Shown here one piece after another: positions 1 through 49,193 of a stretch of 49,193 nt of DNA (its first letter is position 1; the number at the start of each line of letters is the position of its first letter). Source of the stretch: Verrucomicrobiota bacterium (GTDB taxonomy: Bacteria; Verrucomicrobiota; Verrucomicrobiia; Limisphaerales; J093); the NCBI GenBank assembly GCA_022710935.1, contig JAKLFY010000048.1, forward strand, positions 1 to 49,193, in the 5' to 3' direction. A program made the translations under genes and the position numbers. The notes below the pieces were generated by a model, which had not been told where the DNA came from, did not search any database, and was given only the letters and a program-made list of their open reading frames with translations.

Positions 1-12
1 AGACGCTCGCTG

Positions 13-91
13 AATAGGGACCGGTGCTGCGGCTTGGTTTCCTTTCACTCCGCGCCTCTGCGCCTTGGCGTCTTTGCGTTTTGTCCCTATT
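13..91. repeat. Inverted repeat around a CTCTGCG/TTTGCG tract
   Basis: AATAGGGAC at 13-21 is the exact reverse complement of GTCCCTATT at 83-91. Between them lies a pyrimidine-rich, iterated tract of the CTCTGCGCC-TTGGCG-TCTTTGCG kind (about 51-80). Similar CTCTGCG...TCTTTGCG phrases recur in many environmental bacterial genomes as dispersed non-coding repeats (from memory). No convincing gene occupies 1-419; a 65-residue reading frame over 65-262 has no ribosome site or recognisable content. Confidence 0.55.
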
Positions 92-286
92 GAATCACTA
101 CGGCTTAGCTTGACACCTATTGACGGCTCGTCCCCCCCGAAGAGTGTTTTTCAAGGAGTTTGGGGCGACGAGGCCGTCGCCGCTCCGCACCGGTTCATGG
201 TCCCCGTGGGCATTCAACCGTTGAATGACAACGCTCTGCATGAACTCTGGAAGTGGTCCTGATCGTCATCCGAATCGGCGAGAGAG

Positions 287-314
287 GATTACGATTGCGA
301 TTGCGATTACGATC
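287..314. repeat. Short iterated GATTRCGATT tract
   Basis: Imperfect 6-bp iteration of GATTAC/GATTGC upstream of proC. It does not read as a promoter or terminator. It is a low-complexity intergenic tract of unknown role. Confidence 0.5.
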
Positions 315-419
315 GGGTCGTGTGTCGAGTCAGGGGCCGGCGGTTTGCCTCCGGTTTGTGTCGATGACTCGTCGCTTTTGCCTTTCGCGTGAGCGCCCTG
401 GCTGCTAGGGTCCGCCGTG

Positions 420-1235
420 ATGTCAGCAACCGCTTCGATTGGGTTCATTGGCGCCGGGAAGATGGCGCTGGCTTTGGCGCAAGGCTGGGCGCGCGCCGGC
501 CTGGTGGCAGCGAAGGACCTCGTCGCGAGCGACGTGCGGGAGGAGGGGCGCCGGGATTTTGTCCGTGACACGGGGGGGCGCGCGGTGGCGGACAATCGGG
601 AGGTGTTCGGAGCGGTCGAGGTTGTTGTGTTGGCGGTGAAGCCCGACCAGGCCGTTGCGGTGCTCGAAGCGGTTCGGACCGCGGTGACCGAGCGGCACTT
701 GATCGTGTCGATTGCCGCCGGCGTGGTTCTCGCGCGGTTGGAGGCGGCTCTTTTCGACGGGGCGCGTGTAATGCGCGTGATGCCCAACACGCCCGCGATG
801 GTCGGCGCCTCGGCGTCGGGGTTCGCTCGAGGGCGCTGGGCGACGTCCGAGGACTCGAGTCTGACGCAGCGGTTGTTTGCGGCGGTGGGCGTTGCGGTCG
901 AGGTGCCGGAGAAGCTGCTCGATGCTGTCACGGGCCTGAGCGGGAGTGGGCCGGCCTATGTGTACCAGGTGATCGAGGCGCTGAGCGATGGCGGCGTGGC
1001 GGCCGGTTTGCCGCGCGCGATTGCCATGCAGTTGGCTGCGCAGACCGTGTTCGGCGCAGCCAAGATGGCCATCGAGACCGGGCTGCATCCCGGGGTGTTG
1101 AAGGACATGGTCACCAGTCCGGGGGGCACGACGATCGAAGGGTTGCACGAGCTCGAGAAGGCGGCGGTGCGGGGGGCCTTCATGAATGCGGTGCGCGCGT
1201 CTGCGGACAAGGCAAACCGGCTGGGGCAGGGCTAA
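420..1235 (+). CDS. proC: Pyrroline-5-carboxylate reductase
   Basis: Reduces 1-pyrroline-5-carboxylate to proline with NAD(P)H, the last step of proline synthesis, in the cytosol. The 271-residue protein starts with the dinucleotide-binding loop GFIGAGKM (about residues 7-14), followed by the AVKPDQ strand-turn, the RVMPNTPAMVG motif and the C-terminal family signature LSGSGPAYVYQVIEAL with SPGGTTIEGL, all characteristic of ProC. Length matches the family (about 270 residues). A GTG at 417 sits directly before the ATG at 420; I chose the ATG. The next gene follows after 24 bases on the same strand, so the two may be co-transcribed. A distant paralog sits in the arsenic island at 27.6 kb. Confidence 0.95.
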   Translation: MSATASIGFIGAGKMALALAQGWARAGLVAAKDLVASDVREEGRRDFVRDTGGRAVADNREVFGAVEVVVLAVKPDQAVAVLEAVRTAVTERHLIVSIAAGVVLARLEAALFDGARVMRVMPNTPAMVGASASGFARGRWATSEDSSLTQRLFAAVGVAVEVPEKLLDAVTGLSGSGPAYVYQVIEALSDGGVAAGLPRAIAMQLAAQTVFGAAKMAIETGLHPGVLKDMVTSPGGTTIEGLHELEKAAVRGAFMNAVRASADKANRLGQG

Positions 1236-1259
1236 GGGAGCGAAGAAGCGCGTCGCGCG

Positions 1260-2582
1260 ATGGCCTTTCCACCTCCCACCCCGAAGCAGGCGCACATCAT
1301 CTGGATGGCGGTCACGGGGGCTGCCGTCGCCCTGATCCTCGCGCTGCTGGTCGGTCTGGTGTGGGGGTTGGGGCGGATGCTGTCGGTCCTTTCCCCTGTT
1401 CTCTGGCCGCTGGCTGTTGCGGGCGTGATTGCGTATCTGCTCGATCCTTTGGTGGATCGAATCGAAAGCCGAGGCGCGCCGCGGGCGCGGGCCATCTTGT
1501 GCGTCTTCGCCCTGGCTCTGGTGATTCTGACTGCATTGGTGGGCAGCGTCGTGCCGCAGTTGGTGGTTGAGACGCGGGAGTTGGTCCTTCGGATTCCGGC
1601 TTACACGACGCGTGTTCAGCACACGCTCGAGCAGTTCATCAACCACCCGCCCGAGCTGGTGCGCAAGTATCTGCGGGGGGCGTCCGACACCCTGACCCTT
1701 ACAAATCTCCCGACATCGGGGATTGGCACCGAGGCAGTGACCAACCCCCTGCCGGCGGAGCTCGCGTATGATGCCCTTGCCAACCATGCGGTCGCATGGC
1801 CTGGTCCGGGCGCGATGGCGTCGACAAATGCGGCTTCCGGGGCGGCGCCTGCCGAGGATGCGGCGGCGTTCTGGAGCCAGTTACTCGATCCGACCCTGGT
1901 GCAATCGGCGACCGGTTGGCTGGCCAAAGTGGTGCCGAAAGTGGGGTCCTGGCTGTTCGGGCAGGTGGGGAAGGTTGCGTCCTGGTTCGGGGTGCTGGCC
2001 GGTCTGGCACTGATCCCCGTCTACGCCTTTTATTTCCTGCTCGAGAAGCGGGGCATCGAGTCGAAGTGGACCGAGTATCTGCCGGTCGTCCGGTCCGAGT
2101 TCAGGGACGAGCTTGTCTTTGTGATCCGCTCGATCAACGGCTATCTGATCGCGTTTTTCCGGGGGCAGGTGCTGGTGGCGATTTGCGACGGGATCATGTA
2201 CACGGTGGGGTTCATTGCGATTGGACTGCCCTACGCGGTTTTGTTGGGCGTGATGGCGAGCGTCTTGACGCTGATTCCGTACCTGGGCGCCATTGTCACG
2301 TGCGTCGCCGCCCTGGTGGTCGCTTTCGTCCAGTTCGGCGATTGGCTCCATCCGATCCTGGTCTTGGGCGTGTTCGCGATCGTTCAGACAATCGAGGGCC
2401 TGGTCATCTCGCCTCAAATCATGGGCGACCGCGTTGGCCTGCATCCCCTGACGATCATCATCGCGGTGATTGCCGGGACCACGCTGCTGGGCGGGCTCTT
2501 GGGAGGCATTCTGGCGATTCCTCTGACCGCCGCGTTGCGTGTGCTGATGTTCCGCTATGTCTGGAAGGCGCCGGGAAACTAA
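1260..2582 (+). CDS. AI-2E family transporter (PerM-like membrane protein)
   Basis: A 440-residue polytopic membrane protein of the AI-2E exporter/PerM family (PF01594). Two hydrophobic helices lie near residues 17-62, a third near 80-105, then a long polar central segment (about 110-235), and a cluster of helices from about 236 to the end containing the family-typical stretch TLIPYLGAIV and the NPQ/SPQIMG-like turn SPQIMGDRVGLHP. Family members export small molecules or act as Na+/H+ antiporters; the substrate cannot be read from sequence. It overlaps by four bases, tail to tail, with the minus-strand HAD gene. Confidence 0.88.
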   Translation: MAFPPPTPKQAHIIWMAVTGAAVALILALLVGLVWGLGRMLSVLSPVLWPLAVAGVIAYLLDPLVDRIESRGAPRARAILCVFALALVILTALVGSVVPQLVVETRELVLRIPAYTTRVQHTLEQFINHPPELVRKYLRGASDTLTLTNLPTSGIGTEAVTNPLPAELAYDALANHAVAWPGPGAMASTNAASGAAPAEDAAAFWSQLLDPTLVQSATGWLAKVVPKVGSWLFGQVGKVASWFGVLAGLALIPVYAFYFLLEKRGIESKWTEYLPVVRSEFRDELVFVIRSINGYLIAFFRGQVLVAICDGIMYTVGFIAIGLPYAVLLGVMASVLTLIPYLGAIVTCVAALVVAFVQFGDWLHPILVLGVFAIVQTIEGLVISPQIMGDRVGLHPLTIIIAVIAGTTLLGGLLGGILAIPLTAALRVLMFRYVWKAPGN

Positions 2583-3169
2583 GACGCGCTGCCCCTCAGC
2601 TCCCGGACATCGACGGCCAGCATTCCGGCGGCCTTGATCGCCTCGAGGCCCAGGTCGGTGTCTTCGTAGGCCAGACACGCCGCGGGGGGAACATCGAGAC
2701 GCCGGGCCGCTTCGAGAAAGACGTCCGGGGCCGGTTTGTGGCGGGTGACGTCGTCCATGGTGACGACGGCTCGGAAAAAGCGGCGCAGGTCGAGGTGTTC
2801 GAGGACGCGCTCGATCACCCGGCGCGATCCGGCGGAGGCGACGGCCATGACTCGCCGACCGGCCTGGTCGCGGACAATGCCGAGGACTTCCGGGACCGGT
2901 TTGACCTCATCGAGCAGGCGCAAGTAGCTCTCTTCCTTGTCATGCGCGACGGCGCGGAGATCCAGGGCGAGGTTCTGCTCGCGAGTGAGCATCCGGATGA
3001 TTTCGATCGAGGGGACGCCTCCCAGGGCATAGAAGCGTTGTTCAGTGATTGCGAAGCCGAATTGGGCGGCTACGGCCTGCCAGGCCCGCCAGTGCAGGGG
3101 CATGGTGTCGGCCAGTGTCCCGTCGAAGTCGAAGATCAGCGCTCGGATGTGCGTTGGGATGGAATTCAT
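2579..3169 (-). CDS. HAD-superfamily phosphatase (beta-phosphoglucomutase-like)
   Basis: A 196-residue haloacid-dehalogenase hydrolase with all four motifs: DFDGTLADT (residues 14-22, nucleophile D14 and acid D16), VASAGS for motif II, the lysine in TRHKPAPDVF for motif III, and AYEDTDLGLEA for motif IV. A helical cap (about 25-85) puts it near the beta-phosphoglucomutase/phosphoglycolate phosphatase subfamily; substrate is unknown. A longer frame extends upstream to 3340, but only the ATG at 3169 gives a family-like N terminus. It is 5 bases downstream of the hypothetical gene at 3175-3771, suggesting an operon. Confidence 0.88.
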   Translation of the reverse strand: MNSIPTHIRALIFDFDGTLADTMPLHWRAWQAVAAQFGFAITEQRFYALGGVPSIEIIRMLTREQNLALDLRAVAHDKEESYLRLLDEVKPVPEVLGIVRDQAGRRVMAVASAGSRRVIERVLEHLDLRRFFRAVVTMDDVTRHKPAPDVFLEAARRLDVPPAACLAYEDTDLGLEAIKAAGMLAVDVRELRGSAS

Positions 3170-3174
3170 GCGAG

Positions 3175-3771
3175 TCAGGAGTCTTCCTCTTGGAACATGC
3201 CGCGCAGGGTCTCGAGGTAGTTTCGCGATCCCGGGCCGATCGAGAACGTGCGGCAGGAGCGCTCGAGGCGCCCCAGGATGGCCTCGAACTCCGCCTGGCT
3301 CAGGGGGCGGGTGCCGAGCAGGATCGCCGCGGCTTGCCACATGTAATCGTGGACGAATCCGATGCTCTTGCCGTCGGGGCGGCGTCGCAGGATCGAGTAG
3401 ATCTCGCGCATTTCGTCGTCGCGCCGGTCGCCGAACAGATCGCTGATCTGGAGGACGTGCATTTCGAGGATGAAAAACTCGTCATTATAGGCTTCGGGGT
3501 AGTCGCCGAGTGTTGGGGGTTTTCGATCCCCGCGGAACAGCGACCGCAGCGAATCGACCTTCCACTCGCAGACGTTGTCGCCTACCACCAAGGGGATCAG
3601 TCGGCGATCCAGCTCGACAGGAACGGGCGGTTCGTTGGGGTCGCCATCCCTGACGGGCACGGCGGCCATGAGCGTCGAGTCGCTCAGGTCGAGCGATTGG
3701 TCCGCGAGCGCCTCGCGCAGGCTCGGGACGAAGTCGTCGAGGTTATAAATGCTGTCACTGGAGTCTTGCAT
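3175..3771 (-). CDS. Hypothetical protein, 198 residues
   Basis: I do not recognise a family. The protein is acidic, without signal peptide or membrane helix, and has a compact folded look: an early hydrophobic segment with VPVRDGDPNEPPVPVELDRR, a middle WKVDSLRSLFRGDRKPP, and a helical C-terminal half (about 100-190). It lies between the HAD gene and the SWIM-finger gene, all on the minus strand with gaps of 5-15 bases, so it is probably part of one transcription unit with the SNF2 helicase. Confidence 0.7.
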   Translation of the reverse strand: MQDSSDSIYNLDDFVPSLREALADQSLDLSDSTLMAAVPVRDGDPNEPPVPVELDRRLIPLVVGDNVCEWKVDSLRSLFRGDRKPPTLGDYPEAYNDEFFILEMHVLQISDLFGDRRDDEMREIYSILRRRPDGKSIGFVHDYMWQAAAILLGTRPLSQAEFEAILGRLERSCRTFSIGPGSRNYLETLRGMFQEEDS

Positions 3772-3786
3772 GGGAATCGACTTGGT

Positions 3787-4659
3787 CTACTTGGGTTTGG
3801 CGGATCGCAAAGTCCGTTTGACGGTCCGGCGTTTCGGTTTGGCTGGCCTCCTGGCCTTGGCCGAGGCCGCCTTGCGGCTTCCGCGCCGTGCTTTCGCGGG
3901 CGGGGCGGCCTGGGTGGGTGCCGAAGGAGCCGGTGCGGCTTGTGTGTCGAGCTCGATCCCGAATACAGCGCCGAGGTCGCTCTCGGCCAGTTCGGGGCCG
4001 GCGGACTGGGTCTTGCCGGTGAGGTCGGCGGCCGTTGCGGCCTGGGTCACGAGTTCCTCCTGGTTGACGGAGCGCAGGGTGAACAGCAGATCGGGCTGCT
4101 GGTCGAGCCGGGCGCCCACGCCGTAGAGCACGGCTGCGACGTGTTTGCACATGGTCGCCCAGTCCGGACAGGAGCAGTTGAGCTTGATTTCCGCCGGGGC
4201 CGGAAACAGGCCGGTTTCTCTGCGGGTGAAGATGCCCATGACATGGTCGGAGAAGCGCCCCTGGAGGAGTTCGACCAGGGATCCGATGCTGCCTGCGCAT
4301 TCCTGGCAGAGCGTCTTCCACTTGGGCCTGGCGACGGGTGCAATGGCGATGCGGACCGTGTAAAGCGAGGATCCGCTGACCATGGCTTGGATCTCGCCCG
4401 GGCGGATCTCGAGGTGGACGACGGAACCGTTGCGGACATAGGCGCGGCCCCGGGGCAGGCGGTTTGCGTAGTCCATGTAGGATTCGAGATTGTCGCACCA
4501 GGCCTTGCCCCAGAAGGTGCGCGCGATGGTGCGGCCTTCGAGTCGGATGGGTTGGATGACCTTGCCCTGCTTGGCGAGCCTGTCCATTTCCCGTTGCGCC
4601 TTGCGTTGCCGCTCGGCGACCGAGACGTAGGGACGGAATCCGTAGTTATACCAGCTCAT
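3787..4659 (-). CDS. SWIM zinc-finger protein
   Basis: 290 residues. The key feature is a SWIM finger, CSCPDWATMCKH (CxCx6CxH, about residues 162-173), a small zinc-binding DNA/protein interaction module. The N-terminal part (FRPYVSVAERQRKAQREM, TFWGKAWCDNLE) is the region that precedes SWIM fingers in bacterial proteins encoded next to SNF2 helicases. The C terminus (from about 235) is a low-complexity Ala/Lys/Arg tail, probably nucleic-acid binding. It is 14 bases downstream of the SNF2 gene, a pairing common in bacteria, which suggests that the two proteins act together in chromatin-like remodelling or repair. Function is not established. Confidence 0.85.
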   Translation of the reverse strand: MSWYNYGFRPYVSVAERQRKAQREMDRLAKQGKVIQPIRLEGRTIARTFWGKAWCDNLESYMDYANRLPRGRAYVRNGSVVHLEIRPGEIQAMVSGSSLYTVRIAIAPVARPKWKTLCQECAGSIGSLVELLQGRFSDHVMGIFTRRETGLFPAPAEIKLNCSCPDWATMCKHVAAVLYGVGARLDQQPDLLFTLRSVNQEELVTQAATAADLTGKTQSAGPELAESDLGAVFGIELDTQAAPAPSAPTQAAPPAKARRGSRKAASAKARRPAKPKRRTVKRTLRSAKPK

Positions 4660-4673
4660 AATGCGCGCGTGGT

Positions 4674-7400
4674 TTATGCCCCAGTGGCGCGGTTCAGATC
4701 AAGCGCCACGAAGCGGAGCAGTTCCTCGTTGCTCATTTCGGTCAACAGCGTTTCGCCTCCGCCTTCGAGGAGTTCTCTCGACAGGGATTGTTTCGACTCG
4801 ATCAACTGGTCGATGCGTTCCTCGATTGTGCCGCGGCAGACGAACTTGTGCACCAGCACGTTCCGCTTCTGGCCGATCCGGAAGGCGCGATCGGTGGCCT
4901 GGTTCTCGACGGCGGGGTTCCACCAGCGATCGAAGTGGATGACGTGGGCCGCCTGCGTCAGGTTCAGGCCGGCCCCGCCCGCCTTCACAGTCAGGAGAAA
5001 GAACGGCGGCCCATCATCCCGCTGGAACGACTCCACCAGCTTGCGGCGCTGGGCGACGGGCGTGCCGCCGTGGAGCACCAGGCCCGACCGCCCGAAGAGT
5101 TCGGCCAGGAAGGCGGCCAGCGGATCGGTGATCTCGCGGAATTGAGTGAATACCAGCGCCTTCTCCTGCCGCTCGGCAATCTCCTCGACCAGCTCGCGCA
5201 GGCGTTCGAACTTGCCGCTTGCCGCCGGAGCGTAGCTGCCGTCGCCCGACCACTGGGACGGGTGATTGCAGATCTGTTTGAAGCGCATGATGAACGCCAG
5301 CACCAGGCCGCGGCGCTGGATGCCGTCCGTCCCCTGCAGGCCCTCGGCCAGCTCGGTCACGGCCTTCTGATAAAGCGCAGCCTGGGCCGGAGTCAACGCG
5401 CACCAGGCGCGAACCTCCGTCTTGTCCGGTAGGTCCGCGATGACGCGCTTGTCGGTCTTGAGCCGCCGTAGAATGTACGGCCGCGTCAGGGCCCGCAGCG
5501 GCCCGTAATCGGGCTGGGGCGAATCGCCCCGGGCGCGGATGAACCGGGAGAAGGCCTGGGCCGAGCCGAGAAGTCCCGGATTGAGGAAATCGAAGATCGA
5601 CCACAAATCGCCCGCGCGGTTTTCGACCGGCGTGCCGGTAAGTGCGAAGCGGGCGGCGGCCTCAAGTTCCTTGACCGCGCGGGCCTGGCGTGTGCCGGCG
5701 TTCTTGATCGCCTGGGCCTCGTCGAGAATCGCCAGGTTCCATGCGCGCCGGCGCAGCGACTCGAGCCGCGTCAGCATCCCGTAAGTCGTGATGACCAGGT
5801 CGGTGCCGCCGTCGGAGGCGGATTCGAGGCAGGCCGCGGGGTCGAGTGCCTCGGAAGGGTGGATGATGGCGAACGAGAGCGTGGGTGTGAACCGCTCGAT
5901 TTCCGCGCGCCAGTTGGCCAGGAGCGAGGCGGGGACGACCAGGAGGTTGGGGCGGTGCGGCGGTCCGGCTTGAGTCTTGCGCTTGAGCACCAGCGCCAGC
6001 ACCTGGATGGTCTTGCCCAAGCCCATGTCGTCCGCCAGACAGCCGCCCAACCCGAGCTGGGCAAGGAACTCGAGCCAGTGCACGCCCAGGGCCTGGTAGG
6101 GACGGAGCTGCGCGCGCAAGCCGGGAATGTCGGACGCGGCCCCCAGGCGCGAGGGATCGCGCAACTCGGCCAGCACCGTGTCGAGCCACTGGCCGGGTTG
6201 GATCCCGGACCACTCCCGCTCCCCCTCGAAGGCCGGCGTCTGGGCGGCATCATCCGCACCCGGTCGGAACCCGGCGATCATGCGCATGCCCTCGAAGAAG
6301 CTCAGGCCATCGCGCCGGGCGAGGGCCTCGACCTTTTTCCAATGGTCGAGGGCCGCGCGCAGTTTTGCGGGATCGACCTCGACCCATTTGCCGCGGACCA
6401 GCGCGAGCCCCTCGGCTGCCTCGAGCAGCGAGCGCCACTCCGCATCGGTCAGCGGCTCGCCATCGAGGGTGGACTCGACCGAGAAATCCAGCAGCGTGTC
6501 GACCCCCAGCCCGGCGCCGCGGTTCTGCCCCACGCGCACGCTCACGCGCGGACGCGGCGGGCGGCCGCCTTTCCACCAATCGGGCAACCGGACCAGGACG
6601 CCGGCCTGCTCGCACACGGGCGTATCTTGAAGGAACCGGTAAGCCTCAGCGGGGGTCCAGGGGAGCGCCTTGAAGATCCGGCCGGTCTCGACCAGTTCGC
6701 GGACGAAGCCGCTTTTTTCCGCGGCTCTCTGGACGGGCGAGAGCAGGTTGACCAGCGCGGGCTTGTTGCCGGCACCGGCGTATTCGTGCAGCGCGCGCCC
6801 CAAAGGGAGATGCTGCACGCGCGATTGCGCGGAGATGCGCGAGGCATAGCTGGCCATGAAGGCGAACGGATGCGTCGGGTGCCGCTTGTTCTCGGCCAGG
6901 TGAAAGGTGACCCGCCCGACCATGCGCCAGAGGGGGTGACTCTCCTTGAGCCATGCGCCCGCCCCGCGCGGATGCCGCGCCGCTTCGGTCCGCACCAGGG
7001 CGTCCAACCCGTCCCAGAGACGGGCCAGCATCTCCGCGCCCAGGTACTCGCCGCCGCGCATCGGCGGGGCGGTGTCGGCCAACGCGTCGAGTTCGGCCGG
7101 GTCGGGCGGCGGGATCGGGGCGAACTCCTGCATTCGATCGAGGTCGGGGATGTGGCAGACCCGGGTGAGATGGCGTCGGGCCAGTTCGCGCCACCAGGCG
7201 GCGGACGGGGGCAGGGCGGCGTTGAGTTCGCGCGTGGCGAGATGCAGGAGGCCGCGCGCCGGGGATTCGGCGAATGCCTGAGCCACGCGGCAGCCAGTCT
7301 CGGCGTCCGCCCAGGGTGAAGGCGTCGGCCCGTTGGTGACGAGCAGGAGTCCGTGCGGCGTCAGGCAGAGGTCCGATGGCGTCTGGATCGCATCCGGCAT
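4674..7400 (-). CDS. Bacterial SNF2-family DEAD/DEAH helicase
   Basis: 908 residues. The C-terminal half is a complete SWI2/SNF2 ATPase: DDMGLGKT (457-464, Walker A), ILDEAQAIKN (DEAQ at 560-563), LTGTPVEN (588-594) and the helicase-C part with FTQFREI (751-757), TVKAGGAGLNLT and NQATDRAFRIGQ (833-844). The N-terminal part contains the DUF3670-like segment (RLPDWWKGGRPPRPRVSV, 271-288) found in bacterial SNF2 proteins. The frame is open further upstream to 7610, but the ATG at 7400 gives the natural N terminus and the rest overlaps the divergent gene region. Expected role is ATP-driven DNA translocation/remodelling; partner is the SWIM protein. Confidence 0.92.
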   Translation of the reverse strand: MPDAIQTPSDLCLTPHGLLLVTNGPTPSPWADAETGCRVAQAFAESPARGLLHLATRELNAALPPSAAWWRELARRHLTRVCHIPDLDRMQEFAPIPPPDPAELDALADTAPPMRGGEYLGAEMLARLWDGLDALVRTEAARHPRGAGAWLKESHPLWRMVGRVTFHLAENKRHPTHPFAFMASYASRISAQSRVQHLPLGRALHEYAGAGNKPALVNLLSPVQRAAEKSGFVRELVETGRIFKALPWTPAEAYRFLQDTPVCEQAGVLVRLPDWWKGGRPPRPRVSVRVGQNRGAGLGVDTLLDFSVESTLDGEPLTDAEWRSLLEAAEGLALVRGKWVEVDPAKLRAALDHWKKVEALARRDGLSFFEGMRMIAGFRPGADDAAQTPAFEGEREWSGIQPGQWLDTVLAELRDPSRLGAASDIPGLRAQLRPYQALGVHWLEFLAQLGLGGCLADDMGLGKTIQVLALVLKRKTQAGPPHRPNLLVVPASLLANWRAEIERFTPTLSFAIIHPSEALDPAACLESASDGGTDLVITTYGMLTRLESLRRRAWNLAILDEAQAIKNAGTRQARAVKELEAAARFALTGTPVENRAGDLWSIFDFLNPGLLGSAQAFSRFIRARGDSPQPDYGPLRALTRPYILRRLKTDKRVIADLPDKTEVRAWCALTPAQAALYQKAVTELAEGLQGTDGIQRRGLVLAFIMRFKQICNHPSQWSGDGSYAPAASGKFERLRELVEEIAERQEKALVFTQFREITDPLAAFLAELFGRSGLVLHGGTPVAQRRKLVESFQRDDGPPFFLLTVKAGGAGLNLTQAAHVIHFDRWWNPAVENQATDRAFRIGQKRNVLVHKFVCRGTIEERIDQLIESKQSLSRELLEGGGETLLTEMSNEELLRFVALDLNRATGA

Positions 7401-7524
7401 TGGGAGGGGAGTGTGCCGGGCAAGGGCGGCGCGCGGCAAGCCTGTGCTGCGAGTCTGCGCTGTGAGCAGAATTGGTTGCCGCTGGGCCCGCGGCTCACTA
7501 TGGTGGGTCCAACGATAGCACATC

Positions 7525-9321
7525 ATGAAGACAACTTTATTGGCTCTCGGTTTCGCACTCGCCCTCGATGCCCTGGCGGCTGCCGACCTCGAATTGGCGC
7601 GCGATGGCAAGGCGGCGTGTGTGATTGTGCGCCAGGCCGGCGCGACCGATCCCGAGCAAAACGCAATCCAGGAATTGAGCGAGACGCTCCAGGCCGTGAC
7701 GGGCGCGGAGTTCAGCGTCCAGGAGACGGGGGATCAGGCGCCGGAACGGGCCATCGTCGTCGGGCCCGGGAGTCTGGCCGCGAAGCTCTTTCCGGAGGTA
7801 CCTTTGGATCAGTTGGGTGAAGAGGAGATTGTGATTAAGAGGAAGGGCAACCATCTGTTGCTCGCGGGGGGCCGCCCTCGAGGGACGCTTTACGCCGTGT
7901 CGCAGTTCCTCCAGGACCAGTGCGGGGTGCGCTGGTGGACGCCCTGGGCCACTCACATCCCGAAGCACGCCGTCCTGGCGGTCAGCGCACTCGATGTCCG
8001 GTATCGCCCGACGTTCGAGTCGCGGGATCCGTTCTGGTATCCGGCGTTCAACGCGCGCTGGGCGGTGCGCAATTTCTCGAACAGCCAATCGGCGAACATC
8101 GGCGCGGAGTGGGGCGGGTGCATCCGGTACAAGGGCTTCGTGCACACGTTCTATCCGCTGGTGCCTCCCGAGACGCATTTCGCGGCCCATCCCGAGTGGT
8201 ACAGCTTTCGCGATGGGAAACGGACCGTCGATCACGGCCAGCTTTGCCTGACCAACCCGGATCTGCGGGATCACGTCGTCGCGCGGGTCAAGGAGTGGCT
8301 GCGCGAGTCGCCCGACGCGCGGATTGTGTCGGTGTCTCAGAACGACTGGCACGGTGCCTGCCAGTGCGAGGCGTGCAAGGCCCTGGACGAGGCGGAGGGG
8401 AGCCATGCCGGGACGCTGCTGGACTTTGTGAACCATGTGGCGGCCAGGATCGAGGCCGAGTTTCCGCAGGTCGCGGTGGACACGCTGGCCTACCAGTACA
8501 CGCGCAAACCGCCCAAGACGATCAAGCCGCGCGCGAATGTGATCGTGCGGCTCTGCTCGATCGAGTGCAATTTCCGCGAGCCGCTCGATGCGCCGGCCAA
8601 CGCCAAGTTCGCCGACGACATTCGCGGCTGGGAGAAGATCTGCGACCGGCTTTACATCTGGGATTACACCACGGACTTCGCCCACTACCTGCAGCCGCAT
8701 CCGAACTGGTTTGTGCTCGGACCGAACGTGCGCTTTTTCGCGGCGCACAACGTGCGCGGCCTCTTCGAGCAGGGGGCCTACCAGAGTCACGGATCCGAGT
8801 TCAGCGAGCTGCGAAGCTGGGTGCTGGCCCAGTTGCTGTGGGATCCACGAAAGGACGATCGCAGTCTGATCGACGCCTTTCTCGACGGGTACTACGGGAA
8901 GGACGCCGCGCCGTTCATCCGCACCTACATCGATCTGATGCATGGGGCGTCGGCGGGCTGGAATCTCACCTGTTTTTCGAGAACGGACACGCCGTTCCAC
9001 AACTTCAAAACCCTGAGCGAGGCCGACCGTCTCTGGCGCCAGGCCGAGACCGCCTCGGCCGGGGCGCCCGACCGGCTCCGACGCGTGCAGCGCGGCCGGA
9101 TGTGGCTGGGCTATGTCTGGCTGAACCTCTGGGACAAGCTGCGCAAGGAATGCGCGGACGCCGGGGCGGACTGGCCCATGCCAGCGTCGCGCAAGGCCTA
9201 TGCCGCGGAGTGGCTCAAGCTGGCCCAGGGCGATCCCGACCATCCCTGGACCAAAGTGACCCTCATCAATGAGTCCGGCGTGACACCAGGGAAGTTCGTC
9301 GAACGCTTCGCGAACGATTGA
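7525..9321 (+). CDS. Secreted DUF4838 domain protein
   Basis: 598 residues with a cleavable signal peptide (MKTTLLALGFALALDALAA). An N-terminal alpha-glucuronidase-like/GH20b-like alpha-beta domain (about 25-150: AIVVGPGSLAA, DQLGEEEIVIKR, GGRPRGTLYAVSQFL) is followed by the DUF4838 catalytic-looking barrel containing YKGFVHTFYPLVPPETHF, CLTNPDLRDHV, VSVSQNDWHGACQCEAC and the acidic WDYTTDFAHYLQPHPN. Such proteins are abundant in Verrucomicrobiota and Planctomycetota with polysaccharide-degradation genes; a specific reaction is not established. It is transcribed divergently from the SNF2 helicase with about 120 bases between them. Confidence 0.88.
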   Translation: MKTTLLALGFALALDALAAADLELARDGKAACVIVRQAGATDPEQNAIQELSETLQAVTGAEFSVQETGDQAPERAIVVGPGSLAAKLFPEVPLDQLGEEEIVIKRKGNHLLLAGGRPRGTLYAVSQFLQDQCGVRWWTPWATHIPKHAVLAVSALDVRYRPTFESRDPFWYPAFNARWAVRNFSNSQSANIGAEWGGCIRYKGFVHTFYPLVPPETHFAAHPEWYSFRDGKRTVDHGQLCLTNPDLRDHVVARVKEWLRESPDARIVSVSQNDWHGACQCEACKALDEAEGSHAGTLLDFVNHVAARIEAEFPQVAVDTLAYQYTRKPPKTIKPRANVIVRLCSIECNFREPLDAPANAKFADDIRGWEKICDRLYIWDYTTDFAHYLQPHPNWFVLGPNVRFFAAHNVRGLFEQGAYQSHGSEFSELRSWVLAQLLWDPRKDDRSLIDAFLDGYYGKDAAPFIRTYIDLMHGASAGWNLTCFSRTDTPFHNFKTLSEADRLWRQAETASAGAPDRLRRVQRGRMWLGYVWLNLWDKLRKECADAGADWPMPASRKAYAAEWLKLAQGDPDHPWTKVTLINESGVTPGKFVERFAND

Positions 9322-9382
9322 GCGGCGCTCCCCCGCCCGTTTCACACCCCCAGCCTGCAATCGGTGAATGCTCCGATGCTGG

Positions 9383-9400
9383 CCGGGTGCCCTCACCCGG
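9383..9400. other. Intergenic hairpin
   Basis: CCGGGTG at 9383-9389 pairs exactly with CACCCGG at 9394-9400 around a CCCT loop. It lies between the DUF4838 gene and the ABC-F gene. There is no T-run after it, so it is a weak terminator candidate at best. Confidence 0.4.
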
Positions 9401-9488
9401 CGGCAAGGTCACACACCCAGAATGAGAACTGCCCGGGCCAGCACCGCGCTTGCGGCGGCGGCCCCGGGTCCGATATGATGTCTGATTC

Positions 9489-11429
9489 ATGCTTTCGCTC
9501 AGCGAAGTCAGCAAAGCCTACGCCGGCCGCACTCTGTTTGCGGACGTCTCGCTGCAGGTCAACCGCGAAGACCGCCTCGGCCTGGTCGGCCCCAACGGCG
9601 CCGGCAAATCGACCCTTCTGGGGCTGATTCTCGGCACGACGGCGCCCGACACCGGCACGATCGCGCTCCAGCGTGGGATCACCGTCGGGTATCTGCCGCA
9701 GGAAAACGCCCCCATTGGCGACGAGACAGTCCTCGAACTGGCCTCGGCCATCACCCCGGAAATCGGGCAGTTGCGGCGCCAACTGCGCGCCTTCGCGGAG
9801 CACGCGGCGGACACGGCCGAGTATCACGACGCGCAGGCGCGCTTCGATCAGTTGGGCGGTTCCACGCTCGAAGCAAAGGCCAAGAAAGTCCTGGCCGGCC
9901 TGAGCTTTCGTCCCGCCGATTTCGAGCGTCCTGCCAGCGCCCTGAGCGGGGGGTGGGTGATGCGGGCTTACCTGGCGCGTCTGCTCACGCTCGGCCCCGA
10001 TCTGCTCCTGCTTGATGAGCCGACCAATCATCTCGATCTCGAGGCACTGCTCTGGTTCCAGGAGTATTTGCGCGGTTACCCGGGCGCCATGGTCCTGATT
10101 TCGCATGACCGGGAGTTTCTCAACCAGCTCACGACCTCGATTCTCGAAATTCGCCAGGGACGCCTCTTCCGGTATCGGGGCAATTACGATACCTACCTCG
10201 ATCAGCGCGCGGCCAACGAGGCCCAACTGCTTGCCGCCTGGAAACACCAGCAGCGCGAGATCGCCCGCTTGCAGGCGTTTGTCGATCGTTTCCGCGCCAA
10301 GAACACCAAGGCCGCCCAGGCCCAGAGCAAGCTCAAGCAGATCGAGCGCATGGTGAAGCTCGAAGCCCCGTCCGGCGCGGAGGCGACGGTCGATTTCGCC
10401 TTTCCCCAGCCGCGGCGCAGCGGCCAGCGCGTGGTGGCGCTCGAAGGGGTGCGGTTCGCTTACGGGGAGCAGCTCATCTACGACAACCTCGACTTCGAGG
10501 CCGAACGCGGACGGCGCATCGTGCTGGTCGGACCCAACGGCGCGGGGAAGTCGACCCTGCTCAAGCTGCTGGCCGGCGTGCTCGCCCCCCAGGCGGGCGA
10601 GCGCCGCCTCGGACACAACGTCAGCGCCGGTTATTACTCGCAGTACCGCGTCGATACATTGCATCTGGACCGCACCGTGCTCGACGAAGCGTTTGACACG
10701 CCCCAGGCGCTGACCGAGACGTTCGTGCGGACGGTGCTGGGGAGCTTCCTGTTCCGTGGCGACGACGTGTTCAAGCGGGTGGGCGTGCTCAGCGGGGGGG
10801 AGAAGAGCCGGCTGGCGCTGGTCAAGCTCCTGCTCGATCCGCCCAATTTGCTCCTCATGGACGAGCCGACAACTCACCTGGATCTGGCCAGCGTCGAAGC
10901 CCTGTTGTCCGCACTCCAGCAGTTCGACGGCACGATTGTCTTCATCAGCCACGACGTCTACTTCATCCACCAACTCGCCAACCACGTCGTCCACGTCCAC
11001 AACGGACGCCTGACCGCCTACCCCGGCGACTACCGGTATTACGTCGATAAGACCGCCGCGTTGCGCGCGCCTGAATCGGGCGACGCCGATTCGGGAGAGG
11101 GTCGGGCCCCGTCAACCCAAGAGGCGGGAACGAGCGTGGCCGGCCAGCGGCGCGAGCAGAAGCGATTGGCGGCCCAGGAGCGCCAGGCCCGCTACCGTGA
11201 GCTGCAATCCGTGCGCCAGCGCGTCCGCCAACTCGAACAGGACATCGCCGCCGGCGAAGCCCGGCAGGCCGAACTGACTGCCGCCCTCGAAGATCCCGAT
11301 ACCTACGCCGATTCGAGTCGCGCCGTGGCCTTGAACCGCGAAATCACCGGGGTCATCAGCGATCTCGAGCGTCTGACCGCCGACTGGGAAACCGCGGCGA
11401 CCCGACTCCACGAGTTCGAGGGGGAGTGA
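9489..11429 (+). CDS. ABC-F family ATPase
   Basis: 646 residues without membrane helices and with two ABC ATPase domains. Domain 1: Walker A GPNGAGKST (34-42), signature ALSGGW (151-156), LLLLDEPTNHLDLEA. An Arg/Lys/Gln-rich linker (about 230-290) is the ABC-F interdomain linker. Domain 2: Walker A (348-356), VLSGGEKSRLAL (433-444), LLLMDEPTTHLD. The C-terminal 90 residues are a charged coiled coil, as in Uup/YheS-type members. ABC-F proteins act on the ribosome or on DNA branch structures; the exact subfamily is uncertain. It begins about 165 bases after the DUF4838 gene and appears monocistronic. Confidence 0.93.
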   Translation: MLSLSEVSKAYAGRTLFADVSLQVNREDRLGLVGPNGAGKSTLLGLILGTTAPDTGTIALQRGITVGYLPQENAPIGDETVLELASAITPEIGQLRRQLRAFAEHAADTAEYHDAQARFDQLGGSTLEAKAKKVLAGLSFRPADFERPASALSGGWVMRAYLARLLTLGPDLLLLDEPTNHLDLEALLWFQEYLRGYPGAMVLISHDREFLNQLTTSILEIRQGRLFRYRGNYDTYLDQRAANEAQLLAAWKHQQREIARLQAFVDRFRAKNTKAAQAQSKLKQIERMVKLEAPSGAEATVDFAFPQPRRSGQRVVALEGVRFAYGEQLIYDNLDFEAERGRRIVLVGPNGAGKSTLLKLLAGVLAPQAGERRLGHNVSAGYYSQYRVDTLHLDRTVLDEAFDTPQALTETFVRTVLGSFLFRGDDVFKRVGVLSGGEKSRLALVKLLLDPPNLLLMDEPTTHLDLASVEALLSALQQFDGTIVFISHDVYFIHQLANHVVHVHNGRLTAYPGDYRYYVDKTAALRAPESGDADSGEGRAPSTQEAGTSVAGQRREQKRLAAQERQARYRELQSVRQRVRQLEQDIAAGEARQAELTAALEDPDTYADSSRAVALNREITGVISDLERLTADWETAATRLHEFEGE

Positions 11430-11526
11430 CCGGAGATGGGAGATCGGTGCAGATGACGAAGGCGAGGACAGATGCCCACACAGCCAGCCTCGCGATCGGC
11501 GGTGTTGAGGCTGGTGTAGCGGTGGG

Positions 11527-11880
11527 TCACTTCAGCGGCAGGTAGCGCACTTGACCTTCCAACTCGCCGGGCAAACTGCATTCGGCAATCAGCAGCAGGT
11601 CGTCAATCGCGGTGGCGATGGGGACCGAAGGCCCCGCCTCAAACAAGCCCGGCATGGGCAGACCGGCCTCCGCCCGCGCATAAGCATAGGCGGTCAGCGT
11701 GGCGACATCGTGACTGACAAGCACCCGGTCTTCTGCTGCGGCCCAAGCCAGAACAGCAGGATCATCCAGGCTGGTGAGACCGGCGTGCTGCACCCGAACC
11801 ACATCCAGCGCAGGCTTGCGCCGGAGGAGTCCCCTCACGACGCCGTTGTTGAAACTCTCGTCGAACGCGAGGGCGGTCAT
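11527..11880 (-). CDS. DUF5615 PIN-like toxin
   Basis: 117 residues with the DUF5615/Mut7-C-type PIN-like fold: AFDESFNNGVVRGLL near the N terminus (acidic D6, E7), DVVRVQHAGLTSLDDPAVLAWAAAEDRVLVSHD in the middle (acidic DD and the terminal D of VSHD). These are predicted ribonuclease toxins that pair with a DUF433 antitoxin. Here the ATG follows the stop of the DUF433 gene directly (TGA-ATG), the usual order antitoxin then toxin. Confidence 0.85.
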   Translation of the reverse strand: MTALAFDESFNNGVVRGLLRRKPALDVVRVQHAGLTSLDDPAVLAWAAAEDRVLVSHDVATLTAYAYARAEAGLPMPGLFEAGPSVPIATAIDDLLLIAECSLPGELEGQVRYLPLK

Positions 11881-12225
11881 TCATCGAGATGTTGCCCCAG
11901 GACCACGCCGCGCCAGCAATCGGGTGCGAACGCCTTGAGGATCAAACCGCCGCTCGGCTTCTTCGCGCACGGCAGCAGAATGCGCCGCGCGCTGTTCGAG
12001 GTACACGGCCACCTTGGCCTGATGTCGCAATAGATAGCCGAAGACCGCGTACACATCCGCCAGCGCCAGAGTGGGGTACTGTTGGGCGATCTCCTCCGCG
12101 GTGGCGCCGCGGTCAAAGGCCTGAGCAACCGTGTCCAGCGTGACACGGGTTCCTCGCACTCGAATGACACCGTCCGCATGAGCGACCAATGGGATGGGCT
12201 CAGCTTGTTCAACCACCAAACTCAT
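11881..12225 (-). CDS. DUF433 antitoxin
   Basis: 114 residues. The core LVAHADGVIRVRGTRVTLDTVAQAFDRGATAEEIAQQYPTL is the DUF433 winged-helix fold; only parts are quoted here as evidence: RVRGTRVTLDTV (about 24-35) and the helix-turn YPTLALADVYAVFGYLL. DUF433 proteins neutralise DUF5615 toxins and probably repress their own promoter. The ATG at 12225 was chosen since residues upstream of it in the same frame are antisense to the next gene and not family-like. It is directly adjacent to the toxin gene. Confidence 0.85.
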   Translation of the reverse strand: MSLVVEQAEPIPLVAHADGVIRVRGTRVTLDTVAQAFDRGATAEEIAQQYPTLALADVYAVFGYLLRHQAKVAVYLEQRAAHSAAVREEAERRFDPQGVRTRLLARRGPGATSR

Positions 12226-12286
12226 GGTCCGAAGGCTATACCTCGGACGCGAAAACAGCAAGCGAGCAGAATCCTCAAGCCTCGAT

Positions 12287-15232
12287 TCAACTGCCGGGTG
12301 GAGCCCCTCCTTGCGGCGACAGGTTCGCTTCGGGCACCGTTGGCGTGTCGTGCTCAGCGCGAGGGAATGACGCACTCGCTCGATGCGCGAGGACTCGCAG
12401 GATGGCATCCAGGACCGCGTCCAACTGCTTGGCCAGATCCTCAGCCAGGAAGCGAAGAACGAAAAACCCGTGCTCTTGCAGGAACGCATCCTTCTGTCGA
12501 TCCCGACGGTAGGCCTCGACATCCGACAAGTGCTGCCCTCCATCCAATTCGATCACCATCCCTGCGTTGGCACACAGGAAGTCCACCTCCATACTGCCCA
12601 TGCTGTCGAATGGAATGGGGAGCTTCACGTTCAGTCGGAACCGCCCTGCCGTTTCCGAGAGGGTTTCAAGCCGGCGAAAGAGAAACGCTTCCGAAGCGCT
12701 CCGCGCCCGATCGGCACCCACGGCCTCCGGCGAGGGCGCGCGCGCCGCGTGCACGAAGAGGTGAGCCAGTGGTGTGTCCACGCCGTCCCGAATCAACCGG
12801 CGCACGCTGGCGGCGTAGTCGCGTTTCCATTCCGGATCCACGGGCAGCGGCACATCCGCCGGCCAGCCGGGCAGGGCGCTGGCAGGCAAGAGGATCGCGT
12901 AACCGACCGCTTCGTAACCCTGACATCGGCGGTCGAACATCCGCGAGAGCATCGGCACGTCAAGGTCAGCATAATCATACACCCTGACTTCGCGTTTGCC
13001 TTCGTGCAGCCGGTGTAGACGGCCGACGTACTGAGCGATGGTGCCGCGCCACGAAACGGGCAAAGCCAGAAACAGCGTGTCCAGTCGCGGGTCGTCAAAA
13101 CCTTCACCGATGTACTTCCCGGTCGCGACAAGGACCCGACCGCCCGGGGCCGCGGGTTCCGCCAGGTGGCTCAGTGCCTCACGCAAAGCCTTCCTCCCCA
13201 TGCCGCCTTGGAGCGTGATGACTTGCGGGACATGCTGCCGGAGTTGGTCAGCCAGCGCCTTCAAATGCTCCGTTCGTTCCGTCAGCACCAGCGGCGATCG
13301 GCCACTGTCCAGGGCTTCGAGGACATCCGCGCAGATCATCCGATTGCGGCTGTCGCAGTGGGCGAGTGCCTCCTGCAACTTCTGAAACTCGATCCTGAGA
13401 TCCTCATCGGGAGGGAAGGGTGATCGAAATCCCGTGGGGCGGACGATGACCTGGTGGGTGAAGGGTCGGGCCGCAGCCTGCTGTCGGGCGTCCACGCGGT
13501 ATCTGACCGGCCCACATTGCATAAAGATGATCGGATGATGTCCGTCCTTCCGCACGACGGTGGCCGAGAGCCCGGTGACAAACCGGGCCTTGGTCCGACG
13601 CGCGACCTCTTCGAAGCTGTGGGCGGAAAGGTGGTGGCATTCGTCCACGATCAGATGGCCATAGTCCGCCACCCGATCGTCCACAACGCCCTTCCGCACC
13701 AGGCTTTGCATCAGGGCCACGTCCAGGGTGCCGTTCAACTTCTTGCGACCGCCGCCCAGACGCCCGATCTCCTTGGGCGATAGGCCGAGGAAAGTCGCCA
13801 GCCGATCCACCCACTGCTCGAGCAATTGTTGGCGATGGACCAGCACCAGCGTGTTCACGCCGCGCTGGGCAATCAGCCAGGCGGCAATCACCGTTTTTCC
13901 GAACGCGGTGGTGGCTGACAACACGCCGGTATCATGCGCCAGCAGAGCCTGCGCGGCCGCCTGCTGTTCGGCACGCAGCTCGCCTCGAAAACCAACCGCC
14001 AGCGGATGGCCGGAGAATCGCTCGTCGCGCACGACTGATCGGATCCTCAGCTCCTTGAGCACCGCACTGACCTCTTCGAGGCAACCCCGAGGAAGACCGA
14101 TATGTTGGGCGCAATCCTCCGCACAGGCGATCACCCGCGGCTTGTCGTAGGTCGGCAGGCGCATCGCCTGGGCCCGGTAGAACTCGGGGTTCTGGAACGC
14201 GGCCAGACGAATCAGGCGATTCCTCAGTGCCGGTGGCAGGTCCTGCTTGGCGAGGTATATCTGGTCGGCCAACACCATCTCCAGTTCCACGGGCAACGGA
14301 CCCTCGATCGGGGCTTCTTTCCTTCGTCGCGAAGGCGGAGCGGTCCAGGGGGCATCATCCTCGCCATCCGTCGCGGCCATCCTGACGCCCACGATGCGTC
14401 CCCGGCCCTCGGCGGCCTGCACCATGCCATCGAGTTGTGGTCTCGAGACGCGCCGGACCGACGCCAGGAACGCCCATTGATCGGGATGCGGCTCGAGGGC
14501 CTCGTCAAGGAACACGCTGTTGCCCTGATCCCGGGCCCGCCGCTGCAGGGGCAGGGCAATGAGGTTGCCGAATCCTCCTTTCGGCAACGTATCCTGATTT
14601 GGGAAGAGCCGATCATACGACCGCAATCCCAGCTCGGGCCGCCGCTCCATCGTCTCCGTCAGGACCAGCGATCCCAATTTGCGCGCCATGTTCGCCGGCA
14701 CCACTCCTCGGAAGAAGAACCAGACATGCCCCCCGTTGCCGGATCGGGAACGTTCCAGAGACGCGGGAACGTCGAGCTTGCGGCAGGTTTCCAGGAATGC
14801 GGACGCGTCTTCACGCCAGTGATCGCCGTCGAAGTCCACCGCCAGGAAGTGGCATGTCTCGTCCCGGAGCATCGGGTAGACACCCATCACAAAGTCGCGT
14901 CCGGCGCCGTCGCGACCCGAAAGATGCCAGCGAACGACTTCGTCGGTCACCGTGAGGAAGCACTGGTGCGGACATTCGGAACACTTGACGCGCGGTTTCT
15001 CGCAGACGCCGCGTATCCACTCGTTGCCGCAGGCAGGCTGGTAGCCTGACCGCCCCGTCTTGCGGCTTTCGAATCGTCGCGGATACACATCGTCACGTCC
15101 GCGAAACAGCGAACGGAACAGCGCGATCTTCTCGGCGGCTGACGAATGTTGCGTCAACGTACCGCCGGTCACCATCGGGGTGTCTGCCGACGCTGTCGGA
15201 GTCGGGGCTCCCGCCTCACCGGTCGAGGTCAT
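12287..15232 (-). CDS. TOTE-type primase-helicase-nuclease fusion
   Basis: 981 residues with three parts. (1) Residues about 35-290: archaeo-eukaryotic primase-like domain of the TOTE conflict-system type, with a Cys cluster (C68, C77, C84, C87, C91), the metal-binding AVDFDGD (131-137) and GGHVWFFF (H169). (2) Residues about 410-765: superfamily-2 helicase with TTAFGKT (441-447), DECH (530-533), LSAT (555-558) and QYVGRLHRLH (734-743). (3) Residues about 845-945: DUF559/Vsr-like nuclease with EVDF (D884), VIELDGGQH (894-901) and a C-terminal FFVLRF strand. Primase-helicase fusions of this kind are predicted anti-mobile-element conflict proteins; the fused nuclease supports that. The start codon overlaps the stop of a 42-codon upstream ORF (ATGA), so translation is probably coupled. 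Function in this genome is inference. Confidence 0.88.
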   Translation of the reverse strand: MTSTGEAGAPTPTASADTPMVTGGTLTQHSSAAEKIALFRSLFRGRDDVYPRRFESRKTGRSGYQPACGNEWIRGVCEKPRVKCSECPHQCFLTVTDEVVRWHLSGRDGAGRDFVMGVYPMLRDETCHFLAVDFDGDHWREDASAFLETCRKLDVPASLERSRSGNGGHVWFFFRGVVPANMARKLGSLVLTETMERRPELGLRSYDRLFPNQDTLPKGGFGNLIALPLQRRARDQGNSVFLDEALEPHPDQWAFLASVRRVSRPQLDGMVQAAEGRGRIVGVRMAATDGEDDAPWTAPPSRRRKEAPIEGPLPVELEMVLADQIYLAKQDLPPALRNRLIRLAAFQNPEFYRAQAMRLPTYDKPRVIACAEDCAQHIGLPRGCLEEVSAVLKELRIRSVVRDERFSGHPLAVGFRGELRAEQQAAAQALLAHDTGVLSATTAFGKTVIAAWLIAQRGVNTLVLVHRQQLLEQWVDRLATFLGLSPKEIGRLGGGRKKLNGTLDVALMQSLVRKGVVDDRVADYGHLIVDECHHLSAHSFEEVARRTKARFVTGLSATVVRKDGHHPIIFMQCGPVRYRVDARQQAAARPFTHQVIVRPTGFRSPFPPDEDLRIEFQKLQEALAHCDSRNRMICADVLEALDSGRSPLVLTERTEHLKALADQLRQHVPQVITLQGGMGRKALREALSHLAEPAAPGGRVLVATGKYIGEGFDDPRLDTLFLALPVSWRGTIAQYVGRLHRLHEGKREVRVYDYADLDVPMLSRMFDRRCQGYEAVGYAILLPASALPGWPADVPLPVDPEWKRDYAASVRRLIRDGVDTPLAHLFVHAARAPSPEAVGADRARSASEAFLFRRLETLSETAGRFRLNVKLPIPFDSMGSMEVDFLCANAGMVIELDGGQHLSDVEAYRRDRQKDAFLQEHGFFVLRFLAEDLAKQLDAVLDAILRVLAHRASASFPRAEHDTPTVPEANLSPQGGAPPGS

Positions 15233-15357
15233 GCGCCGACGCTACCGCAGCCCCACCGGCGAGTCGATCCGATCTCTTTGGCTGAACCGAGGATTCGTGC
15301 AGGGGGGACCGAGGCCCGCTCAGTCCTCCATTCTGTCACTTTCACGTATTCACTCAT
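15229..15357 (-). CDS. Small leader ORF coupled to the TOTE-type gene
   Basis: 42 codons starting MSEYVKVTEWRTE and ending CGSVGA. Its ribosome site is unusually strong (AAAGGAGGAGGAAACC directly before the ATG), whereas the big gene downstream has none of its own; the stop of this ORF overlaps that gene's ATG. I recognise no family. It may be a leader that delivers ribosomes to the helicase gene or a remnant of a displaced N terminus. Confidence 0.5.
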   Translation of the reverse strand: MSEYVKVTEWRTERASVPPARILGSAKEIGSTRRWGCGSVGA

Positions 15358-15376
15358 GGTTTCCTCCTCCTTTGCA

Positions 15377-15398
15377 GGGAATCCCTCCTTGGATTCCC
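15377..15398 (-). promoter_or_regulatory. Leader hairpin with a Shine-Dalgarno-like loop
   Basis: On the minus strand GGGAATCC pairs exactly with GGATTCCC around the six-base loop AAGGAG. It lies about 20 bases upstream of the leader ORF's ATG, next to the real ribosome site. The exposed purine loop could compete for ribosomes or bind a regulator; this is inference from the sequence alone. Confidence 0.5.
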
Positions 15399-15523
15399 GT
15401 CTTCTTGGATCAGTGCTCAGCTCGGAGGAATGGGTAACCACAGGGTTTAGATCAACATCTCGCCCCTCTCCTTGCCAAGACAGCGAAACAGTAACCGCAC
15501 GAAGCGCTCGGGTCAAACGCGCC

Positions 15524-16477
15524 TCATGGACGGCGTCCCACTTCGGCGCGGGGCGCGACACCCGGACGCGCGGGGTCGAGGGTGCAACTGGGTTTGATAA
15601 GCCCTCGGCAGCGCAAGAATCCGCTCAAGCGAGGGTCGGTTGCCAACCATCGCCAGAACGCTGCCGCCGAGTCCTGGCTGAGCCCGCAGTTGGCAGCCAT
15701 CTCCGCGAACGGTCCGGCCCAAACCTGTGGCGGGGCTCCGAGCGGCGACGGAACCGGGTGAGTGTCGCGACGGCGGAATGTCGCCTCGATGCACTGCCTC
15801 ACGCGGTCGCCATCAAGCATGCCCGATTCGATCAACAGTAGCAGGTCCACCAAATCCTTCACCCGCGAGTTCGGCCTGCCCTCACGTGGCAGCGAGTAGG
15901 CGTGCAACTTCTCAGCGAACTGCTCCTCCCGCGAAATTGCCGGCACTCTTGAGGGAGCGATTCCGGCGAAGCCGAGCCAGTCACGTCCTTCCAGGGGCTC
16001 GAAGGGCTCTCGGAGCACGTCGCCCGCACTCACATCCAAATGGAAACTGATGAATCGTCGACCGGCCATGCGGGCGTCGACTGGGAAGCGGGAGCCACCA
16101 TACGGCGCGGCGTCCAGGTCGAGTCCTGGCTCACCGATCACGAAGGCGAAACCGTCTTCGAGATCCAGACTCGCCGCGTCGGCCAGGAGGTTGCGGACGG
16201 CGAGCGCGTCCCACTCCTTGGCGCCACCCGGCATTTTGAGGAGCCCAAGGTCGATGTCTCGCGTCGTGCGGGCTGACCGAATACGGAGTTCCATGGCGCA
16301 GCCCCCCTTCAACAGCCACGGTGAATCGGCGTGACGAAAGAGCCGGCACAAGAAACGGTCGAACGCGACCTGCCGACGTAGTCTCTGGAGGTCGAGCCCT
16401 TGCTCGGCTGCCGTGGTGTTCAGCCGGATTTCCAGAGCCGCTCGAAGCGCCGCAGCGGTTGCGTATCGTGGCTTCAT
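15524..16477 (-). CDS. abiEii: AbiEii-type nucleotidyltransferase toxin
   Basis: 317 residues. The nucleotidyltransferase core is visible as LLKGGCAMELRIRSA (GG motif) followed by TRDIDLGLL (paired aspartates), then FHLDVSAGD and the REEQFAEKLHAYSLP plus SRVKDLVDLLLL helices that mark the AbiEii/AbiGii family. Members are type IV toxins that nucleotidylate RNA acceptors, with phage abortive-infection phenotypes. ATG at 16477 overlaps the stop of the AbiEi gene by ATGA, fixing the start and showing coupling. The last 30 residues (from GLIKPSC) look less family-like. Confidence 0.88.
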   Translation of the reverse strand: MKPRYATAAALRAALEIRLNTTAAEQGLDLQRLRRQVAFDRFLCRLFRHADSPWLLKGGCAMELRIRSARTTRDIDLGLLKMPGGAKEWDALAVRNLLADAASLDLEDGFAFVIGEPGLDLDAAPYGGSRFPVDARMAGRRFISFHLDVSAGDVLREPFEPLEGRDWLGFAGIAPSRVPAISREEQFAEKLHAYSLPREGRPNSRVKDLVDLLLLIESGMLDGDRVRQCIEATFRRRDTHPVPSPLGAPPQVWAGPFAEMAANCGLSQDSAAAFWRWLATDPRLSGFLRCRGLIKPSCTLDPARPGVAPRAEVGRRP

Positions 16478-17118
16478 GCGCTGTATCGCTCCAGCATCCG
16501 ATCGAACCACTCAGGATGACCGCCTCGTTTTCTCAGATCGAGAATCTGCCGGTGGGTGATCACGCCGCGCCGCGCCCCATCGCGAAGCGCTTGTTCGGCG
16601 AACTCTTGGTGGCCCAGCGCGGCGACGTCGGCCACCGTTCGTATCGGCCGAGTTACGGCGAATCCCTGGCGCCGTTCAACGTCGTCCTCTGCGAGCCGAG
16701 CGCGGTGCAGCACCAGCACCTCAGGGGTGGGTGCGGTGCGGCGGAAATTGGGCGGCACAGTCATGTGGAGTTTCGAAGGATTGGCATCCGAAAGATCGTG
16801 AATGCTCAGAGCGGTCTCATGGGAATAGACCCCGACCGGCTCGGCGGCTCGATTCCGTGACCACAGGGAGTAGATCACGTATTGCTCCTCCATCGAGCGA
16901 GGAAAACGCGCCAGTCGGTAAATGCCTCGTTCGACTCGAACCCAGTTGCCCGCCTTGACATGGTGCGCCTGGCTGCCGAGCAGGAAGCCGACCTCGGCAG
17001 CCTGTTTGGCCGTGAAATAGCCCTGCTGCCCTTCAACGATCTCGAAAAGGGCCTTAACAGCGGAATGCCTCTGGGTCAGCCAGAAGTACACGTTTGTGCC
17101 GACCTCAGAGATCCTCAC
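16474..17118 (-). CDS. abiEi: AbiEi-type antitoxin
   Basis: 214 residues if translation starts at the GTG at 17118. An N-terminal winged-helix domain (HSAVKALFEIVEGQQGYFTAKQAAEVG, here visible as two helices around residues 17-45, then WVRVERGIYRLARFP) is followed by the C-terminal AbiEi antitoxin part with SHETALSIHDLSD, MTVPPN and RPIRTVADVAAL. AbiEi represses the operon and neutralises AbiEii. A longer upstream frame exists but is antisense-like; the GTG gives the correct family length and overlaps the end of the small ORF before it. Confidence 0.82.
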   Translation of the reverse strand: MRISEVGTNVYFWLTQRHSAVKALFEIVEGQQGYFTAKQAAEVGFLLGSQAHHVKAGNWVRVERGIYRLARFPRSMEEQYVIYSLWSRNRAAEPVGVYSHETALSIHDLSDANPSKLHMTVPPNFRRTAPTPEVLVLHRARLAEDDVERRQGFAVTRPIRTVADVAALGHQEFAEQALRDGARRGVITHRQILDLRKRGGHPEWFDRMLERYSA

Positions 17119-17359
17119 GGGTCTGCGTGACCTGAACTGGGTCCCGGTCGAGGTCGAGGAACAACGCATCCGGCAGGAGGCGCGTCGCGGGTTCCAGAAA
17201 CACCTCATCCGGCTGCGGCTGGAATCCCAGATGGCGACGCTGGACGAGTGGAACGTGGAATTGGTCGTGGTGAACTCGCATGACGCAGCCACCAGCAAGT
17301 CGGAAGCGGAAGCCGCGGCCCAGCGCCAAGGCCTCCGCGAGTGCTTTGCTGGTGGTCAT
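17105..17359 (-). CDS. Possible small protein upstream of AbiEi
   Basis: 84 codons, beginning MTTSKALAEALALGRGF and ending VTQTREDL. Its stop lies 14 bases inside the AbiEi start region, as expected for an operon partner. Codon third positions are GC-rich like the neighbours. The opposite strand also has an open, protein-like frame over the same bases (17096-17419), so the assignment is uncertain. No family recognised. Confidence 0.35.
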   Translation of the reverse strand: MTTSKALAEALALGRGFRFRLAGGCVMRVHHDQFHVPLVQRRHLGFQPQPDEVFLEPATRLLPDALFLDLDRDPVQVTQTREDL

Positions 17360-17510
17360 CTGCGGGGACACCGGCGCCCCATTGCGATGCGAGCCGAGGG
17401 GATCGAATCGTCTCGTTGAAAGCGTTGGATGTTGGACCGGTTTCGCCGTGCTCGTGTAAATCGATACGTGAACGGAGTCTCAGTTGGGCACGGATCGAGG
17501 CCATTGCGGG

Positions 17511-17663
17511 TTGTGCCGCGCAGACAACCCTCACACATTCCGGGGAGCGGCCAAAACGCCAGAGGAACCAATTTTTACAGGGCTAAAACGCGTTTTCACC
17601 CTTTTCGACTTTTGGCACGTCACGGCAGCATTTCGGCATGCGTTGTGTCGGCAAACGTCGGCA
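17511..17663 (+). repeat. Dispersed 153-bp intergenic element, copy A
   Basis: Begins TTGTGCCGCGCAGACAA and ends GTCGGCAAACGTCGGCA. A 154-bp relative in the same orientation lies at 44654-44807: it shares the start (TTGTGCCG, CAGACAA, CCTCA), the interior GCCAAAA and TTTACA, and the terminal doubled GTCGGCA. The element sits in the gap between the AbiE block and the arsenic island. No reading frame is conserved between the copies, so it is a non-coding repeat. Confidence 0.65.
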
Positions 17664-17757
17664 ATGGTCTCCGAGAGAGCCCATTCACGGGATTGCCTCG
17701 GTGGTCCTCCGCGCTCCGTGGTCCCGGTGAGCATAAGCGCTGACCTTCAGCTCGCGC

Positions 17758-17782
17758 TTGACATTATTCGCTATATGGCGAA
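17758..17782 (+). promoter_or_regulatory. ArsR-type promoter/operator in front of arsR1
   Basis: TTGACA (17758-17763) is followed after three bases by the 16-bp palindrome TTCGCTATATGGCGAA (17767-17782), whose outer five bases match perfectly. The same arrangement (TTGACA, 3 nt, 16-bp box) occurs at 21961-21985 in front of the second arsR. A box placed just after the -35 would let a bound ArsR dimer block RNA polymerase. The -10 is weak. Confidence 0.7.
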
Positions 17783-17793
17783 CAGTGCCAGAA

Positions 17794-18159
17794 ATGCGTG
17801 AGTTCATGAATGTGACCAAGGCGCTGGCGGACGCCAACCGTGTCCGCATGGTGCTGGCGTTGCGCGGGCGGGAGTTGTGCGCCTGCCAGATCACGGAGCT
17901 GTTCGAGTTGGCCCCTTCCACCATGTCCAAGCACTTGTCGATCCTCTACCAGGCGGGGCTGGTGGATTCGCGCAAGAATGGCCGCTGGGTTTACTACTCG
18001 CTGCCGGGCAGGAAGGCGGCGGTGCCCGTTCGTCATGCCCTCGAATGGGTCTGCGACTCCCTGGCCGAGAATGAAAGAATCGCCGACGACGCCAAACGGC
18101 TGAAACAGCTCCTGAAATTGGATCCCAGCGAGATCTGCCGACGCCAATGCCAAAGATGA
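17794..18159 (+). CDS. arsR: ArsR-family metalloregulator 1
   Basis: 121 residues if started at the ATG at 17794 (an ATG at 17806 is also possible; an ATG-less TTG frame extends to 17758 through the operator and is not used). The winged-helix core contains ALADANRVRMVLALRGRELCACQITELF; C29 and C31 form the CxC pair typical of As(III)-sensing ArsR proteins, next to the recognition helix APSTMSKHLSILYQAGLV. Expected to repress the operon and release DNA on binding arsenite. The gene's end overlaps the arsC start by 13 bases. Confidence 0.92.
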   Translation: MREFMNVTKALADANRVRMVLALRGRELCACQITELFELAPSTMSKHLSILYQAGLVDSRKNGRWVYYSLPGRKAAVPVRHALEWVCDSLAENERIADDAKRLKQLLKLDPSEICRRQCQR

Positions 18160-18584
18160 TTGTTCTCTTTCTCTGCACCGGAAACTCGTGTCGCAGCCAG
18201 ATGGCGGAAGGCTGGGCGCGCCATCTGAAGGGCGGCGTCATCGAGCCGTATTCGGCGGGTATCGAGAAGCACGGGATGAATCCGCACGCGGTCAAGGTGA
18301 TGGGCGAAGCGGGGGTGGACATCTCGAAGCACTACTCCAAGACGGTCGAAGAGATCGGCCCCGTCCACTTTGACTACGTCGTGACCGTGTGCGGCCACGC
18401 GCATGAGCATTGTCCCCTCTTCCCCGGCAAAGCCAAAGTGGTACACGTGGGGTTCGAGGATCCGCCCAGGCTCACGCAGCACGTGCCGGACGGGGAGGAG
18501 AAACTGGCGGTGTATCGGCGAGTGCGGGATGAGATCCGCGCCTTTGTCGAGACGCTGCCGGAGGGATTGAGGCGTCTGGAGTGA
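18147..18584 (+). CDS. arsC: Arsenate reductase, thioredoxin-type
   Basis: 145 residues of the low-molecular-weight phosphatase-like ArsC family. CTGNSCRSQMAEGWA contains the C10-x5-R P-loop (C10 nucleophile, C15), and VCGHAHEHCP supplies C82 and C89, which correspond in position to the redox cysteines of the classical thioredoxin-coupled arsenate reductases. It reduces arsenate to arsenite in the cytosol, producing the substrate for ArsM and Acr3 encoded downstream. It overlaps arsR1 and is followed after 10 bases by a Cys-motif protein. Confidence 0.93.
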   Translation: MPKMIVLFLCTGNSCRSQMAEGWARHLKGGVIEPYSAGIEKHGMNPHAVKVMGEAGVDISKHYSKTVEEIGPVHFDYVVTVCGHAHEHCPLFPGKAKVVHVGFEDPPRLTQHVPDGEEKLAVYRRVRDEIRAFVETLPEGLRRLE

Positions 18585-18594
18585 GGGGGAGGCG

Positions 18595-18885
18595 ATGAAC
18601 GCGACTGTCGAGCACCGTCTCGCGTGCTACGGCGCCATGTTTCCCGACTTCAGCCGACTGAAGCTGAAGGAGAAACTGGAAGGGCAAGCGTTTACCGCAC
18701 AGGTCATGAATTCGGGCACCGGTGCGCAGGGACGGAAGCTGGAGGTCAGACAGGACGCGTGGGAGAAATGCGTGGGGTGCCCGGACTATCGCACCTGCTA
18801 CGACCTCAGTCTGGCGAAGCTCCTGATGAACGACATCCTCATGAACACGATGGTGGCCAACCCGTGGGTCGGCGTTGGCGATTGA
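18595..18885 (+). CDS. Small Cys-motif protein of the arsenic operon
   Basis: 96 residues, soluble, preceded by a good ribosome site (GAGGGGGAGG). The only distinctive feature is WEKCVGCPDYRTCYDLSLAKLL (about residues 56-77), giving a CxxCx5C triad, plus one Cys at position 11. Three closely spaced thiols could bind As(III) or zinc. It is locked between arsC and the PEP-mutase-like gene with gaps of 10 and 0 bases, so it belongs to the operon. I do not recognise a named family. Confidence 0.8.
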   Translation: MNATVEHRLACYGAMFPDFSRLKLKEKLEGQAFTAQVMNSGTGAQGRKLEVRQDAWEKCVGCPDYRTCYDLSLAKLLMNDILMNTMVANPWVGVGD

Positions 18886-19746
18886 ATGAACGGAACCGCG
18901 ATTGTTATGAACTTGAGCAAGAGACTCAAAGATCTCCTGACCGCTAAAGAGACGCTGGTCATGCCTGATGCCTACGATGCGATGAGCGCCCGAATCATCG
19001 AGCAGGCCGGGTTCAAGGCGGTCCAGTGCTCCGGCTACAGTTTCTCGGTCGCCGCCTGCAAGAGGCACGAGATTGATATCGGTTTGGAGGAGAACGTGGC
19101 GATCACCGCGAAGATCGTTGAGGCTGTGTCCGTTCCAGTGATGGCCGATGGCGAGGACGGCTTCGGGGATGTCGCACAGATCCCGAACACGATCGAACGC
19201 TACGTGAGGGTGGGGGCAGCGGGCATCAATCTCGAAGACCAGGTCCTGGATCGGGCGCCAGGTACCCGAATCATTGATTCGGGTCTGATGCAGGAGAAGA
19301 TCAGGGCGGCAAGAAGCGCGGCCAAAGCGGCTGGGAACCCTGATCTCGTGATCAACGGCAGAACCGACGCGCTGAAGGCGCTTCACACAAAGGAGGAGGG
19401 GCTGCAGGAGGCGATCCGGCGGGGCAATCTGTATCTGGAGGCGGGCGCGGACCTGGTGTTTGTGACGGCGGTGAGCACGCTGGAGGAAGTGCGCGAATTG
19501 GTGAAAGCAATCCACGGTCCACTGAGCGTTGCCGCTGGACTGGCGTACAATCTCAACGCCTTTTCGATCAATGACTTAACAGAGTTGGGTGTTGCGCGGG
19601 TGAGCCTGCCCTCGATTGCGATCAGTGCGACCATCAAAGCGCTGTTGGAGTCGACGGGCGCGCTCAAATCAGGCGTCTTCACCAGTCTTATCGCGAAGAA
19701 GTGTTTGTGCAGCCCCCAGGATATTGGACGCTTGATTGGAGCCTGA
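18886..19746 (+). CDS. PEP-mutase/isocitrate-lyase family enzyme
   Basis: 286 residues from the ATG that follows the upstream stop codon directly; an ATG at 18907 is an alternative. Family features: LVMPDAYDAMSARIIEQAGF near the N terminus, the Mg-binding strand VMADGEDGFGD (family form ADADTGYG), INLEDQ (metal/substrate glutamate) and VINGRTDAL. The mobile gating loop after EDQ reads VLDRAPGTR: it has neither the KxCGH cysteine of (methyl)isocitrate lyases nor the KxNSF of classical PEP mutase, so the reaction is open. The family makes or breaks C-C and C-P bonds of 2-oxo/enol-pyruvate compounds. Its place between arsC and arsM suggests an arsenic substrate (for example arsonopyruvate-like chemistry), which is inference. 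Confidence 0.85.
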   Translation: MNGTAIVMNLSKRLKDLLTAKETLVMPDAYDAMSARIIEQAGFKAVQCSGYSFSVAACKRHEIDIGLEENVAITAKIVEAVSVPVMADGEDGFGDVAQIPNTIERYVRVGAAGINLEDQVLDRAPGTRIIDSGLMQEKIRAARSAAKAAGNPDLVINGRTDALKALHTKEEGLQEAIRRGNLYLEAGADLVFVTAVSTLEEVRELVKAIHGPLSVAAGLAYNLNAFSINDLTELGVARVSLPSIAISATIKALLESTGALKSGVFTSLIAKKCLCSPQDIGRLIGA

Positions 19747-19812
19747 CGAGGGAGCGTCGCTTGGACTTCAGATGCCAGGAACGAACCGTGAGATAACGAA
19801 ACAGAGAATGCT

Positions 19813-20733
19813 ATGAGTGATTCGAGGTCCCCTATCGACTCGGAAGCGGTGCGGCAGAAGGTCCGTGAGGGCTACGGCAAGATTGCCGGGAGCGGCGGCT
19901 CGTGCTGCGGAGCGGCGCCGACCTGCTGCGAGGCGGCGCCGACCTGCTGCGGTTCAACGCCGGTGGCTTCCGAGGACCTGGCCAAGCATATCGGGTACAG
20001 CGCTGAAGAACTGGCTGCGTTGCCCGAGGGCGCGAACATGGGCCTTTCGTGCGGGAATCCCAACGCCCTGGCGGCACTGCAAGCCGGGGAAGTGGTGCTG
20101 GACCTGGGAGCCGGGGGCGGGTTCGACGTGTTCATTGCCGGCCGGAAGGTGGGACTGACCGGCCGAGCCATCGGCGTGGACATGACGCCGGAGATGCTCG
20201 GCAAAGCCCGGAAGAACCTCAGCACGTATCGTGAGCGGACGGGGTTGGACAACGTCGAGTTTCGGCTGGGCGAAATCGAGCATCTGCCGGTGGCGGACGC
20301 CAGCGTGGACGTCGTCATCTCCAATTGCGTCATCAACCTCTCGCCGGACAAGCCGCAAGTGTGGCGGGAAATTGCGCGGGTTCTGAAACCGGGCGGGCGG
20401 GTGGCGGTGTCGGACCTGGCGCTGCTCAAGCCGCTGCCAGCGGCCATCGTCGAGAGCGTCGAAGCGCTGGTGGGCTGCTTGGCGGGGGCAGTGCTGGTTT
20501 CGGAAACGGAACGTATGGCCAAGGAGGCCGGCCTCGTGGACATCGTGACCACGGCGAAGTCGGCCTACATCGACGGGATGGTGGACTGGCAGGACCCGCT
20601 GTATCAGAAGATCGTAGCCCATTTGCCGGCAGGGACCAAACCGAGCGATTACGTTACCAGCTTGGAAATCACGGGGCGGAAAGACCGTGGGGACTTACCT
20701 GGGAGCAATCCGTCGCGAAGCTGCTGCGGCTAG
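19813..20733 (+). CDS. arsM: Arsenite S-adenosylmethionine methyltransferase
   Basis: 306 residues. SAM-binding loop LDLGAGGGFDVFIAG (97-111), the arsenic-binding cysteines C80 (LSCGNP), C172 (SNCVINL) and C222 (VGCLAG), placed as in known ArsM proteins, and a Cys-rich N-terminal insert with three CC pairs (31-46) plus a terminal CCG. It methylates arsenite to mono-, di- and trimethyl arsenicals in the cytosol. The N-terminal CC pairs arise from a tandem DNA repeat of about 21 bases around 19905-19950. Methylated trivalent products would be substrates for the ArsP-type permease downstream. Confidence 0.95.
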   Translation: MSDSRSPIDSEAVRQKVREGYGKIAGSGGSCCGAAPTCCEAAPTCCGSTPVASEDLAKHIGYSAEELAALPEGANMGLSCGNPNALAALQAGEVVLDLGAGGGFDVFIAGRKVGLTGRAIGVDMTPEMLGKARKNLSTYRERTGLDNVEFRLGEIEHLPVADASVDVVISNCVINLSPDKPQVWREIARVLKPGGRVAVSDLALLKPLPAAIVESVEALVGCLAGAVLVSETERMAKEAGLVDIVTTAKSAYIDGMVDWQDPLYQKIVAHLPAGTKPSDYVTSLEITGRKDRGDLPGSNPSRSCCG

Positions 20734-20766
20734 ACGCGAACGCAACACAACTCAAAGACCACCTGC

Positions 20767-21873
20767 ATGAGCAATCACGCTACTGCCACGAGTGCGGCCG
20801 CCGGGGCGGCGCCGCCCAAACGCCTGGCCTTCTTCGAGCGGTACCTGACCGTGTGGGTGTTGGCGTGCATGGTCGTGGGCGTGGGCTTCGGCAAACTGCT
20901 GCCCGACGTCACGACAGCATTGAGCAAGCTGGAGTTCGGTCAAGGGTCGCAAGTGAACGTGCCGATTGGCGTGCTGCTCTGGCTCATGATCTACCCGATG
21001 ATGCTCAAGGTGGATTTCAGCGCCATCGGCGGCATCGCGAAACGACCCAAGGGCCTGCTGGTGACGCTGTTCGTGAACTGGCTGGTGAAGCCGTTCAGCA
21101 TGGCGTTGCTGGCCTGGGTATTCATGCAGCATCTGTTCGCGGCGTGGATCAGCCCGGGGATGGCGAAGGAATACACGGCGGGACTGATCATCCTGGCGGC
21201 GGCGCCCTGCACGGCGATGGTCTTCGTCTGGAGCTACCTCACCGATGGGGATCCGGCGTACACACTGGTTCAGGTGGCGGTCAACGACCTGATCATGCTG
21301 GTGGCCTTCGCGCCCATCGTCATGTTCCTCTGCGGTGTGGCGGACGTCATCGTGCCGGCCAAGGTGCTGATCACCTCGGTGGTCGTTTTCATCGTCATCC
21401 CGCTGACGGCGGGGTGGCTCACCCGCACAAGCCTCCTCAAGTCGCATGGCAAGGAATGGTTCGAGCAGAGGTTCCTGCCGAAGTTCCATCCAGTGATGAT
21501 CGGGGCGCTGCTCCTGACGTTGGTGCTGATCTTTGCGTTCCAGGCCGAGAACCTGACCACGCGTTGGTTCGCGGTGCTGCTCATCGCCGTACCTATCATC
21601 ATCCAGGTCTATTTCAACTCTTCGCTGGCGTATCTGCTGATGCGCTGGTTCAAGGTGCCGCACGATGTGGCGTCGCCGGGGGCGCTGATCGGTGCGAGCA
21701 ACTTCTTCGAGTTGGCGGTGGCAGTGGCCATCACCCTGTTTGGCGCGGGTTCGGGCGCAGCGCTGGCAACGGTGGTGGGCGTGCTGGTCGAGGTGCCGGT
21801 GATGCTGTCCGTGTGCCGGATCTGCAATCAATCTCGTGCGTGGTATCAAAAGACGGCAGGCGCCGGAGAATGA
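20767..21873 (+). CDS. acr3: Arsenite efflux permease Acr3
   Basis: 368 residues, about ten membrane helices. The Acr3 signatures are present: ERYLTVWVLACMVVGVGFG at the start, IYPMMLKVDF, LAAAPCTAMVFVWSYL with the essential cysteine, DGDPAYTLVQVAVNDL and GASNFFELAVAVAI. It is a proton-driven As(III) exporter of the inner membrane (BART superfamily). It follows arsM by 33 bases and closes the first transcription unit; a new promoter lies 88 bases downstream. Confidence 0.95.
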   Translation: MSNHATATSAAAGAAPPKRLAFFERYLTVWVLACMVVGVGFGKLLPDVTTALSKLEFGQGSQVNVPIGVLLWLMIYPMMLKVDFSAIGGIAKRPKGLLVTLFVNWLVKPFSMALLAWVFMQHLFAAWISPGMAKEYTAGLIILAAAPCTAMVFVWSYLTDGDPAYTLVQVAVNDLIMLVAFAPIVMFLCGVADVIVPAKVLITSVVVFIVIPLTAGWLTRTSLLKSHGKEWFEQRFLPKFHPVMIGALLLTLVLIFAFQAENLTTRWFAVLLIAVPIIIQVYFNSSLAYLLMRWFKVPHDVASPGALIGASNFFELAVAVAITLFGAGSGAALATVVGVLVEVPVMLSVCRICNQSRAWYQKTAGAGE

Positions 21874-21960
21874 CGGGAGAAACCCACGATGAAGTCGCGT
21901 CCGTCTGGGGGTTTTACGGCCGGCGTCGCGAAACGCGATCGAGGTGAAGATGTTCCGAGC

Positions 21961-21985
21961 TTGACACTGTTCGCCAATTCGCTAA
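21961..21985 (+). promoter_or_regulatory. Second ArsR-type promoter/operator
   Basis: TTGACA (21961-21966), three bases, then TTCGCCAATTCGCTAA (21970-21985). Spacing is identical to the unit in front of arsR1. The box fits the pattern TTNGCNAN-NTNGCNAA. Its end is 13 bases before the arsR2 ATG, so bound repressor would also cover the transcription start. Confidence 0.68.
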
Positions 21986-21998
21986 GTTGCGCCTCGTC

Positions 21999-22319
21999 AT
22001 GGCAAGCAAACGGTCGGTCACGCAATTCAAAGCCCAGGCCCAGGTGTTCAAGGCGCTGGCGCATCCGGGGCGTCTGCTCATGCTGGACGAATTGTCGCGA
22101 GGCGAGCGCTGCGTTTGCGAACTCGCCGCGTTGGTCGGGTCGGAGATGCCGACGGTGTCGCGGCACCTGTCCGTGCTCCGGAATGCCGGGATCGTGGACG
22201 ACGAGAAGCGGGGCGCCCAGGTATTCTATCGGCTGGTCACGCCGTGCGTGATGAACCTCTTCCAGTGCGTGGCGTCGGTCCGGGAGCAGGAGGCAAAATC
22301 CTCCGCGCGGCAGGGCTGA
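21999..22319 (+). CDS. arsR: ArsR-family metalloregulator 2
   Basis: 106 residues, distinct from ArsR1 (about one third similar by eye). Winged helix with KALAHPGRLLMLDELSRGERCVCEL; C38 and C40 form the CxC sensor in helix 3, and EMPTVSRHLSVLRNAGIV is the recognition helix. A further Cys pair (PCVMNLFQC) near the C terminus may take part in sensing. It probably governs its own promoter and the permease operon downstream. Two ArsR genes with nearly identical operators suggest cross-regulation. Confidence 0.92.
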   Translation: MASKRSVTQFKAQAQVFKALAHPGRLLMLDELSRGERCVCELAALVGSEMPTVSRHLSVLRNAGIVDDEKRGAQVFYRLVTPCVMNLFQCVASVREQEAKSSARQG

Positions 22320-22336
22320 TTTTTCTTGCGTTGTTA

Positions 22337-22352
22337 TTTGCCACTTCGCTAA
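22337..22352 (+). promoter_or_regulatory. Third ArsR-like box upstream of the permease
   Basis: TTTGCCACTTCGCTAA shares the right half (TTCGCTAA) exactly with the box at 21970-21985 and fits the same 16-bp pattern with one weak position. It lies in the 69-base gap between arsR2 and the permease gene, 36 bases before its ATG. No clear TTGACA precedes it. Confidence 0.5.
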
Positions 22353-22388
22353 ATGTCTTAACCGCAGAATGAAGACGGTCTTGGTGCC

Positions 22389-23735
22389 ATGAGTGCGTTC
22401 GCTGCCACAACCTCAAACGACGGTCTCAGCCGCGAACTCAAACTCTTTTCCTGGATGGCCGGCGTGTTCCTCCTCGCCTACTTCCTGCCCCTCTCCAATC
22501 CGAAGGTCACGGCGGCGATCCAGGAGGCGTTCAAGCTGCTGCAATGGTATGCGCGCAACCATACGCTGGCCTGCGTGGTGCCCGCGCTGTTCATCGCCGG
22601 GGCGGTCATCACGTTCCTCTCCCAGGCCTCGGTCATGCGCTACCTGGGACCGAACGCGAACAAGCCTCTGGCCTACAGTGTCGCGTCCGTGTCGGGCGGC
22701 ATCCTGGCGGTCTGTTCGTGCAGTGTGCTGCCGGTGTTTGCGGGCATCTACCGGCTGGGCGCGGGGCTGGGTCCGGCCAGCGCGTTCCTGTACTCGGGTC
22801 CGGCGATCAATATCCTCGCCATCTTCCTCACGGCGCGGGTGCTGGGCTTTTCCATCGGTCTTTGGCGGGCAATTGGAGCGATCGCGTTCGCCTTCATCAT
22901 CGGTCTGTTGATGGCCGTGATCTTCCGGCGTGAGGAACGCGAGCGCATCGAGGCGCAGGCGGTGCTGCCAGAGCCGGAGGCGCCGAAACGCCCGCTGTGG
23001 AAAACCTCGATCTTCTTCGCCTGTCTCGTGGCATTCCTGGTCTTCAGCGACTGGTACAACCCGGGGGATGTGATCGTGCGCCCCGTCGCTGGCGGTTCGT
23101 TCGGGGCGGTGTCGCTTCAGGAGACCCACGATGAAGTGATGTTTCAACTCAAAGAGGACTGGGCCGGGCATCGGAGTGGGGACAAGATCACGTTGGCCAA
23201 ACGCGACCTCGCGAGGGTGGAGGAGGCCAAGACGTGGGTGATTGCCGTCCATCACGCTCGCTGGTATCTGGCTGGCGTGATGGGCCTGGCGGTGTTGCTG
23301 ACGACCTGGCGTTGGATGGACCGCGAGGAAGTGGGCCAATGGATGCACAACACCTGGGACTTCGCCAAGCTGCTGGTGCCGCTGCTGTTTGGTGGCGTGT
23401 TTGTGGTTGGCTTCATTGGCGCGCTGATCCCGGACGCTTACGTCGCCTCGCTCGTGGGCGACAATTCGGTCAAGTCCAACCTCGTTGCCAGTGTGATCGG
23501 TGCGTTCTGGTATTTCGCCACGTTGACGGAAATCCCGATCTGCGAAGCGCTGGGGAAGCTGGGCATGGCACCCGGGCCGATGCTGGCGCTGTTGCTGGCT
23601 GGACCGGCGGTTTCGCTGCCGAACATGCTCGTTCTCCGGAGCGTGATGGGCACCAAGAAGATGCTCGTGTTCACCGGGTTGGTCATCGTGATGGCCGCGA
23701 TCACGGGCATGGTTTACGGAGTGTGGAGGACGTGA
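22389..23735 (+). CDS. ArsP-type permease (organoarsenical efflux)
   Basis: 448 residues of the PF03773 predicted-permease family. Helices occur around 19-37, 55-75, 95-130, 145-175, then a large polar loop (about 180-295) and three or four further helices. Diagnostic motifs are GGILAVCSCSVLPVFAGIY (Cys pair of the family) and FSGP-like LYSGPAINILAIFLTARVLGF, repeated in the second half as SLVGDN and ALLLAGPAVSLPNMLVL. ArsP members export trivalent methyl and aryl arsenicals; general family members are uncharacterised. Position behind an arsR and next to arsM fits efflux of methylarsenite. Confidence 0.85.
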   Translation: MSAFAATTSNDGLSRELKLFSWMAGVFLLAYFLPLSNPKVTAAIQEAFKLLQWYARNHTLACVVPALFIAGAVITFLSQASVMRYLGPNANKPLAYSVASVSGGILAVCSCSVLPVFAGIYRLGAGLGPASAFLYSGPAINILAIFLTARVLGFSIGLWRAIGAIAFAFIIGLLMAVIFRREERERIEAQAVLPEPEAPKRPLWKTSIFFACLVAFLVFSDWYNPGDVIVRPVAGGSFGAVSLQETHDEVMFQLKEDWAGHRSGDKITLAKRDLARVEEAKTWVIAVHHARWYLAGVMGLAVLLTTWRWMDREEVGQWMHNTWDFAKLLVPLLFGGVFVVGFIGALIPDAYVASLVGDNSVKSNLVASVIGAFWYFATLTEIPICEALGKLGMAPGPMLALLLAGPAVSLPNMLVLRSVMGTKKMLVFTGLVIVMAAITGMVYGVWRT

Positions 23736-23803
23736 AACGAGAAACGTGCGGCGTGGAGCGTGAGATTTGAGTAGTCAAACTCAGGCAAGCGAAAGAACAA
23801 ACT

Positions 23804-24034
23804 ATGAACATTCTGGTTATTGGCCCCGGCTGCACCAGGTGTAAGACACTGGCGCAACTCACGGAACAGGCCGTCAAAGAACTGGGCGTCACCGCCGAAA
23901 TCAACAAGGTCACTGACCTCAAGCAGATCATGGCGCTGGGGGTGATGATGACGCCGGCGCTGGCGATCAACGGCACGGTCAAGCTGGCCGGCCGCGTGCC
24001 CTCGCTCGAGGAGATCAAGAAGCTGCTCGTCTAA
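23804..24034 (+). CDS. Small thioredoxin-like disulfide protein
   Basis: 76 residues, glutaredoxin/thioredoxin-like mini fold of the redox-active disulfide protein 2 type: MNILVIGPGCTRCKTL with C10-x2-C13, a central VTDLKQIMALGVMMTPALAINGTV containing the cis-proline (TPAL), and a final helix. Such proteins are usually encoded directly after PF03773 permeases, as here (68-base gap). It probably handles thiol/disulfide or As(III) transfer in the cytosol. Confidence 0.88.
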   Translation: MNILVIGPGCTRCKTLAQLTEQAVKELGVTAEINKVTDLKQIMALGVMMTPALAINGTVKLAGRVPSLEEIKKLLV

Positions 24035-24068
24035 GCCTCCCGACGCTCACGCCGTTCAAAGAGCGCTC

Positions 24069-25481
24069 ATGAGTGCGCTGCACGATAACGCCGATCTTGC
24101 CGTCCTGGGCGGGGGGCCGGGAGGCTACGTCGCAGCTTTGCGCGCGGCCCAGCGCGGCGCGCGGGTCGTCCTGATCGAGAAGGAACGGGTTGGCGGGACG
24201 TGCCTCAATGTGGGCTGCATCCCGACCAAGGTGCTCACGACAGTCACTGAACTCCTGCTTCGCGCGAAGCAGTCAGCGCGATTCGGGCTATCGATCCCAC
24301 AGGCCACGGTAGACTTGCCCACCCTCATGGCCTACAAGCGGAGCACCGTGGAGCAGCTTGTTGGTGGCGTGGAACAACTGCTGAAGGCACGTCGCGTCAC
24401 GCTCATTCGCGGCGAGGCACAGCTCATAAAGCCAGACACACTTTCGATTGCTGATGGGTCAGGGGGCCGTCGGGAGGTTTCGGCCCAGCGGGTGATCCTT
24501 GCGCCGGGGTCCGTCTCCGCGACGCCGCCGGTTGCGGGATGCAACCTGCCGGGCGTGATGACGAGCACGGGGGCACTAGACATCCAGACGGTACCGTCCC
24601 GGTTGGTCGTGGTGGGCGGAGGCGTGATCGGGCTGGAATTCGCCTGCATTTACGAAGCGCTGGGCAGCCAGGTGAGCGTCCTGGAGATGACCCCGACGAT
24701 TCTACCGGCTGCAACCGATGAGGCCATCGCGAAACGGCTACACATGTTGCTTCGGCGGCGGGGGATGGAGATCCAGACCAGCACGGTCGTCCAAAGGATT
24801 GAGCGAATCGGCGAGACCTTGCGCGTGTTCGCGGAAACGGCCGGTGCTGAGACGACGGCCGACTGCGAGCGGGTCTTGATTGCGACTGGTCGTTGGCCGA
24901 ACACGCAGGGGATGGGCTTCGCTGAACTGGGCTTGCGTATGAACGGACGGGCCATTGCCGTAGACGAGCGATTGGCGACGAACCTGCCCAACGTGTGGGC
25001 CGTTGGCGACGCAATCGGAGGGTGGATGCTGGCGCACAAGGCGATGGTGGATGGCCGCGTCGCGGCCGAGAATGCAGCCGGCGGTCAGCGGCAAGTCGAT
25101 TATCGTTCCGTGCCAAACGTGATCTTCACGCGGCCAGAGGTCGCGAGCGTGGGCTTGACCGAAGCCCAGGCGCGCACTCAGGGCGCGGAGGTCAAGGTCA
25201 CGCAGTTTCCGTTCTCGGCCAACCCTCGTGCGCGTATCCTCGATGAATCTGAGGGCGTGGTCCGGCTGATCTGCGAGGCTGGGAGTGGCCGCATCCTCGG
25301 AGTCCACATGCTGGGGCCGCACGTCACCGGCCTGATCGCGGAGGGGGCACTGGCGGTGCAAACGGGCGCGACCGCGGACGACCTGGCGTGGACCACGCAC
25401 GCGCACCCGACGCTGCCCGAAGCGATGTTGGAGGCCGCGCTTGGCTTCCGCGATGCCGCCATCCACATTCACACCCGGTGA
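24069..25481 (+). CDS. lpd: Dihydrolipoamide dehydrogenase
   Basis: 470 residues. FAD-binding GGGPGGYVAALRAAQ (about 14-28), redox-active GGTCLNVGCIPTK (cysteines about 44 and 49), NAD-binding VVVGGGVIGLEFACIYEALG, second FAD motif NVWAVGDA and the catalytic base pair HAHPTLPEAM (His-x4-Glu) at the dimer end. It oxidises dihydrolipoyl groups with NAD+, or reduces lipoyl disulfide in reverse. No E1/E2 or glycine-cleavage genes are nearby; the next gene encodes a lipoyl carrier, so this Lpd is probably dedicated to that carrier rather than to a 2-oxo-acid complex. Confidence 0.93.
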   Translation: MSALHDNADLAVLGGGPGGYVAALRAAQRGARVVLIEKERVGGTCLNVGCIPTKVLTTVTELLLRAKQSARFGLSIPQATVDLPTLMAYKRSTVEQLVGGVEQLLKARRVTLIRGEAQLIKPDTLSIADGSGGRREVSAQRVILAPGSVSATPPVAGCNLPGVMTSTGALDIQTVPSRLVVVGGGVIGLEFACIYEALGSQVSVLEMTPTILPAATDEAIAKRLHMLLRRRGMEIQTSTVVQRIERIGETLRVFAETAGAETTADCERVLIATGRWPNTQGMGFAELGLRMNGRAIAVDERLATNLPNVWAVGDAIGGWMLAHKAMVDGRVAAENAAGGQRQVDYRSVPNVIFTRPEVASVGLTEAQARTQGAEVKVTQFPFSANPRARILDESEGVVRLICEAGSGRILGVHMLGPHVTGLIAEGALAVQTGATADDLAWTTHAHPTLPEAMLEAALGFRDAAIHIHTR

Positions 25482-25495
25482 GGAAAGGAGACACG

Positions 25496-25957
25496 ATGCC
25501 AGATTATCTCGAAACGACGCTGGACAAATTCACCTTTCGGGTGGCCAAGGATCGGCTTTACACAGGACGAGGCGCTTGGGTCTTCTGGATGCGGCCCGAA
25601 GCGCCCACCCGCGTCCGCATCGGCCTGGCTGACTATCTCCAGCAGCGCAGCGGCGACGTCGCCTTCGCCACAGTTCAGCCGGTGGGGACCAAGTTGGTCG
25701 CGGGCGACAGGCTGGCTGAAATTGAGACCATCAAGGCGATGGTGGAGCTGCCGTCGCCGGTGAGCGGGACGGTGGCGGAGGTGAACTCAGCCCTGGATAC
25801 GACGCCGGAAGTCATCAACCAGGACCCCTATGGCAACGGTTGGCTGGCGGTGGTCGAAACGACGGCTTGGGAAATTGAGCGGGCGAAGCTGGTCGAACCG
25901 GAGGCGTACTTCTCGGCCATGCGGGTCGAGGCGCTTGAGGAGTTGAAGAGGCTGTGA
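25496..25957 (+). CDS. GcvH-like lipoyl carrier protein
   Basis: 153 residues starting at the ATG with a strong ribosome site (AAAGGAG). The H-protein fold is visible: RVRIGLADYLQQRSGDV (entry strand and helix), VGTKLVAGDRLAEIETIKAM with the predicted lipoyl-lysine K80, LPSPVSGTVAEVNSAL, and NQDPYGNGWLAVVE. In ordinary GcvH the lysine is in ESVKA; here it is ETIKA. The N-terminal 30 residues (TLDKFTFRVAKDRLYTGRGAWVF) are longer and different. There is no gcvT/gcvP in the window, so this is a GcvH-like protein with another job, operon-linked to Lpd (14 bases) and overlapped by the DGC gene. Confidence 0.9.
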   Translation: MPDYLETTLDKFTFRVAKDRLYTGRGAWVFWMRPEAPTRVRIGLADYLQQRSGDVAFATVQPVGTKLVAGDRLAEIETIKAMVELPSPVSGTVAEVNSALDTTPEVINQDPYGNGWLAVVETTAWEIERAKLVEPEAYFSAMRVEALEELKRL

Positions 25958-26382
25958 ACACCGACGAGACGAAGGTGGTCGTGGTGCCGTGCAGCGGCAT
26001 CGGGAAACCGTTCGGCAGCGTGAGCCGCGAGGCGGCCTACGACCTGTGCGATGAACTACGGCCGGGGAAGACGCGGCTGGTGGCGCTGGCCAAATTGGTG
26101 ACGGGTGAAGCTACGGCCCAAGAACTCATTCGCCGACATCCGGCGGTGACCATTGATGGCTGCAAACAAATGTGCGCCGCCAAGATGGTCAGGCAGAGCG
26201 GCGGCACGGTGGCCCACGAGGTGGCCGTGCTGGACGTGTTCCGGCGTCACAAGGATCTCAAGCCTGAAGGCATTGCCGAGTTGAATGAGGCTGGGCAGAA
26301 GCTGGCCCGCGTCCTGGCCGAGGAGGTTGCTGAGCGCCTCGACGGTTTAGAGCAAGCCGCGAAAGGAGTAAGTCATGTCTGA
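25954..26382 (+). CDS. DGC-family putative zinc-binding protein 1
   Basis: 142 residues starting from the GTG that overlaps the previous stop. Family features: VVVVPCSGIGKPFGSVSREAAYDL, with C13, and TIDGCKQMCAAKM, the Asp-Gly-Cys motif that names PF08859, plus a second Cys four residues on. The pattern of four conserved acidic/Cys residues suggests a zinc or other soft-metal site; biochemical role is unknown. It is a paralog of the N-terminal half of the next gene, with which it overlaps by eight bases. Confidence 0.85.
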   Translation: MNTDETKVVVVPCSGIGKPFGSVSREAAYDLCDELRPGKTRLVALAKLVTGEATAQELIRRHPAVTIDGCKQMCAAKMVRQSGGTVAHEVAVLDVFRRHKDLKPEGIAELNEAGQKLARVLAEEVAERLDGLEQAAKGVSHV

Positions 26383-27100
26383 GGTGCTTGAACGGAAAGT
26401 GGGCATCGTCGCGTGCAGCGGGGAGGAGTTGGCCGAGGGCGCTGTCGCGCGGTTAGCCGCCCTGAAGGTGCTCAATGAACTGCGCCCCCGGGACACGGTG
26501 ACCATCTGTCTGCCCCTCTTCCTGGCGGGTGGCGCCGGGGACCGCGCCTTCGCCAAACTGCACCCCACGATTACCGTGGACGGCTGCGACCTGCGCTGCG
26601 CCGCGCGTGGCACGGAGAAGTATTCGAGCAAGCCGGCCGCCAGCCTGGTGGTGAACGAGCTTGTGGCTGAATGTGGCCTGGAGAAGCCCGAAGGACGGCG
26701 GCGATTGAATGCCGCAGGACAGAAGGCGGTGGAGCTCACGGCCGAACGCCTGGCAGCTCTGGTGGACCAAGCGCTAGGCAAGGAAGCTGGGACCTCGGCA
26801 GAGGCCGAGGCGTCGGCAAGCAGGCCCAACGGGGAGGAACGTGAGGTCGCCTGCTCTTGCGGATCAGGGGTCGCGGTGACGAAGCTCACCATCAATGGCC
26901 AGACGGTCGAGTTGGTGGCGCTGCCGCTCATCTTCCGGCACTTCCGGGAAAAGGGGCGGGGTCAGGACGAGGAAGCCGCGCGCGACCTGTTCGAGACCGT
27001 GAAAGTCTACAATGCCGTCCCGGAGGAAGCCGAGGCAAGTTACCGCGAGGTGGTGCTGCGAGAGTACGCCGCCTACTGCCAAAAGGAGATGAAGCCATGA
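26375..27100 (+). CDS. DGC-family protein 2 with extra C-terminal domain
   Basis: 241 residues. Residues about 1-130 repeat the DGC fold (VGIVACSGEELAEGAVARLA and TVDGCDLRCAARG), and after an Ala/Glu-rich linker (about 130-155) a second domain of some 85 residues begins with ACSCGSGVAVTKLTINGQTV and ends in REVVLREYAAYC. The CSCG turn and the terminal Cys could form another metal site. The second domain is absent from the neighbouring DGC protein; I do not recognise it with confidence. ATGA overlap with the OsmC gene. Confidence 0.82.
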   Translation: MSEVLERKVGIVACSGEELAEGAVARLAALKVLNELRPRDTVTICLPLFLAGGAGDRAFAKLHPTITVDGCDLRCAARGTEKYSSKPAASLVVNELVAECGLEKPEGRRRLNAAGQKAVELTAERLAALVDQALGKEAGTSAEAEASASRPNGEEREVACSCGSGVAVTKLTINGQTVELVALPLIFRHFREKGRGQDEEAARDLFETVKVYNAVPEEAEASYREVVLREYAAYCQKEMKP

Positions 27101-27549
27101 GCCGCACGGCGACCTACCACACGACGGTCCGCTGGACCGGAGAACACTGGGGCCATCTGATCATGGGCAACGGTCCGGAGATGAAGTTCTCGGCTCCGCC
27201 GGACGCGCACGGACACGCCGGAGTGGTGACGCCGGAGGACGCCTTTGTGGCGGCGGCGAACACCTGCGTGATGATGATGTTCATTTGGGCGACCGAGCGC
27301 TTCAAACTGAAGCTGGTGTCTTTTGAGTGCCGCACGGAGGGCACCAAACTCATCGAACTTGACCGCACAGAGATTTTTACCCGACTGCATTTCCGCCCGG
27401 TGATCCGCATCGCGGCGGCGGGCGAGCCACGGGCGGCCGTCGAGGCCCGTACCCGGCGAGCGCTCCAGGCGGCGCGGAAGTACAGCCTGGTGGCGAATTC
27501 GGTGAAGTCGGAAATCGTCATCGAGCCGGAGATCACTATTGACGAATGA
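27097..27549 (+). CDS. OsmC-like thiol protein
   Basis: 150 residues. OsmC fold: RTATYHTTVRWTGEHWGHLI, then SAPPDAHGHAGVVTPEDAFVAAANTC with the peroxidatic-type Cys, and LVSFECRTEG with the second Cys on the following strand. OsmC/Ohr proteins reduce organic hydroperoxides, and Ohr-type enzymes are recycled by lipoylated proteins and Lpd rather than by thioredoxin; the neighbouring lipoyl carrier and Lpd fit that chemistry well. Whether the substrate here is a peroxide or an arsenical is open. Confidence 0.88.
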   Translation: MSRTATYHTTVRWTGEHWGHLIMGNGPEMKFSAPPDAHGHAGVVTPEDAFVAAANTCVMMMFIWATERFKLKLVSFECRTEGTKLIELDRTEIFTRLHFRPVIRIAAAGEPRAAVEARTRRALQAARKYSLVANSVKSEIVIEPEITIDE

Positions 27550-27626
27550 AGGGTACAACGACCGTCGCACCCCAGGTCCGACATCTGCGGACCAAGCGGA
27601 CTGACAATGAACCTGCGAAACGAACC

Positions 27627-28403
27627 ATGAGCACAAAACAGATCGGCTTCGTCGGCGGCGGGCGCATCACGCGCATCTTCCTGGACGGCTGGAAGAGAGC
27701 GAACGCCCTGCCCGCCAACATCGTGGTTAGCGATTGCAGCGCGGAACCGCTCGCGAGGCTCAAAGCGCGGTTTCCTGCCATCAACACGGTCCAAGGCAGC
27801 GGCGCGGCCGCTTCGCAGGACCTCGTGTTCCTGGCCGTCCATCCGCCGGTGATGGCTGAGGTGGCATCGGCGATCAAGGGCAGCCTGAAGCCTGGGACCC
27901 TGGCCGTGTCGCTGGCCCCCAAGTTCACGATCTCCAAGCTCACCGAGCTGCTCGGCGGTTTCGCCCGTCTGGCGCGTGTCATTCCGAACGCGCCGTCGGT
28001 GGTGAACGTCGGCTTCAACCCGGTGGCCTTCGGCCCGGCCCTGACCGTCGCGGACAAGGCGGAACTCACCGGCTTGCTGACGCCACTGGGCGAGTGCCCG
28101 GAGGTCGCCGAGGAGAAGTTGGAGGCCTACGCTCTGTTGACCGGCATGGGGCCGACCTATTTGTGGTTCCAACTGCAAGCCCTGCGCGAAGTCGCGGCTG
28201 GGTTCGGGTTAAGCGAGGTCGAGATCACGCCGGCCCTGAAACGCATGGTCTGCGGCTCTGCGCGCACGTTGCTGGAATCCGGCCTGACACCGACCGAGGT
28301 CATGGATCTCATTCCCGTGAAGCCGCTCGCTGAAATGGAGCCGCAAGTTGCCGAGATGTACCGGACGCGGCTGCCCGGCCTCTACCAGAAGATCAAGCCG
28401 TAA
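27627..28403 (+). CDS. ProC-like NAD(P)-dependent dehydrogenase
   Basis: 258 residues from the ATG at 27627; an ATG at 27546 overlapping the OsmC stop is possible but its 27 extra residues are not family-like. Rossmann start QIGFVGGGRITRIFLDGW, VFLAVHPPVM, RVIPNAPSVVNVGFNPVAFG (ProC equivalent: MPNTPA) and LTGMGPTYLWFQLQAL. The SGSGPAY/SPGGTT pair of true ProC is degenerated to TGMGPTY and absent, and the genuine proC lies at 420-1235, so proline synthesis is unlikely. The reductase may act on an unknown small substrate of the arsenic pathway. Confidence 0.82.
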   Translation: MSTKQIGFVGGGRITRIFLDGWKRANALPANIVVSDCSAEPLARLKARFPAINTVQGSGAAASQDLVFLAVHPPVMAEVASAIKGSLKPGTLAVSLAPKFTISKLTELLGGFARLARVIPNAPSVVNVGFNPVAFGPALTVADKAELTGLLTPLGECPEVAEEKLEAYALLTGMGPTYLWFQLQALREVAAGFGLSEVEITPALKRMVCGSARTLLESGLTPTEVMDLIPVKPLAEMEPQVAEMYRTRLPGLYQKIKP

Positions 28404-28445
28404 TCACACATCACGAATCACGTATTACGCATTACACGCTCAACG
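28404..28445. repeat. Iterated ATCACG/ATTACGC tract
   Basis: The gap between the ProC-like and thioredoxin genes reads as repeats of CACATCACG, AATCACGTATTACGCATTACACG. It is a low-complexity, non-coding iteration. No promoter is evident in it. Confidence 0.5.
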
Positions 28446-28450
28446 AATCT

Positions 28451-28957
28451 ATGAAAACGCCCATCAAAATCCTCATCGTCGCCGCGCTCGCCGTGGTCGT
28501 TGTCGGCGCCGTGGCCCTTAAGAAGAGCAACACTCCAACCGAATCTCAGGCCCTAACCCCTGCGGTCGTTGCCAGTGGACCGGCTGATGATGTGGTGGCC
28601 CAAACGGCCCCGGTTGCTGAAACCAGCAAGGCCAGTCCAGCCACCGCCGTGAAGTTGCCCCGGCTGGTGGACCTGGGGGCGGGCAAGTGCATTCCCTGCA
28701 AGATGATGAAACCGATTCTGGATGAGTTGAAGCGCGACTATGCCGATCGTTTCATCACCGAGTTCATCGACGTCTGGGAGAATCCCGCCGTCGGAAAACA
28801 ATACGGCATCGAGATGATTCCGACGCAGATCTTCTATGACGCCGACGGCAAGGAACGTTTCCGCCACGTCGGTTTCTATGGCAAAGAGGACATCCTGGGT
28901 AAGTGGAAAGAACTGGGCGTGGACCTCAGTGCCAAGTCACCCGCCCCGGCGCAGTGA
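28451..28957 (+). CDS. Membrane-anchored thioredoxin-like protein
   Basis: 168 residues. One N-terminal hydrophobic helix (IKILIVAALAVVVVGAVAL) anchors or exports the protein; a Pro/Thr/Ala linker (25-68) leads to a thioredoxin domain with DLGAGKCIPCKMMKPIL (C80-x2-C83) and MIPTQIFYDADGKE (cis-Pro). Periplasmic side is expected. It precedes the cytochrome gene by 64 bases. It may pass electrons from the CcdA-like ArsG permease (33.5 kb) to periplasmic targets. Confidence 0.9.
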   Translation: MKTPIKILIVAALAVVVVGAVALKKSNTPTESQALTPAVVASGPADDVVAQTAPVAETSKASPATAVKLPRLVDLGAGKCIPCKMMKPILDELKRDYADRFITEFIDVWENPAVGKQYGIEMIPTQIFYDADGKERFRHVGFYGKEDILGKWKELGVDLSAKSPAPAQ

Positions 28958-29021
28958 TCCTCGCGTGGCACCAAGACTCCGGTCCGAAACCCAATCCAGG
29001 CCAACTGAAGCAACCCACATC

Positions 29022-31538
29022 ATGAAAACGCAAAGAGACTCCCACCCGCGTCTCCACCTCAGCGGCGGATTACTTTTCATGCTGATCGGCGCGGCTGTTG
29101 TGTCCGACAGAGGGCCGGCCCGTGCTGCCACCACGACTCCGGAGCCCAAGCGTGTGCAAGGCGTCTGCCCGCCTTTCATGCTGAGGGATGAGCAGGGCAA
29201 CGTGATCGACCCGGTCAAGGGCCTCAACGCCAACGCGCCGTATTCGCCCAAGCAGACCTGTGGCGCTGCAGGTTGTCACGACTACGACAAGATTACCCAG
29301 GGTTATCACTTTACACAGGGCAAGGGCGAAGCGGTTCCGCCGGACATGGCGGCGCGGTATCAGTGGGTCTCCTCGCCCGGCAACTACGGCGGCACCTGGT
29401 GTTCGCCCGCACCTCTCTACCGCTACCTGGCGCCCAAGACGAACGCGTCGGCGACAACCATCGACATGACCTCGGCGACGTTCATCACGGCGGGGTGCGG
29501 CAGTTGCCATCCGGGCGGCGGACCGCTCGAGTTGGATCGCGAGGGCAAACGCTACGACACCTGGATGCGGGATCCGGCCAGCGGCTTGACCCCCGGCGGC
29601 GACAACCGATTCGACGGCGACTATTTCAAGACGCGCTGGTCGGATTCCGGGGTGATTGAAGCGGACTGTCTCCTCTGCCACCTGCCCGAATACAACATCA
29701 AGAAGCGCAACGACCAACTCACCAAACTGAACTTTCGTTGGGCAGCCACCGAAGGCGCAGGTTTTGGTCTGGTTTCCGGGATTGTCGCGAGCAATCAACC
29801 GCCGCAAGTCGCCTACGATCTGAAGAACTTCGATGCGGGCGGCAAACTCAAGGTCCGGGTCGTCACCCAACCGAGGAACGAGACCTGTCTCAATTGCCAT
29901 GCCCAGCCCGGGTGGAAGAAGCGCGGCGCGGACTATCGTGGCCGCACCGACGTCCATTTTCGCGCCGGTCTCCGTTGTGTGGATTGTCACCCCGCCGGCA
30001 GCAATGCGGACGATCCGAGCATCCAGGGACGCGAGGTGCATCAATTCGCCAAGGGTGACGACCCCGGCGGCCGAGTGCGGGACGATCTGGACAACAGCGT
30101 GCGCGATTGTACGACCTGCCACACGACCGGCCAGTTCGGGGCGCCGGTGGCCACCCACCCGTGGCTGCCCCCGTTGCACCTCGATCGGATCGCCTGTCAG
30201 ACCTGCCACACGCCGGAAAAGAAGGTCATGCCGATCCAGGTGCAGGCCAGCGACGTCTTCAACCGCGACGCCTGGATTGACCCGGGCGGCAAGCAACTCT
30301 GGACCTTTTACGGCGTGGACGGCGTTTACCGCAACCATTACGGCATCCTTAAGGTGATGGGCTACGATGATAAACCGACCGAGGTGTTCCAGCCCGTCCT
30401 GGCGGACTACAAAGGCAAGATCTACCCGGTGAACCGCATCCACTCGACCTGGCCGGGCATCGAAACGCCGGGGCAACCGGGCCTGATGCAGCCGCGTCCG
30501 CCGGACATCCACAAGATGTGGAAGGCCCACTTCGACGATGCGAAGCAGTATCCGGAGTTGGCAAGGATCAAGGATGACGATGGGGATGGCGCGCTGGAGA
30601 TCAATCGCCCGGAGGAGGTGGACACACTGATCGCCGCGGTGACGCAACACCTGTCGTCGCTGAACTACGACCTGAAAGGCAAGCGGGTGGTGTGGGTCTC
30701 GAGCGACCGGGTGTATCACTCGGGAACGGAGTATCGCACGCTCGAGAAGGCCGAATGGGAAGCGACGCCCTACGCCAACGTGCACAAATACAATCACGAC
30801 ATCTCGCCCGCCCGCGCCGCGCTCGGATCGGGTGGCTGCACCGATTGCCACGCGACGAAGTCGGAGTTCTTCCACCGCGCCGTACTGCTGACGGCATTCT
30901 CACCCGAGGATGGGGGTCCACGCTGGACACCCAATTTCGCCGTGCTCGGCTACTCGCCCTTGTCGGTCCGCCTGGGCGCATTTCGCGAGGCCACCCTCAA
31001 GCCATGGACTTACACTCTCGTGGCTTTGGTCGTGGGTTTGGTCGTGTTGCTGGCGTTGCGCGGGGTGGCCCTGCGCCACAGCGTCGTCACCCCGGGTACG
31101 CTGGCGAAGCTCTCGTGGCTGGCTCTTGCGGGCTTGGTGTTGGGCGGGATTGTGGTGGCACGGTCAACCGAGTTGGCTGAGTACATGACCGTGCGCCGGT
31201 TCACCCTTGACGCGGCCCATTTCTGGATCGGCGTGGGCATTCTGCTGCTCGCGGTTGTCCTGGCCCTTCAGCATCCCACGAAAACGGCGACGCAATGCAC
31301 ACCACCGGGCTTGGCACGCATCCTGTGGGGACTCATCGTGTTCACCGGACTCTGTGGCGGGCTGATGCTGGTGAAGCTCAGTTGGTTCGAGACGCTTGTT
31401 CGCTTCGCCTACACCGGGTTCGACGTTGGCTTGTTCTTGTTGATCCTTGTTGCGGCTGTGGACCTGATCCGCCGGTTGGCCGGCATGCCGTGTCCTCGAG
31501 CAATCGAAGCCACTAGGACGAAACCGGCGAGCACGTGA
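29022..31538 (+). CDS. Octaheme c-type cytochrome with C-terminal membrane domain
   Basis: 838 residues: signal peptide (LHLSGGLLFMLIGAAVV..ARAA), heme sites CGAAGCH (80-86, a CX4CH), CGSCH (159), CLLCH (216), CLNCH (289), CVDCH (319), CTTCH (363), CQTCH (392) and CTDCH (606), i.e. seven CXXCH plus one CX4CH, and about five membrane helices after residue 660. No CXXCK site is present, so it is not a nitrite-reductase-type octaheme enzyme; the CX4CH plus seven CXXCH set recalls the octaheme tetrathionate-reductase family (from memory). The long insertion between hemes 7 and 8 (400-600) is rich in aromatic residues. It should carry electrons between the inner membrane and the periplasm; its stop overlaps the porin start. 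Confidence 0.9.
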   Translation: MKTQRDSHPRLHLSGGLLFMLIGAAVVSDRGPARAATTTPEPKRVQGVCPPFMLRDEQGNVIDPVKGLNANAPYSPKQTCGAAGCHDYDKITQGYHFTQGKGEAVPPDMAARYQWVSSPGNYGGTWCSPAPLYRYLAPKTNASATTIDMTSATFITAGCGSCHPGGGPLELDREGKRYDTWMRDPASGLTPGGDNRFDGDYFKTRWSDSGVIEADCLLCHLPEYNIKKRNDQLTKLNFRWAATEGAGFGLVSGIVASNQPPQVAYDLKNFDAGGKLKVRVVTQPRNETCLNCHAQPGWKKRGADYRGRTDVHFRAGLRCVDCHPAGSNADDPSIQGREVHQFAKGDDPGGRVRDDLDNSVRDCTTCHTTGQFGAPVATHPWLPPLHLDRIACQTCHTPEKKVMPIQVQASDVFNRDAWIDPGGKQLWTFYGVDGVYRNHYGILKVMGYDDKPTEVFQPVLADYKGKIYPVNRIHSTWPGIETPGQPGLMQPRPPDIHKMWKAHFDDAKQYPELARIKDDDGDGALEINRPEEVDTLIAAVTQHLSSLNYDLKGKRVVWVSSDRVYHSGTEYRTLEKAEWEATPYANVHKYNHDISPARAALGSGGCTDCHATKSEFFHRAVLLTAFSPEDGGPRWTPNFAVLGYSPLSVRLGAFREATLKPWTYTLVALVVGLVVLLALRGVALRHSVVTPGTLAKLSWLALAGLVLGGIVVARSTELAEYMTVRRFTLDAAHFWIGVGILLLAVVLALQHPTKTATQCTPPGLARILWGLIVFTGLCGGLMLVKLSWFETLVRFAYTGFDVGLFLLILVAAVDLIRRLAGMPCPRAIEATRTKPAST

Positions 31539-32950
31539 TGGCGCAATGGGCCAAACCAACGCTCATTCGCGGCAAGCATGCGGATTCCCGAATCGGCAGG
31601 CCCCCCGGAGGTTGCGTCGGATCGCTGGCGTGGCTGACGCTGGCGGCCCTGGCGTCGATGGCAGCGGACTCCGCGGTCCCAACAGCCAAGCCTTGGTATT
31701 CGCCCCTGAAGGACATCGAGGTCGGGCCAGGGAAACTGGACTTTGGCCTGAACGTCCGCACGCGTTACGAATACCTCGACAACTTCAGCATCCTGCATTA
31801 CGGCACGGGCGCCGAGGACGATGTGCTCCTCCTCCGAACGCGTCTCAACGCAGACTACCGTTTCACCGAACAGGCGCACACCTTCGTCGAGTTTCAAGAC
31901 GCGCGCTATTGGTTGAGCGACCTTGCTCTCTCCGACTTCGGTGAGTCGTGTTCCTACTACGATGAGTTCGATTTGCGGCAGGCGTATCTCGAATGGAAGC
32001 ACATGGGCAAATCGGCTTTCGGCGTGAAGCTCGGTCGCCAGATTCTGCTCTATGGCGATCGCCGTCTGTTCGCCCCCGCCGAGTGGGGCAACGTGGGCAA
32101 CTACTGGTGGGACAGCGCCAAGCTCTATTACGACACGGATACGTTCCAGGTAGACGCCTTCTACGCCCAGCGGGTGTTGAGCGAACCGAAAGACTGGAAC
32201 TTCGATCACTGGCCGTATCACGTCGGCGGAGTGTATGCCCACGTGAAGCAACTCCCGGTCACGTTGGATGCCTTCTACGTGGTGAAACACGACTGGTCCG
32301 GGAGCACACGTGGGGAGAGTGGCACGGGAGACGAGACCCGCCATACTTTCGGCCTATTCTCCGAGCAGCCCGCTGGCAAGGGCTGGGACTACGGCCTCTT
32401 CGCGGCCGGGCAGGTAGGGCAGTATGGGCGTGACGACATCGAGGCGTTCGGCGTGATCGCGCGTGGCGGCCACACGTTCAAGACCGACTGGAAGCCGCGC
32501 GTCGGCTTTGAGTTTAACTATGCCAGCGGGGACCGTGATCCAAACGACGGCGTGGCCGGCACGTTCGACGGTGTCTTTGGCGCGATGGACACTCCCTACG
32601 GCTGGATGAACGTAGTGAGCTGGAAGAACCTGGAGGACTACGCGCTCAACTTCAGTGTGCAACCGGCGAAGACCGTGAAACTGGGCGTGGATTACCATTA
32701 CTTCCGGCTCTCGCAATCACGCGACGCCTGGTACTGGGTCAATGGCAAGCCGGAACGCCGTGACCCTGCCGGCCAAGCCGGACAAGACCTCGGTCACGAG
32801 TTGGATGTGATCCTGCGCTGGCAGATCAACAATGAATTGGAGCTCCTCTTCGGTTACGCCCGGTTCTTGGCCGGCGATTTCGTGCGGAACACCCCCGGCA
32901 ACGGCCAGGATGCCAACTGGGCCTTCGCGCAACTGACATACAACTTCTGA
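31538..32950 (+). CDS. Outer-membrane beta-barrel protein (alginate-export-like)
   Basis: 470 residues with a long N-terminal export region (hydrophobic GSLAWLTLAALASMAA about 27-42) and then amphipathic strands rich in aromatics: LDFGLNVRTRYEYLDNF, AHTFVEFQDARYWL, FDLRQAYLEWKHM, FGVKLGRQILLYGDRRLF, and a final WAFAQLTYNF ending in Phe, the outer-membrane assembly signal. The GRQ...GDRR region is typical of alginate-export/AlgE-like porins (PF13372). It starts within the stop codon of the octaheme gene, so cytochrome and porin are made together; a porin-cytochrome pair or a solute pore for arsenicals are both possible. Confidence 0.87.
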   Translation: MAQWAKPTLIRGKHADSRIGRPPGGCVGSLAWLTLAALASMAADSAVPTAKPWYSPLKDIEVGPGKLDFGLNVRTRYEYLDNFSILHYGTGAEDDVLLLRTRLNADYRFTEQAHTFVEFQDARYWLSDLALSDFGESCSYYDEFDLRQAYLEWKHMGKSAFGVKLGRQILLYGDRRLFAPAEWGNVGNYWWDSAKLYYDTDTFQVDAFYAQRVLSEPKDWNFDHWPYHVGGVYAHVKQLPVTLDAFYVVKHDWSGSTRGESGTGDETRHTFGLFSEQPAGKGWDYGLFAAGQVGQYGRDDIEAFGVIARGGHTFKTDWKPRVGFEFNYASGDRDPNDGVAGTFDGVFGAMDTPYGWMNVVSWKNLEDYALNFSVQPAKTVKLGVDYHYFRLSQSRDAWYWVNGKPERRDPAGQAGQDLGHELDVILRWQINNELELLFGYARFLAGDFVRNTPGNGQDANWAFAQLTYNF

Positions 32951-32954
32951 CAGC

Positions 32955-33548
32955 ATGAAATCACACACCCCGATCATCTTGCTGCTGGCCTTGGTGGCCG
33001 GCTTCGCGGCATTCTCCTCGTTCAGGCGCGGGGCAGATTCAGGCGGGTCGGGTCGGACAGTAGGGGTGTGCTGTCCGTTGGCAACCGCGCTTGAGATGAA
33101 ACCAATGCTTCCGCCCACGGACTCCGCGACGAGCGAGTCGAGCGTCGAGACCACCCGCTTACACGTTATCGCGTACTATTTTCACGGGACGGTCCGTTGC
33201 GACACCTGTCTGCTGATCGAGAATTTGGCCAAAGCGGTGATCGAGGAGCAGTTCAAGGCGGACATGGACGCCAGACGACTCACCTTCCTGCCGGTCAACT
33301 ACGACCTGCCGGAAAACGCGCACTTCCTGAAGACCTACAGCTTACCTTGCCCATCCCTGGTGCTGGTCCGACAGACGGACGGGCAGGATGCAGGCTGGAA
33401 GCTGCTTGGCGACGTCTGGCAGTTAGTGCACGAACCTCCCGAGCTCAACCGTTACGTCGCAGCCGAGGTGCAGGCATTCCTGAGCGGCGAGGAGCAGCAG
33501 ACCGGCAGTGCCCCCCCGCAACCGCCATCTGCCGCGGAGCAGCGTTGA
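32955..33548 (+). CDS. arsF: ArsF-family (nitrophenyl-arsenical reductase subunit-like) protein
   Basis: 197 residues, N-terminal export helix (TPIILLLALVAGFAAF), a CC pair at 39-40, then the family core VIAYYFHGTVRCDTCLLIE with C82-x2-C85 and FLPVNYDLPENAHFLKTY, SLPCPSLVLV. The fold is thioredoxin-like. ArsF takes its name from the arsEFG genes linked to reduction of nitrophenyl arsenicals in Shewanella (from memory). Here it stands directly before the ArsG-like permease (3 bases), the same neighbourhood. Most likely a periplasmic or membrane-tethered thiol carrier reduced through ArsG. Confidence 0.75.
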   Translation: MKSHTPIILLLALVAGFAAFSSFRRGADSGGSGRTVGVCCPLATALEMKPMLPPTDSATSESSVETTRLHVIAYYFHGTVRCDTCLLIENLAKAVIEEQFKADMDARRLTFLPVNYDLPENAHFLKTYSLPCPSLVLVRQTDGQDAGWKLLGDVWQLVHEPPELNRYVAAEVQAFLSGEEQQTGSAPPQPPSAAEQR

Positions 33549-33551
33549 TTT

Positions 33552-34250
33552 ATGGAACAACTATTCACCAGCCTCAGCCGCGCCGTTGAAGGGTCACCGG
33601 CCATCGCGCTGGGCGCGTCGGTGGTGTGGGGCATCCTGAGCATCATCCTCAGCCCGTGTCACTTGGCGAGCATTCCGCTCATCGTCGGATTCATCAGCGG
33701 ACAAGGGCGGGTATCTACCGCGCGAGCGTCGGGCATCGCCACGCTCTTCGCAGTGGGCATCCTGGTCACCATCGCGGCCATCGGCGCGATCACCGCGGCG
33801 GCGGGGCGGATGATGGGGGACGTGGGACGGTGGGGGAACTACTTCGTGGCGCTCATCTTCTTTGTGGTGGGGTTGCACCTACTCGGGGTGATTCCGATGC
33901 CGTGGTCGGGGCCGGGTCAGGTGAACATGAAACGAAAGGGCCTGTTTGCGGCGTTCATACTTGGGCTGGTCTTTGGCATCGCGCTTGGCCCCTGCACGTT
34001 TGCCTACATGGCGCCGATGCTGGCGGTGACTTTCAAGCTGGCCGAGACCGCGCCCATTTACGGGGCGTCGCTGCTACTGGCTTACGGTGTTGGGCACTGC
34101 TCGGTGATCGTGTTAGCCGGGACGTTCACCGAAGTCGTTCAGCGGTTCCTCAATTGGAACGAGCAATCCAAAGGCGTTACGGTCGTGAAGTACGTCTGTG
34201 GCGTGCTGGTGATTCTTGGTGGTGTCTGGCTGATTTACTCTGCGCCGTGA
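33552..34250 (+). CDS. arsG: ArsG-family CcdA-like permease
   Basis: 232 residues, six membrane helices, in the CcdA/DsbD-beta fold: ILSIILSPCHLASIPLIVGFISG in helix 1 and FGIALGPCTFAYMAPML in helix 4 carry the paired cysteines that relay electrons across the inner membrane in CcdA proteins. The ArsG family was proposed to export aromatic amino-arsenicals (from memory); by fold it may equally move reducing equivalents to ArsF and the membrane thioredoxin. GTG start of the ferredoxin gene overlaps its stop. Confidence 0.8.
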   Translation: MEQLFTSLSRAVEGSPAIALGASVVWGILSIILSPCHLASIPLIVGFISGQGRVSTARASGIATLFAVGILVTIAAIGAITAAAGRMMGDVGRWGNYFVALIFFVVGLHLLGVIPMPWSGPGQVNMKRKGLFAAFILGLVFGIALGPCTFAYMAPMLAVTFKLAETAPIYGASLLLAYGVGHCSVIVLAGTFTEVVQRFLNWNEQSKGVTVVKYVCGVLVILGGVWLIYSAP

Positions 34251-34684
34251 ACACCCCCGACAACACCTGGGGCCTCCCGCGGGAAGTCATCCCGTGGGGA
34301 CCGACGATTGATGGTGGCCGTTGCCGCGGCAGCGGCGATTGCGTGAAGTTCTGCCCGAACAGTGTGTACGAGTTTGATGCCGCCGAGGGCCGCGCCCGCG
34401 TGGCGCACTTTCACCACTGCATGGTCCTGTGCAGCAACTGTGTCGACGTCTGCCCGAACGGGGCCATTTCGTTTCCAAGTCAGGACGAGTTCCTCGACCG
34501 TGTTCAAGAGTTGCGCCGTCAACTAGGGAATCCACCCCTCCAGCATCCTAGCATGCCGAGCTGGATGGTGACCCATGACCACCGGTCCCTGGATGTCTTC
34601 GATACGACTTACGAAATGGAAGATGGCCGCTTGAAAACGCAACAGAACCCAAACGAAAGGACCCCAGATGAAACAAACCGTTAG
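34247..34684 (+). CDS. Ferredoxin-like 4Fe-4S protein
   Basis: 145 residues from a GTG that overlaps the arsG stop (GTGA). Two cluster motifs are visible: GRCRGSGDCVKFCPN, where the second cysteine position of the usual CxxCxxCxxxCP is Ser, and HCMVLCSNCVDVCPNG, complete but with three residues between the first two cysteines. One 4Fe-4S cluster plus a 3Fe-4S or modified cluster is possible. The C-terminal 60 residues (SMPSWMVTHDHRSLDVFDT) resemble no common ferredoxin tail. Cytosolic electron donor/acceptor for the membrane components is the likely role. Confidence 0.85.
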   Translation: MNTPDNTWGLPREVIPWGPTIDGGRCRGSGDCVKFCPNSVYEFDAAEGRARVAHFHHCMVLCSNCVDVCPNGAISFPSQDEFLDRVQELRRQLGNPPLQHPSMPSWMVTHDHRSLDVFDTTYEMEDGRLKTQQNPNERTPDETNR

Positions 34685-35351
34685 TCGCCGCAACTTCTTG
34701 GCCGCTGCCGGGACAGCCACGATGGCCGTCACCGCTGGCGCCAGTCTGGCGGCGGAATCCACCGGCACCGCCAAGAACGTGAAAATCCTCGGCATTGCCT
34801 GCAGCCCGCGCAAAGGCATGACGACCGCCAAAGCGGTGCAGTTAGCACTGGACGCGGCCAAGGGGGTGGACGCGCGCATTGAGGTGGAACTGATCGACTT
34901 GGGCGAACTGAGCATCGCCGGGTACTCACCCAAGCCTCCGCAAGATGACTTCACGGCCATCCTGCCGAAGCTCAAGGACCCGGCGCTCGGCGGCCTCATC
35001 ATCGGATCACCCTCCTATTACCGGGGGATGAGCTCGCTGTGCAAAGCCTTCATCGAACGATGCGCACCCCTGCGGGAGCCGACGATGGTGCTGGCAGACA
35101 AGCCCTTGGGCGTGGTGGCCGTGGGTGCGTTCCGAAACGGTGGGCAGGAGTTGACGATCGAGCAAATCCAGGCGGCCATGCTGTGCTTCGGGATGGTTGT
35201 CGTGGGGGGGAATGCGCCGGCTTTCCAGGGGGCGACGGTGCTCTCGACGAAGGACGACATCAGCGCGGACACCCTTGGGCTGGACACGGCCAAGAAGTTG
35301 GGCGCGCACGTGGCGGAGATGGCGTTGCGACTGGCTGCCAAGGAAGCGTAA
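34668..35351 (+). CDS. Tat-exported NAD(P)H-dependent FMN reductase-like flavoprotein
   Basis: 227 residues. Twin-arginine signal SRRNFLAAAGTATMAVTAGASLAA (in parts: SRRNFL then a hydrophobic stretch and LAA) followed by a flavodoxin-like domain: ILGIACSPRKGMTTAKAVQLAL (FMN phosphate loop), LIIGSPSYYRGMSSLCKAFIER and VVAVGAFRNGGQELT. Family members reduce quinones, nitroaromatics or, as ArsH, oxidise trivalent organoarsenicals; ArsH itself is cytosolic. Export of such a flavoprotein in a folded state implies work in the periplasm next to ArsF, thioredoxin and the cytochrome. It overlaps the ferredoxin gene by 17 bases. Confidence 0.88.
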   Translation: MKQTVSRRNFLAAAGTATMAVTAGASLAAESTGTAKNVKILGIACSPRKGMTTAKAVQLALDAAKGVDARIEVELIDLGELSIAGYSPKPPQDDFTAILPKLKDPALGGLIIGSPSYYRGMSSLCKAFIERCAPLREPTMVLADKPLGVVAVGAFRNGGQELTIEQIQAAMLCFGMVVVGGNAPAFQGATVLSTKDDISADTLGLDTAKKLGAHVAEMALRLAAKEA

Positions 35352-35380
35352 GCGGGCGGCAAAGGGGAGATCCGAACGTG

Positions 35381-35503
35381 ATGCGAAGACGTTATTGTGC
35401 GGCACTCCTCGTCGCAGCAGCGGTGGGCACCGCGACCAGCGCCGAGAAGCCCGCTGCCCCCGTGCCGGCGGCGAAGGCAACGAAGACGCAGGTCATCGCC
35501 TAA
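35381..35503 (+). CDS. Small exported peptide
   Basis: 40 codons with a good ribosome site (AAAGGGGAGA), MRRRYCAALLVAAAVGTATSA as signal peptide and a 19-residue Ala/Pro/Lys tail. The rhodanese gene starts on the base after its stop. It may be a truncated remnant of a longer exported protein or a real small peptide; no family. Confidence 0.5.
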   Translation: MRRRYCAALLVAAAVGTATSAEKPAAPVPAAKATKTQVIA

Positions 35504-35893
35504 ATGAAACCAGGTAACGCCATGGATTGGATCGTGCTTGTCATTATCCTGCTCGTTCTCGGCGGTTTCCTGTTCCTGCGCCTGGGAGGGACCGTGTCCG
35601 CAGATGAGGCGCGCCGCTATCTGCGTGAAGGCGCGCTGCTGGTGGACGTGCGGACTCCGGAGGAGTTCGCTGGAGGCCGCGTGCCTGGAGCGATAAACAT
35701 CCCGCTCTCTGCCCTTCCTGATGCAATGGCGATCCACGCCCCCGACAAAAGCCATGTCCTGCTGCTTCATTGCCGAAGCGGCGGCCGCAGCGCGATCGCG
35801 GCGAGGAAACTGCGGTCAGCCGGCTACACGCGTGTATTCAACGTCGGTTCCTTTGGCCGGGCGCAGAGACTTGGCACGGAGGGGCAACCCTGA
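35504..35893 (+). CDS. Membrane-anchored rhodanese-like sulfurtransferase
   Basis: 129 residues: one N-terminal membrane helix (MDWIVLVIILLVLGGFLFL) and a rhodanese domain with ALLVDVRTPEEFAGGRVPGAINIPL and the active-site loop LHCRSGGRS (C90). The end (VFNVGSFGRAQRL) is near the usual domain boundary. It would carry persulfide or act in thiol transfer at the membrane. It is the last gene of the arsenic island; no terminator hairpin with T-run follows. Confidence 0.87.
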   Translation: MKPGNAMDWIVLVIILLVLGGFLFLRLGGTVSADEARRYLREGALLVDVRTPEEFAGGRVPGAINIPLSALPDAMAIHAPDKSHVLLLHCRSGGRSAIAARKLRSAGYTRVFNVGSFGRAQRLGTEGQP

Positions 35894-35997
35894 CGTTGCT
35901 GCTCAATGTTGCCCCGCCTCCAGTGCGGTCTGTGGGACGTGCCTGGTGGCAGCGCTACAACCGGGGGTGGTCGGAGTGGCTCAACACCATTTTCGGG

Positions 35998-36025
35998 AGG
36001 TGTGCCGCACAAACAACCGTCACCT
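35998..36025 (+). repeat. Partial copy C of the dispersed intergenic element
   Basis: AGGTGTGCCGCACAAACAACC followed by GTCACCT resembles the left ends of copies A (17511) and B (44654), both beginning TTGTGCCG and containing CAGACAA-CCTCA. Only the first 25 bases are retained. Confidence 0.4.
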
Positions 36026-36039
36026 AAAACGCACCGATG

Positions 36040-36141
36040 AGCGTGCTCCGCGACGAGGGGTAGCGCCGCGGAGGGCCGAAGCGAAGCGCACCCCGGTCGC
36101 GCCCCGGAGCGTGCGCCTGGGACCCCGTCGCGGGGCACGCT
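36040..36141. repeat. Long GC-rich imperfect hairpin, attC-like
   Basis: Left arm 36040-36061 (AGCGTGCTCCGCGACGA then GGGGT) pairs with right arm 36122-36141 (ACCCCGTCGCGGGGCACGCT) with one G-T pair and two unpaired bases on the left. The interior is also self-complementary. The 7-mer ACGCACC flanks the structure on both sides (36029-36035 and 36143-36149). Long imperfect hairpins with unpaired bases resemble integron attC sites, but the canonical RYYYAAC/GTTRRRY ends are not clear. Confidence 0.5.
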
Positions 36142-36183
36142 GACGCACCGCCTCGCCTTCTGACGCCGACCGTATTCCCTGAA

Positions 36184-36447
36184 TCACGCCGCCAGCCGGT
36201 GCGGGTATTCCCTGTGGGAGACAATGCGGTAGGGCACCAGCGCATCCTGCAACACGAGTGGTGCATTGGCCGGCATCGCTTCGGCGGTTGGTTCTTCTGC
36301 AGGCGGCGGCTGCGCAGGGGCCGAGCAATCGAAGTAGCTTCGGTCCTCCAAGCGCAGACCACTTTCGACGGAAAGAACAGGATCGAGCCAATGCTCAACG
36401 GGATGTCGTTTGCGGGCGGAGTTTCGCGGCTCCCAGATCGGATGCAT
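36184..36447 (-). CDS. Hypothetical small protein, cassette-like
   Basis: 87 codons beginning MHPIWEPRNSARKRHPVEHW and ending SHREYPHRLAA, with an AAGGAG ribosome site 7 bases before the ATG. Codon use is coding-like. No family recognised, no signal peptide. It lies between the attC-like hairpin and unassigned DNA, on the same strand as the two genes at 37.4-38.3 kb. Confidence 0.45.
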   Translation of the reverse strand: MHPIWEPRNSARKRHPVEHWLDPVLSVESGLRLEDRSYFDCSAPAQPPPAEEPTAEAMPANAPLVLQDALVPYRIVSHREYPHRLAA

Positions 36448-36466
36448 CGAGGCTCCTTGGACACGA

Positions 36467-37407
36467 TATTCTACCCCCTTCATAACACGGTTTTGATGGG
36501 TTTGGCAAATCTGCGTCAGATGGGCAAAGTGCGCAGGCCTGACAAGCGAGGGAGGACTGGAAAACGTCAGCGTCAAGGAGCCCTCGGCGATGCGAACGAG
36601 CGGATGTACGCTGCTCAGGCACCCGAGGGGATGGCGATCGGGCGATCCCATCCTGGGGAAACCCGATGAGAAACGCTACCCAACGGCGCCAAGGAGGTGG
36701 CCCAAACCTGCGCGGGCCGGTGGGGCAGCCGCGTGGTGATCGAGTCTGAAGGGGAGGCGCGGCTGCGGCCCGCGCCTGATCTCACGGCCCCAAAGTCGGC
36801 AGGCGAGAGTGGTCGCGAGGGAGTCTGCCCAGGAGACAGTCGCGGTCTGATCACGGCGATTGGCCCGAAGCAGTGCCAGAACGAATGTGGGGAGCAGGCA
36901 CGCATCGCGCTTGGTCAAGTCGGTTCTCGCCAGAGGTTCTGGCGGTCCGCAAGGACCGGCGGGATCAGTGAACGGCGGACAGGAGTGGCGGGCCGTCCGC
37001 CGGACGGAAGGTCCGGTGGCTAACGGAATGGCTAACGGCTAATCGTGAGGAAATCCGTGGAAAGCGGAGGAGGCAAGGCCAGACCAGAATGGCGCCTTGC
37101 TCCGTCTCTTCTCGCGCAAGCCTCACGCCGAAAGCTGCTTACCTGCGGATCGCTGTGGCTGCGTCAACTCCAGTCGCGTCGGTTGAGAGCCGACCGTCGC
37201 TGGCGCCGCCGATCGCCACCGGGTGAGTGCAGAAGTTGGAGAAGGCTCGGTCTGAGCTCGTGGAGCCGATGGATACGTTATGTTGGCAACGAAAAAGATC
37301 ACCGACCGCCGCGAGAAAGGGACTCCAAGTGCGAATCCAGTGTTCAAACTAGCCGGCGTAACCCAAGCCGTAGCGCAGAGCAGCGGCTGGGTGCATCTGA
37401 GTCGGTC
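36467..37407. other. Stretch without a recognisable gene
   Basis: Several overlapping frames are open on both strands, but none has a ribosome site, family motif or consistent codon use. A minus-strand frame around 36676-36918 (LLPTFVLALLRANRRDQTATV) has some protein-like character and may be a decayed gene fragment. Nothing else can be supported. Confidence 0.5.
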
Positions 37408-37409
37408 AT

Positions 37410-37772
37410 TTACGTTGTGGCCAAAACGTTCTCATCGAGCATCCTCCGAAGGTAAGAGCACAACTGTGCAAAGCGCCTGTCCCCGATTCTGAAGCCCACA
37501 TCAATCTCCAAATCTCGATCTAGCCTTATCCTAGCCCGGTCTCGCGCCAGCTTGAAGGACACAATCTCCGCACCCCCATCGTAATCGCTGCCGTCGTGCC
37601 ATTCTATCGTGGCTGGACTTGCGAACTCGAAGTTCTGGCTGATTAGAACGTAAGGTGTATGTCGCTCGTCCTCATTGCCGCTCTCCGGCTTGGAATCAAA
37701 ACACACCTGCAAGATCTCCCCGCCAATCGCATCAGCGCACCTCACTGATTTGGCTACGAAGGCGAGAGTCAT
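37410..37772 (-). CDS. Hypothetical protein, 120 residues
   Basis: Compact soluble protein: MTLAFVAKSVRCADAIGGEI, VLISQNFEFASPATIEWHDGSDYDGG, and ARIRLDRDLEIDVGFRIGD, then a helical end. Beta-rich with acidic patches. No family recognised. It starts 15 bases after the stop of the membrane protein gene, probably co-transcribed. Small proteins without database relatives are typical cargo of integron-like cassettes. Confidence 0.65.
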   Translation of the reverse strand: MTLAFVAKSVRCADAIGGEILQVCFDSKPESGNEDERHTPYVLISQNFEFASPATIEWHDGSDYDGGAEIVSFKLARDRARIRLDRDLEIDVGFRIGDRRFAQLCSYLRRMLDENVLATT

Positions 37773-37787
37773 ATCTTCCCCGAGCGC

Positions 37788-38276
37788 TCAGCTCACCGAT
37801 GGCGGCCCGCCGCCGGCGTCCGAGTTGCCCGACAGCCCCGCCGGGCCGCCATTGGGTGGAGCGCCAGGTTCCCTGTTGCCGGTCTGGCGGTTCTGCCGCC
37901 AGAACCAAGCCGCAAGCGCGGGATAAAGAACCAAGACCCAGGCGTAGCTCCGTGGGGAACGCCTGTTCCCCCCAGGCCACCCGCTGAGGAATGAAAGGTG
38001 CAGCACCTGCGCCGCCGCGAAGAACAGCAGTGTCGCTACAAAGCCCACTGCAAGGAGCACCATCAATCCTCCAAATGCCGAGGCCCTCCGTCGAGACCGC
38101 CAAAGGACATAAGCTGAGACGAGGATGAGGGAGGCGGCGGCGAAGGCTATCGCCATTCCGATTGCGGGCCAGCCGGACGCAAGAGCCGTGGCCGGCATCC
38201 AGAGACTCGCACCCACAGCGGCACCAGCCAAGCCAGCGGCATTCCAAGAGAACCGATTCGATGTGGCCGAGTTCAT
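37788..38276 (-). CDS. Small membrane protein, cassette-like
   Basis: 162 residues with four membrane helices (about 10-30, 31-52, 60-85, 105-125): WNAAGLAGAAVGASLWMPATALA, MAIAFAAASLILVSAYVLW, GGLMVLLAVGFVATLLFFAAAQVL and YAWVLVLYPALAAWFW, and a Gly/Pro/Asn-rich tail. No family recognised. An open frame runs further upstream through the hairpin region to 38372 but is not natural protein sequence; ATG at 38276 was chosen. Confidence 0.65.
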   Translation of the reverse strand: MNSATSNRFSWNAAGLAGAAVGASLWMPATALASGWPAIGMAIAFAAASLILVSAYVLWRSRRRASAFGGLMVLLAVGFVATLLFFAAAQVLHLSFLSGWPGGNRRSPRSYAWVLVLYPALAAWFWRQNRQTGNREPGAPPNGGPAGLSGNSDAGGGPPSVS

Positions 38277-38385
38277 ACTGCTTTCAGCGAGCGACGGAAC
38301 TGAGCGACGCGGGCGGCCGAGCGTGTCCGCGTTAGTAACTGACGCGGCCCGCCAGCGTTCGCTGCAGCGCATGGTTGAACGAAGC

Positions 38386-38420
38386 CGCTCCGCGGCGGCG
38401 ACCGACGCCGCCCCGGAGCG
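38386..38420. repeat. GC-rich hairpin with attC-like neighbourhood
   Basis: CGCTCCGCGGCGGCG (38386-38400) pairs with CGCCGCCCCGGAGCG (38406-38420), one mismatch. Just before it stands GTTGAAC (38374-38380), which fits the attC R' consensus GTTRRRY, and on the other side a CGCTGCAGCG palindrome (38358-38372 region). It lies upstream of the cassette-like minus-strand genes and ahead of the divergent recombinase remnant. A second consensus end was not found. Confidence 0.45.
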
Positions 38421-38553
38421 ACGTCGCGAAGCGACCTCTGAGATTTGGACCGCTTTTTGTCATTGTCGCCTGTGATCGGCGTGGCGCATGGTCGGGCGCC
38501 CGGCCGCCACCTGACGAACCGGGCGCCAAACCAAAAACTCAACTCACGTTCGT

Positions 38554-39376
38554 ATGCATAAAAAGGCTCGACCGTTCACGCCAGCCTAATCCGCTTCGCC
38601 GACGACCTGCGCCTGCTGCCCCTGCAGATTCGCACCCAGGTCAGCTACCTGGCCTGTGTTCGCCACCTGGCCGAGCACTTCCACAAGGCCCCCGAAGAGG
38701 CCACCCCAGAGGAACTGCGGCAGTACTTCCTCTACCTCAAAACCGAGCGTCGCTACACCCGTTCCACTTCCACCCAGGCCATCTGCGCCATCAAGATGTT
38801 CTGGGAGAAATCCCTCCGCCGAGCCTGGCCGGCCGAGGTCCAACTGGTTCGTGCCACCCCTCAGTTCAAGCTCCCCGTCATCCTCTCCACCACCGAGGTG
38901 CGCCAGATCCTCGCCGCCGTCCCCGCACTCGATCATCGCGTCGCCCTGGCCACCATCTACTCCTGCGGCCTGCGCCTGGGCGAAGCCCTTAACCTCGAAG
39001 TCGGCGACATCGACGCCCAACGCATGTTCCTCCACATCCGTGCCGGCAAGGGCAATCGCGACCGCTACGTCCCCTTGCCCCAGCGCACCCTGCTCCTGCT
39101 GCGCGAGGGCTGGAAAGCCCATCGCCATTCTCACTTGCTCTTCCCCGCCAAAGGCCACAACGGCCAGGGTGCCTCCACCGCCACCCGCCCCATGTGCCGC
39201 ACCACCCTCCAACGCGCCTTCCGCCTCGTCCTCGAGGCCAGCGGCGTCAAGAAGGCCGCCCACATCCATTCGTTGCGTCACAGCTACGCAACTCACTTGC
39301 TCGAACAAGGCGAGAACCTCCGTCAACTCCAGGTCAATCTGGGTCACAAGAGTCCCACCGCCACCGTCATCTACCC
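38554..39376 (+). pseudogene. Tyrosine recombinase, frameshifted and C-terminally truncated
   Basis: ATG at 38554 reads MHKKARPFTPA and then hits a stop; a shift near 38585 opens the frame SLIRFADDLRLLPLQIRTQV that continues through the SAM-like DNA-binding domain (to about 38815) and the catalytic domain: YSCGLRLGEALNLEVGDID (first Arg), RAGKGNRDRYVPLP (Lys), HIHSLRHSYATHLLEQGENL (HxLR) and LGHKSPTATVIY (His, Tyr nucleophile). Directly after the Tyr codon region the sequence switches to an IS91 transposase fragment. The protein type is the recombinase usually encoded beside IS91-family transposases; it lacks the extra helix of integron integrases. Non-functional. Confidence 0.85.
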
Positions 39377-39750
39377 TTGTTCGCCAAGCCCTCCAACGCG
39401 ACGCGCCCGACCTGCTCAAGACCCTGCCGGCTCGCGTCTGGAAGCAACGCTGGGTCGTGCATTGCCAGCCGGCCGGTTCGGGGGAGGCTGCCTTGCGCTA
39501 TCTGAGCCGCTACGTCTTCAAGACCGCCACCGGCGACCGCGACTTGACCCTGCTCCCGGATGGCCGGGTGCGCTGGCCGTATCGAGACAGCTCCACACGC
39601 CGCCCACAACACGTCAATCTCGAACCCTTCGAGCTGATCCGCCGTGTCCTCCAACATGTCCTGCCCACCGGCTTTCATCGCGTCCGGCGCTTCGGCTGGC
39701 TCCACCCCTCCGCCCGCGTCAAACTCAACCGCGTCCGCGCCCTGCTCGCC
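39377..39750 (+). pseudogene. IS91-family transposase, internal fragment
   Basis: About 125 codons in a frame different from the recombinase: RVWKQRWVVHCQPAGSGEA, ALRYLSRYVFKTATGD, VRWPYRDSST, EPFELIRRVLQHVLPTGF, RVRRFGWLHPSA. This is the C-terminal part of the Y2/IS91 transposase; the zinc-ribbon and catalytic HUH region are missing. It is bounded on the left by the recombinase and on the right by an HNH gene fragment, i.e. a deletion fusion. Confidence 0.82.
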
Positions 39751-40135
39751 GAACGCGGCTATCACGTTTGCGAGTACTGCCTTGTCCGTGAAGACGATAC
39801 CTTCCGGGGCTGTCAGGTGGACCATATCTTCAGCCGCAAACACGGTGCAGCGACGGAACCGGACCTCTGGCTTGGGCCTGCGCTTGCTGCAACAACGCCA
39901 AGGGCAGCGACGTGGTCGCCCTCGCACAGGGCAGCCACCGCGGCTTCTTCGGTTGTTTCACCGGCGCACGGACCGATGGAACGGCTGCTTTCTGCTCCAT
40001 GGCGTTCGCATTGACCCGGCGGACCTGATCGGGTATGGCACCGTCAAGCTCCTCCAACTCAACCACCACGATCGCCTTCGCGAACGCGAAACAGTCGCGG
40101 GCGTTACCCCACCATCGAGGCCCTCGCGCGGATAA
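39751..40135 (+). pseudogene. HNH endonuclease fragment with two frameshifts
   Basis: Frame 1: GYHVCEYCLVREDDTFRGCQVDHIFSRKHGA (CxxC zinc knuckle and DH of the HNH site; quoted in part). Frame 2 after about 39862: LACACCNNAKGSDVVALAQG (second CxxC/N). Frame 3 after about 39948: LFHRRTDRWNGCFLLHGVRI and LIGYGTVKLLQLNHHDRL. In intact relatives these segments are one protein of about 120-170 residues. The N terminus is fused to the IS91 fragment. Dead gene. The next 256 bases (to 40391) hold no recognisable gene. Confidence 0.8.
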
Positions 40136-40391
40136 AGGATGGCAGATCCTCGACGCGAATCGCGATAGCGGTCGACGCCCACACCAATTAGCCCATCTCC
40201 CCCAAACGCTTGCGAAGTGGAGATTCACCCGCCTGAGTCCGCGGTCGTTCCACCTCCCGCACGCCGCACTGACTCTCCGCGTCCATTTCGGCCTTGTGAT
40301 CACAGCAATAGGCCAGGGGCGGCATGAATCCGCCCCAACATTTGGGCGAGGACATTCTTGACGACGCTCAGGGGACTCCTACCTTGTCACG

Positions 40392-40646
40392 ATGAACGCA
40401 GTGCTGACCGAAGACGGCAAGATTGCGCTCCCACCGGAGTTGCGCGCGAGCGCCCATCTCTCTGCCGGCGACTCGCTGGACGTGCAGCTCTACAAAGACA
40501 CCATCGTCCTGCGCAAGCATCGGCCGCTCACGCAGGAGCAATGCGCCGCGTTGCTGGAACGGAGCCGCTCTCAGCCCCCACCCACGCCGGAAGACGATGC
40601 GGCGGTCGAGCACCTTGTTCGGGAAGTCCGCGCCCGGCGGCGATGA
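40392..40646 (+). CDS. AbrB/MazE-like antitoxin
   Basis: 84 residues: swapped-hairpin beta fold DGKIALPPELRASAHLSAGDSLDVQLYKDTIVLRK (in parts: GKIALPPELR and GDSLDVQL), followed by a helical C terminus that would wrap the toxin. SpoVT/AbrB-type antitoxins repress their operon and bind a PIN toxin. The stop overlaps the start of the PIN gene by four bases (ATGA), the normal arrangement. Confidence 0.82.
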   Translation: MNAVLTEDGKIALPPELRASAHLSAGDSLDVQLYKDTIVLRKHRPLTQEQCAALLERSRSQPPPTPEDDAAVEHLVREVRARRR

Positions 40647-41060
40647 TCGTCGTTCTGGATACCAACATCGTCGCCAGCGCGAGCTACTGGCGCGGCAAAC
40701 CCGCCCATTGCCTCGAAGCGTGGACGCTCGGCAAATACGACCTCGCCGTCAGCCACCCGATTCTTACGGAATACGAAGAGGTCATCGCTCGCCTCGCCGC
40801 TCGCTACCCCACCAAGCAGCCCACGGACTGGCTGAGCGCCATCAAGCAGGCCGCTCATCTGTATCTTCCCGCTGCCCGGCCCGTCGACCGCTGATCCCGA
40901 CGATGAGATGTTCATCGAGTGCGCCGTGCAGGCACGGGCCAACTACCTGGTGACCGGCGACAAAGGGCATTTGCTGTCGCTCGAACAAGCCGCCGGGATT
41001 CCCATCGTCGCAGCCTCCGACTTCCTCCGCCTGATCGGTGTGCCAGAGAATCCGACTTGA
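40643..41060 (+). pseudogene. PIN-domain toxin, frameshifted
   Basis: MIVVLDTNIVASASYWRGKP (first acidic residue) and ILTEYEEVIARLA (second, Glu) are intact, but the frame stops at 40892-40894 (PVDR then TGA). One base shift near 40890 restores ADPDDEMFIECAVQARANYLVTGDKGHLL (DD and GDK-H of the active site; quoted in part) and ADFLRLI-like SDFLRLIGVPENPT to a TGA at 41058. It belongs to the COG1569-type PIN toxins. The antitoxin remains intact. Confidence 0.82.
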
Positions 41061-41153
41061 CCGCCACGGGCGGCGTTCCCCGGGTGGAGAGCGCGGGATG
41101 CAGCCCCTCCGCAGCGGGAAGGTTGCCGCGGAAACGCGGATGCTGGGGCGCTC

Positions 41154-42755
41154 TCACAAGCGTCGGAGGAAGATGTCCCTGAACTCGACGCGCATGGGCG
41201 GCCCGGTGTGCACCTGCAACGCCAGCCATCCGCGCGGCAACCGTTTGGGATCGCGGTCGTCGAGTTCACACATGGGCACGCCGTTGAGGGTGAGCTTCAC
41301 CTGACTGCCCTTGGCGACCACGATGTAGTCATTCCACTCGCCGGGCTTGGCGGCTTCAAGCAGGCGGGCGGCATCCCCAACACTGCCAATAACCTGGCGA
41401 ACTCCGTTGGTGTCGATGAGCACCTGCTGCCCGCGCTCAGCCAGCACCTCGCGCAGAGTGTATTCCATGATGACGCCGGTCCAGCGCCCGTCGGCCGAGA
41501 AGTCGGCCTGCATGCCCACCAAAGGCTCGGCTTCTTTCTGGCCGGGCACGCGCCTGCGCGCGCGATAGTAGATGCCCGAGTTGCCTCCGGTGAGCCGGAA
41601 TTTGAGCCGCAACTCGAAGTCCTCGACCTCATCCTTCCAGACCAGGAAGCTGTTCTCGGTCGCCCGCTGGGAGTCGGTGGTCTGGCCCGTGATGACGCCG
41701 TCCTCTACGCGCCAGAAGCGCGGATCGCCCTCCCAGCCCGATAGATCGTGTCCATTGAAGAGGCTCACAAAGCCCGGCAGTCGGGGAGCCGGTTCCGAAC
41801 CGGGCACCGACCGCACCGGCCGGTCGGTCCGCGGCGTCGTGGGCGCATCGAGGTCGCCGGTCGCGAACTGAACGGCGTCCAGGTAGAATGCCAGGACCCG
41901 CGGATCCCAGAACAACTCAGTGCGGTGGCCGAACGAAGTGTTGAAGATGCGCCCGCTGCCGTGCGACTTCACCCAGGCGAGGGCGAAGTCGTTGTCCGTC
42001 CGGTTGATCCACTTCACCCCCATGTTCGAACGGGCCGGATCGAGCGAGAGCAGAACACGCAGGTCCGCGCGGTCGTACGGCGGACCGTACTCGTAGATCT
42101 CATCGGCGATCCGGAAGTCTTTTCCGCCAAAGGCGGCGACCTGGGGATGTGATGGTTCCTCGACGGTCACACCGATCTCTTCGTTCCATGGGTGGCCGGT
42201 GAACCGGGCACCGATCAACTGCTGGAACTCCGGCCAGTGCGCGTTCGCCGCGATGGCAAAATGAAGCGCCACCACCCCACCGCCGTTCGCTACGTAGTCC
42301 AGGAAGCTGCGGCGGAGCGCCAGCTCGACGGCTTCCGAATCGGCGCCCAGGGCGCGGAAGGAATCCGCGGCAAGCTGGGCGGGAGTCGGCGTGATCCAAG
42401 CCCCGGAGGCGTTGTTCAGGACCACGGCATCGAACCGCTGGAGATTCACTGGCAAGAAGACGCTCAAGTCGTCGCTGATCAGCGAATCGAAGGCGCCGGT
42501 CTTGCGCCCGATTGCCTCCAACGCAACCGCTCCGTACGGGATGCAGTAACCCTTGTGCGGATCCTTCTCCATCAAGTGCGCGGGCGTGTTCCAGATCAGG
42601 ACGCGACGGGGCTGCTTCGGCGCTACCTGGGGTCTAGCAGGCGCCGCATCCCAGATCTGTTTGCGCTGGTGCTCCGGGATGGCCTCGCCCGCCGCGACGA
42701 AACGGCAGGTCAACCCCACGATGAGAGATAAAGCCCAGGGGAGTTGAGGGCGCAT
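41154..42755 (-). CDS. Secreted ThuA-like plus DUF1080 (3-keto-disaccharide hydrolase) protein
   Basis: 533 residues: signal peptide (LPWALSLIVGLTCRFVAA), a ThuA/glutamine-amidotransferase-like domain (about 48-300: RRVLIWNTPAHLME, FDAVVLNNASGAW, GGGVVALHFAIAAN, FTGHPWNEEIGV, ADEIYEY, FALAWVKSHGSGRIFNTSFGH) and a C-terminal concanavalin-like DUF1080 domain (about 335-533: GFVSLFNGHDLSGWEG, FWRVEDGVITGQT, FELRLKFRLTGGNSGIYYRA, GEWNDYIVVAKG, PRGWLALQVHTG). Both domains act in sugar catabolism; DUF1080 members cleave 3-keto-glucosides. The adjacent oxidoreductase would make 3-keto sugars, so the two genes fit one pathway. Confidence 0.92.
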   Translation of the reverse strand: MRPQLPWALSLIVGLTCRFVAAGEAIPEHQRKQIWDAAPARPQVAPKQPRRVLIWNTPAHLMEKDPHKGYCIPYGAVALEAIGRKTGAFDSLISDDLSVFLPVNLQRFDAVVLNNASGAWITPTPAQLAADSFRALGADSEAVELALRRSFLDYVANGGGVVALHFAIAANAHWPEFQQLIGARFTGHPWNEEIGVTVEEPSHPQVAAFGGKDFRIADEIYEYGPPYDRADLRVLLSLDPARSNMGVKWINRTDNDFALAWVKSHGSGRIFNTSFGHRTELFWDPRVLAFYLDAVQFATGDLDAPTTPRTDRPVRSVPGSEPAPRLPGFVSLFNGHDLSGWEGDPRFWRVEDGVITGQTTDSQRATENSFLVWKDEVEDFELRLKFRLTGGNSGIYYRARRRVPGQKEAEPLVGMQADFSADGRWTGVIMEYTLREVLAERGQQVLIDTNGVRQVIGSVGDAARLLEAAKPGEWNDYIVVAKGSQVKLTLNGVPMCELDDRDPKRLPRGWLALQVHTGPPMRVEFRDIFLRRL

Positions 42756-42767
42756 GATGGGCCTCCT

Positions 42768-44156
42768 TCAGAGTGTCCAGCCTTCGCGATAGATGGCTTT
42801 GCAGAGCCGGTTGGCGGACTCGTTGTTGACGACGCGGCCGGTGTGCGGATCGTACTCGATCGCACCCTCGGTCTGTGTGGCCACGTTCCCGAGGAGCAGC
42901 CACTCGGTCAGCAGCGAACCGTAGTCCGCGAAATTCGAGCAGGCCGCCGCCCCACCGCGAATGGCGTCGAGCCATTCCCGTTCGTGCCCGGGCGACCGCG
43001 GTAGGCTGCGCGGCGGTCCGAGCAGATCCTTGAAGTCGGCTTCCGGCAACAGCGAGAACGTCATGTTGTGCCCGGTGGAATGGAGCATCCCGCGCGCCCC
43101 CACGATCAGCAAACCCGCGTAATCGTTCCACTTTCTGTCGCCGGCGTCCCCCCAGTCCAGCTTCCGCCCGAGGCTTTCCTCGATGCGCTCGCGTCCGCCC
43201 GGCGCGCGGCCGTTGCACCAGACCATGGTGAAGGCCGGCTGGTTTCCGCGCCGGGGCGCCGTGAACTCGATCAGTTCCCACTTCGGCAACGTGTCGGTCA
43301 AGACCTCGGACATCTTCGCCGAAACGCGGAAGTGGCCCCCCTCGGGCAGGTCCGCCGGGGTGCTCTTCCAGAATTCGTCGAGACGGAACGCCTTGAACGC
43401 CAGGTTGGTCGAGTGCACCGCCCAGTTGCCGAGCTGGCCGGTGGCGAAGTCGCGCCACCGATGCCAGGTCGCCCATTCGCGGTGGTACGGGCGCGCCGCG
43501 GCCGGACCCAGCCACACGTCCCAGTCGAGCTCCTCCGGGACGGCTTCGCTGGTCGTCGGGCGCGGATGCGGCCCGCCGCCGCCGGACTCGTTCCAGGCCA
43601 GCACTTCACGAATCTCTCCCAGCGCGCCCGACTGGATGACTTCGACCGACCGGCGAAACGCGTCGCTGGACGTACCCTGATTCCCCATCTGAGTGGCCAG
43701 TTTGGTGGACGCCGCCAACTCACGGAGCGCGCGGGCTTCGCTGATCGTGCGGGTCAGCGGTTTCTCGCAGAAGACCGGTTTGCCGGCGCGCAAAGCCCGG
43801 GCGCTGATCACCGCGTGATTGTGATCGGGCGTCGCGACCACCACGCCGTCGAGGCGATCAGCCGATTCGTCAAGCATCCGCCGGAAGTCCCGGTAACGTT
43901 TCGCCTCGGGGAATTTCTCGCCCGCGCGGTTCAGCCGATATGCGTGCGTGTCGCACAAGGCGACAAAGCGCGTCCGCATGGCTGGCAGGGCGCCGACAAA
44001 CCATTCGCCACGCCCACCCACACCGACCAGCGCCAGGTTAAGTTCCTCGTTGGCGGCCGCGGCCGTCACGAAGCCGCGGCGGGTGCTGAGAAAGAACGGC
44101 AATGCGCTCGTGGTGGCGCCGACCAGAAACTGGCGGCGGGTGCAGTGAGCCTTCAT
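42768..44156 (-). CDS. Tat-exported Gfo/Idh/MocA-family oxidoreductase
   Basis: 462 residues. N-terminal twin-arginine-like signal (CTRRQFLVGATTSALPFFL), Rossmann domain LALVGVGGRGEWFVGAL, VVVATPDHNHAVISARALRAGKPVFCEKPL (in parts: TPDHNHAV and EKPL with the catalytic Lys) and the family C-terminal domain (DWDVWLGPA, WHRWRDFATGQLGNWAVH). Such exported oxidoreductases in Verrucomicrobiota/Planctomycetota oxidise sugars at C3 or similar positions. It is 12 bases upstream of the ThuA-DUF1080 gene in the same operon. Confidence 0.92.
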   Translation of the reverse strand: MKAHCTRRQFLVGATTSALPFFLSTRRGFVTAAAANEELNLALVGVGGRGEWFVGALPAMRTRFVALCDTHAYRLNRAGEKFPEAKRYRDFRRMLDESADRLDGVVVATPDHNHAVISARALRAGKPVFCEKPLTRTISEARALRELAASTKLATQMGNQGTSSDAFRRSVEVIQSGALGEIREVLAWNESGGGGPHPRPTTSEAVPEELDWDVWLGPAAARPYHREWATWHRWRDFATGQLGNWAVHSTNLAFKAFRLDEFWKSTPADLPEGGHFRVSAKMSEVLTDTLPKWELIEFTAPRRGNQPAFTMVWCNGRAPGGRERIEESLGRKLDWGDAGDRKWNDYAGLLIVGARGMLHSTGHNMTFSLLPEADFKDLLGPPRSLPRSPGHEREWLDAIRGGAAACSNFADYGSLLTEWLLLGNVATQTEGAIEYDPHTGRVVNNESANRLCKAIYREGWTL

Positions 44157-44419
44157 AGTTTCTGACCGGCACTGTGGGTCTCAACCGGGCGGTGGGCAAC
44201 TCCATTATGCGGGCTCGCCGCTGGGCGCCCGAGCGGGGGCCTGGATACAACAGGCACAGTCATCCACACCGGGTTTGGGAGGGCAAACCTCGCCAGCACC
44301 GATCCCAGGATCAACGATGCATCCGAGGGCGCCGTTCAAAGCCGAGGAAGGTTGTCGGACGGCAACGCGGCGAGAACGTTTGCGCTCAGAGCAGACTGTG
44401 GGCGGCAGGTTGGCGTGTG

Positions 44420-44445
44420 CGCCCGTCATCTGGAACTGACGGGCG
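44420..44445. other. Hairpin in the 44.16-44.65 kb gene-free stretch
   Basis: CGCCCGTCA (44420-44428) pairs perfectly with TGACGGGCG (44437-44445) around an eight-base loop. No T-run follows on either strand. The surrounding 44157-44653 contains no supportable gene; it is the upstream region of the oxidoreductase operon. Confidence 0.45.
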
Positions 44446-44653
44446 TCCTCGCGGCAGAGTAGGCGCCCTCACCCGGTGGATTCGCGCCCGAAGCGAAGTA
44501 GCCGCATAAGCGCGGGTCGGGCCACCCCGAAACGTCTCTCGGCAGTGGCATTCTGCGCGGCGGCAATACTTCGCTCGCTCGCGCCATGTCCGACTGGTTG
44601 TCCAGACCAAGTCACCTCTCTTGCCAGCGACGACGGCCACTTGGACTTTTGGA

Positions 44654-44807
44654 TTGTGCCGAACAGACAATCCTCATATCATCGCGCAGGGAGGCCAAAA
44701 CTCAACAAGAGCTAATGTTTACAAGGGTGAAGCGGATGTTGGCCGTTCTCGGCCTCTGGTACAGCCGGAGGGCACTTCGCGGCGTCAAATGTCGGCAAGT
44801 GTCGGCA
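44654..44807 (+). repeat. Dispersed intergenic element, copy B
   Basis: Starts TTGTGCCGAACAGACAATCC and ends TGTCGGCAAGTGTCGGCA, 154 bp, same orientation and nearly the same length as copy A at 17511-17663. Shared blocks: TTGTGCCG, CAGACAA, CCTCA, GCCAAAA, TTTACA, TTCG and the doubled terminal GTCGGCA. Copies A and B flank the 27-kb region that holds the arsenic island and the mobile debris. Confidence 0.65.
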
Positions 44808-44960
44808 GGATTGGCAGCTCTCCGCCTCAGCGTGCCGCCTTGCCGGCAAAGGCGGCCGCCCCCATAGCGTGGCTGCCGGCACCTGACGTTGAGTAACGCA
44901 CTTGACGGCGGGCGAAGCCAAGCGTCCTTCAGGCAAGTGCGAGCGCAAACCACCACCGCT

Positions 44961-45137
44961 TCACGGCACCTTCACCCGGAAGAACTGCGCCGGTTGGTCG
45001 CTGGACAAGTGCGGATTGGCTGCGCCAGGGATGGGATACCAGGGGCCTTTAACGGCGGGGGACTTCGGGTTGTTCAGCGCCAACATATAGCGGAACGCCG
45101 CCTCCAGCGTGGGATCCTCAGGTTTCCGACCGGGCAT
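44961..45137 (-). pseudogene. C-terminal fragment of a secreted Verrucomicrobia-type protein
   Basis: 58 codons in frame: MPGRKPEDPTLEAAFRYML, then ALNNPKSPAVKGPWYPIPGA and a terminal SSDQPAQFFRVKVP. The ending QPAQFFRVKVP is the stereotyped C terminus of many secreted Verrucomicrobiota proteins. No upstream part is present; the preceding sequence is a different gene remnant. Probably a leftover. Confidence 0.5.
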
Positions 45138-45149
45138 GGTGGCTGGTTG

Positions 45150-45505
45150 CTAATTGGAGGCGGCAGGCTGGAGTGCGACCGGCGGGATGGCGGGGATGAA
45201 ACGCGCGTCACCACCCGCTTCGTTCACCGTTCTCGGCGGAGACGTCCGCGGGCCGTCACAGGCGAGAGCCGTCAGTTTCTTTGTGCTGGCCCCGAGCGCT
45301 TCAAGCTTCGCCCGCGACAACGGCGCCGGGTGCGTGGTGCCCCGGACCCAGAGGTCCACCTGGTTGGCGCGAAACGCGCCGTGTTCGGCGTTGCCAGGCG
45401 CGCACATGGAACGGGAGTTGTCCACGTCCGCCAGGTCCACGATCTGTGAATAGACGTTGCCCGGTTGCGACCAGATCGTGCCGGTGTCGATTCTGCCTCG
45501 TTTCG
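45150..45505 (-). pseudogene. Penicillin-acylase family, C-terminal fragment
   Basis: The minus-strand frame reads GTIWSQPGNVYSQIVDLADV, DNSRSMCAPGNAEHGAFRAN, QVDLWVRGTTHPAPLSRAKLE. The order V-DL-D-DNSR...PG...H....QV.LW..G...PL.FSR is the C-terminal part of Ntn-hydrolase penicillin acylases. A stop lies in frame at about 45511 and there is no start, so only about 100 of some 750 residues remain. Confidence 0.6.
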
Positions 45506-45627
45506 CCTTGAATGGCTACACCTGGTCAGGCACGTCGAAACAGCAAATGCCTGTCAGTTCAGTCGAAGTCTCTCTCCGCGGGCTTGCTGCGACCTTTCGT
45601 TTCCTCTCCCTCTGCCCTCATTCCACC

Positions 45628-46443
45628 ATGAAAGAGCAACAGTTCACTTCCAGTTGGTTGGCTGCCACGTTGATCTGCAGCATGGTCTCTTCGGCAGGGC
45701 TTGTCCGAGGAGCCACGTTGCCGGAGGCGCTCGACGCCCCGCAACTCCTCTGGACCACGGGCGGTGCGGCGAATTGGTTCGGCCAGACCGTTGTCACCCA
45801 CGATGGCGTGGACGCCGCCGAGTGCGGCGGGTTGACCAATGCGTATTCGGAGAGCTGGCTGCAAACCACCGTCACCGGCCGGCTCGCGGTGGTGTTCTGG
45901 TGGGAATCGGTTGCCCCCGGCGGGCAGTACTTCGGGTCCTGGTTTCAGACCAACAACGCCTACCTCGATGGGCTCCATTCGCTGGTGGCGGCCAATGCTT
46001 ACGGCGCGGCGACCCGTCGTGTGGCGCAGGTGATCGTCAGCACGGCCCTGCCCGAGATCGTCAGCGGCCCGGATCCGGTGTTTATCGAAACGACAGCCGG
46101 CGCCTCGGGCGACGCATTTTATGTGGATCCGCACATGGCGTGCGTGTCCCTGTCCCAGATCGACGTATCCCTCACCGGGCTTCTCGGACCTGTTCGCTGT
46201 GCGATCGGTGAAGGTCGTCCAGGCTTGACCGTCCTCGGAAAGCTCGATCTTGTAGCCGTAAGCGACATGCCGGAATTCCGGGCAGGTGACGATGCGGGTA
46301 ATGGGCATGGATTCGCCCAAATCAACTGCCAGCCATTGGGGAAGCTCTCCGCCCTTGGGCAGCCACTTGGTGCCCTTGAGGAAATGCACCTCACCTTCGA
46401 TGTTCTTGAGGTCAGGTGTGAGCCGCGCGGCCATCGCCTCTGA
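45628..46443 (+). pseudogene. Secreted WTTGG-type protein, truncated
   Basis: ATG at 45628 opens a signal peptide (SWLAATLICSMVSSAGLVRG) and a beta domain typical of secreted Verrucomicrobiota proteins: LWTTGGAANWFGQTVVTHDG, VDAAECGG, ESWLQTTVTGRLAVVFWWES. From about 46125 to the stop at 46443 the frame runs antisense to a carbohydrate-enzyme fragment and is no longer natural sequence. Roughly 165 genuine residues remain. A recombination junction at about 46.12 kb is the simplest reading. Confidence 0.6.
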
Positions 46444-46617
46444 CCAGCCCCAATACATATGGGCCTGCCCGTCATCGTCGATGAACGGTTGGGAATCCAT
46501 GTTGTAGGCGGCGACAATGCGCCCGGCCTTGCCTCCGCCCCCCACGATCGGAGTGTTGTCTTCGCGAAGGTTCTTCCATGGCCCCAGTGGATGGCCTCTT
46601 TCTTGTAGGAAGCTCAT
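46120..46617 (-). pseudogene. GH43-like fragment joined to an F5/8 type C domain
   Basis: ATG at 46617 overlaps the GH127 stop (ATGA). The frame reads GHPLGPWKNL, AYNMDSQPFIDDDGQAHMYW (typical GH43 blade), then ELPQWLAVDLGESMPITRIV and YGYKIELSEDGQAWTTF...HARHVRIHI, an F5/8 type C (discoidin) carbohydrate-binding domain. The first GH43 blades and most of the propeller are missing, and the discoidin end is cut at about 46120. Inactive remnant, although still translationally coupled to the gene before it. Confidence 0.65.
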
Positions 46618-49112
46618 TGGTCCTTCATCCACACAACGGACCGCCCACCGCGATTGAGCCGGGCGTAGTTGGGAATGGCCAGCAGCGGTTTGCCGTCGGC
46701 GAACTGGCCTTTGATGACGAGCACGCCACCGAGCAGGTCGGGCTTCCACTCGGTGGTGAGCGGCGCGGAAGACGGCAGCACCGCGTTCACATCCTGGTCC
46801 ACGCTTTCGAAGTTGTAGATGAGCGGACCGTAGCGGAGCGCGACGCGGCCATGGTCGGCCACGATGCGGTGGTCGGCCACCAGGCGCTGGACCCCTAGCG
46901 GCACTTCCCACTCGACCTTGTCGCCGGCCTTCCAGGTGCGGTCGAGGACGGCATAGCCGCGCTCGATCTTCGGCTTCACGGACTTTCCGTTGACCGCGAG
47001 CGAGAGCAGACCCTCGACCCTGGGGGTGTTGGTGTAGAGCAGGCTGGTCTGGCGGTTCGGCACGCGGATGTTGAGGGTGAATTTCTTCGAAGCGGACGGA
47101 TTCACCGTCAGCGCGACCTTGCCGTTCCACGGGTAATCGGTGGTCTGCGTGAGCCGCACCGACGTGCCGGTGACGTTGTCCACGGTCACGGCGCTGCCGG
47201 CAAATTGGTTCACGTAGATCGCGTCCTTGCCCTTGGTGTAAGCCCATGTCGGCAGGCTCAGCAGCGTGCGCGGGATGATGCCGACGCAACACGGGCAGAC
47301 GTGCCATTTGTAACGCTGGGCGTTCGAGTCCAGCGGGTTGGTGTACGTGTAGTTCTGCGCCTCCAGGTCCACGCCGCCGAGGACGGCGTTGAAGAGCGTC
47401 TCCTCCGCCAGATCCATGTGCCGGCCGTCGCGCCAGGTCATCTGGAGTCTGTTCTGGAATTGCAACTGGCCGCAGTTCGCGCACGACTCGCAATAGGAGT
47501 TGTTCGGCAACGAGAACTCCTTGCCGAAGCCCTCGGACGTTTCGCCGCTGCCGATGCCGCCCGTGACATAGTACTTCCTATTCACGACGCTGTTCCACAG
47601 CGACTGCACGGCGCTTTGGTAATCGGTGTCGCCGGTTTCCATCGCGACATCCGCCATGCCGGCGTAGGAGTAAAGCGCGCGCACGGCATGCCCGACGGCT
47701 TCGTATTGGCGGGTGACGGGCGCGTGGCTTTGGTCGTATTCGTCGCCATCTTTGCGCGAATCGAGGAGGAACTCCGCCAGGTCGATGTAAGCCGCGCCGG
47801 CGCCGGGGCCGTCGGTCTGCTCGACATAACGGGCCAGCTTCACGAGCGCCATTTCCATTTCCTGGTGGCCGGGATACCAGGCGCGCTTGGGCGCTGGACC
47901 GATGTTGCGCACCCAGCAATCGGCGAGGCGCTTCGCGGCGTCGAGCATCCGCGGGTCCTTGCCGCCGGACATCACGTGGTGGGCGATGGCGGCCTCGATG
48001 AAATGCCCGGCCTGGAAGTCCTCGTGGTCGTGTTTGTTCGACCAGCGGCGCTGGCCCTGGATCGTGTATTGCGTGAGGATATAGCCGTCCGGTTCCTGGG
48101 CGGAGAGCATCTTGGTCACCCAATCCTCGATGGTCCGACGCTGGCTGGCCTGGGCGGCGGCAATCTCGGCATCGCCCCGCGGATCGAGCATCTGCGCGAT
48201 GCACATGCTTTCGAGCGTGTTGTAAACCCAGGTGTTGGCGAACACAGCGCCGGTGTGCTTCGCGCCCGGCTGACCGGCGAGCTTCCTGGCGGCCTGGACG
48301 AAATTCTCGATGCCGCCTTCCTTCACCTCGGGGTCCTCGCACTGTTGCACGCAATGCGGAATCCAGTTCACGATCAGGTTCTTCAGGCGCGGACGCCAGA
48401 ACGGGCTGCTGACCTGGTATAGCGTCGTCCAGACCGGGCTTAGCGGCGGCATCGGCGGCTTGGCCACGACGCTGACATGCACTTCGCTGGACGCACCTGA
48501 CTGGCCGTCGTCCGCGGTGAACTTCAAGACGTAATTGCCCGCCGCCGAGAAGCGCGCCGTGGTCTCAGGCACGCTGGCATTGGCGAAAGAGACCTTGCCC
48601 GGCCCGGAGGCCTTGCTCCATTTCACCGCCGGCGCGGGCCTGGGCTTGCCGTCGTCCTTCACGCTGCCGTTCAACCAGGTTGCCCCAGGTTGAACCAGCG
48701 CGCGGTCCACGCCGGTGCTGACGGTGGGCGGGAAGTTCGGCGACTTGCCGGAGTCATAGACGCGCCATTCGAGGATGCCGGTCGAGCTGTCGCCGTTCCC
48801 GTCGAACTCGAACCGCAGCCTGGTGGTGGTGATTTCCGGGAAGGTCGTGGTGTTGAAACGACTCTCCGCGAGTCCGAGGCCGCTGGCGCCCGGCAGATCC
48901 ACCAACGCGCTGCCGTCCCAGTACTTGAACCGGCAGGCCTTGGGAAGGCGCACGCCACTGTGGTCATCGAACCAATAGACGTCCATTCGAGCAGTCGAGA
49001 CGGGCAGCGCCCAGTCGTATTGCACCCACTGTGTGCCGCGTCGGGGCCAGTTGCCGTAAGCGCCTTTGTGAGGTGGACCCCAAGTGTTGGACCACGGAAC
49101 CGCGAAATTAAG
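46614..49112 (-). CDS. GH127 beta-L-arabinofuranosidase (DUF1680), 5' truncated
   Basis: The open frame runs from an in-frame stop at 49113-49115 to 46614 and has no ATG near its beginning; the GTG at 49025 would give 803 residues. Counting from there: a discoidin-like front (QYDWALPVSTARMDVYWFDD), an Ig-like segment (100-190), then the GH127 (alpha/alpha)6 barrel from about 195. The active site is complete: CESCANCG supplies E513 and C515, WHVCPCC supplies C579 and nucleophile candidate C580, matching the Glu-Cys-Cys-Cys zinc site of HypBA1-type enzymes. Cleaves terminal beta-L-arabinofuranose from plant glycans; probably exported originally. The missing start means expression is doubtful. 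Confidence 0.85.
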   Translation of the reverse strand, partial: LNFAVPWSNTWGPPHKGAYGNWPRRGTQWVQYDWALPVSTARMDVYWFDDHSGVRLPKACRFKYWDGSALVDLPGASGLGLAESRFNTTTFPEITTTRLRFEFDGNGDSSTGILEWRVYDSGKSPNFPPTVSTGVDRALVQPGATWLNGSVKDDGKPRPAPAVKWSKASGPGKVSFANASVPETTARFSAAGNYVLKFTADDGQSGASSEVHVSVVAKPPMPPLSPVWTTLYQVSSPFWRPRLKNLIVNWIPHCVQQCEDPEVKEGGIENFVQAARKLAGQPGAKHTGAVFANTWVYNTLESMCIAQMLDPRGDAEIAAAQASQRRTIEDWVTKMLSAQEPDGYILTQYTIQGQRRWSNKHDHEDFQAGHFIEAAIAHHVMSGGKDPRMLDAAKRLADCWVRNIGPAPKRAWYPGHQEMEMALVKLARYVEQTDGPGAGAAYIDLAEFLLDSRKDGDEYDQSHAPVTRQYEAVGHAVRALYSYAGMADVAMETGDTDYQSAVQSLWNSVVNRKYYVTGGIGSGETSEGFGKEFSLPNNSYCESCANCGQLQFQNRLQMTWRDGRHMDLAEETLFNAVLGGVDLEAQNYTYTNPLDSNAQRYKWHVCPCCVGIIPRTLLSLPTWAYTKGKDAIYVNQFAGSAVTVDNVTGTSVRLTQTTDYPWNGKVALTVNPSASKKFTLNIRVPNRQTSLLYTNTPRVEGLLSLAVNGKSVKPKIERGYAVLDRTWKAGDKVEWEVPLGVQRLVADHRIVADHGRVALRYGPLIYNFESVDQDVNAVLPSSAPLTTEWKPDLLGGVLVIKGQFADGKPLLAIPNYARLNRGGRSVVWMKDQ

Positions 49113-49193
49113 TTAGGCTTTCCGGGGTCGCCGAGATGACTGTTGTTGTCGTCTGCTCCATCGCTGCTGATCCAATTGGAGAAGAGAAAGTGA
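49113..49193. other. Right edge, no gene seen
   Basis: Eighty bases between the in-frame stop before the GH127 gene and the end of the window. No reading frame, promoter or repeat could be supported. Confidence 0.4.

Follow-up and report, generated by a model that had tools for sequence, protein, structure and literature searches.

The DNA considered here, called the window, is a stretch of 49,193 nucleotides from a Verrucomicrobiota bacterium (assembly GCA_022710935.1, contig JAKLFY010000048.1, positions 1 to 49,193). It contains an ars operon whose genes lie on one strand, separated by short gaps, in the order arsR-arsC-orf96-enzyme gene-arsM-acr3-arsR-arsP. Its features are as follows.

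17758-18159, + strand: arsR, regulator of the ArsR/SmtB family (Pfam HTH_5, 1e-14; NCBIfam HTH_metalloreg, 86 bits)
18147-18584, + strand: arsC, thioredoxin-type (LMWPc) arsenate reductase (TIGR02691, 147 bits, below the cut-off of 174; Pfam LMWPc, 77.9 bits)
18595-18885, + strand: orf96, small Cys-containing, ars-linked protein (homologues in loci L096 and L097; no Pfam or NCBIfam match)
18886-19746, + strand: enzyme of the PEPM/ICL superfamily, start possibly at 18907 (Pfam PEP_mutase, 214.5 bits; AF2 pLDDT 93.7; Z about 33 to CPPM, MICL and PEPM structures)
19027-19035, + strand: codons for Cys48-Ser49-Gly50, the QCSG motif (Cys48 specific to the family, by alignment)
19243-19269, + strand: short gating loop VLDRAPGTR, residues 120-128, following NLEDQ (by alignment to PEPM, PPH, MICL, PDP and CPPM)
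19813-20733, + strand: arsM, arsenite SAM methyltransferase (NF008823, 306.6 bits, cut-off 263)
20767-21873, + strand: acr3, arsenite efflux transporter (TIGR00832, 384 bits, cut-off 283)
21987-22319, + strand: second arsR (HTH_metalloreg, 93 bits)
22389-23735, + strand: arsP, permease of the ArsP_1 family (Pfam ArsP_1, 255 bits)

The enzyme gene is an open reading frame encoding 286 amino acids, and its G+C content by codon position matches that of its coding neighbours. The closest homologue of the enzyme begins at Met8 (18907), and residues 1-6 are the sole stretch of the AF2 model with pLDDT below 50. The true start is likely to be that methionine. The initial annotation saw here an enzyme of the PEP-mutase/isocitrate-lyase family inside an ars operon, and the PF13714 score and the co-directional ars genes bear this out. 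Its placement of the gene directly between arsC and arsM has to be amended, because orf96, with 96 codons, separates the gene from arsC.

That small reading frame is preceded by a strong Shine-Dalgarno-like GGGGGAGGCG. Homologues of it were found in two further ars loci, L096 (1191-1418) and L097 (5213-5445), in the latter adjoining acr3. The former reads arsR-arsC-orf96-arsM, lacks the enzyme gene, and so provides a natural "empty" comparison. Thus orf96 occurs in ars operons both with and without the enzyme gene.

What sort of enzyme is it? Against Pfam PEP_mutase (PF13714) it scores 214.5 bits, where the cut-off is 31.5. One further match in the window's genome reaches 29 bits, below that cut-off, and the enzyme gene is thus the only clear member of PF13714 in the genome. 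The AF2 model has the superfamily fold, with a Z score of 33 to 4iqd, 9hra and 1pym. The small subfamilies all lie within a few units of one another, however (Z about 29-33 to every one), so the fold alone cannot pick a function. The NCBIfam equivalogs are all far under their cut-offs: 135 bits against 354.4 for prpB, 76.8 against 319.55 for TIGR02320 (PEP mutase), and 72.6 against 374.4 for TIGR02321 (phosphonopyruvate hydrolase).

In the tree, 31 members form one group (support 83) beside 2ze3 and 2qiw, apart from MICL, from PEPM/PPH and from CPEP phosphonomutase and the petal death protein. When the solved relatives were searched with the family profile, 2ze3 came out best, at 133 bits. Clustering with housekeeping carboxy-PEP or oxaloacetate enzymes, the outcome that the initial annotation had set against action on an arsono-organic acid, was seen neither in the tree, which did not include the oxaloacetate decarboxylase PA4872, nor in the profile search, where PA4872 was the weakest of 22 listed solved relatives (77.5 bits), a rank that tells against an enzyme of the PA4872 type. 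The enzyme is a member of a distinct subfamily of the PEP-mutase/isocitrate-lyase superfamily, with a clade of its own, sister to the 2ze3/2qiw group. A literature search for PEP mutase or isocitrate lyase together with ars genes found no description of this subfamily, which is apparently undescribed.

By alignment, residues D88, E90, E117, S49 and R159 of the active site coincide with the metal and carboxylate positions of the reference enzymes and are invariant, and the S49-G50 pair is also kept in the core. I take D88, E90 and E117 to be Mg2+ ligands, and S49-G50 and R159 to bind carboxylate. The loop reads ...NLEDQVLDRAPGTRIID..., with neither the KRCGH of the lyases nor the K-x-N-S of PEPM, in agreement with the earlier reading that it lacks both the catalytic lyase cysteine and the PEP-mutase motif. 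VLDRAPGTR and FVTA stand where PEPM has its gate loop and His190. PEPM and PPH handle the phosphonate with K120, N122 and H190. All three are absent from the enzyme, as are the KRCGH loop and the FPEA glutamate of the lyases. With those phosphonate-handling residues missing, it need not follow that the enzyme acts on an arsono group.

Then there is Cys48, of the QCSG motif. It is found in 32 of the 33 members with a letter at the site (L054 has Val), where other subfamilies have I, T, G, S, L or V. Among the members E62, E90 and D91 are invariant. From its position beside the Ser-Gly pair, Cys48 would be expected to touch the substrate. It could bind As(III), for the handling of which it is the only candidate I found, or serve as an acid/base; it could also be a plain acid/base or structural residue.

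These comparisons dispose of the familiar activities. PEP mutase is ruled out by the TIGR02320 cut-off, the tree, and the missing K-x-N-S loop and His190; phosphonopyruvate hydrolase by the TIGR02321 cut-off, the tree and the missing D-T-S loop; methylisocitrate or isocitrate lyase by the prpB cut-off, the tree and the lack of a cysteine in the loop; and CPEP mutase by motifs and tree. With PEP mutase and phosphonopyruvate hydrolase the enzyme shares the fold (Z about 32-33) and the core metal and carboxylate positions, but not the loops or the histidine just named. With PrpB, petal death protein, 2,3-dimethylmalate lyase and CPEP phosphonomutase it shares the fold and core motifs, but not that group's KRCGH/KKCGH loop or FPEA-type glutamate. 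The nearest solved relatives, DFA0005 of Deinococcus ficus (2ze3) and NCgl1015 of Corynebacterium glutamicum (2qiw), are 30-32% identical to it and have in common with it the short gate loop, the Asp/Glu metal pair, and the N-x-E-D and N-(A/G)-R-T-D motifs. They differ in having Thr or Ile at the site of Cys48, in lacking the QCSG, ADGEDG and AAG-x-x-YN motifs, and in falling separately in the tree.

When 84,980 genomes were scanned with the family alignment, 33 loci besides the window came to light, though the scan relied on two short peptide patterns, so that members without these motifs will have been missed and the family may look too uniform. The subfamily spans about a dozen bacterial and archaeal phyla. 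By record names the loci belong to Verrucomicrobiota, Lentisphaerota, Kiritimatiellota, Planctomycetota, Armatimonadota, Bacillota, Bacteroidota, Pseudomonadota, Thermodesulfobacteriota, Myxococcota, Spirochaetota, Fibrobacterota and Methanobacteriota. Several members come from outside metagenome bins (Clostridium sp. LS, Natronincola peptidivorans, Geotalea sp. SG265, Azospirillum rugosum and Flammeovirga sp. SJP92), which makes the idea developed below testable at the bench. A search of IMG/VR found no member of the subfamily, and the matches in plasmid records were all below 38% identity. In one Verrucomicrobiia bacterium (L057, 8001-8411) a homologue 79% identical to the enzyme is truncated to about 130 amino acids and lies between arsC and arsM.

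The neighbourhoods of these loci were examined by using the window's ars proteins as tblastn queries against the 8 kb around each. An acr3, arsC or arsM gene was found within that distance at 10 of the 33 loci (L028, L031, L032, L038, L039, L043, L055, L056, L057 and L058), or 11 of 34 counting the window, in at least seven phyla. ArsP-like permeases lie close to two more (L030 and L049). At L031 the enzyme gene immediately follows arsR-arsP, and at L058 an ArsP_1-type permease and ArsN2 are near it. Ars genes were near none of the 12 control loci, which hold other PEP_mutase members from the same order (Fisher p 0.04). An unbiased clustering of neighbouring ORFs gave a SAM methyltransferase as the commonest true partner (14 of 34 loci, adjacent in 8), and in nine of the 14 it is ArsM. 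Partners that an organoarsenical product would lead one to expect, such as a phosphonopyruvate-type decarboxylase or an aminotransferase, are not conserved beside the subfamily's genes.

Three loci, from Clostridium, Cyclobacteriaceae and Natronincola, share a cassette of MarR-type regulator, methyltransferase and enzyme (L043, 1302-3344; L050, 6885-8873; L053, 1984-4020). The methyltransferase has a Cys-rich C-terminus and scores far below the ArsM cut-off, and the regulator has cysteines before an AQCHAL stretch. Together the three genes have the look of a separate unit for sensing metalloids.

The linkage to ars genes is scattered over the tree. Well-supported branches force at least seven changes, and the ars-linked members cluster no more strongly than shuffled labels do, so the ars context is not one inherited cluster. 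This fits the repeated joining of a compatible function, and equally repeated hitch-hiking. To separate the two, I asked whether ArsM occurs anywhere in the carrier genomes (E <= 1e-50). It does in 22 of 32 carriers; in the window's phylum at large the figure is 39 of 240 genomes (Fisher p 2e-9), a base rate drawn from one phylum while the carriers span many, with habitat uncontrolled and related carriers not independent. For carriers in which the enzyme gene lies away from ars genes the count is 13 of 22 against the same base rate (p 2e-5), and for carriers of the window's own phylum it is 7 of 7. In ten of the 32 no ArsM was found, and among the carrier genomes several are incomplete. The arsenic connection first noted at a single operon thus extends beyond it, and the family is probably linked to arsenic in some functional way. 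The subfamily is real, well conserved and arsenic-associated, within a known superfamily.

What might it do? The subfamily travels with arsenic detoxification and probably serves above all the methylation and organoarsenical branch (ArsM, ArsP). In members of the superfamily whose mechanism is known, the enolate or oxyanion of a 2-oxo acid is held on Mg2+ while a bond at C3 is made or broken. The retained core residues suggest, by homology, that the same Mg2+ enolate chemistry operates here, and the link to ArsM and ArsP suggests, by context, an arsenical substrate or product. I propose, tentatively, an arsenic-serving enzyme that carries out a carbon-arsenic step on an organoarsenical of pyruvate type, at its C3. 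Mg2+ and a 2-oxo acid would be bound as elsewhere in the superfamily, by D88, E90 and E117, with S49-G50 and R159 for the carboxylate; an enolpyruvate intermediate would form and a bond at C3 be made or broken; and Cys48 would hold trivalent arsenic, or act as the acid/base in place of the absent loop cysteine. The reaction I favor is cleavage or formation of the C-As bond. The arsenic link is well supported, while the substrate, including the arsono-organic acid that the initial annotation would have the enzyme form, rearrange or split, is something I infer. That about two thirds of the members are not beside ars genes counts against the proposal, as do the ten carriers in which ArsM was not found, the lack of a conserved decarboxylase or aminotransferase partner, and the missing phosphonate-handling residues.

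An alternative view, close in standing to this one and itself quite possible, is that the substrate is an ordinary 2-oxo or 2-hydroxy acid, on which the enzyme works as a C-C lyase or decarboxylase. Arsenite inhibits lipoate-dependent 2-oxo-acid dehydrogenases, and an enzyme of this kind, recruited to ars islands, would help arsenic-stressed cells to repair their central metabolism or to reroute it, with no organoarsenical involved. Most fold neighbours whose function is known are C-C lyases, 2ze3, the best solved relative by profile, was crystallised with alpha-ketoglutarate, the phosphonate-handling residues are absent, and many members live in non-ars surroundings. Against it, the enzyme lacks the KRCGH loop and the FPEA glutamate of the lyases, and the conserved neighbours are methyltransferases and ars genes, with no metabolic partner gene among them.

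It is unlikely that the gene is a mere passenger, mobile and frequently caught up in ars islands that move horizontally, but with no arsenic function. Its patchy distribution and scattered phylogeny are what one would expect of such a gene, as are the truncated copy in L057 and the existence of an equivalent operon, L096, that does without it. Against this, ArsM exceeds its base rate even in carriers whose gene sits away from ars genes, the gene recurs next to methyltransferases, and its product's active site is strongly conserved.

That the enzyme is a true mutase, a counterpart of BsnN converting arsenoenolpyruvate to arsonopyruvate or the reverse, would suit a PEPM fold in an ars operon and a reaction proposed in Streptomyces (PMC12159101), but it is highly improbable, since BsnN belongs to another superfamily (phosphoglycerate mutase), the window's genome has no BsnM-type EPSP synthase, K120/N122 of the PEPM loop and H190 are missing, and TIGR02320 gives 76.8 bits against a cut-off of 319.6.

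The Streptomyces precedent deserves a closer look, for the initial annotation cited from there a proposed PEP-mutase-like step in C-As bond formation. According to a review of bisenarsan biosynthesis (PMC12159101), the cluster encodes an EPSP synthase (bsnM), a phosphoglycerate mutase (bsnN) and a phosphonopyruvate decarboxylase (bsnJ), and BsnN is proposed to form arsonopyruvate. A bsn-like cluster on the linear plasmid of Streptomyces sp. NBC_01708 (L077, 833-10840) contains genes for ArsR, an ArsP-type (ArsP_1) permease, aroA, gpmI, a class-I glutamine amidotransferase and a phosphate transporter; its gpmI product consists of Metalloenzyme and iPGM_N domains, a superfamily other than PEP_mutase. 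The window's genome has a single AroA, whose gene adjoins a prephenate-dehydrogenase-like ORF, and a single MurA, so it has no BsnM to make arsenoenolpyruvate. The precedent therefore does not carry over, and a bisenarsan-type pathway is rejected here, there being neither homology to BsnN nor a BsnM. What the two systems have in common is an arsenic cluster and, in bisenarsan, a proposed step that rearranges a pyruvate-arsenic compound (PMC12159101). With the mutase coming from another superfamily, the analogy is one of chemistry, not descent. A plasmid of Streptomyces scopuliridis (L076) carries a PEPM beside genes for aconitase and isocitrate/isopropylmalate dehydrogenase; this PEPM was considered as a possible BsnN and dropped, and no mutase neighbour was found beside the aroA genes of S. 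microflavus.

The proposed carbon-arsenic step can be carried further. Repeated adjacency to ars genes and the ArsM-bearing genomes suggest an unrecognised step in arsenic metabolism. If the link holds, about a dozen bacterial and archaeal phyla contain a new accessory arsenic gene, masked at present by the label "isocitrate lyase/PEP mutase family protein". It would point to arsenic methylation being coupled to a carbon-arsenic (or arsenic-stress) step that lies apart from the SAM-based and Streptomyces routes. In its fullest form the proposal would have a widespread, unrecognised family of arsenic enzymes making or breaking the C-As bond at C3 through a Mg-enolate, with As(III) held by Cys48, independently of SAM, radical SAM and BsnM-BsnN, and feeding or undoing the products of ArsM. 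That whole conjunction is a doubtful proposition.

The arsenic island continues past arsP. The adjoining block, at 24069-27549 of the window, encodes proteins resembling lipoamide dehydrogenase and the lipoyl protein GcvH, along with a pair of DGC-domain proteins and one OsmC protein. Of these, the GcvH-DGC-DGC-OsmC set is found again at L038, with 58-83% identity, where it adjoins both acr3 and the enzyme gene, and DGC-type proteins are also found at L031 and L032. To meet a lipoyl dithiol system inside an arsenic island is suggestive. Further along, at 27546-35893, lie genes for a thioredoxin-like protein, a multihaem-cytochrome-like protein, an outer-membrane protein of the Alginate_exp family, a DsbD_TM protein, an FMN reductase with a signal-like N-terminus and a rhodanese protein, which could be a redox or respiratory part of the island.

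Follow-up and report, generated by a model that had tools for sequence, protein, structure and literature searches.

What does a lipoyl carrier do in an arsenic-resistance island, and which proteins does it work with? The question is raised by a run of six genes in a 49,193-nt stretch of a Verrucomicrobiota bacterium contig (JAKLFY010000048.1, positions 1 to 49,193; hereafter the window), which the original prediction described as a dedicated lipoyl module of Lpd, a GcvH-like carrier, two DGC proteins, an OsmC protein, and a ProC-like protein. All six ORFs were confirmed at the coordinates predicted earlier (Table 1). The genes do overlap or nearly touch, as had been claimed: a gap of 14 nt separates the Lpd and carrier genes, and the carrier/DGC1, DGC1/DGC2, DGC2/OsmC, and OsmC/ProC-like overlaps are 4, 8, 4, and 4 nt, respectively. 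The real start of the ProC-like gene is probably at 27630. The run sits within an ars island with ArsR, Acr3 (384 bits; cut-off 282.8), ArsM (306.6 bits; cut-off 263), and ArsC, the last a family match under its own cut-off (147 vs 174). The ArsR-family protein encoded at 21987-22319 is the probable regulator of the gene run downstream.

Table 1. Coordinates of the six-gene run and its neighbours in the window (bits are profile scores)
Feature	Position	Strand	Evidence
ArsR-family repressor, CxC metalloid-site motif (RGERCVCEL)	21987-22319	+	NF033788, 93.3 bits (cut-off 55)
ArsP_1-type permease, accessory	22389-23735	+	PF03773, 255 bits
MTH895/ArsE-family thioredoxin-like protein (CTRC)	23804-24034	+	TIGR00412, 104.6 (cut-off 62)
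Lpd (dihydrolipoyl dehydrogenase), recurrent accessory	24069-25481	+	TIGR01350 equivalog
GcvH-like lipoyl carrier, 153 aa, no cysteine	25496-25957	+	PF01597 (GCV_H), 100.5 bits
Codon of presumed lipoyl lysine K80 (ETIKA)	25733-25735	+	K in 72/72 carriers
DGC1, cysteine protein	25954-26382	+	PF08859, 58.0 bits
DGC2, cysteine protein	26375-27100	+	PF08859, 54.1 bits
OsmC-like protein	27097-27549	+	PF02566, 42.8 bits; OsmC fold by Foldseek
ProC-like NAD(P)-binding protein, optional accessory	27546-28403	+	PF03807 (F420_oxidored), 45.6 bits
Exported thioredoxin-like protein, recurrent neighbour	28451-28957	+	PF00085; 16/84 loci

We examined whether the carrier is simply a GcvH. The lysine on which the prediction was built is present and invariant. 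The protein scores 91.0 bits against the gcvH equivalog TIGR00527 (cut-off 115.85) and 32.5 bits against NF045810, a GcvH-related protein (cut-off 150). In a tree of 72 carriers and 47 canonical GcvH proteins, all carriers fell on one side of a branch with 100/99 support and all canonical proteins on the other. No conserved cysteine column was found across 28 carriers. As originally stated, gcvT, gcvP, and 2-oxoacid dehydrogenase genes were not detected among the Pfam-scanned window ORFs (some small ORFs were left out); outside the window, the source genome has a canonical gcvH (C250), gcvP (C14), lipA, and two LplA/LipB-type genes. Most hosts likewise retain a canonical gcvH, and this gene often shares a contig with gcvP. 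No lipoate ligase gene was found beside the module, and in the 18 hosts with an LplA/LipB-type gene it lay on another contig or far off. Host G332 had no passing match to LplA/LipB or to LipA, perhaps because this metagenome-assembled genome is incomplete. The earlier proposal is supported in so far as the module contains a dedicated, predicted lipoyl carrier linked to arsenic: it is derived from GcvH, set apart from glycine cleavage, and tied to arsenic genes in many phyla by gene order and a neighbouring ArsR.

The observation proved larger than the prediction had reported: the module recurs, with little change, at 84 loci spread over about ten phyla of bacteria plus a single archaeon. Its conserved core is carrier-DGC1-DGC2-OsmC, which is complete in 73 of the 84 loci; in 68 of these 73 the genes overlap and follow this order. 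Because the same four-gene order repeats across phyla, the unit is far beyond chance. An ArsE-type thioredoxin is present in 70/84 loci, and a same-strand ArsR, with CxC in most cases, lies upstream of the carrier in 44/73; the recurring unit also takes in these two genes, both outside the predicted interval 24069-28403. AhpD-like proteins were found in 21 loci. All six predicted genes form one tight run here, but the ProC-like gene (7/84 loci) is an occasional neighbour outside the core. Its product scored 111.8 bits against the proC equivalog (cut-off 196.75) and 24.1 bits for P5CR_dimer (cut-off 25); a separate window ORF (420-1235) bears a strong P5CR_dimer domain.

A dedicated Lpd was also part of the prediction, and this held for a subset of loci only: the Lpd gene immediately precedes the carrier gene in 14 loci and is missing from most. 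The window Lpd passes the lipoamide dehydrogenase equivalog TIGR01350 (504 bits; cut-off 408.8) and carries the redox CxxxxC motif as CLNVGC; CLN(V/I)GC is kept in all 12 module Lpd sequences spanning the motif. It is 40% identical to the other Lpd of its own genome and shares a median 69% identity with module Lpds.

Arsenic genes are present at most loci. Among loci with at least 10 kb fetched, 45/59 have an arsenic-specific gene in the flanks, and Acr3 lies within 12 kb of the module in 18 of 24 Acr3-bearing hosts (0.17 expected); in seven hosts nothing matched Acr3. Loci L100 and L115 are stand-alone ArsR-ArsE-carrier-DGC1-DGC2-OsmC operons. The unit of host G325 is split, and its carrier remains in a thioredoxin-ArsC-Acr3-carrier run. 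TauE-type exporters and a rhodanese were seen near some copies. A plasmid search with OsmC gave no match, and one with the carrier found nothing at 60% identity or above, the matches being mostly annotated as gcvH; a carrier copy on an Acidithiobacillus plasmid was rejected, with zero partner genes and a very long branch in the tree.

Both DGC proteins pass the Pfam DGC cut-off (PF08859, 27 bits) and contain the DGC motif. DGC1 has exactly three near-invariant cysteines (C13 in 73/74 sequences, C70 and C74 in 74/74), and DGC2 has C14, C45, C71, and C75 plus a C-terminal CxC (C160/C162). For the suggested role of the DGC proteins as metal-site partners, what is supported is that they carry invariant cysteine sets. 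In the confident DGC model (pLDDT 91) the DGC1 cysteines come after strands 8-12 and 63-68 of an alpha/beta fold, a statement of topology only. A Foldseek search with this fold gave nothing at or below E 0.001, and no homologue of known structure was found by sequence. A likeness to SIS domains (VIA best Z, 8.3) was too weak for use, and the idea that the CSGIGK loop of DGC1 resembles that of ArsC and LMW phosphatases was dropped as unsupported.

Of the core proteins, the OsmC-like one is the best conserved (median identity 77%). Its model (pLDDT 77) matched OsmC proteins in Foldseek (best E 3e-7). The peroxidatic cysteine C57 and upstream E47, in Ohr/OsmC spacing, are present in 84/84 sequences, as are C78, Y129, and S130; C78 is an extra cysteine relative to Ohr/OsmC. 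In the register taken from alignment with PDB 2onf, Ser130 occupies the position of the second catalytic cysteine in every sequence. A classical OsmC/Ohr peroxidase is therefore unlikely, and the predicted lipoyl-dependent peroxide reduction of this type is not supported.

We favour, with a probability of about 0.45, an NADH-Lpd-lipoyl relay to DGC and OsmC proteins acting on arsenicals, as read from sequence and gene order. The unit would be a mobile accessory of arsenic-resistance islands. It comprises an ArsE-type thioredoxin, carrier, two DGC proteins, and OsmC-like protein; an ArsR-type repressor is usually present as well, and a module-borne Lpd often joins them. K80 would be lipoylated by the ordinary host machinery, and the lipoyl disulfide would be reduced by an NADH-dependent Lpd, module-borne or housekeeping, if electrons flow in that direction. 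Electrons or thiols from the dihydrolipoyl arm could then reach C57 of the OsmC-like protein as well as the cysteine sites of the DGC proteins. An arsenical may be reduced or freed there, and the product might be handed to Acr3/ArsP efflux or to ArsM. This relay is favoured by the core order, K80, the separate clade, the arsenic linkage, and the CxC-type ArsR; by the stand-alone operons and the carrier kept in the arsenic run of G325; and by the adjacent Lpd of 14 loci and the AhpD-like genes of 21, lipoyl proteins being known electron donors to AhpD, Ohr, and OsmC. Against it stand the missing Lpd in most loci, the seven hosts without Acr3, the G332 result, the lost second OsmC cysteine, and the lack of a module-linked lipoate ligase, which LbpA requires (PMC6067878).

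The main rival, which we consider rather unlikely, is capture and hand-over: the dihydrolipoyl dithiol would bind As(III), methyl-As(III), or aryl-As(III) and protect other lipoyl enzymes, the DGC cysteines would pass the arsenical to Acr3/ArsP, and Lpd would only keep the dithiol reduced. Dithiols bind trivalent arsenicals tightly, the DGC cysteine sets and their placement after strands in the DGC1 model would suit such a role, and the module is linked to efflux genes. The OsmC-like protein, however, has no obvious part in pure hand-over, and the recurrence of Lpd and AhpD-like genes points to redox cycling. An OsmC that reduces arsenic-stress peroxides with Lpd and carrier as reductant, like Ohr, would agree with its fold, the invariant Glu47 and C57, and the known lipoyl dependence of Ohr/OsmC; it is made improbable by Ser130, it leaves the DGC proteins unexplained, and lineages that are largely anaerobic (Anaerolineae, Geobacter, and Kiritimatiellae) account for many of the hosts.

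Work with HgcAB on Hg(II) or methylmercury, with the presence in ars islands due only to clustering of ArsR-regulated metal genes, is quite improbable. The methylmercury gene hgcA passes the NCBIfam cut-off in five loci (L034, L035, L051, L067, and L068) and hgcB in three of them (L035, L067, and L068), but hgc genes occur at only about 6 of 84 loci and arsenic genes in most. Coupling to hgcA in the window's own genome was rejected, since hgcA is absent from it. We give a similarly slim chance to sulfur handling, in which the lipoyl arm would bear sulfane sulfur or persulfide with OsmC and DGC as acceptors. LbpA of sHdr sulfur oxidation is a GcvH-derived sulfur carrier with two conserved cysteines near its N- and C-termini (PMC6067878), and the TauE-type exporters and rhodanese would fit, but the module carrier lacks cysteine and a linked ligase, and no hdr-like genes were found among the Pfam-scanned window genes or the recurrent neighbours of the loci. 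That the carrier is a spare GcvH, serving glycine cleavage or lipoyl relay, which came to lie in an ars island by drift is hardly credible: the carrier does belong to the GCV_H family, but it forms a separate clade with fixed partners across phyla, and most hosts keep a canonical gcvH.

Because the core recurs beside arsenic genes across phyla, lipoic acid may have an unrecognised role in arsenic metabolism. It is possible, though somewhat doubtful, that a dedicated, ArsR-controlled system, passed on horizontally, uses protein-bound lipoate as its working thiol cofactor; its carrier would engage a trivalent or organic arsenical and reduce or transfer it with the two DGC proteins and OsmC. Lipoyl enzymes are classic targets of arsenic poisoning, and a known target would here become a tool. 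Lipoate would have a role outside carbon, glycine, and sulfur metabolism, DGC proteins would gain a function, the OsmC-like proteins would define a new OsmC subclass, and there would be a handle on arsenic, perhaps methylmercury, chemistry in uncultured anaerobes.

A literature search combining arsenic with GcvH/lipoyl, DGC, OsmC, and Lpd turned up no account of the unit, the organometal and selenoprotein-neighbourhood work of the Haft group lying outside its scope. Genes of the families known from ars operons (Acr3, ArsC, ArsM, and ArsR) and arsEFG neighbour the module; as far as we know, neither a lipoyl carrier nor a DGC pair nor an OsmC of this kind has been described as part of an ars system. 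A review names Lpd only for tellurite reduction (PMC10143001). LbpA resembles the carrier in having a single lipoyl domain, an invariant lysine, and partner genes of its own, and in standing apart from glycine cleavage. It differs in its two cysteines, hdr-like partners, and own ligase, whereas the carrier here is cysteine-free, is partnered by DGC and OsmC proteins, lies among arsenic genes, and has no ligase gene linked to it. NF045810 shares the relation to GcvH, and may be linked to SAO/Tso selenoprotein operons. These operons, cited in PMC13188914, share a metal(loid) context; no selenoprotein operon was seen at the module. Gram-positive SirTM/macrodomain operons contain a GcvH-like protein and are comparable as stress-linked operons with a second such carrier outside glycine cleavage, but the scanned window genes include no sirtuin, macrodomain, or LplA. 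In the mycobacterial chain of Lpd, lipoyl E2, AhpD, and the peroxidase AhpC, Lpd and a lipoyl protein also feed a small thiol protein, and AhpD-like proteins occur at module loci; the module differs by its free-standing GcvH-like carrier and arsenic setting, and no AhpC was seen. The title of PDB 6ebd names OhrB interacting with a dihydro- compound. Ohr/OsmC peroxidases share with the module OsmC the fold, the Glu, and the first cysteine, with a lipoyl protein and Lpd as plausible reductant; the module protein is distinguished by Ser130, the extra invariant C78, and its place in a fixed operon beside a dedicated carrier and the DGC pair.

The original prediction of six adjoining genes in the window, from Lpd to the ProC-like gene, held with its coordinates, the junctions being a 14-nt gap and then overlaps of 4, 8, 4, and 4 nt. 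A search of the phylum with the GcvH-like carrier returned three relatives with 39-50% identity, far above canonical GcvH, each with a DGC gene pair and the same OsmC gene downstream. The carrier's nearest relatives belong to MAGs of Verrucomicrobia subdivision 3 and Akkermansiaceae, so the window's genome is probably that of a member of Verrucomicrobiota. An OsmC alignment scanned against 84,980 species genomes gave 151 relatives, and the best 80 of these 151, mostly from MAGs in which isolated odd placements may reflect binning errors, came from Chloroflexota (41), Acidobacteriota (12), Planctomycetota (6), Myxococcota (6), Verrucomicrobiota (5), Kiritimatiellota (2), Thermodesulfobacteriota (2), Omnitrophota, Bipolaricaulota, and Aminicenantes (1 each), one Euryarchaeota MAG, and two genomes without phylum. 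Named strains among the hosts include Ornatilinea apprima and Anaeromyxobacter sp. PSR-1, the latter an isolate that respires arsenate and has three ars operons (PMC4432346). All four core genes were present in 73 of 84 loci, 68 loci having the order carrier-DGC1-DGC2-OsmC (median gaps -4, -8, and -4 nt) and five Planctomycetota the order carrier-OsmC-thioredoxin-DGC1-DGC2; the loci, selected for their OsmC match, are not independent, but the selection took no account of which other genes accompany OsmC, how they are ordered, or whether arsenic genes lie nearby. Lpd is directly 5' of the carrier in 14 loci, and ProC is present in 7/84.

Profile matches of the ORFs place the module inside an arsenic island of the 7.5-Mb host genome. 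The island begins with ArsR, an ArsC-type reductase, ArsM, Acr3, a second ArsR, an ArsP_1 permease, and an ArsE-family thioredoxin, directly after which come the six module genes; then follow an exported thioredoxin, a multihaem cytochrome, a porin-like protein, ArsF, an ArsG-like DsbD-type membrane protein, a ferredoxin, an FMN reductase, and a rhodanese. An AbiE pair and a TOTE conflict gene flank the island on one side and a phage-type integrase on the other, an arrangement to be expected for a mobile island. The ars run also holds a PEP mutase/isocitrate lyase-family gene, with a relative near the module in L068, and, between it and arsC, a 96-aa CxxC protein without family match (three loci in total). 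The c-type cytochrome has a membrane part and precedes an Alginate_exp-type porin.

Coordinates of features in the window and in compared loci (L-numbers)
Feature	Location	Coordinates	Strand
AbiE-type pair and TOTE conflict-system protein	window	12287-17208	-
Arsenic island	window	17.8-36 kb	
CxxC protein	window	18595-18885	
PEP mutase-like gene	window	18886-19746	
Lpd	window	24069-25481	+
Carrier	window	25496-25957	+
DGC1	window	25954-26382	+
DGC2	window	26375-27100	+
OsmC-like	window	27097-27549	+
ProC-like	window	27546-28403	+
Cytochrome and porin	window	29022-32950	
Phage-type integrase	window	38796-39791	+
hgcA	L034	6306-7370	
hgcA	L035	2103-3128	
hgcA	L051	10493-11521	
hgcA	L067	13037-14029	
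hgcA	L068	12880-13890	
ArsG-like/HgcA fusion	L054	9006-9725	
Radical SAM/SPASM protein	L092	5406-6659	
Third DGC protein	L033	13913-14290	
Third DGC protein	L038	2830-3207	

The linkage to arsenic extends beyond the window. Of the 59 loci that span 10 kb or more, 45 contain an arsenic-specific gene and 52 ArsR. In 18 of the 24 hosts with an Acr3 match, the distance from the carrier to an Acr3 gene is at most 12 kb (0.17 expected at random), a large effect for which a formal probability would be too small, since the loci are not independent. ArsR was found upstream of the carrier on the same strand in 44 cases, about 30 of them with a GE-x-CVC-type motif as read by eye. Two loci (L100 and L115) contain a stand-alone run ArsR-ArsE-carrier-DGC1-DGC2-OsmC, and genome G325 has a split unit, with DGC1-DGC2-OsmC at one locus (L104) and the carrier at another (L144), in a thioredoxin-ArsC-Acr3-carrier run. 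No Acr3 match was found in seven Chloroflexota hosts; therefore Acr3 efflux is not obligatory. At five loci hgcA, passing the NCBIfam HgcA cut-off, lies in or beside the module and is then followed by an hgcB-like gene (cut-off passed in L035, L067, and L068); hgcA was not found in the window's genome. In L054 part of an ArsG-like protein and HgcA are joined in one ORF, the product either of a deletion or of faulty assembly. A radical SAM/SPASM protein with distant similarity to tungsten-enzyme maturases occurs near the module in L092 and 16 more loci, mainly of Chloroflexota.

The presumed lipoyl lysine noted for the carrier was confirmed as a residue: K80, in the motif ET[IMV]K, is kept in 72/72 carriers. 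In the tree a branch with 100/99 support parts all 72 from 47 canonical GcvH. Branching among the carriers disregards phyla (Geobacter and Desulfuromonadaceae beside Chloroflexota, Anaeromyxobacter with Acidobacteriota), a pattern suggestive of horizontal transfer. A GcvH-family match was found in 44/44 hosts searched, and in most a canonical gcvH scores well above the carrier, often sharing a contig with gcvP. G305 and G316, MAGs in which absence is weak evidence, have one GcvH-family match each, at a position consistent with the module carrier; in G305, with the same caution, no gcvP match was found, and lipA and two LplA/LipB-type genes are present. No module-linked lipoate ligase was found in hosts searched for LplA/LipB-type genes.

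Within the core, OsmC is the best conserved protein (median identity 77%); its predicted model matches OsmC folds, and E47, C57, C78, Y129, and S130 are invariant (84/84). S130 occupies the position of a cysteine in Ta0195 (by alignment) and VCA0330 (by motif), and the lack of this second cysteine speaks against the usual OsmC/Ohr cycle. Conserved cysteines are C13, C70, and C74 in DGC1, and C14, C45, C71, and C75 in DGC2, which in 66 loci also carries a C160/C162 pair. Structure searches with the confident DGC1 model (pLDDT 91) gave no clear match. DGC1 and DGC2 are the sole DGC genes of the window's genome; a third, more typical DGC protein lies near the module in nine loci. Lpd keeps CLN(V/I)GC in 12/12 rows covering it, and the window Lpd shares 40% identity with the genome's next Lpd versus a median of 69% with module Lpds elsewhere.

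Our preferred model, at a probability of roughly 0.45, has a lipoyl dithiol relay act on arsenicals, with its substrate, lipoylation, and electron flow inferred. As implied by Lpd, the lipoyl arm would be cycled by NADH, and AhpD-like genes in 21 loci likewise point to redox cycling. With one cysteine lost, the OsmC-like protein would need an external dithiol, which the dihydrolipoyl carrier could supply; alternatively, C78 may partner C57. The DGC cysteine sets could hold a metalloid. Pure capture and hand-over of arsenicals is the main rival; on these grounds it is rated somewhat less probable than the relay.

No description of the unit was found in the open-access papers searched. The carrier falls outside gcvH by the equivalog test, outside canonical GcvH by the clade test, and below the cut-off of NF045810 (GcvH-related protein); the second-cysteine criterion places the OsmC-like protein outside Ohr/OsmC. 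Neither DGC1 nor DGC2 matched an NCBIfam model at E 0.001, and no curated NCBIfam cut-off was passed by the window OsmC or carrier. GcvH-L is another GcvH-derived carrier with a different job. LbpA, the GcvH-derived carrier of sHdr sulfur oxidation, also has a role other than glycine cleavage (PMC6067878); unlike LbpA, the window carrier has no cysteine and no linked ligase, and no hdr genes were found among the window genes scanned. As GcvH-derived carriers with other jobs are already known, we count the module as a variant of such carriers.
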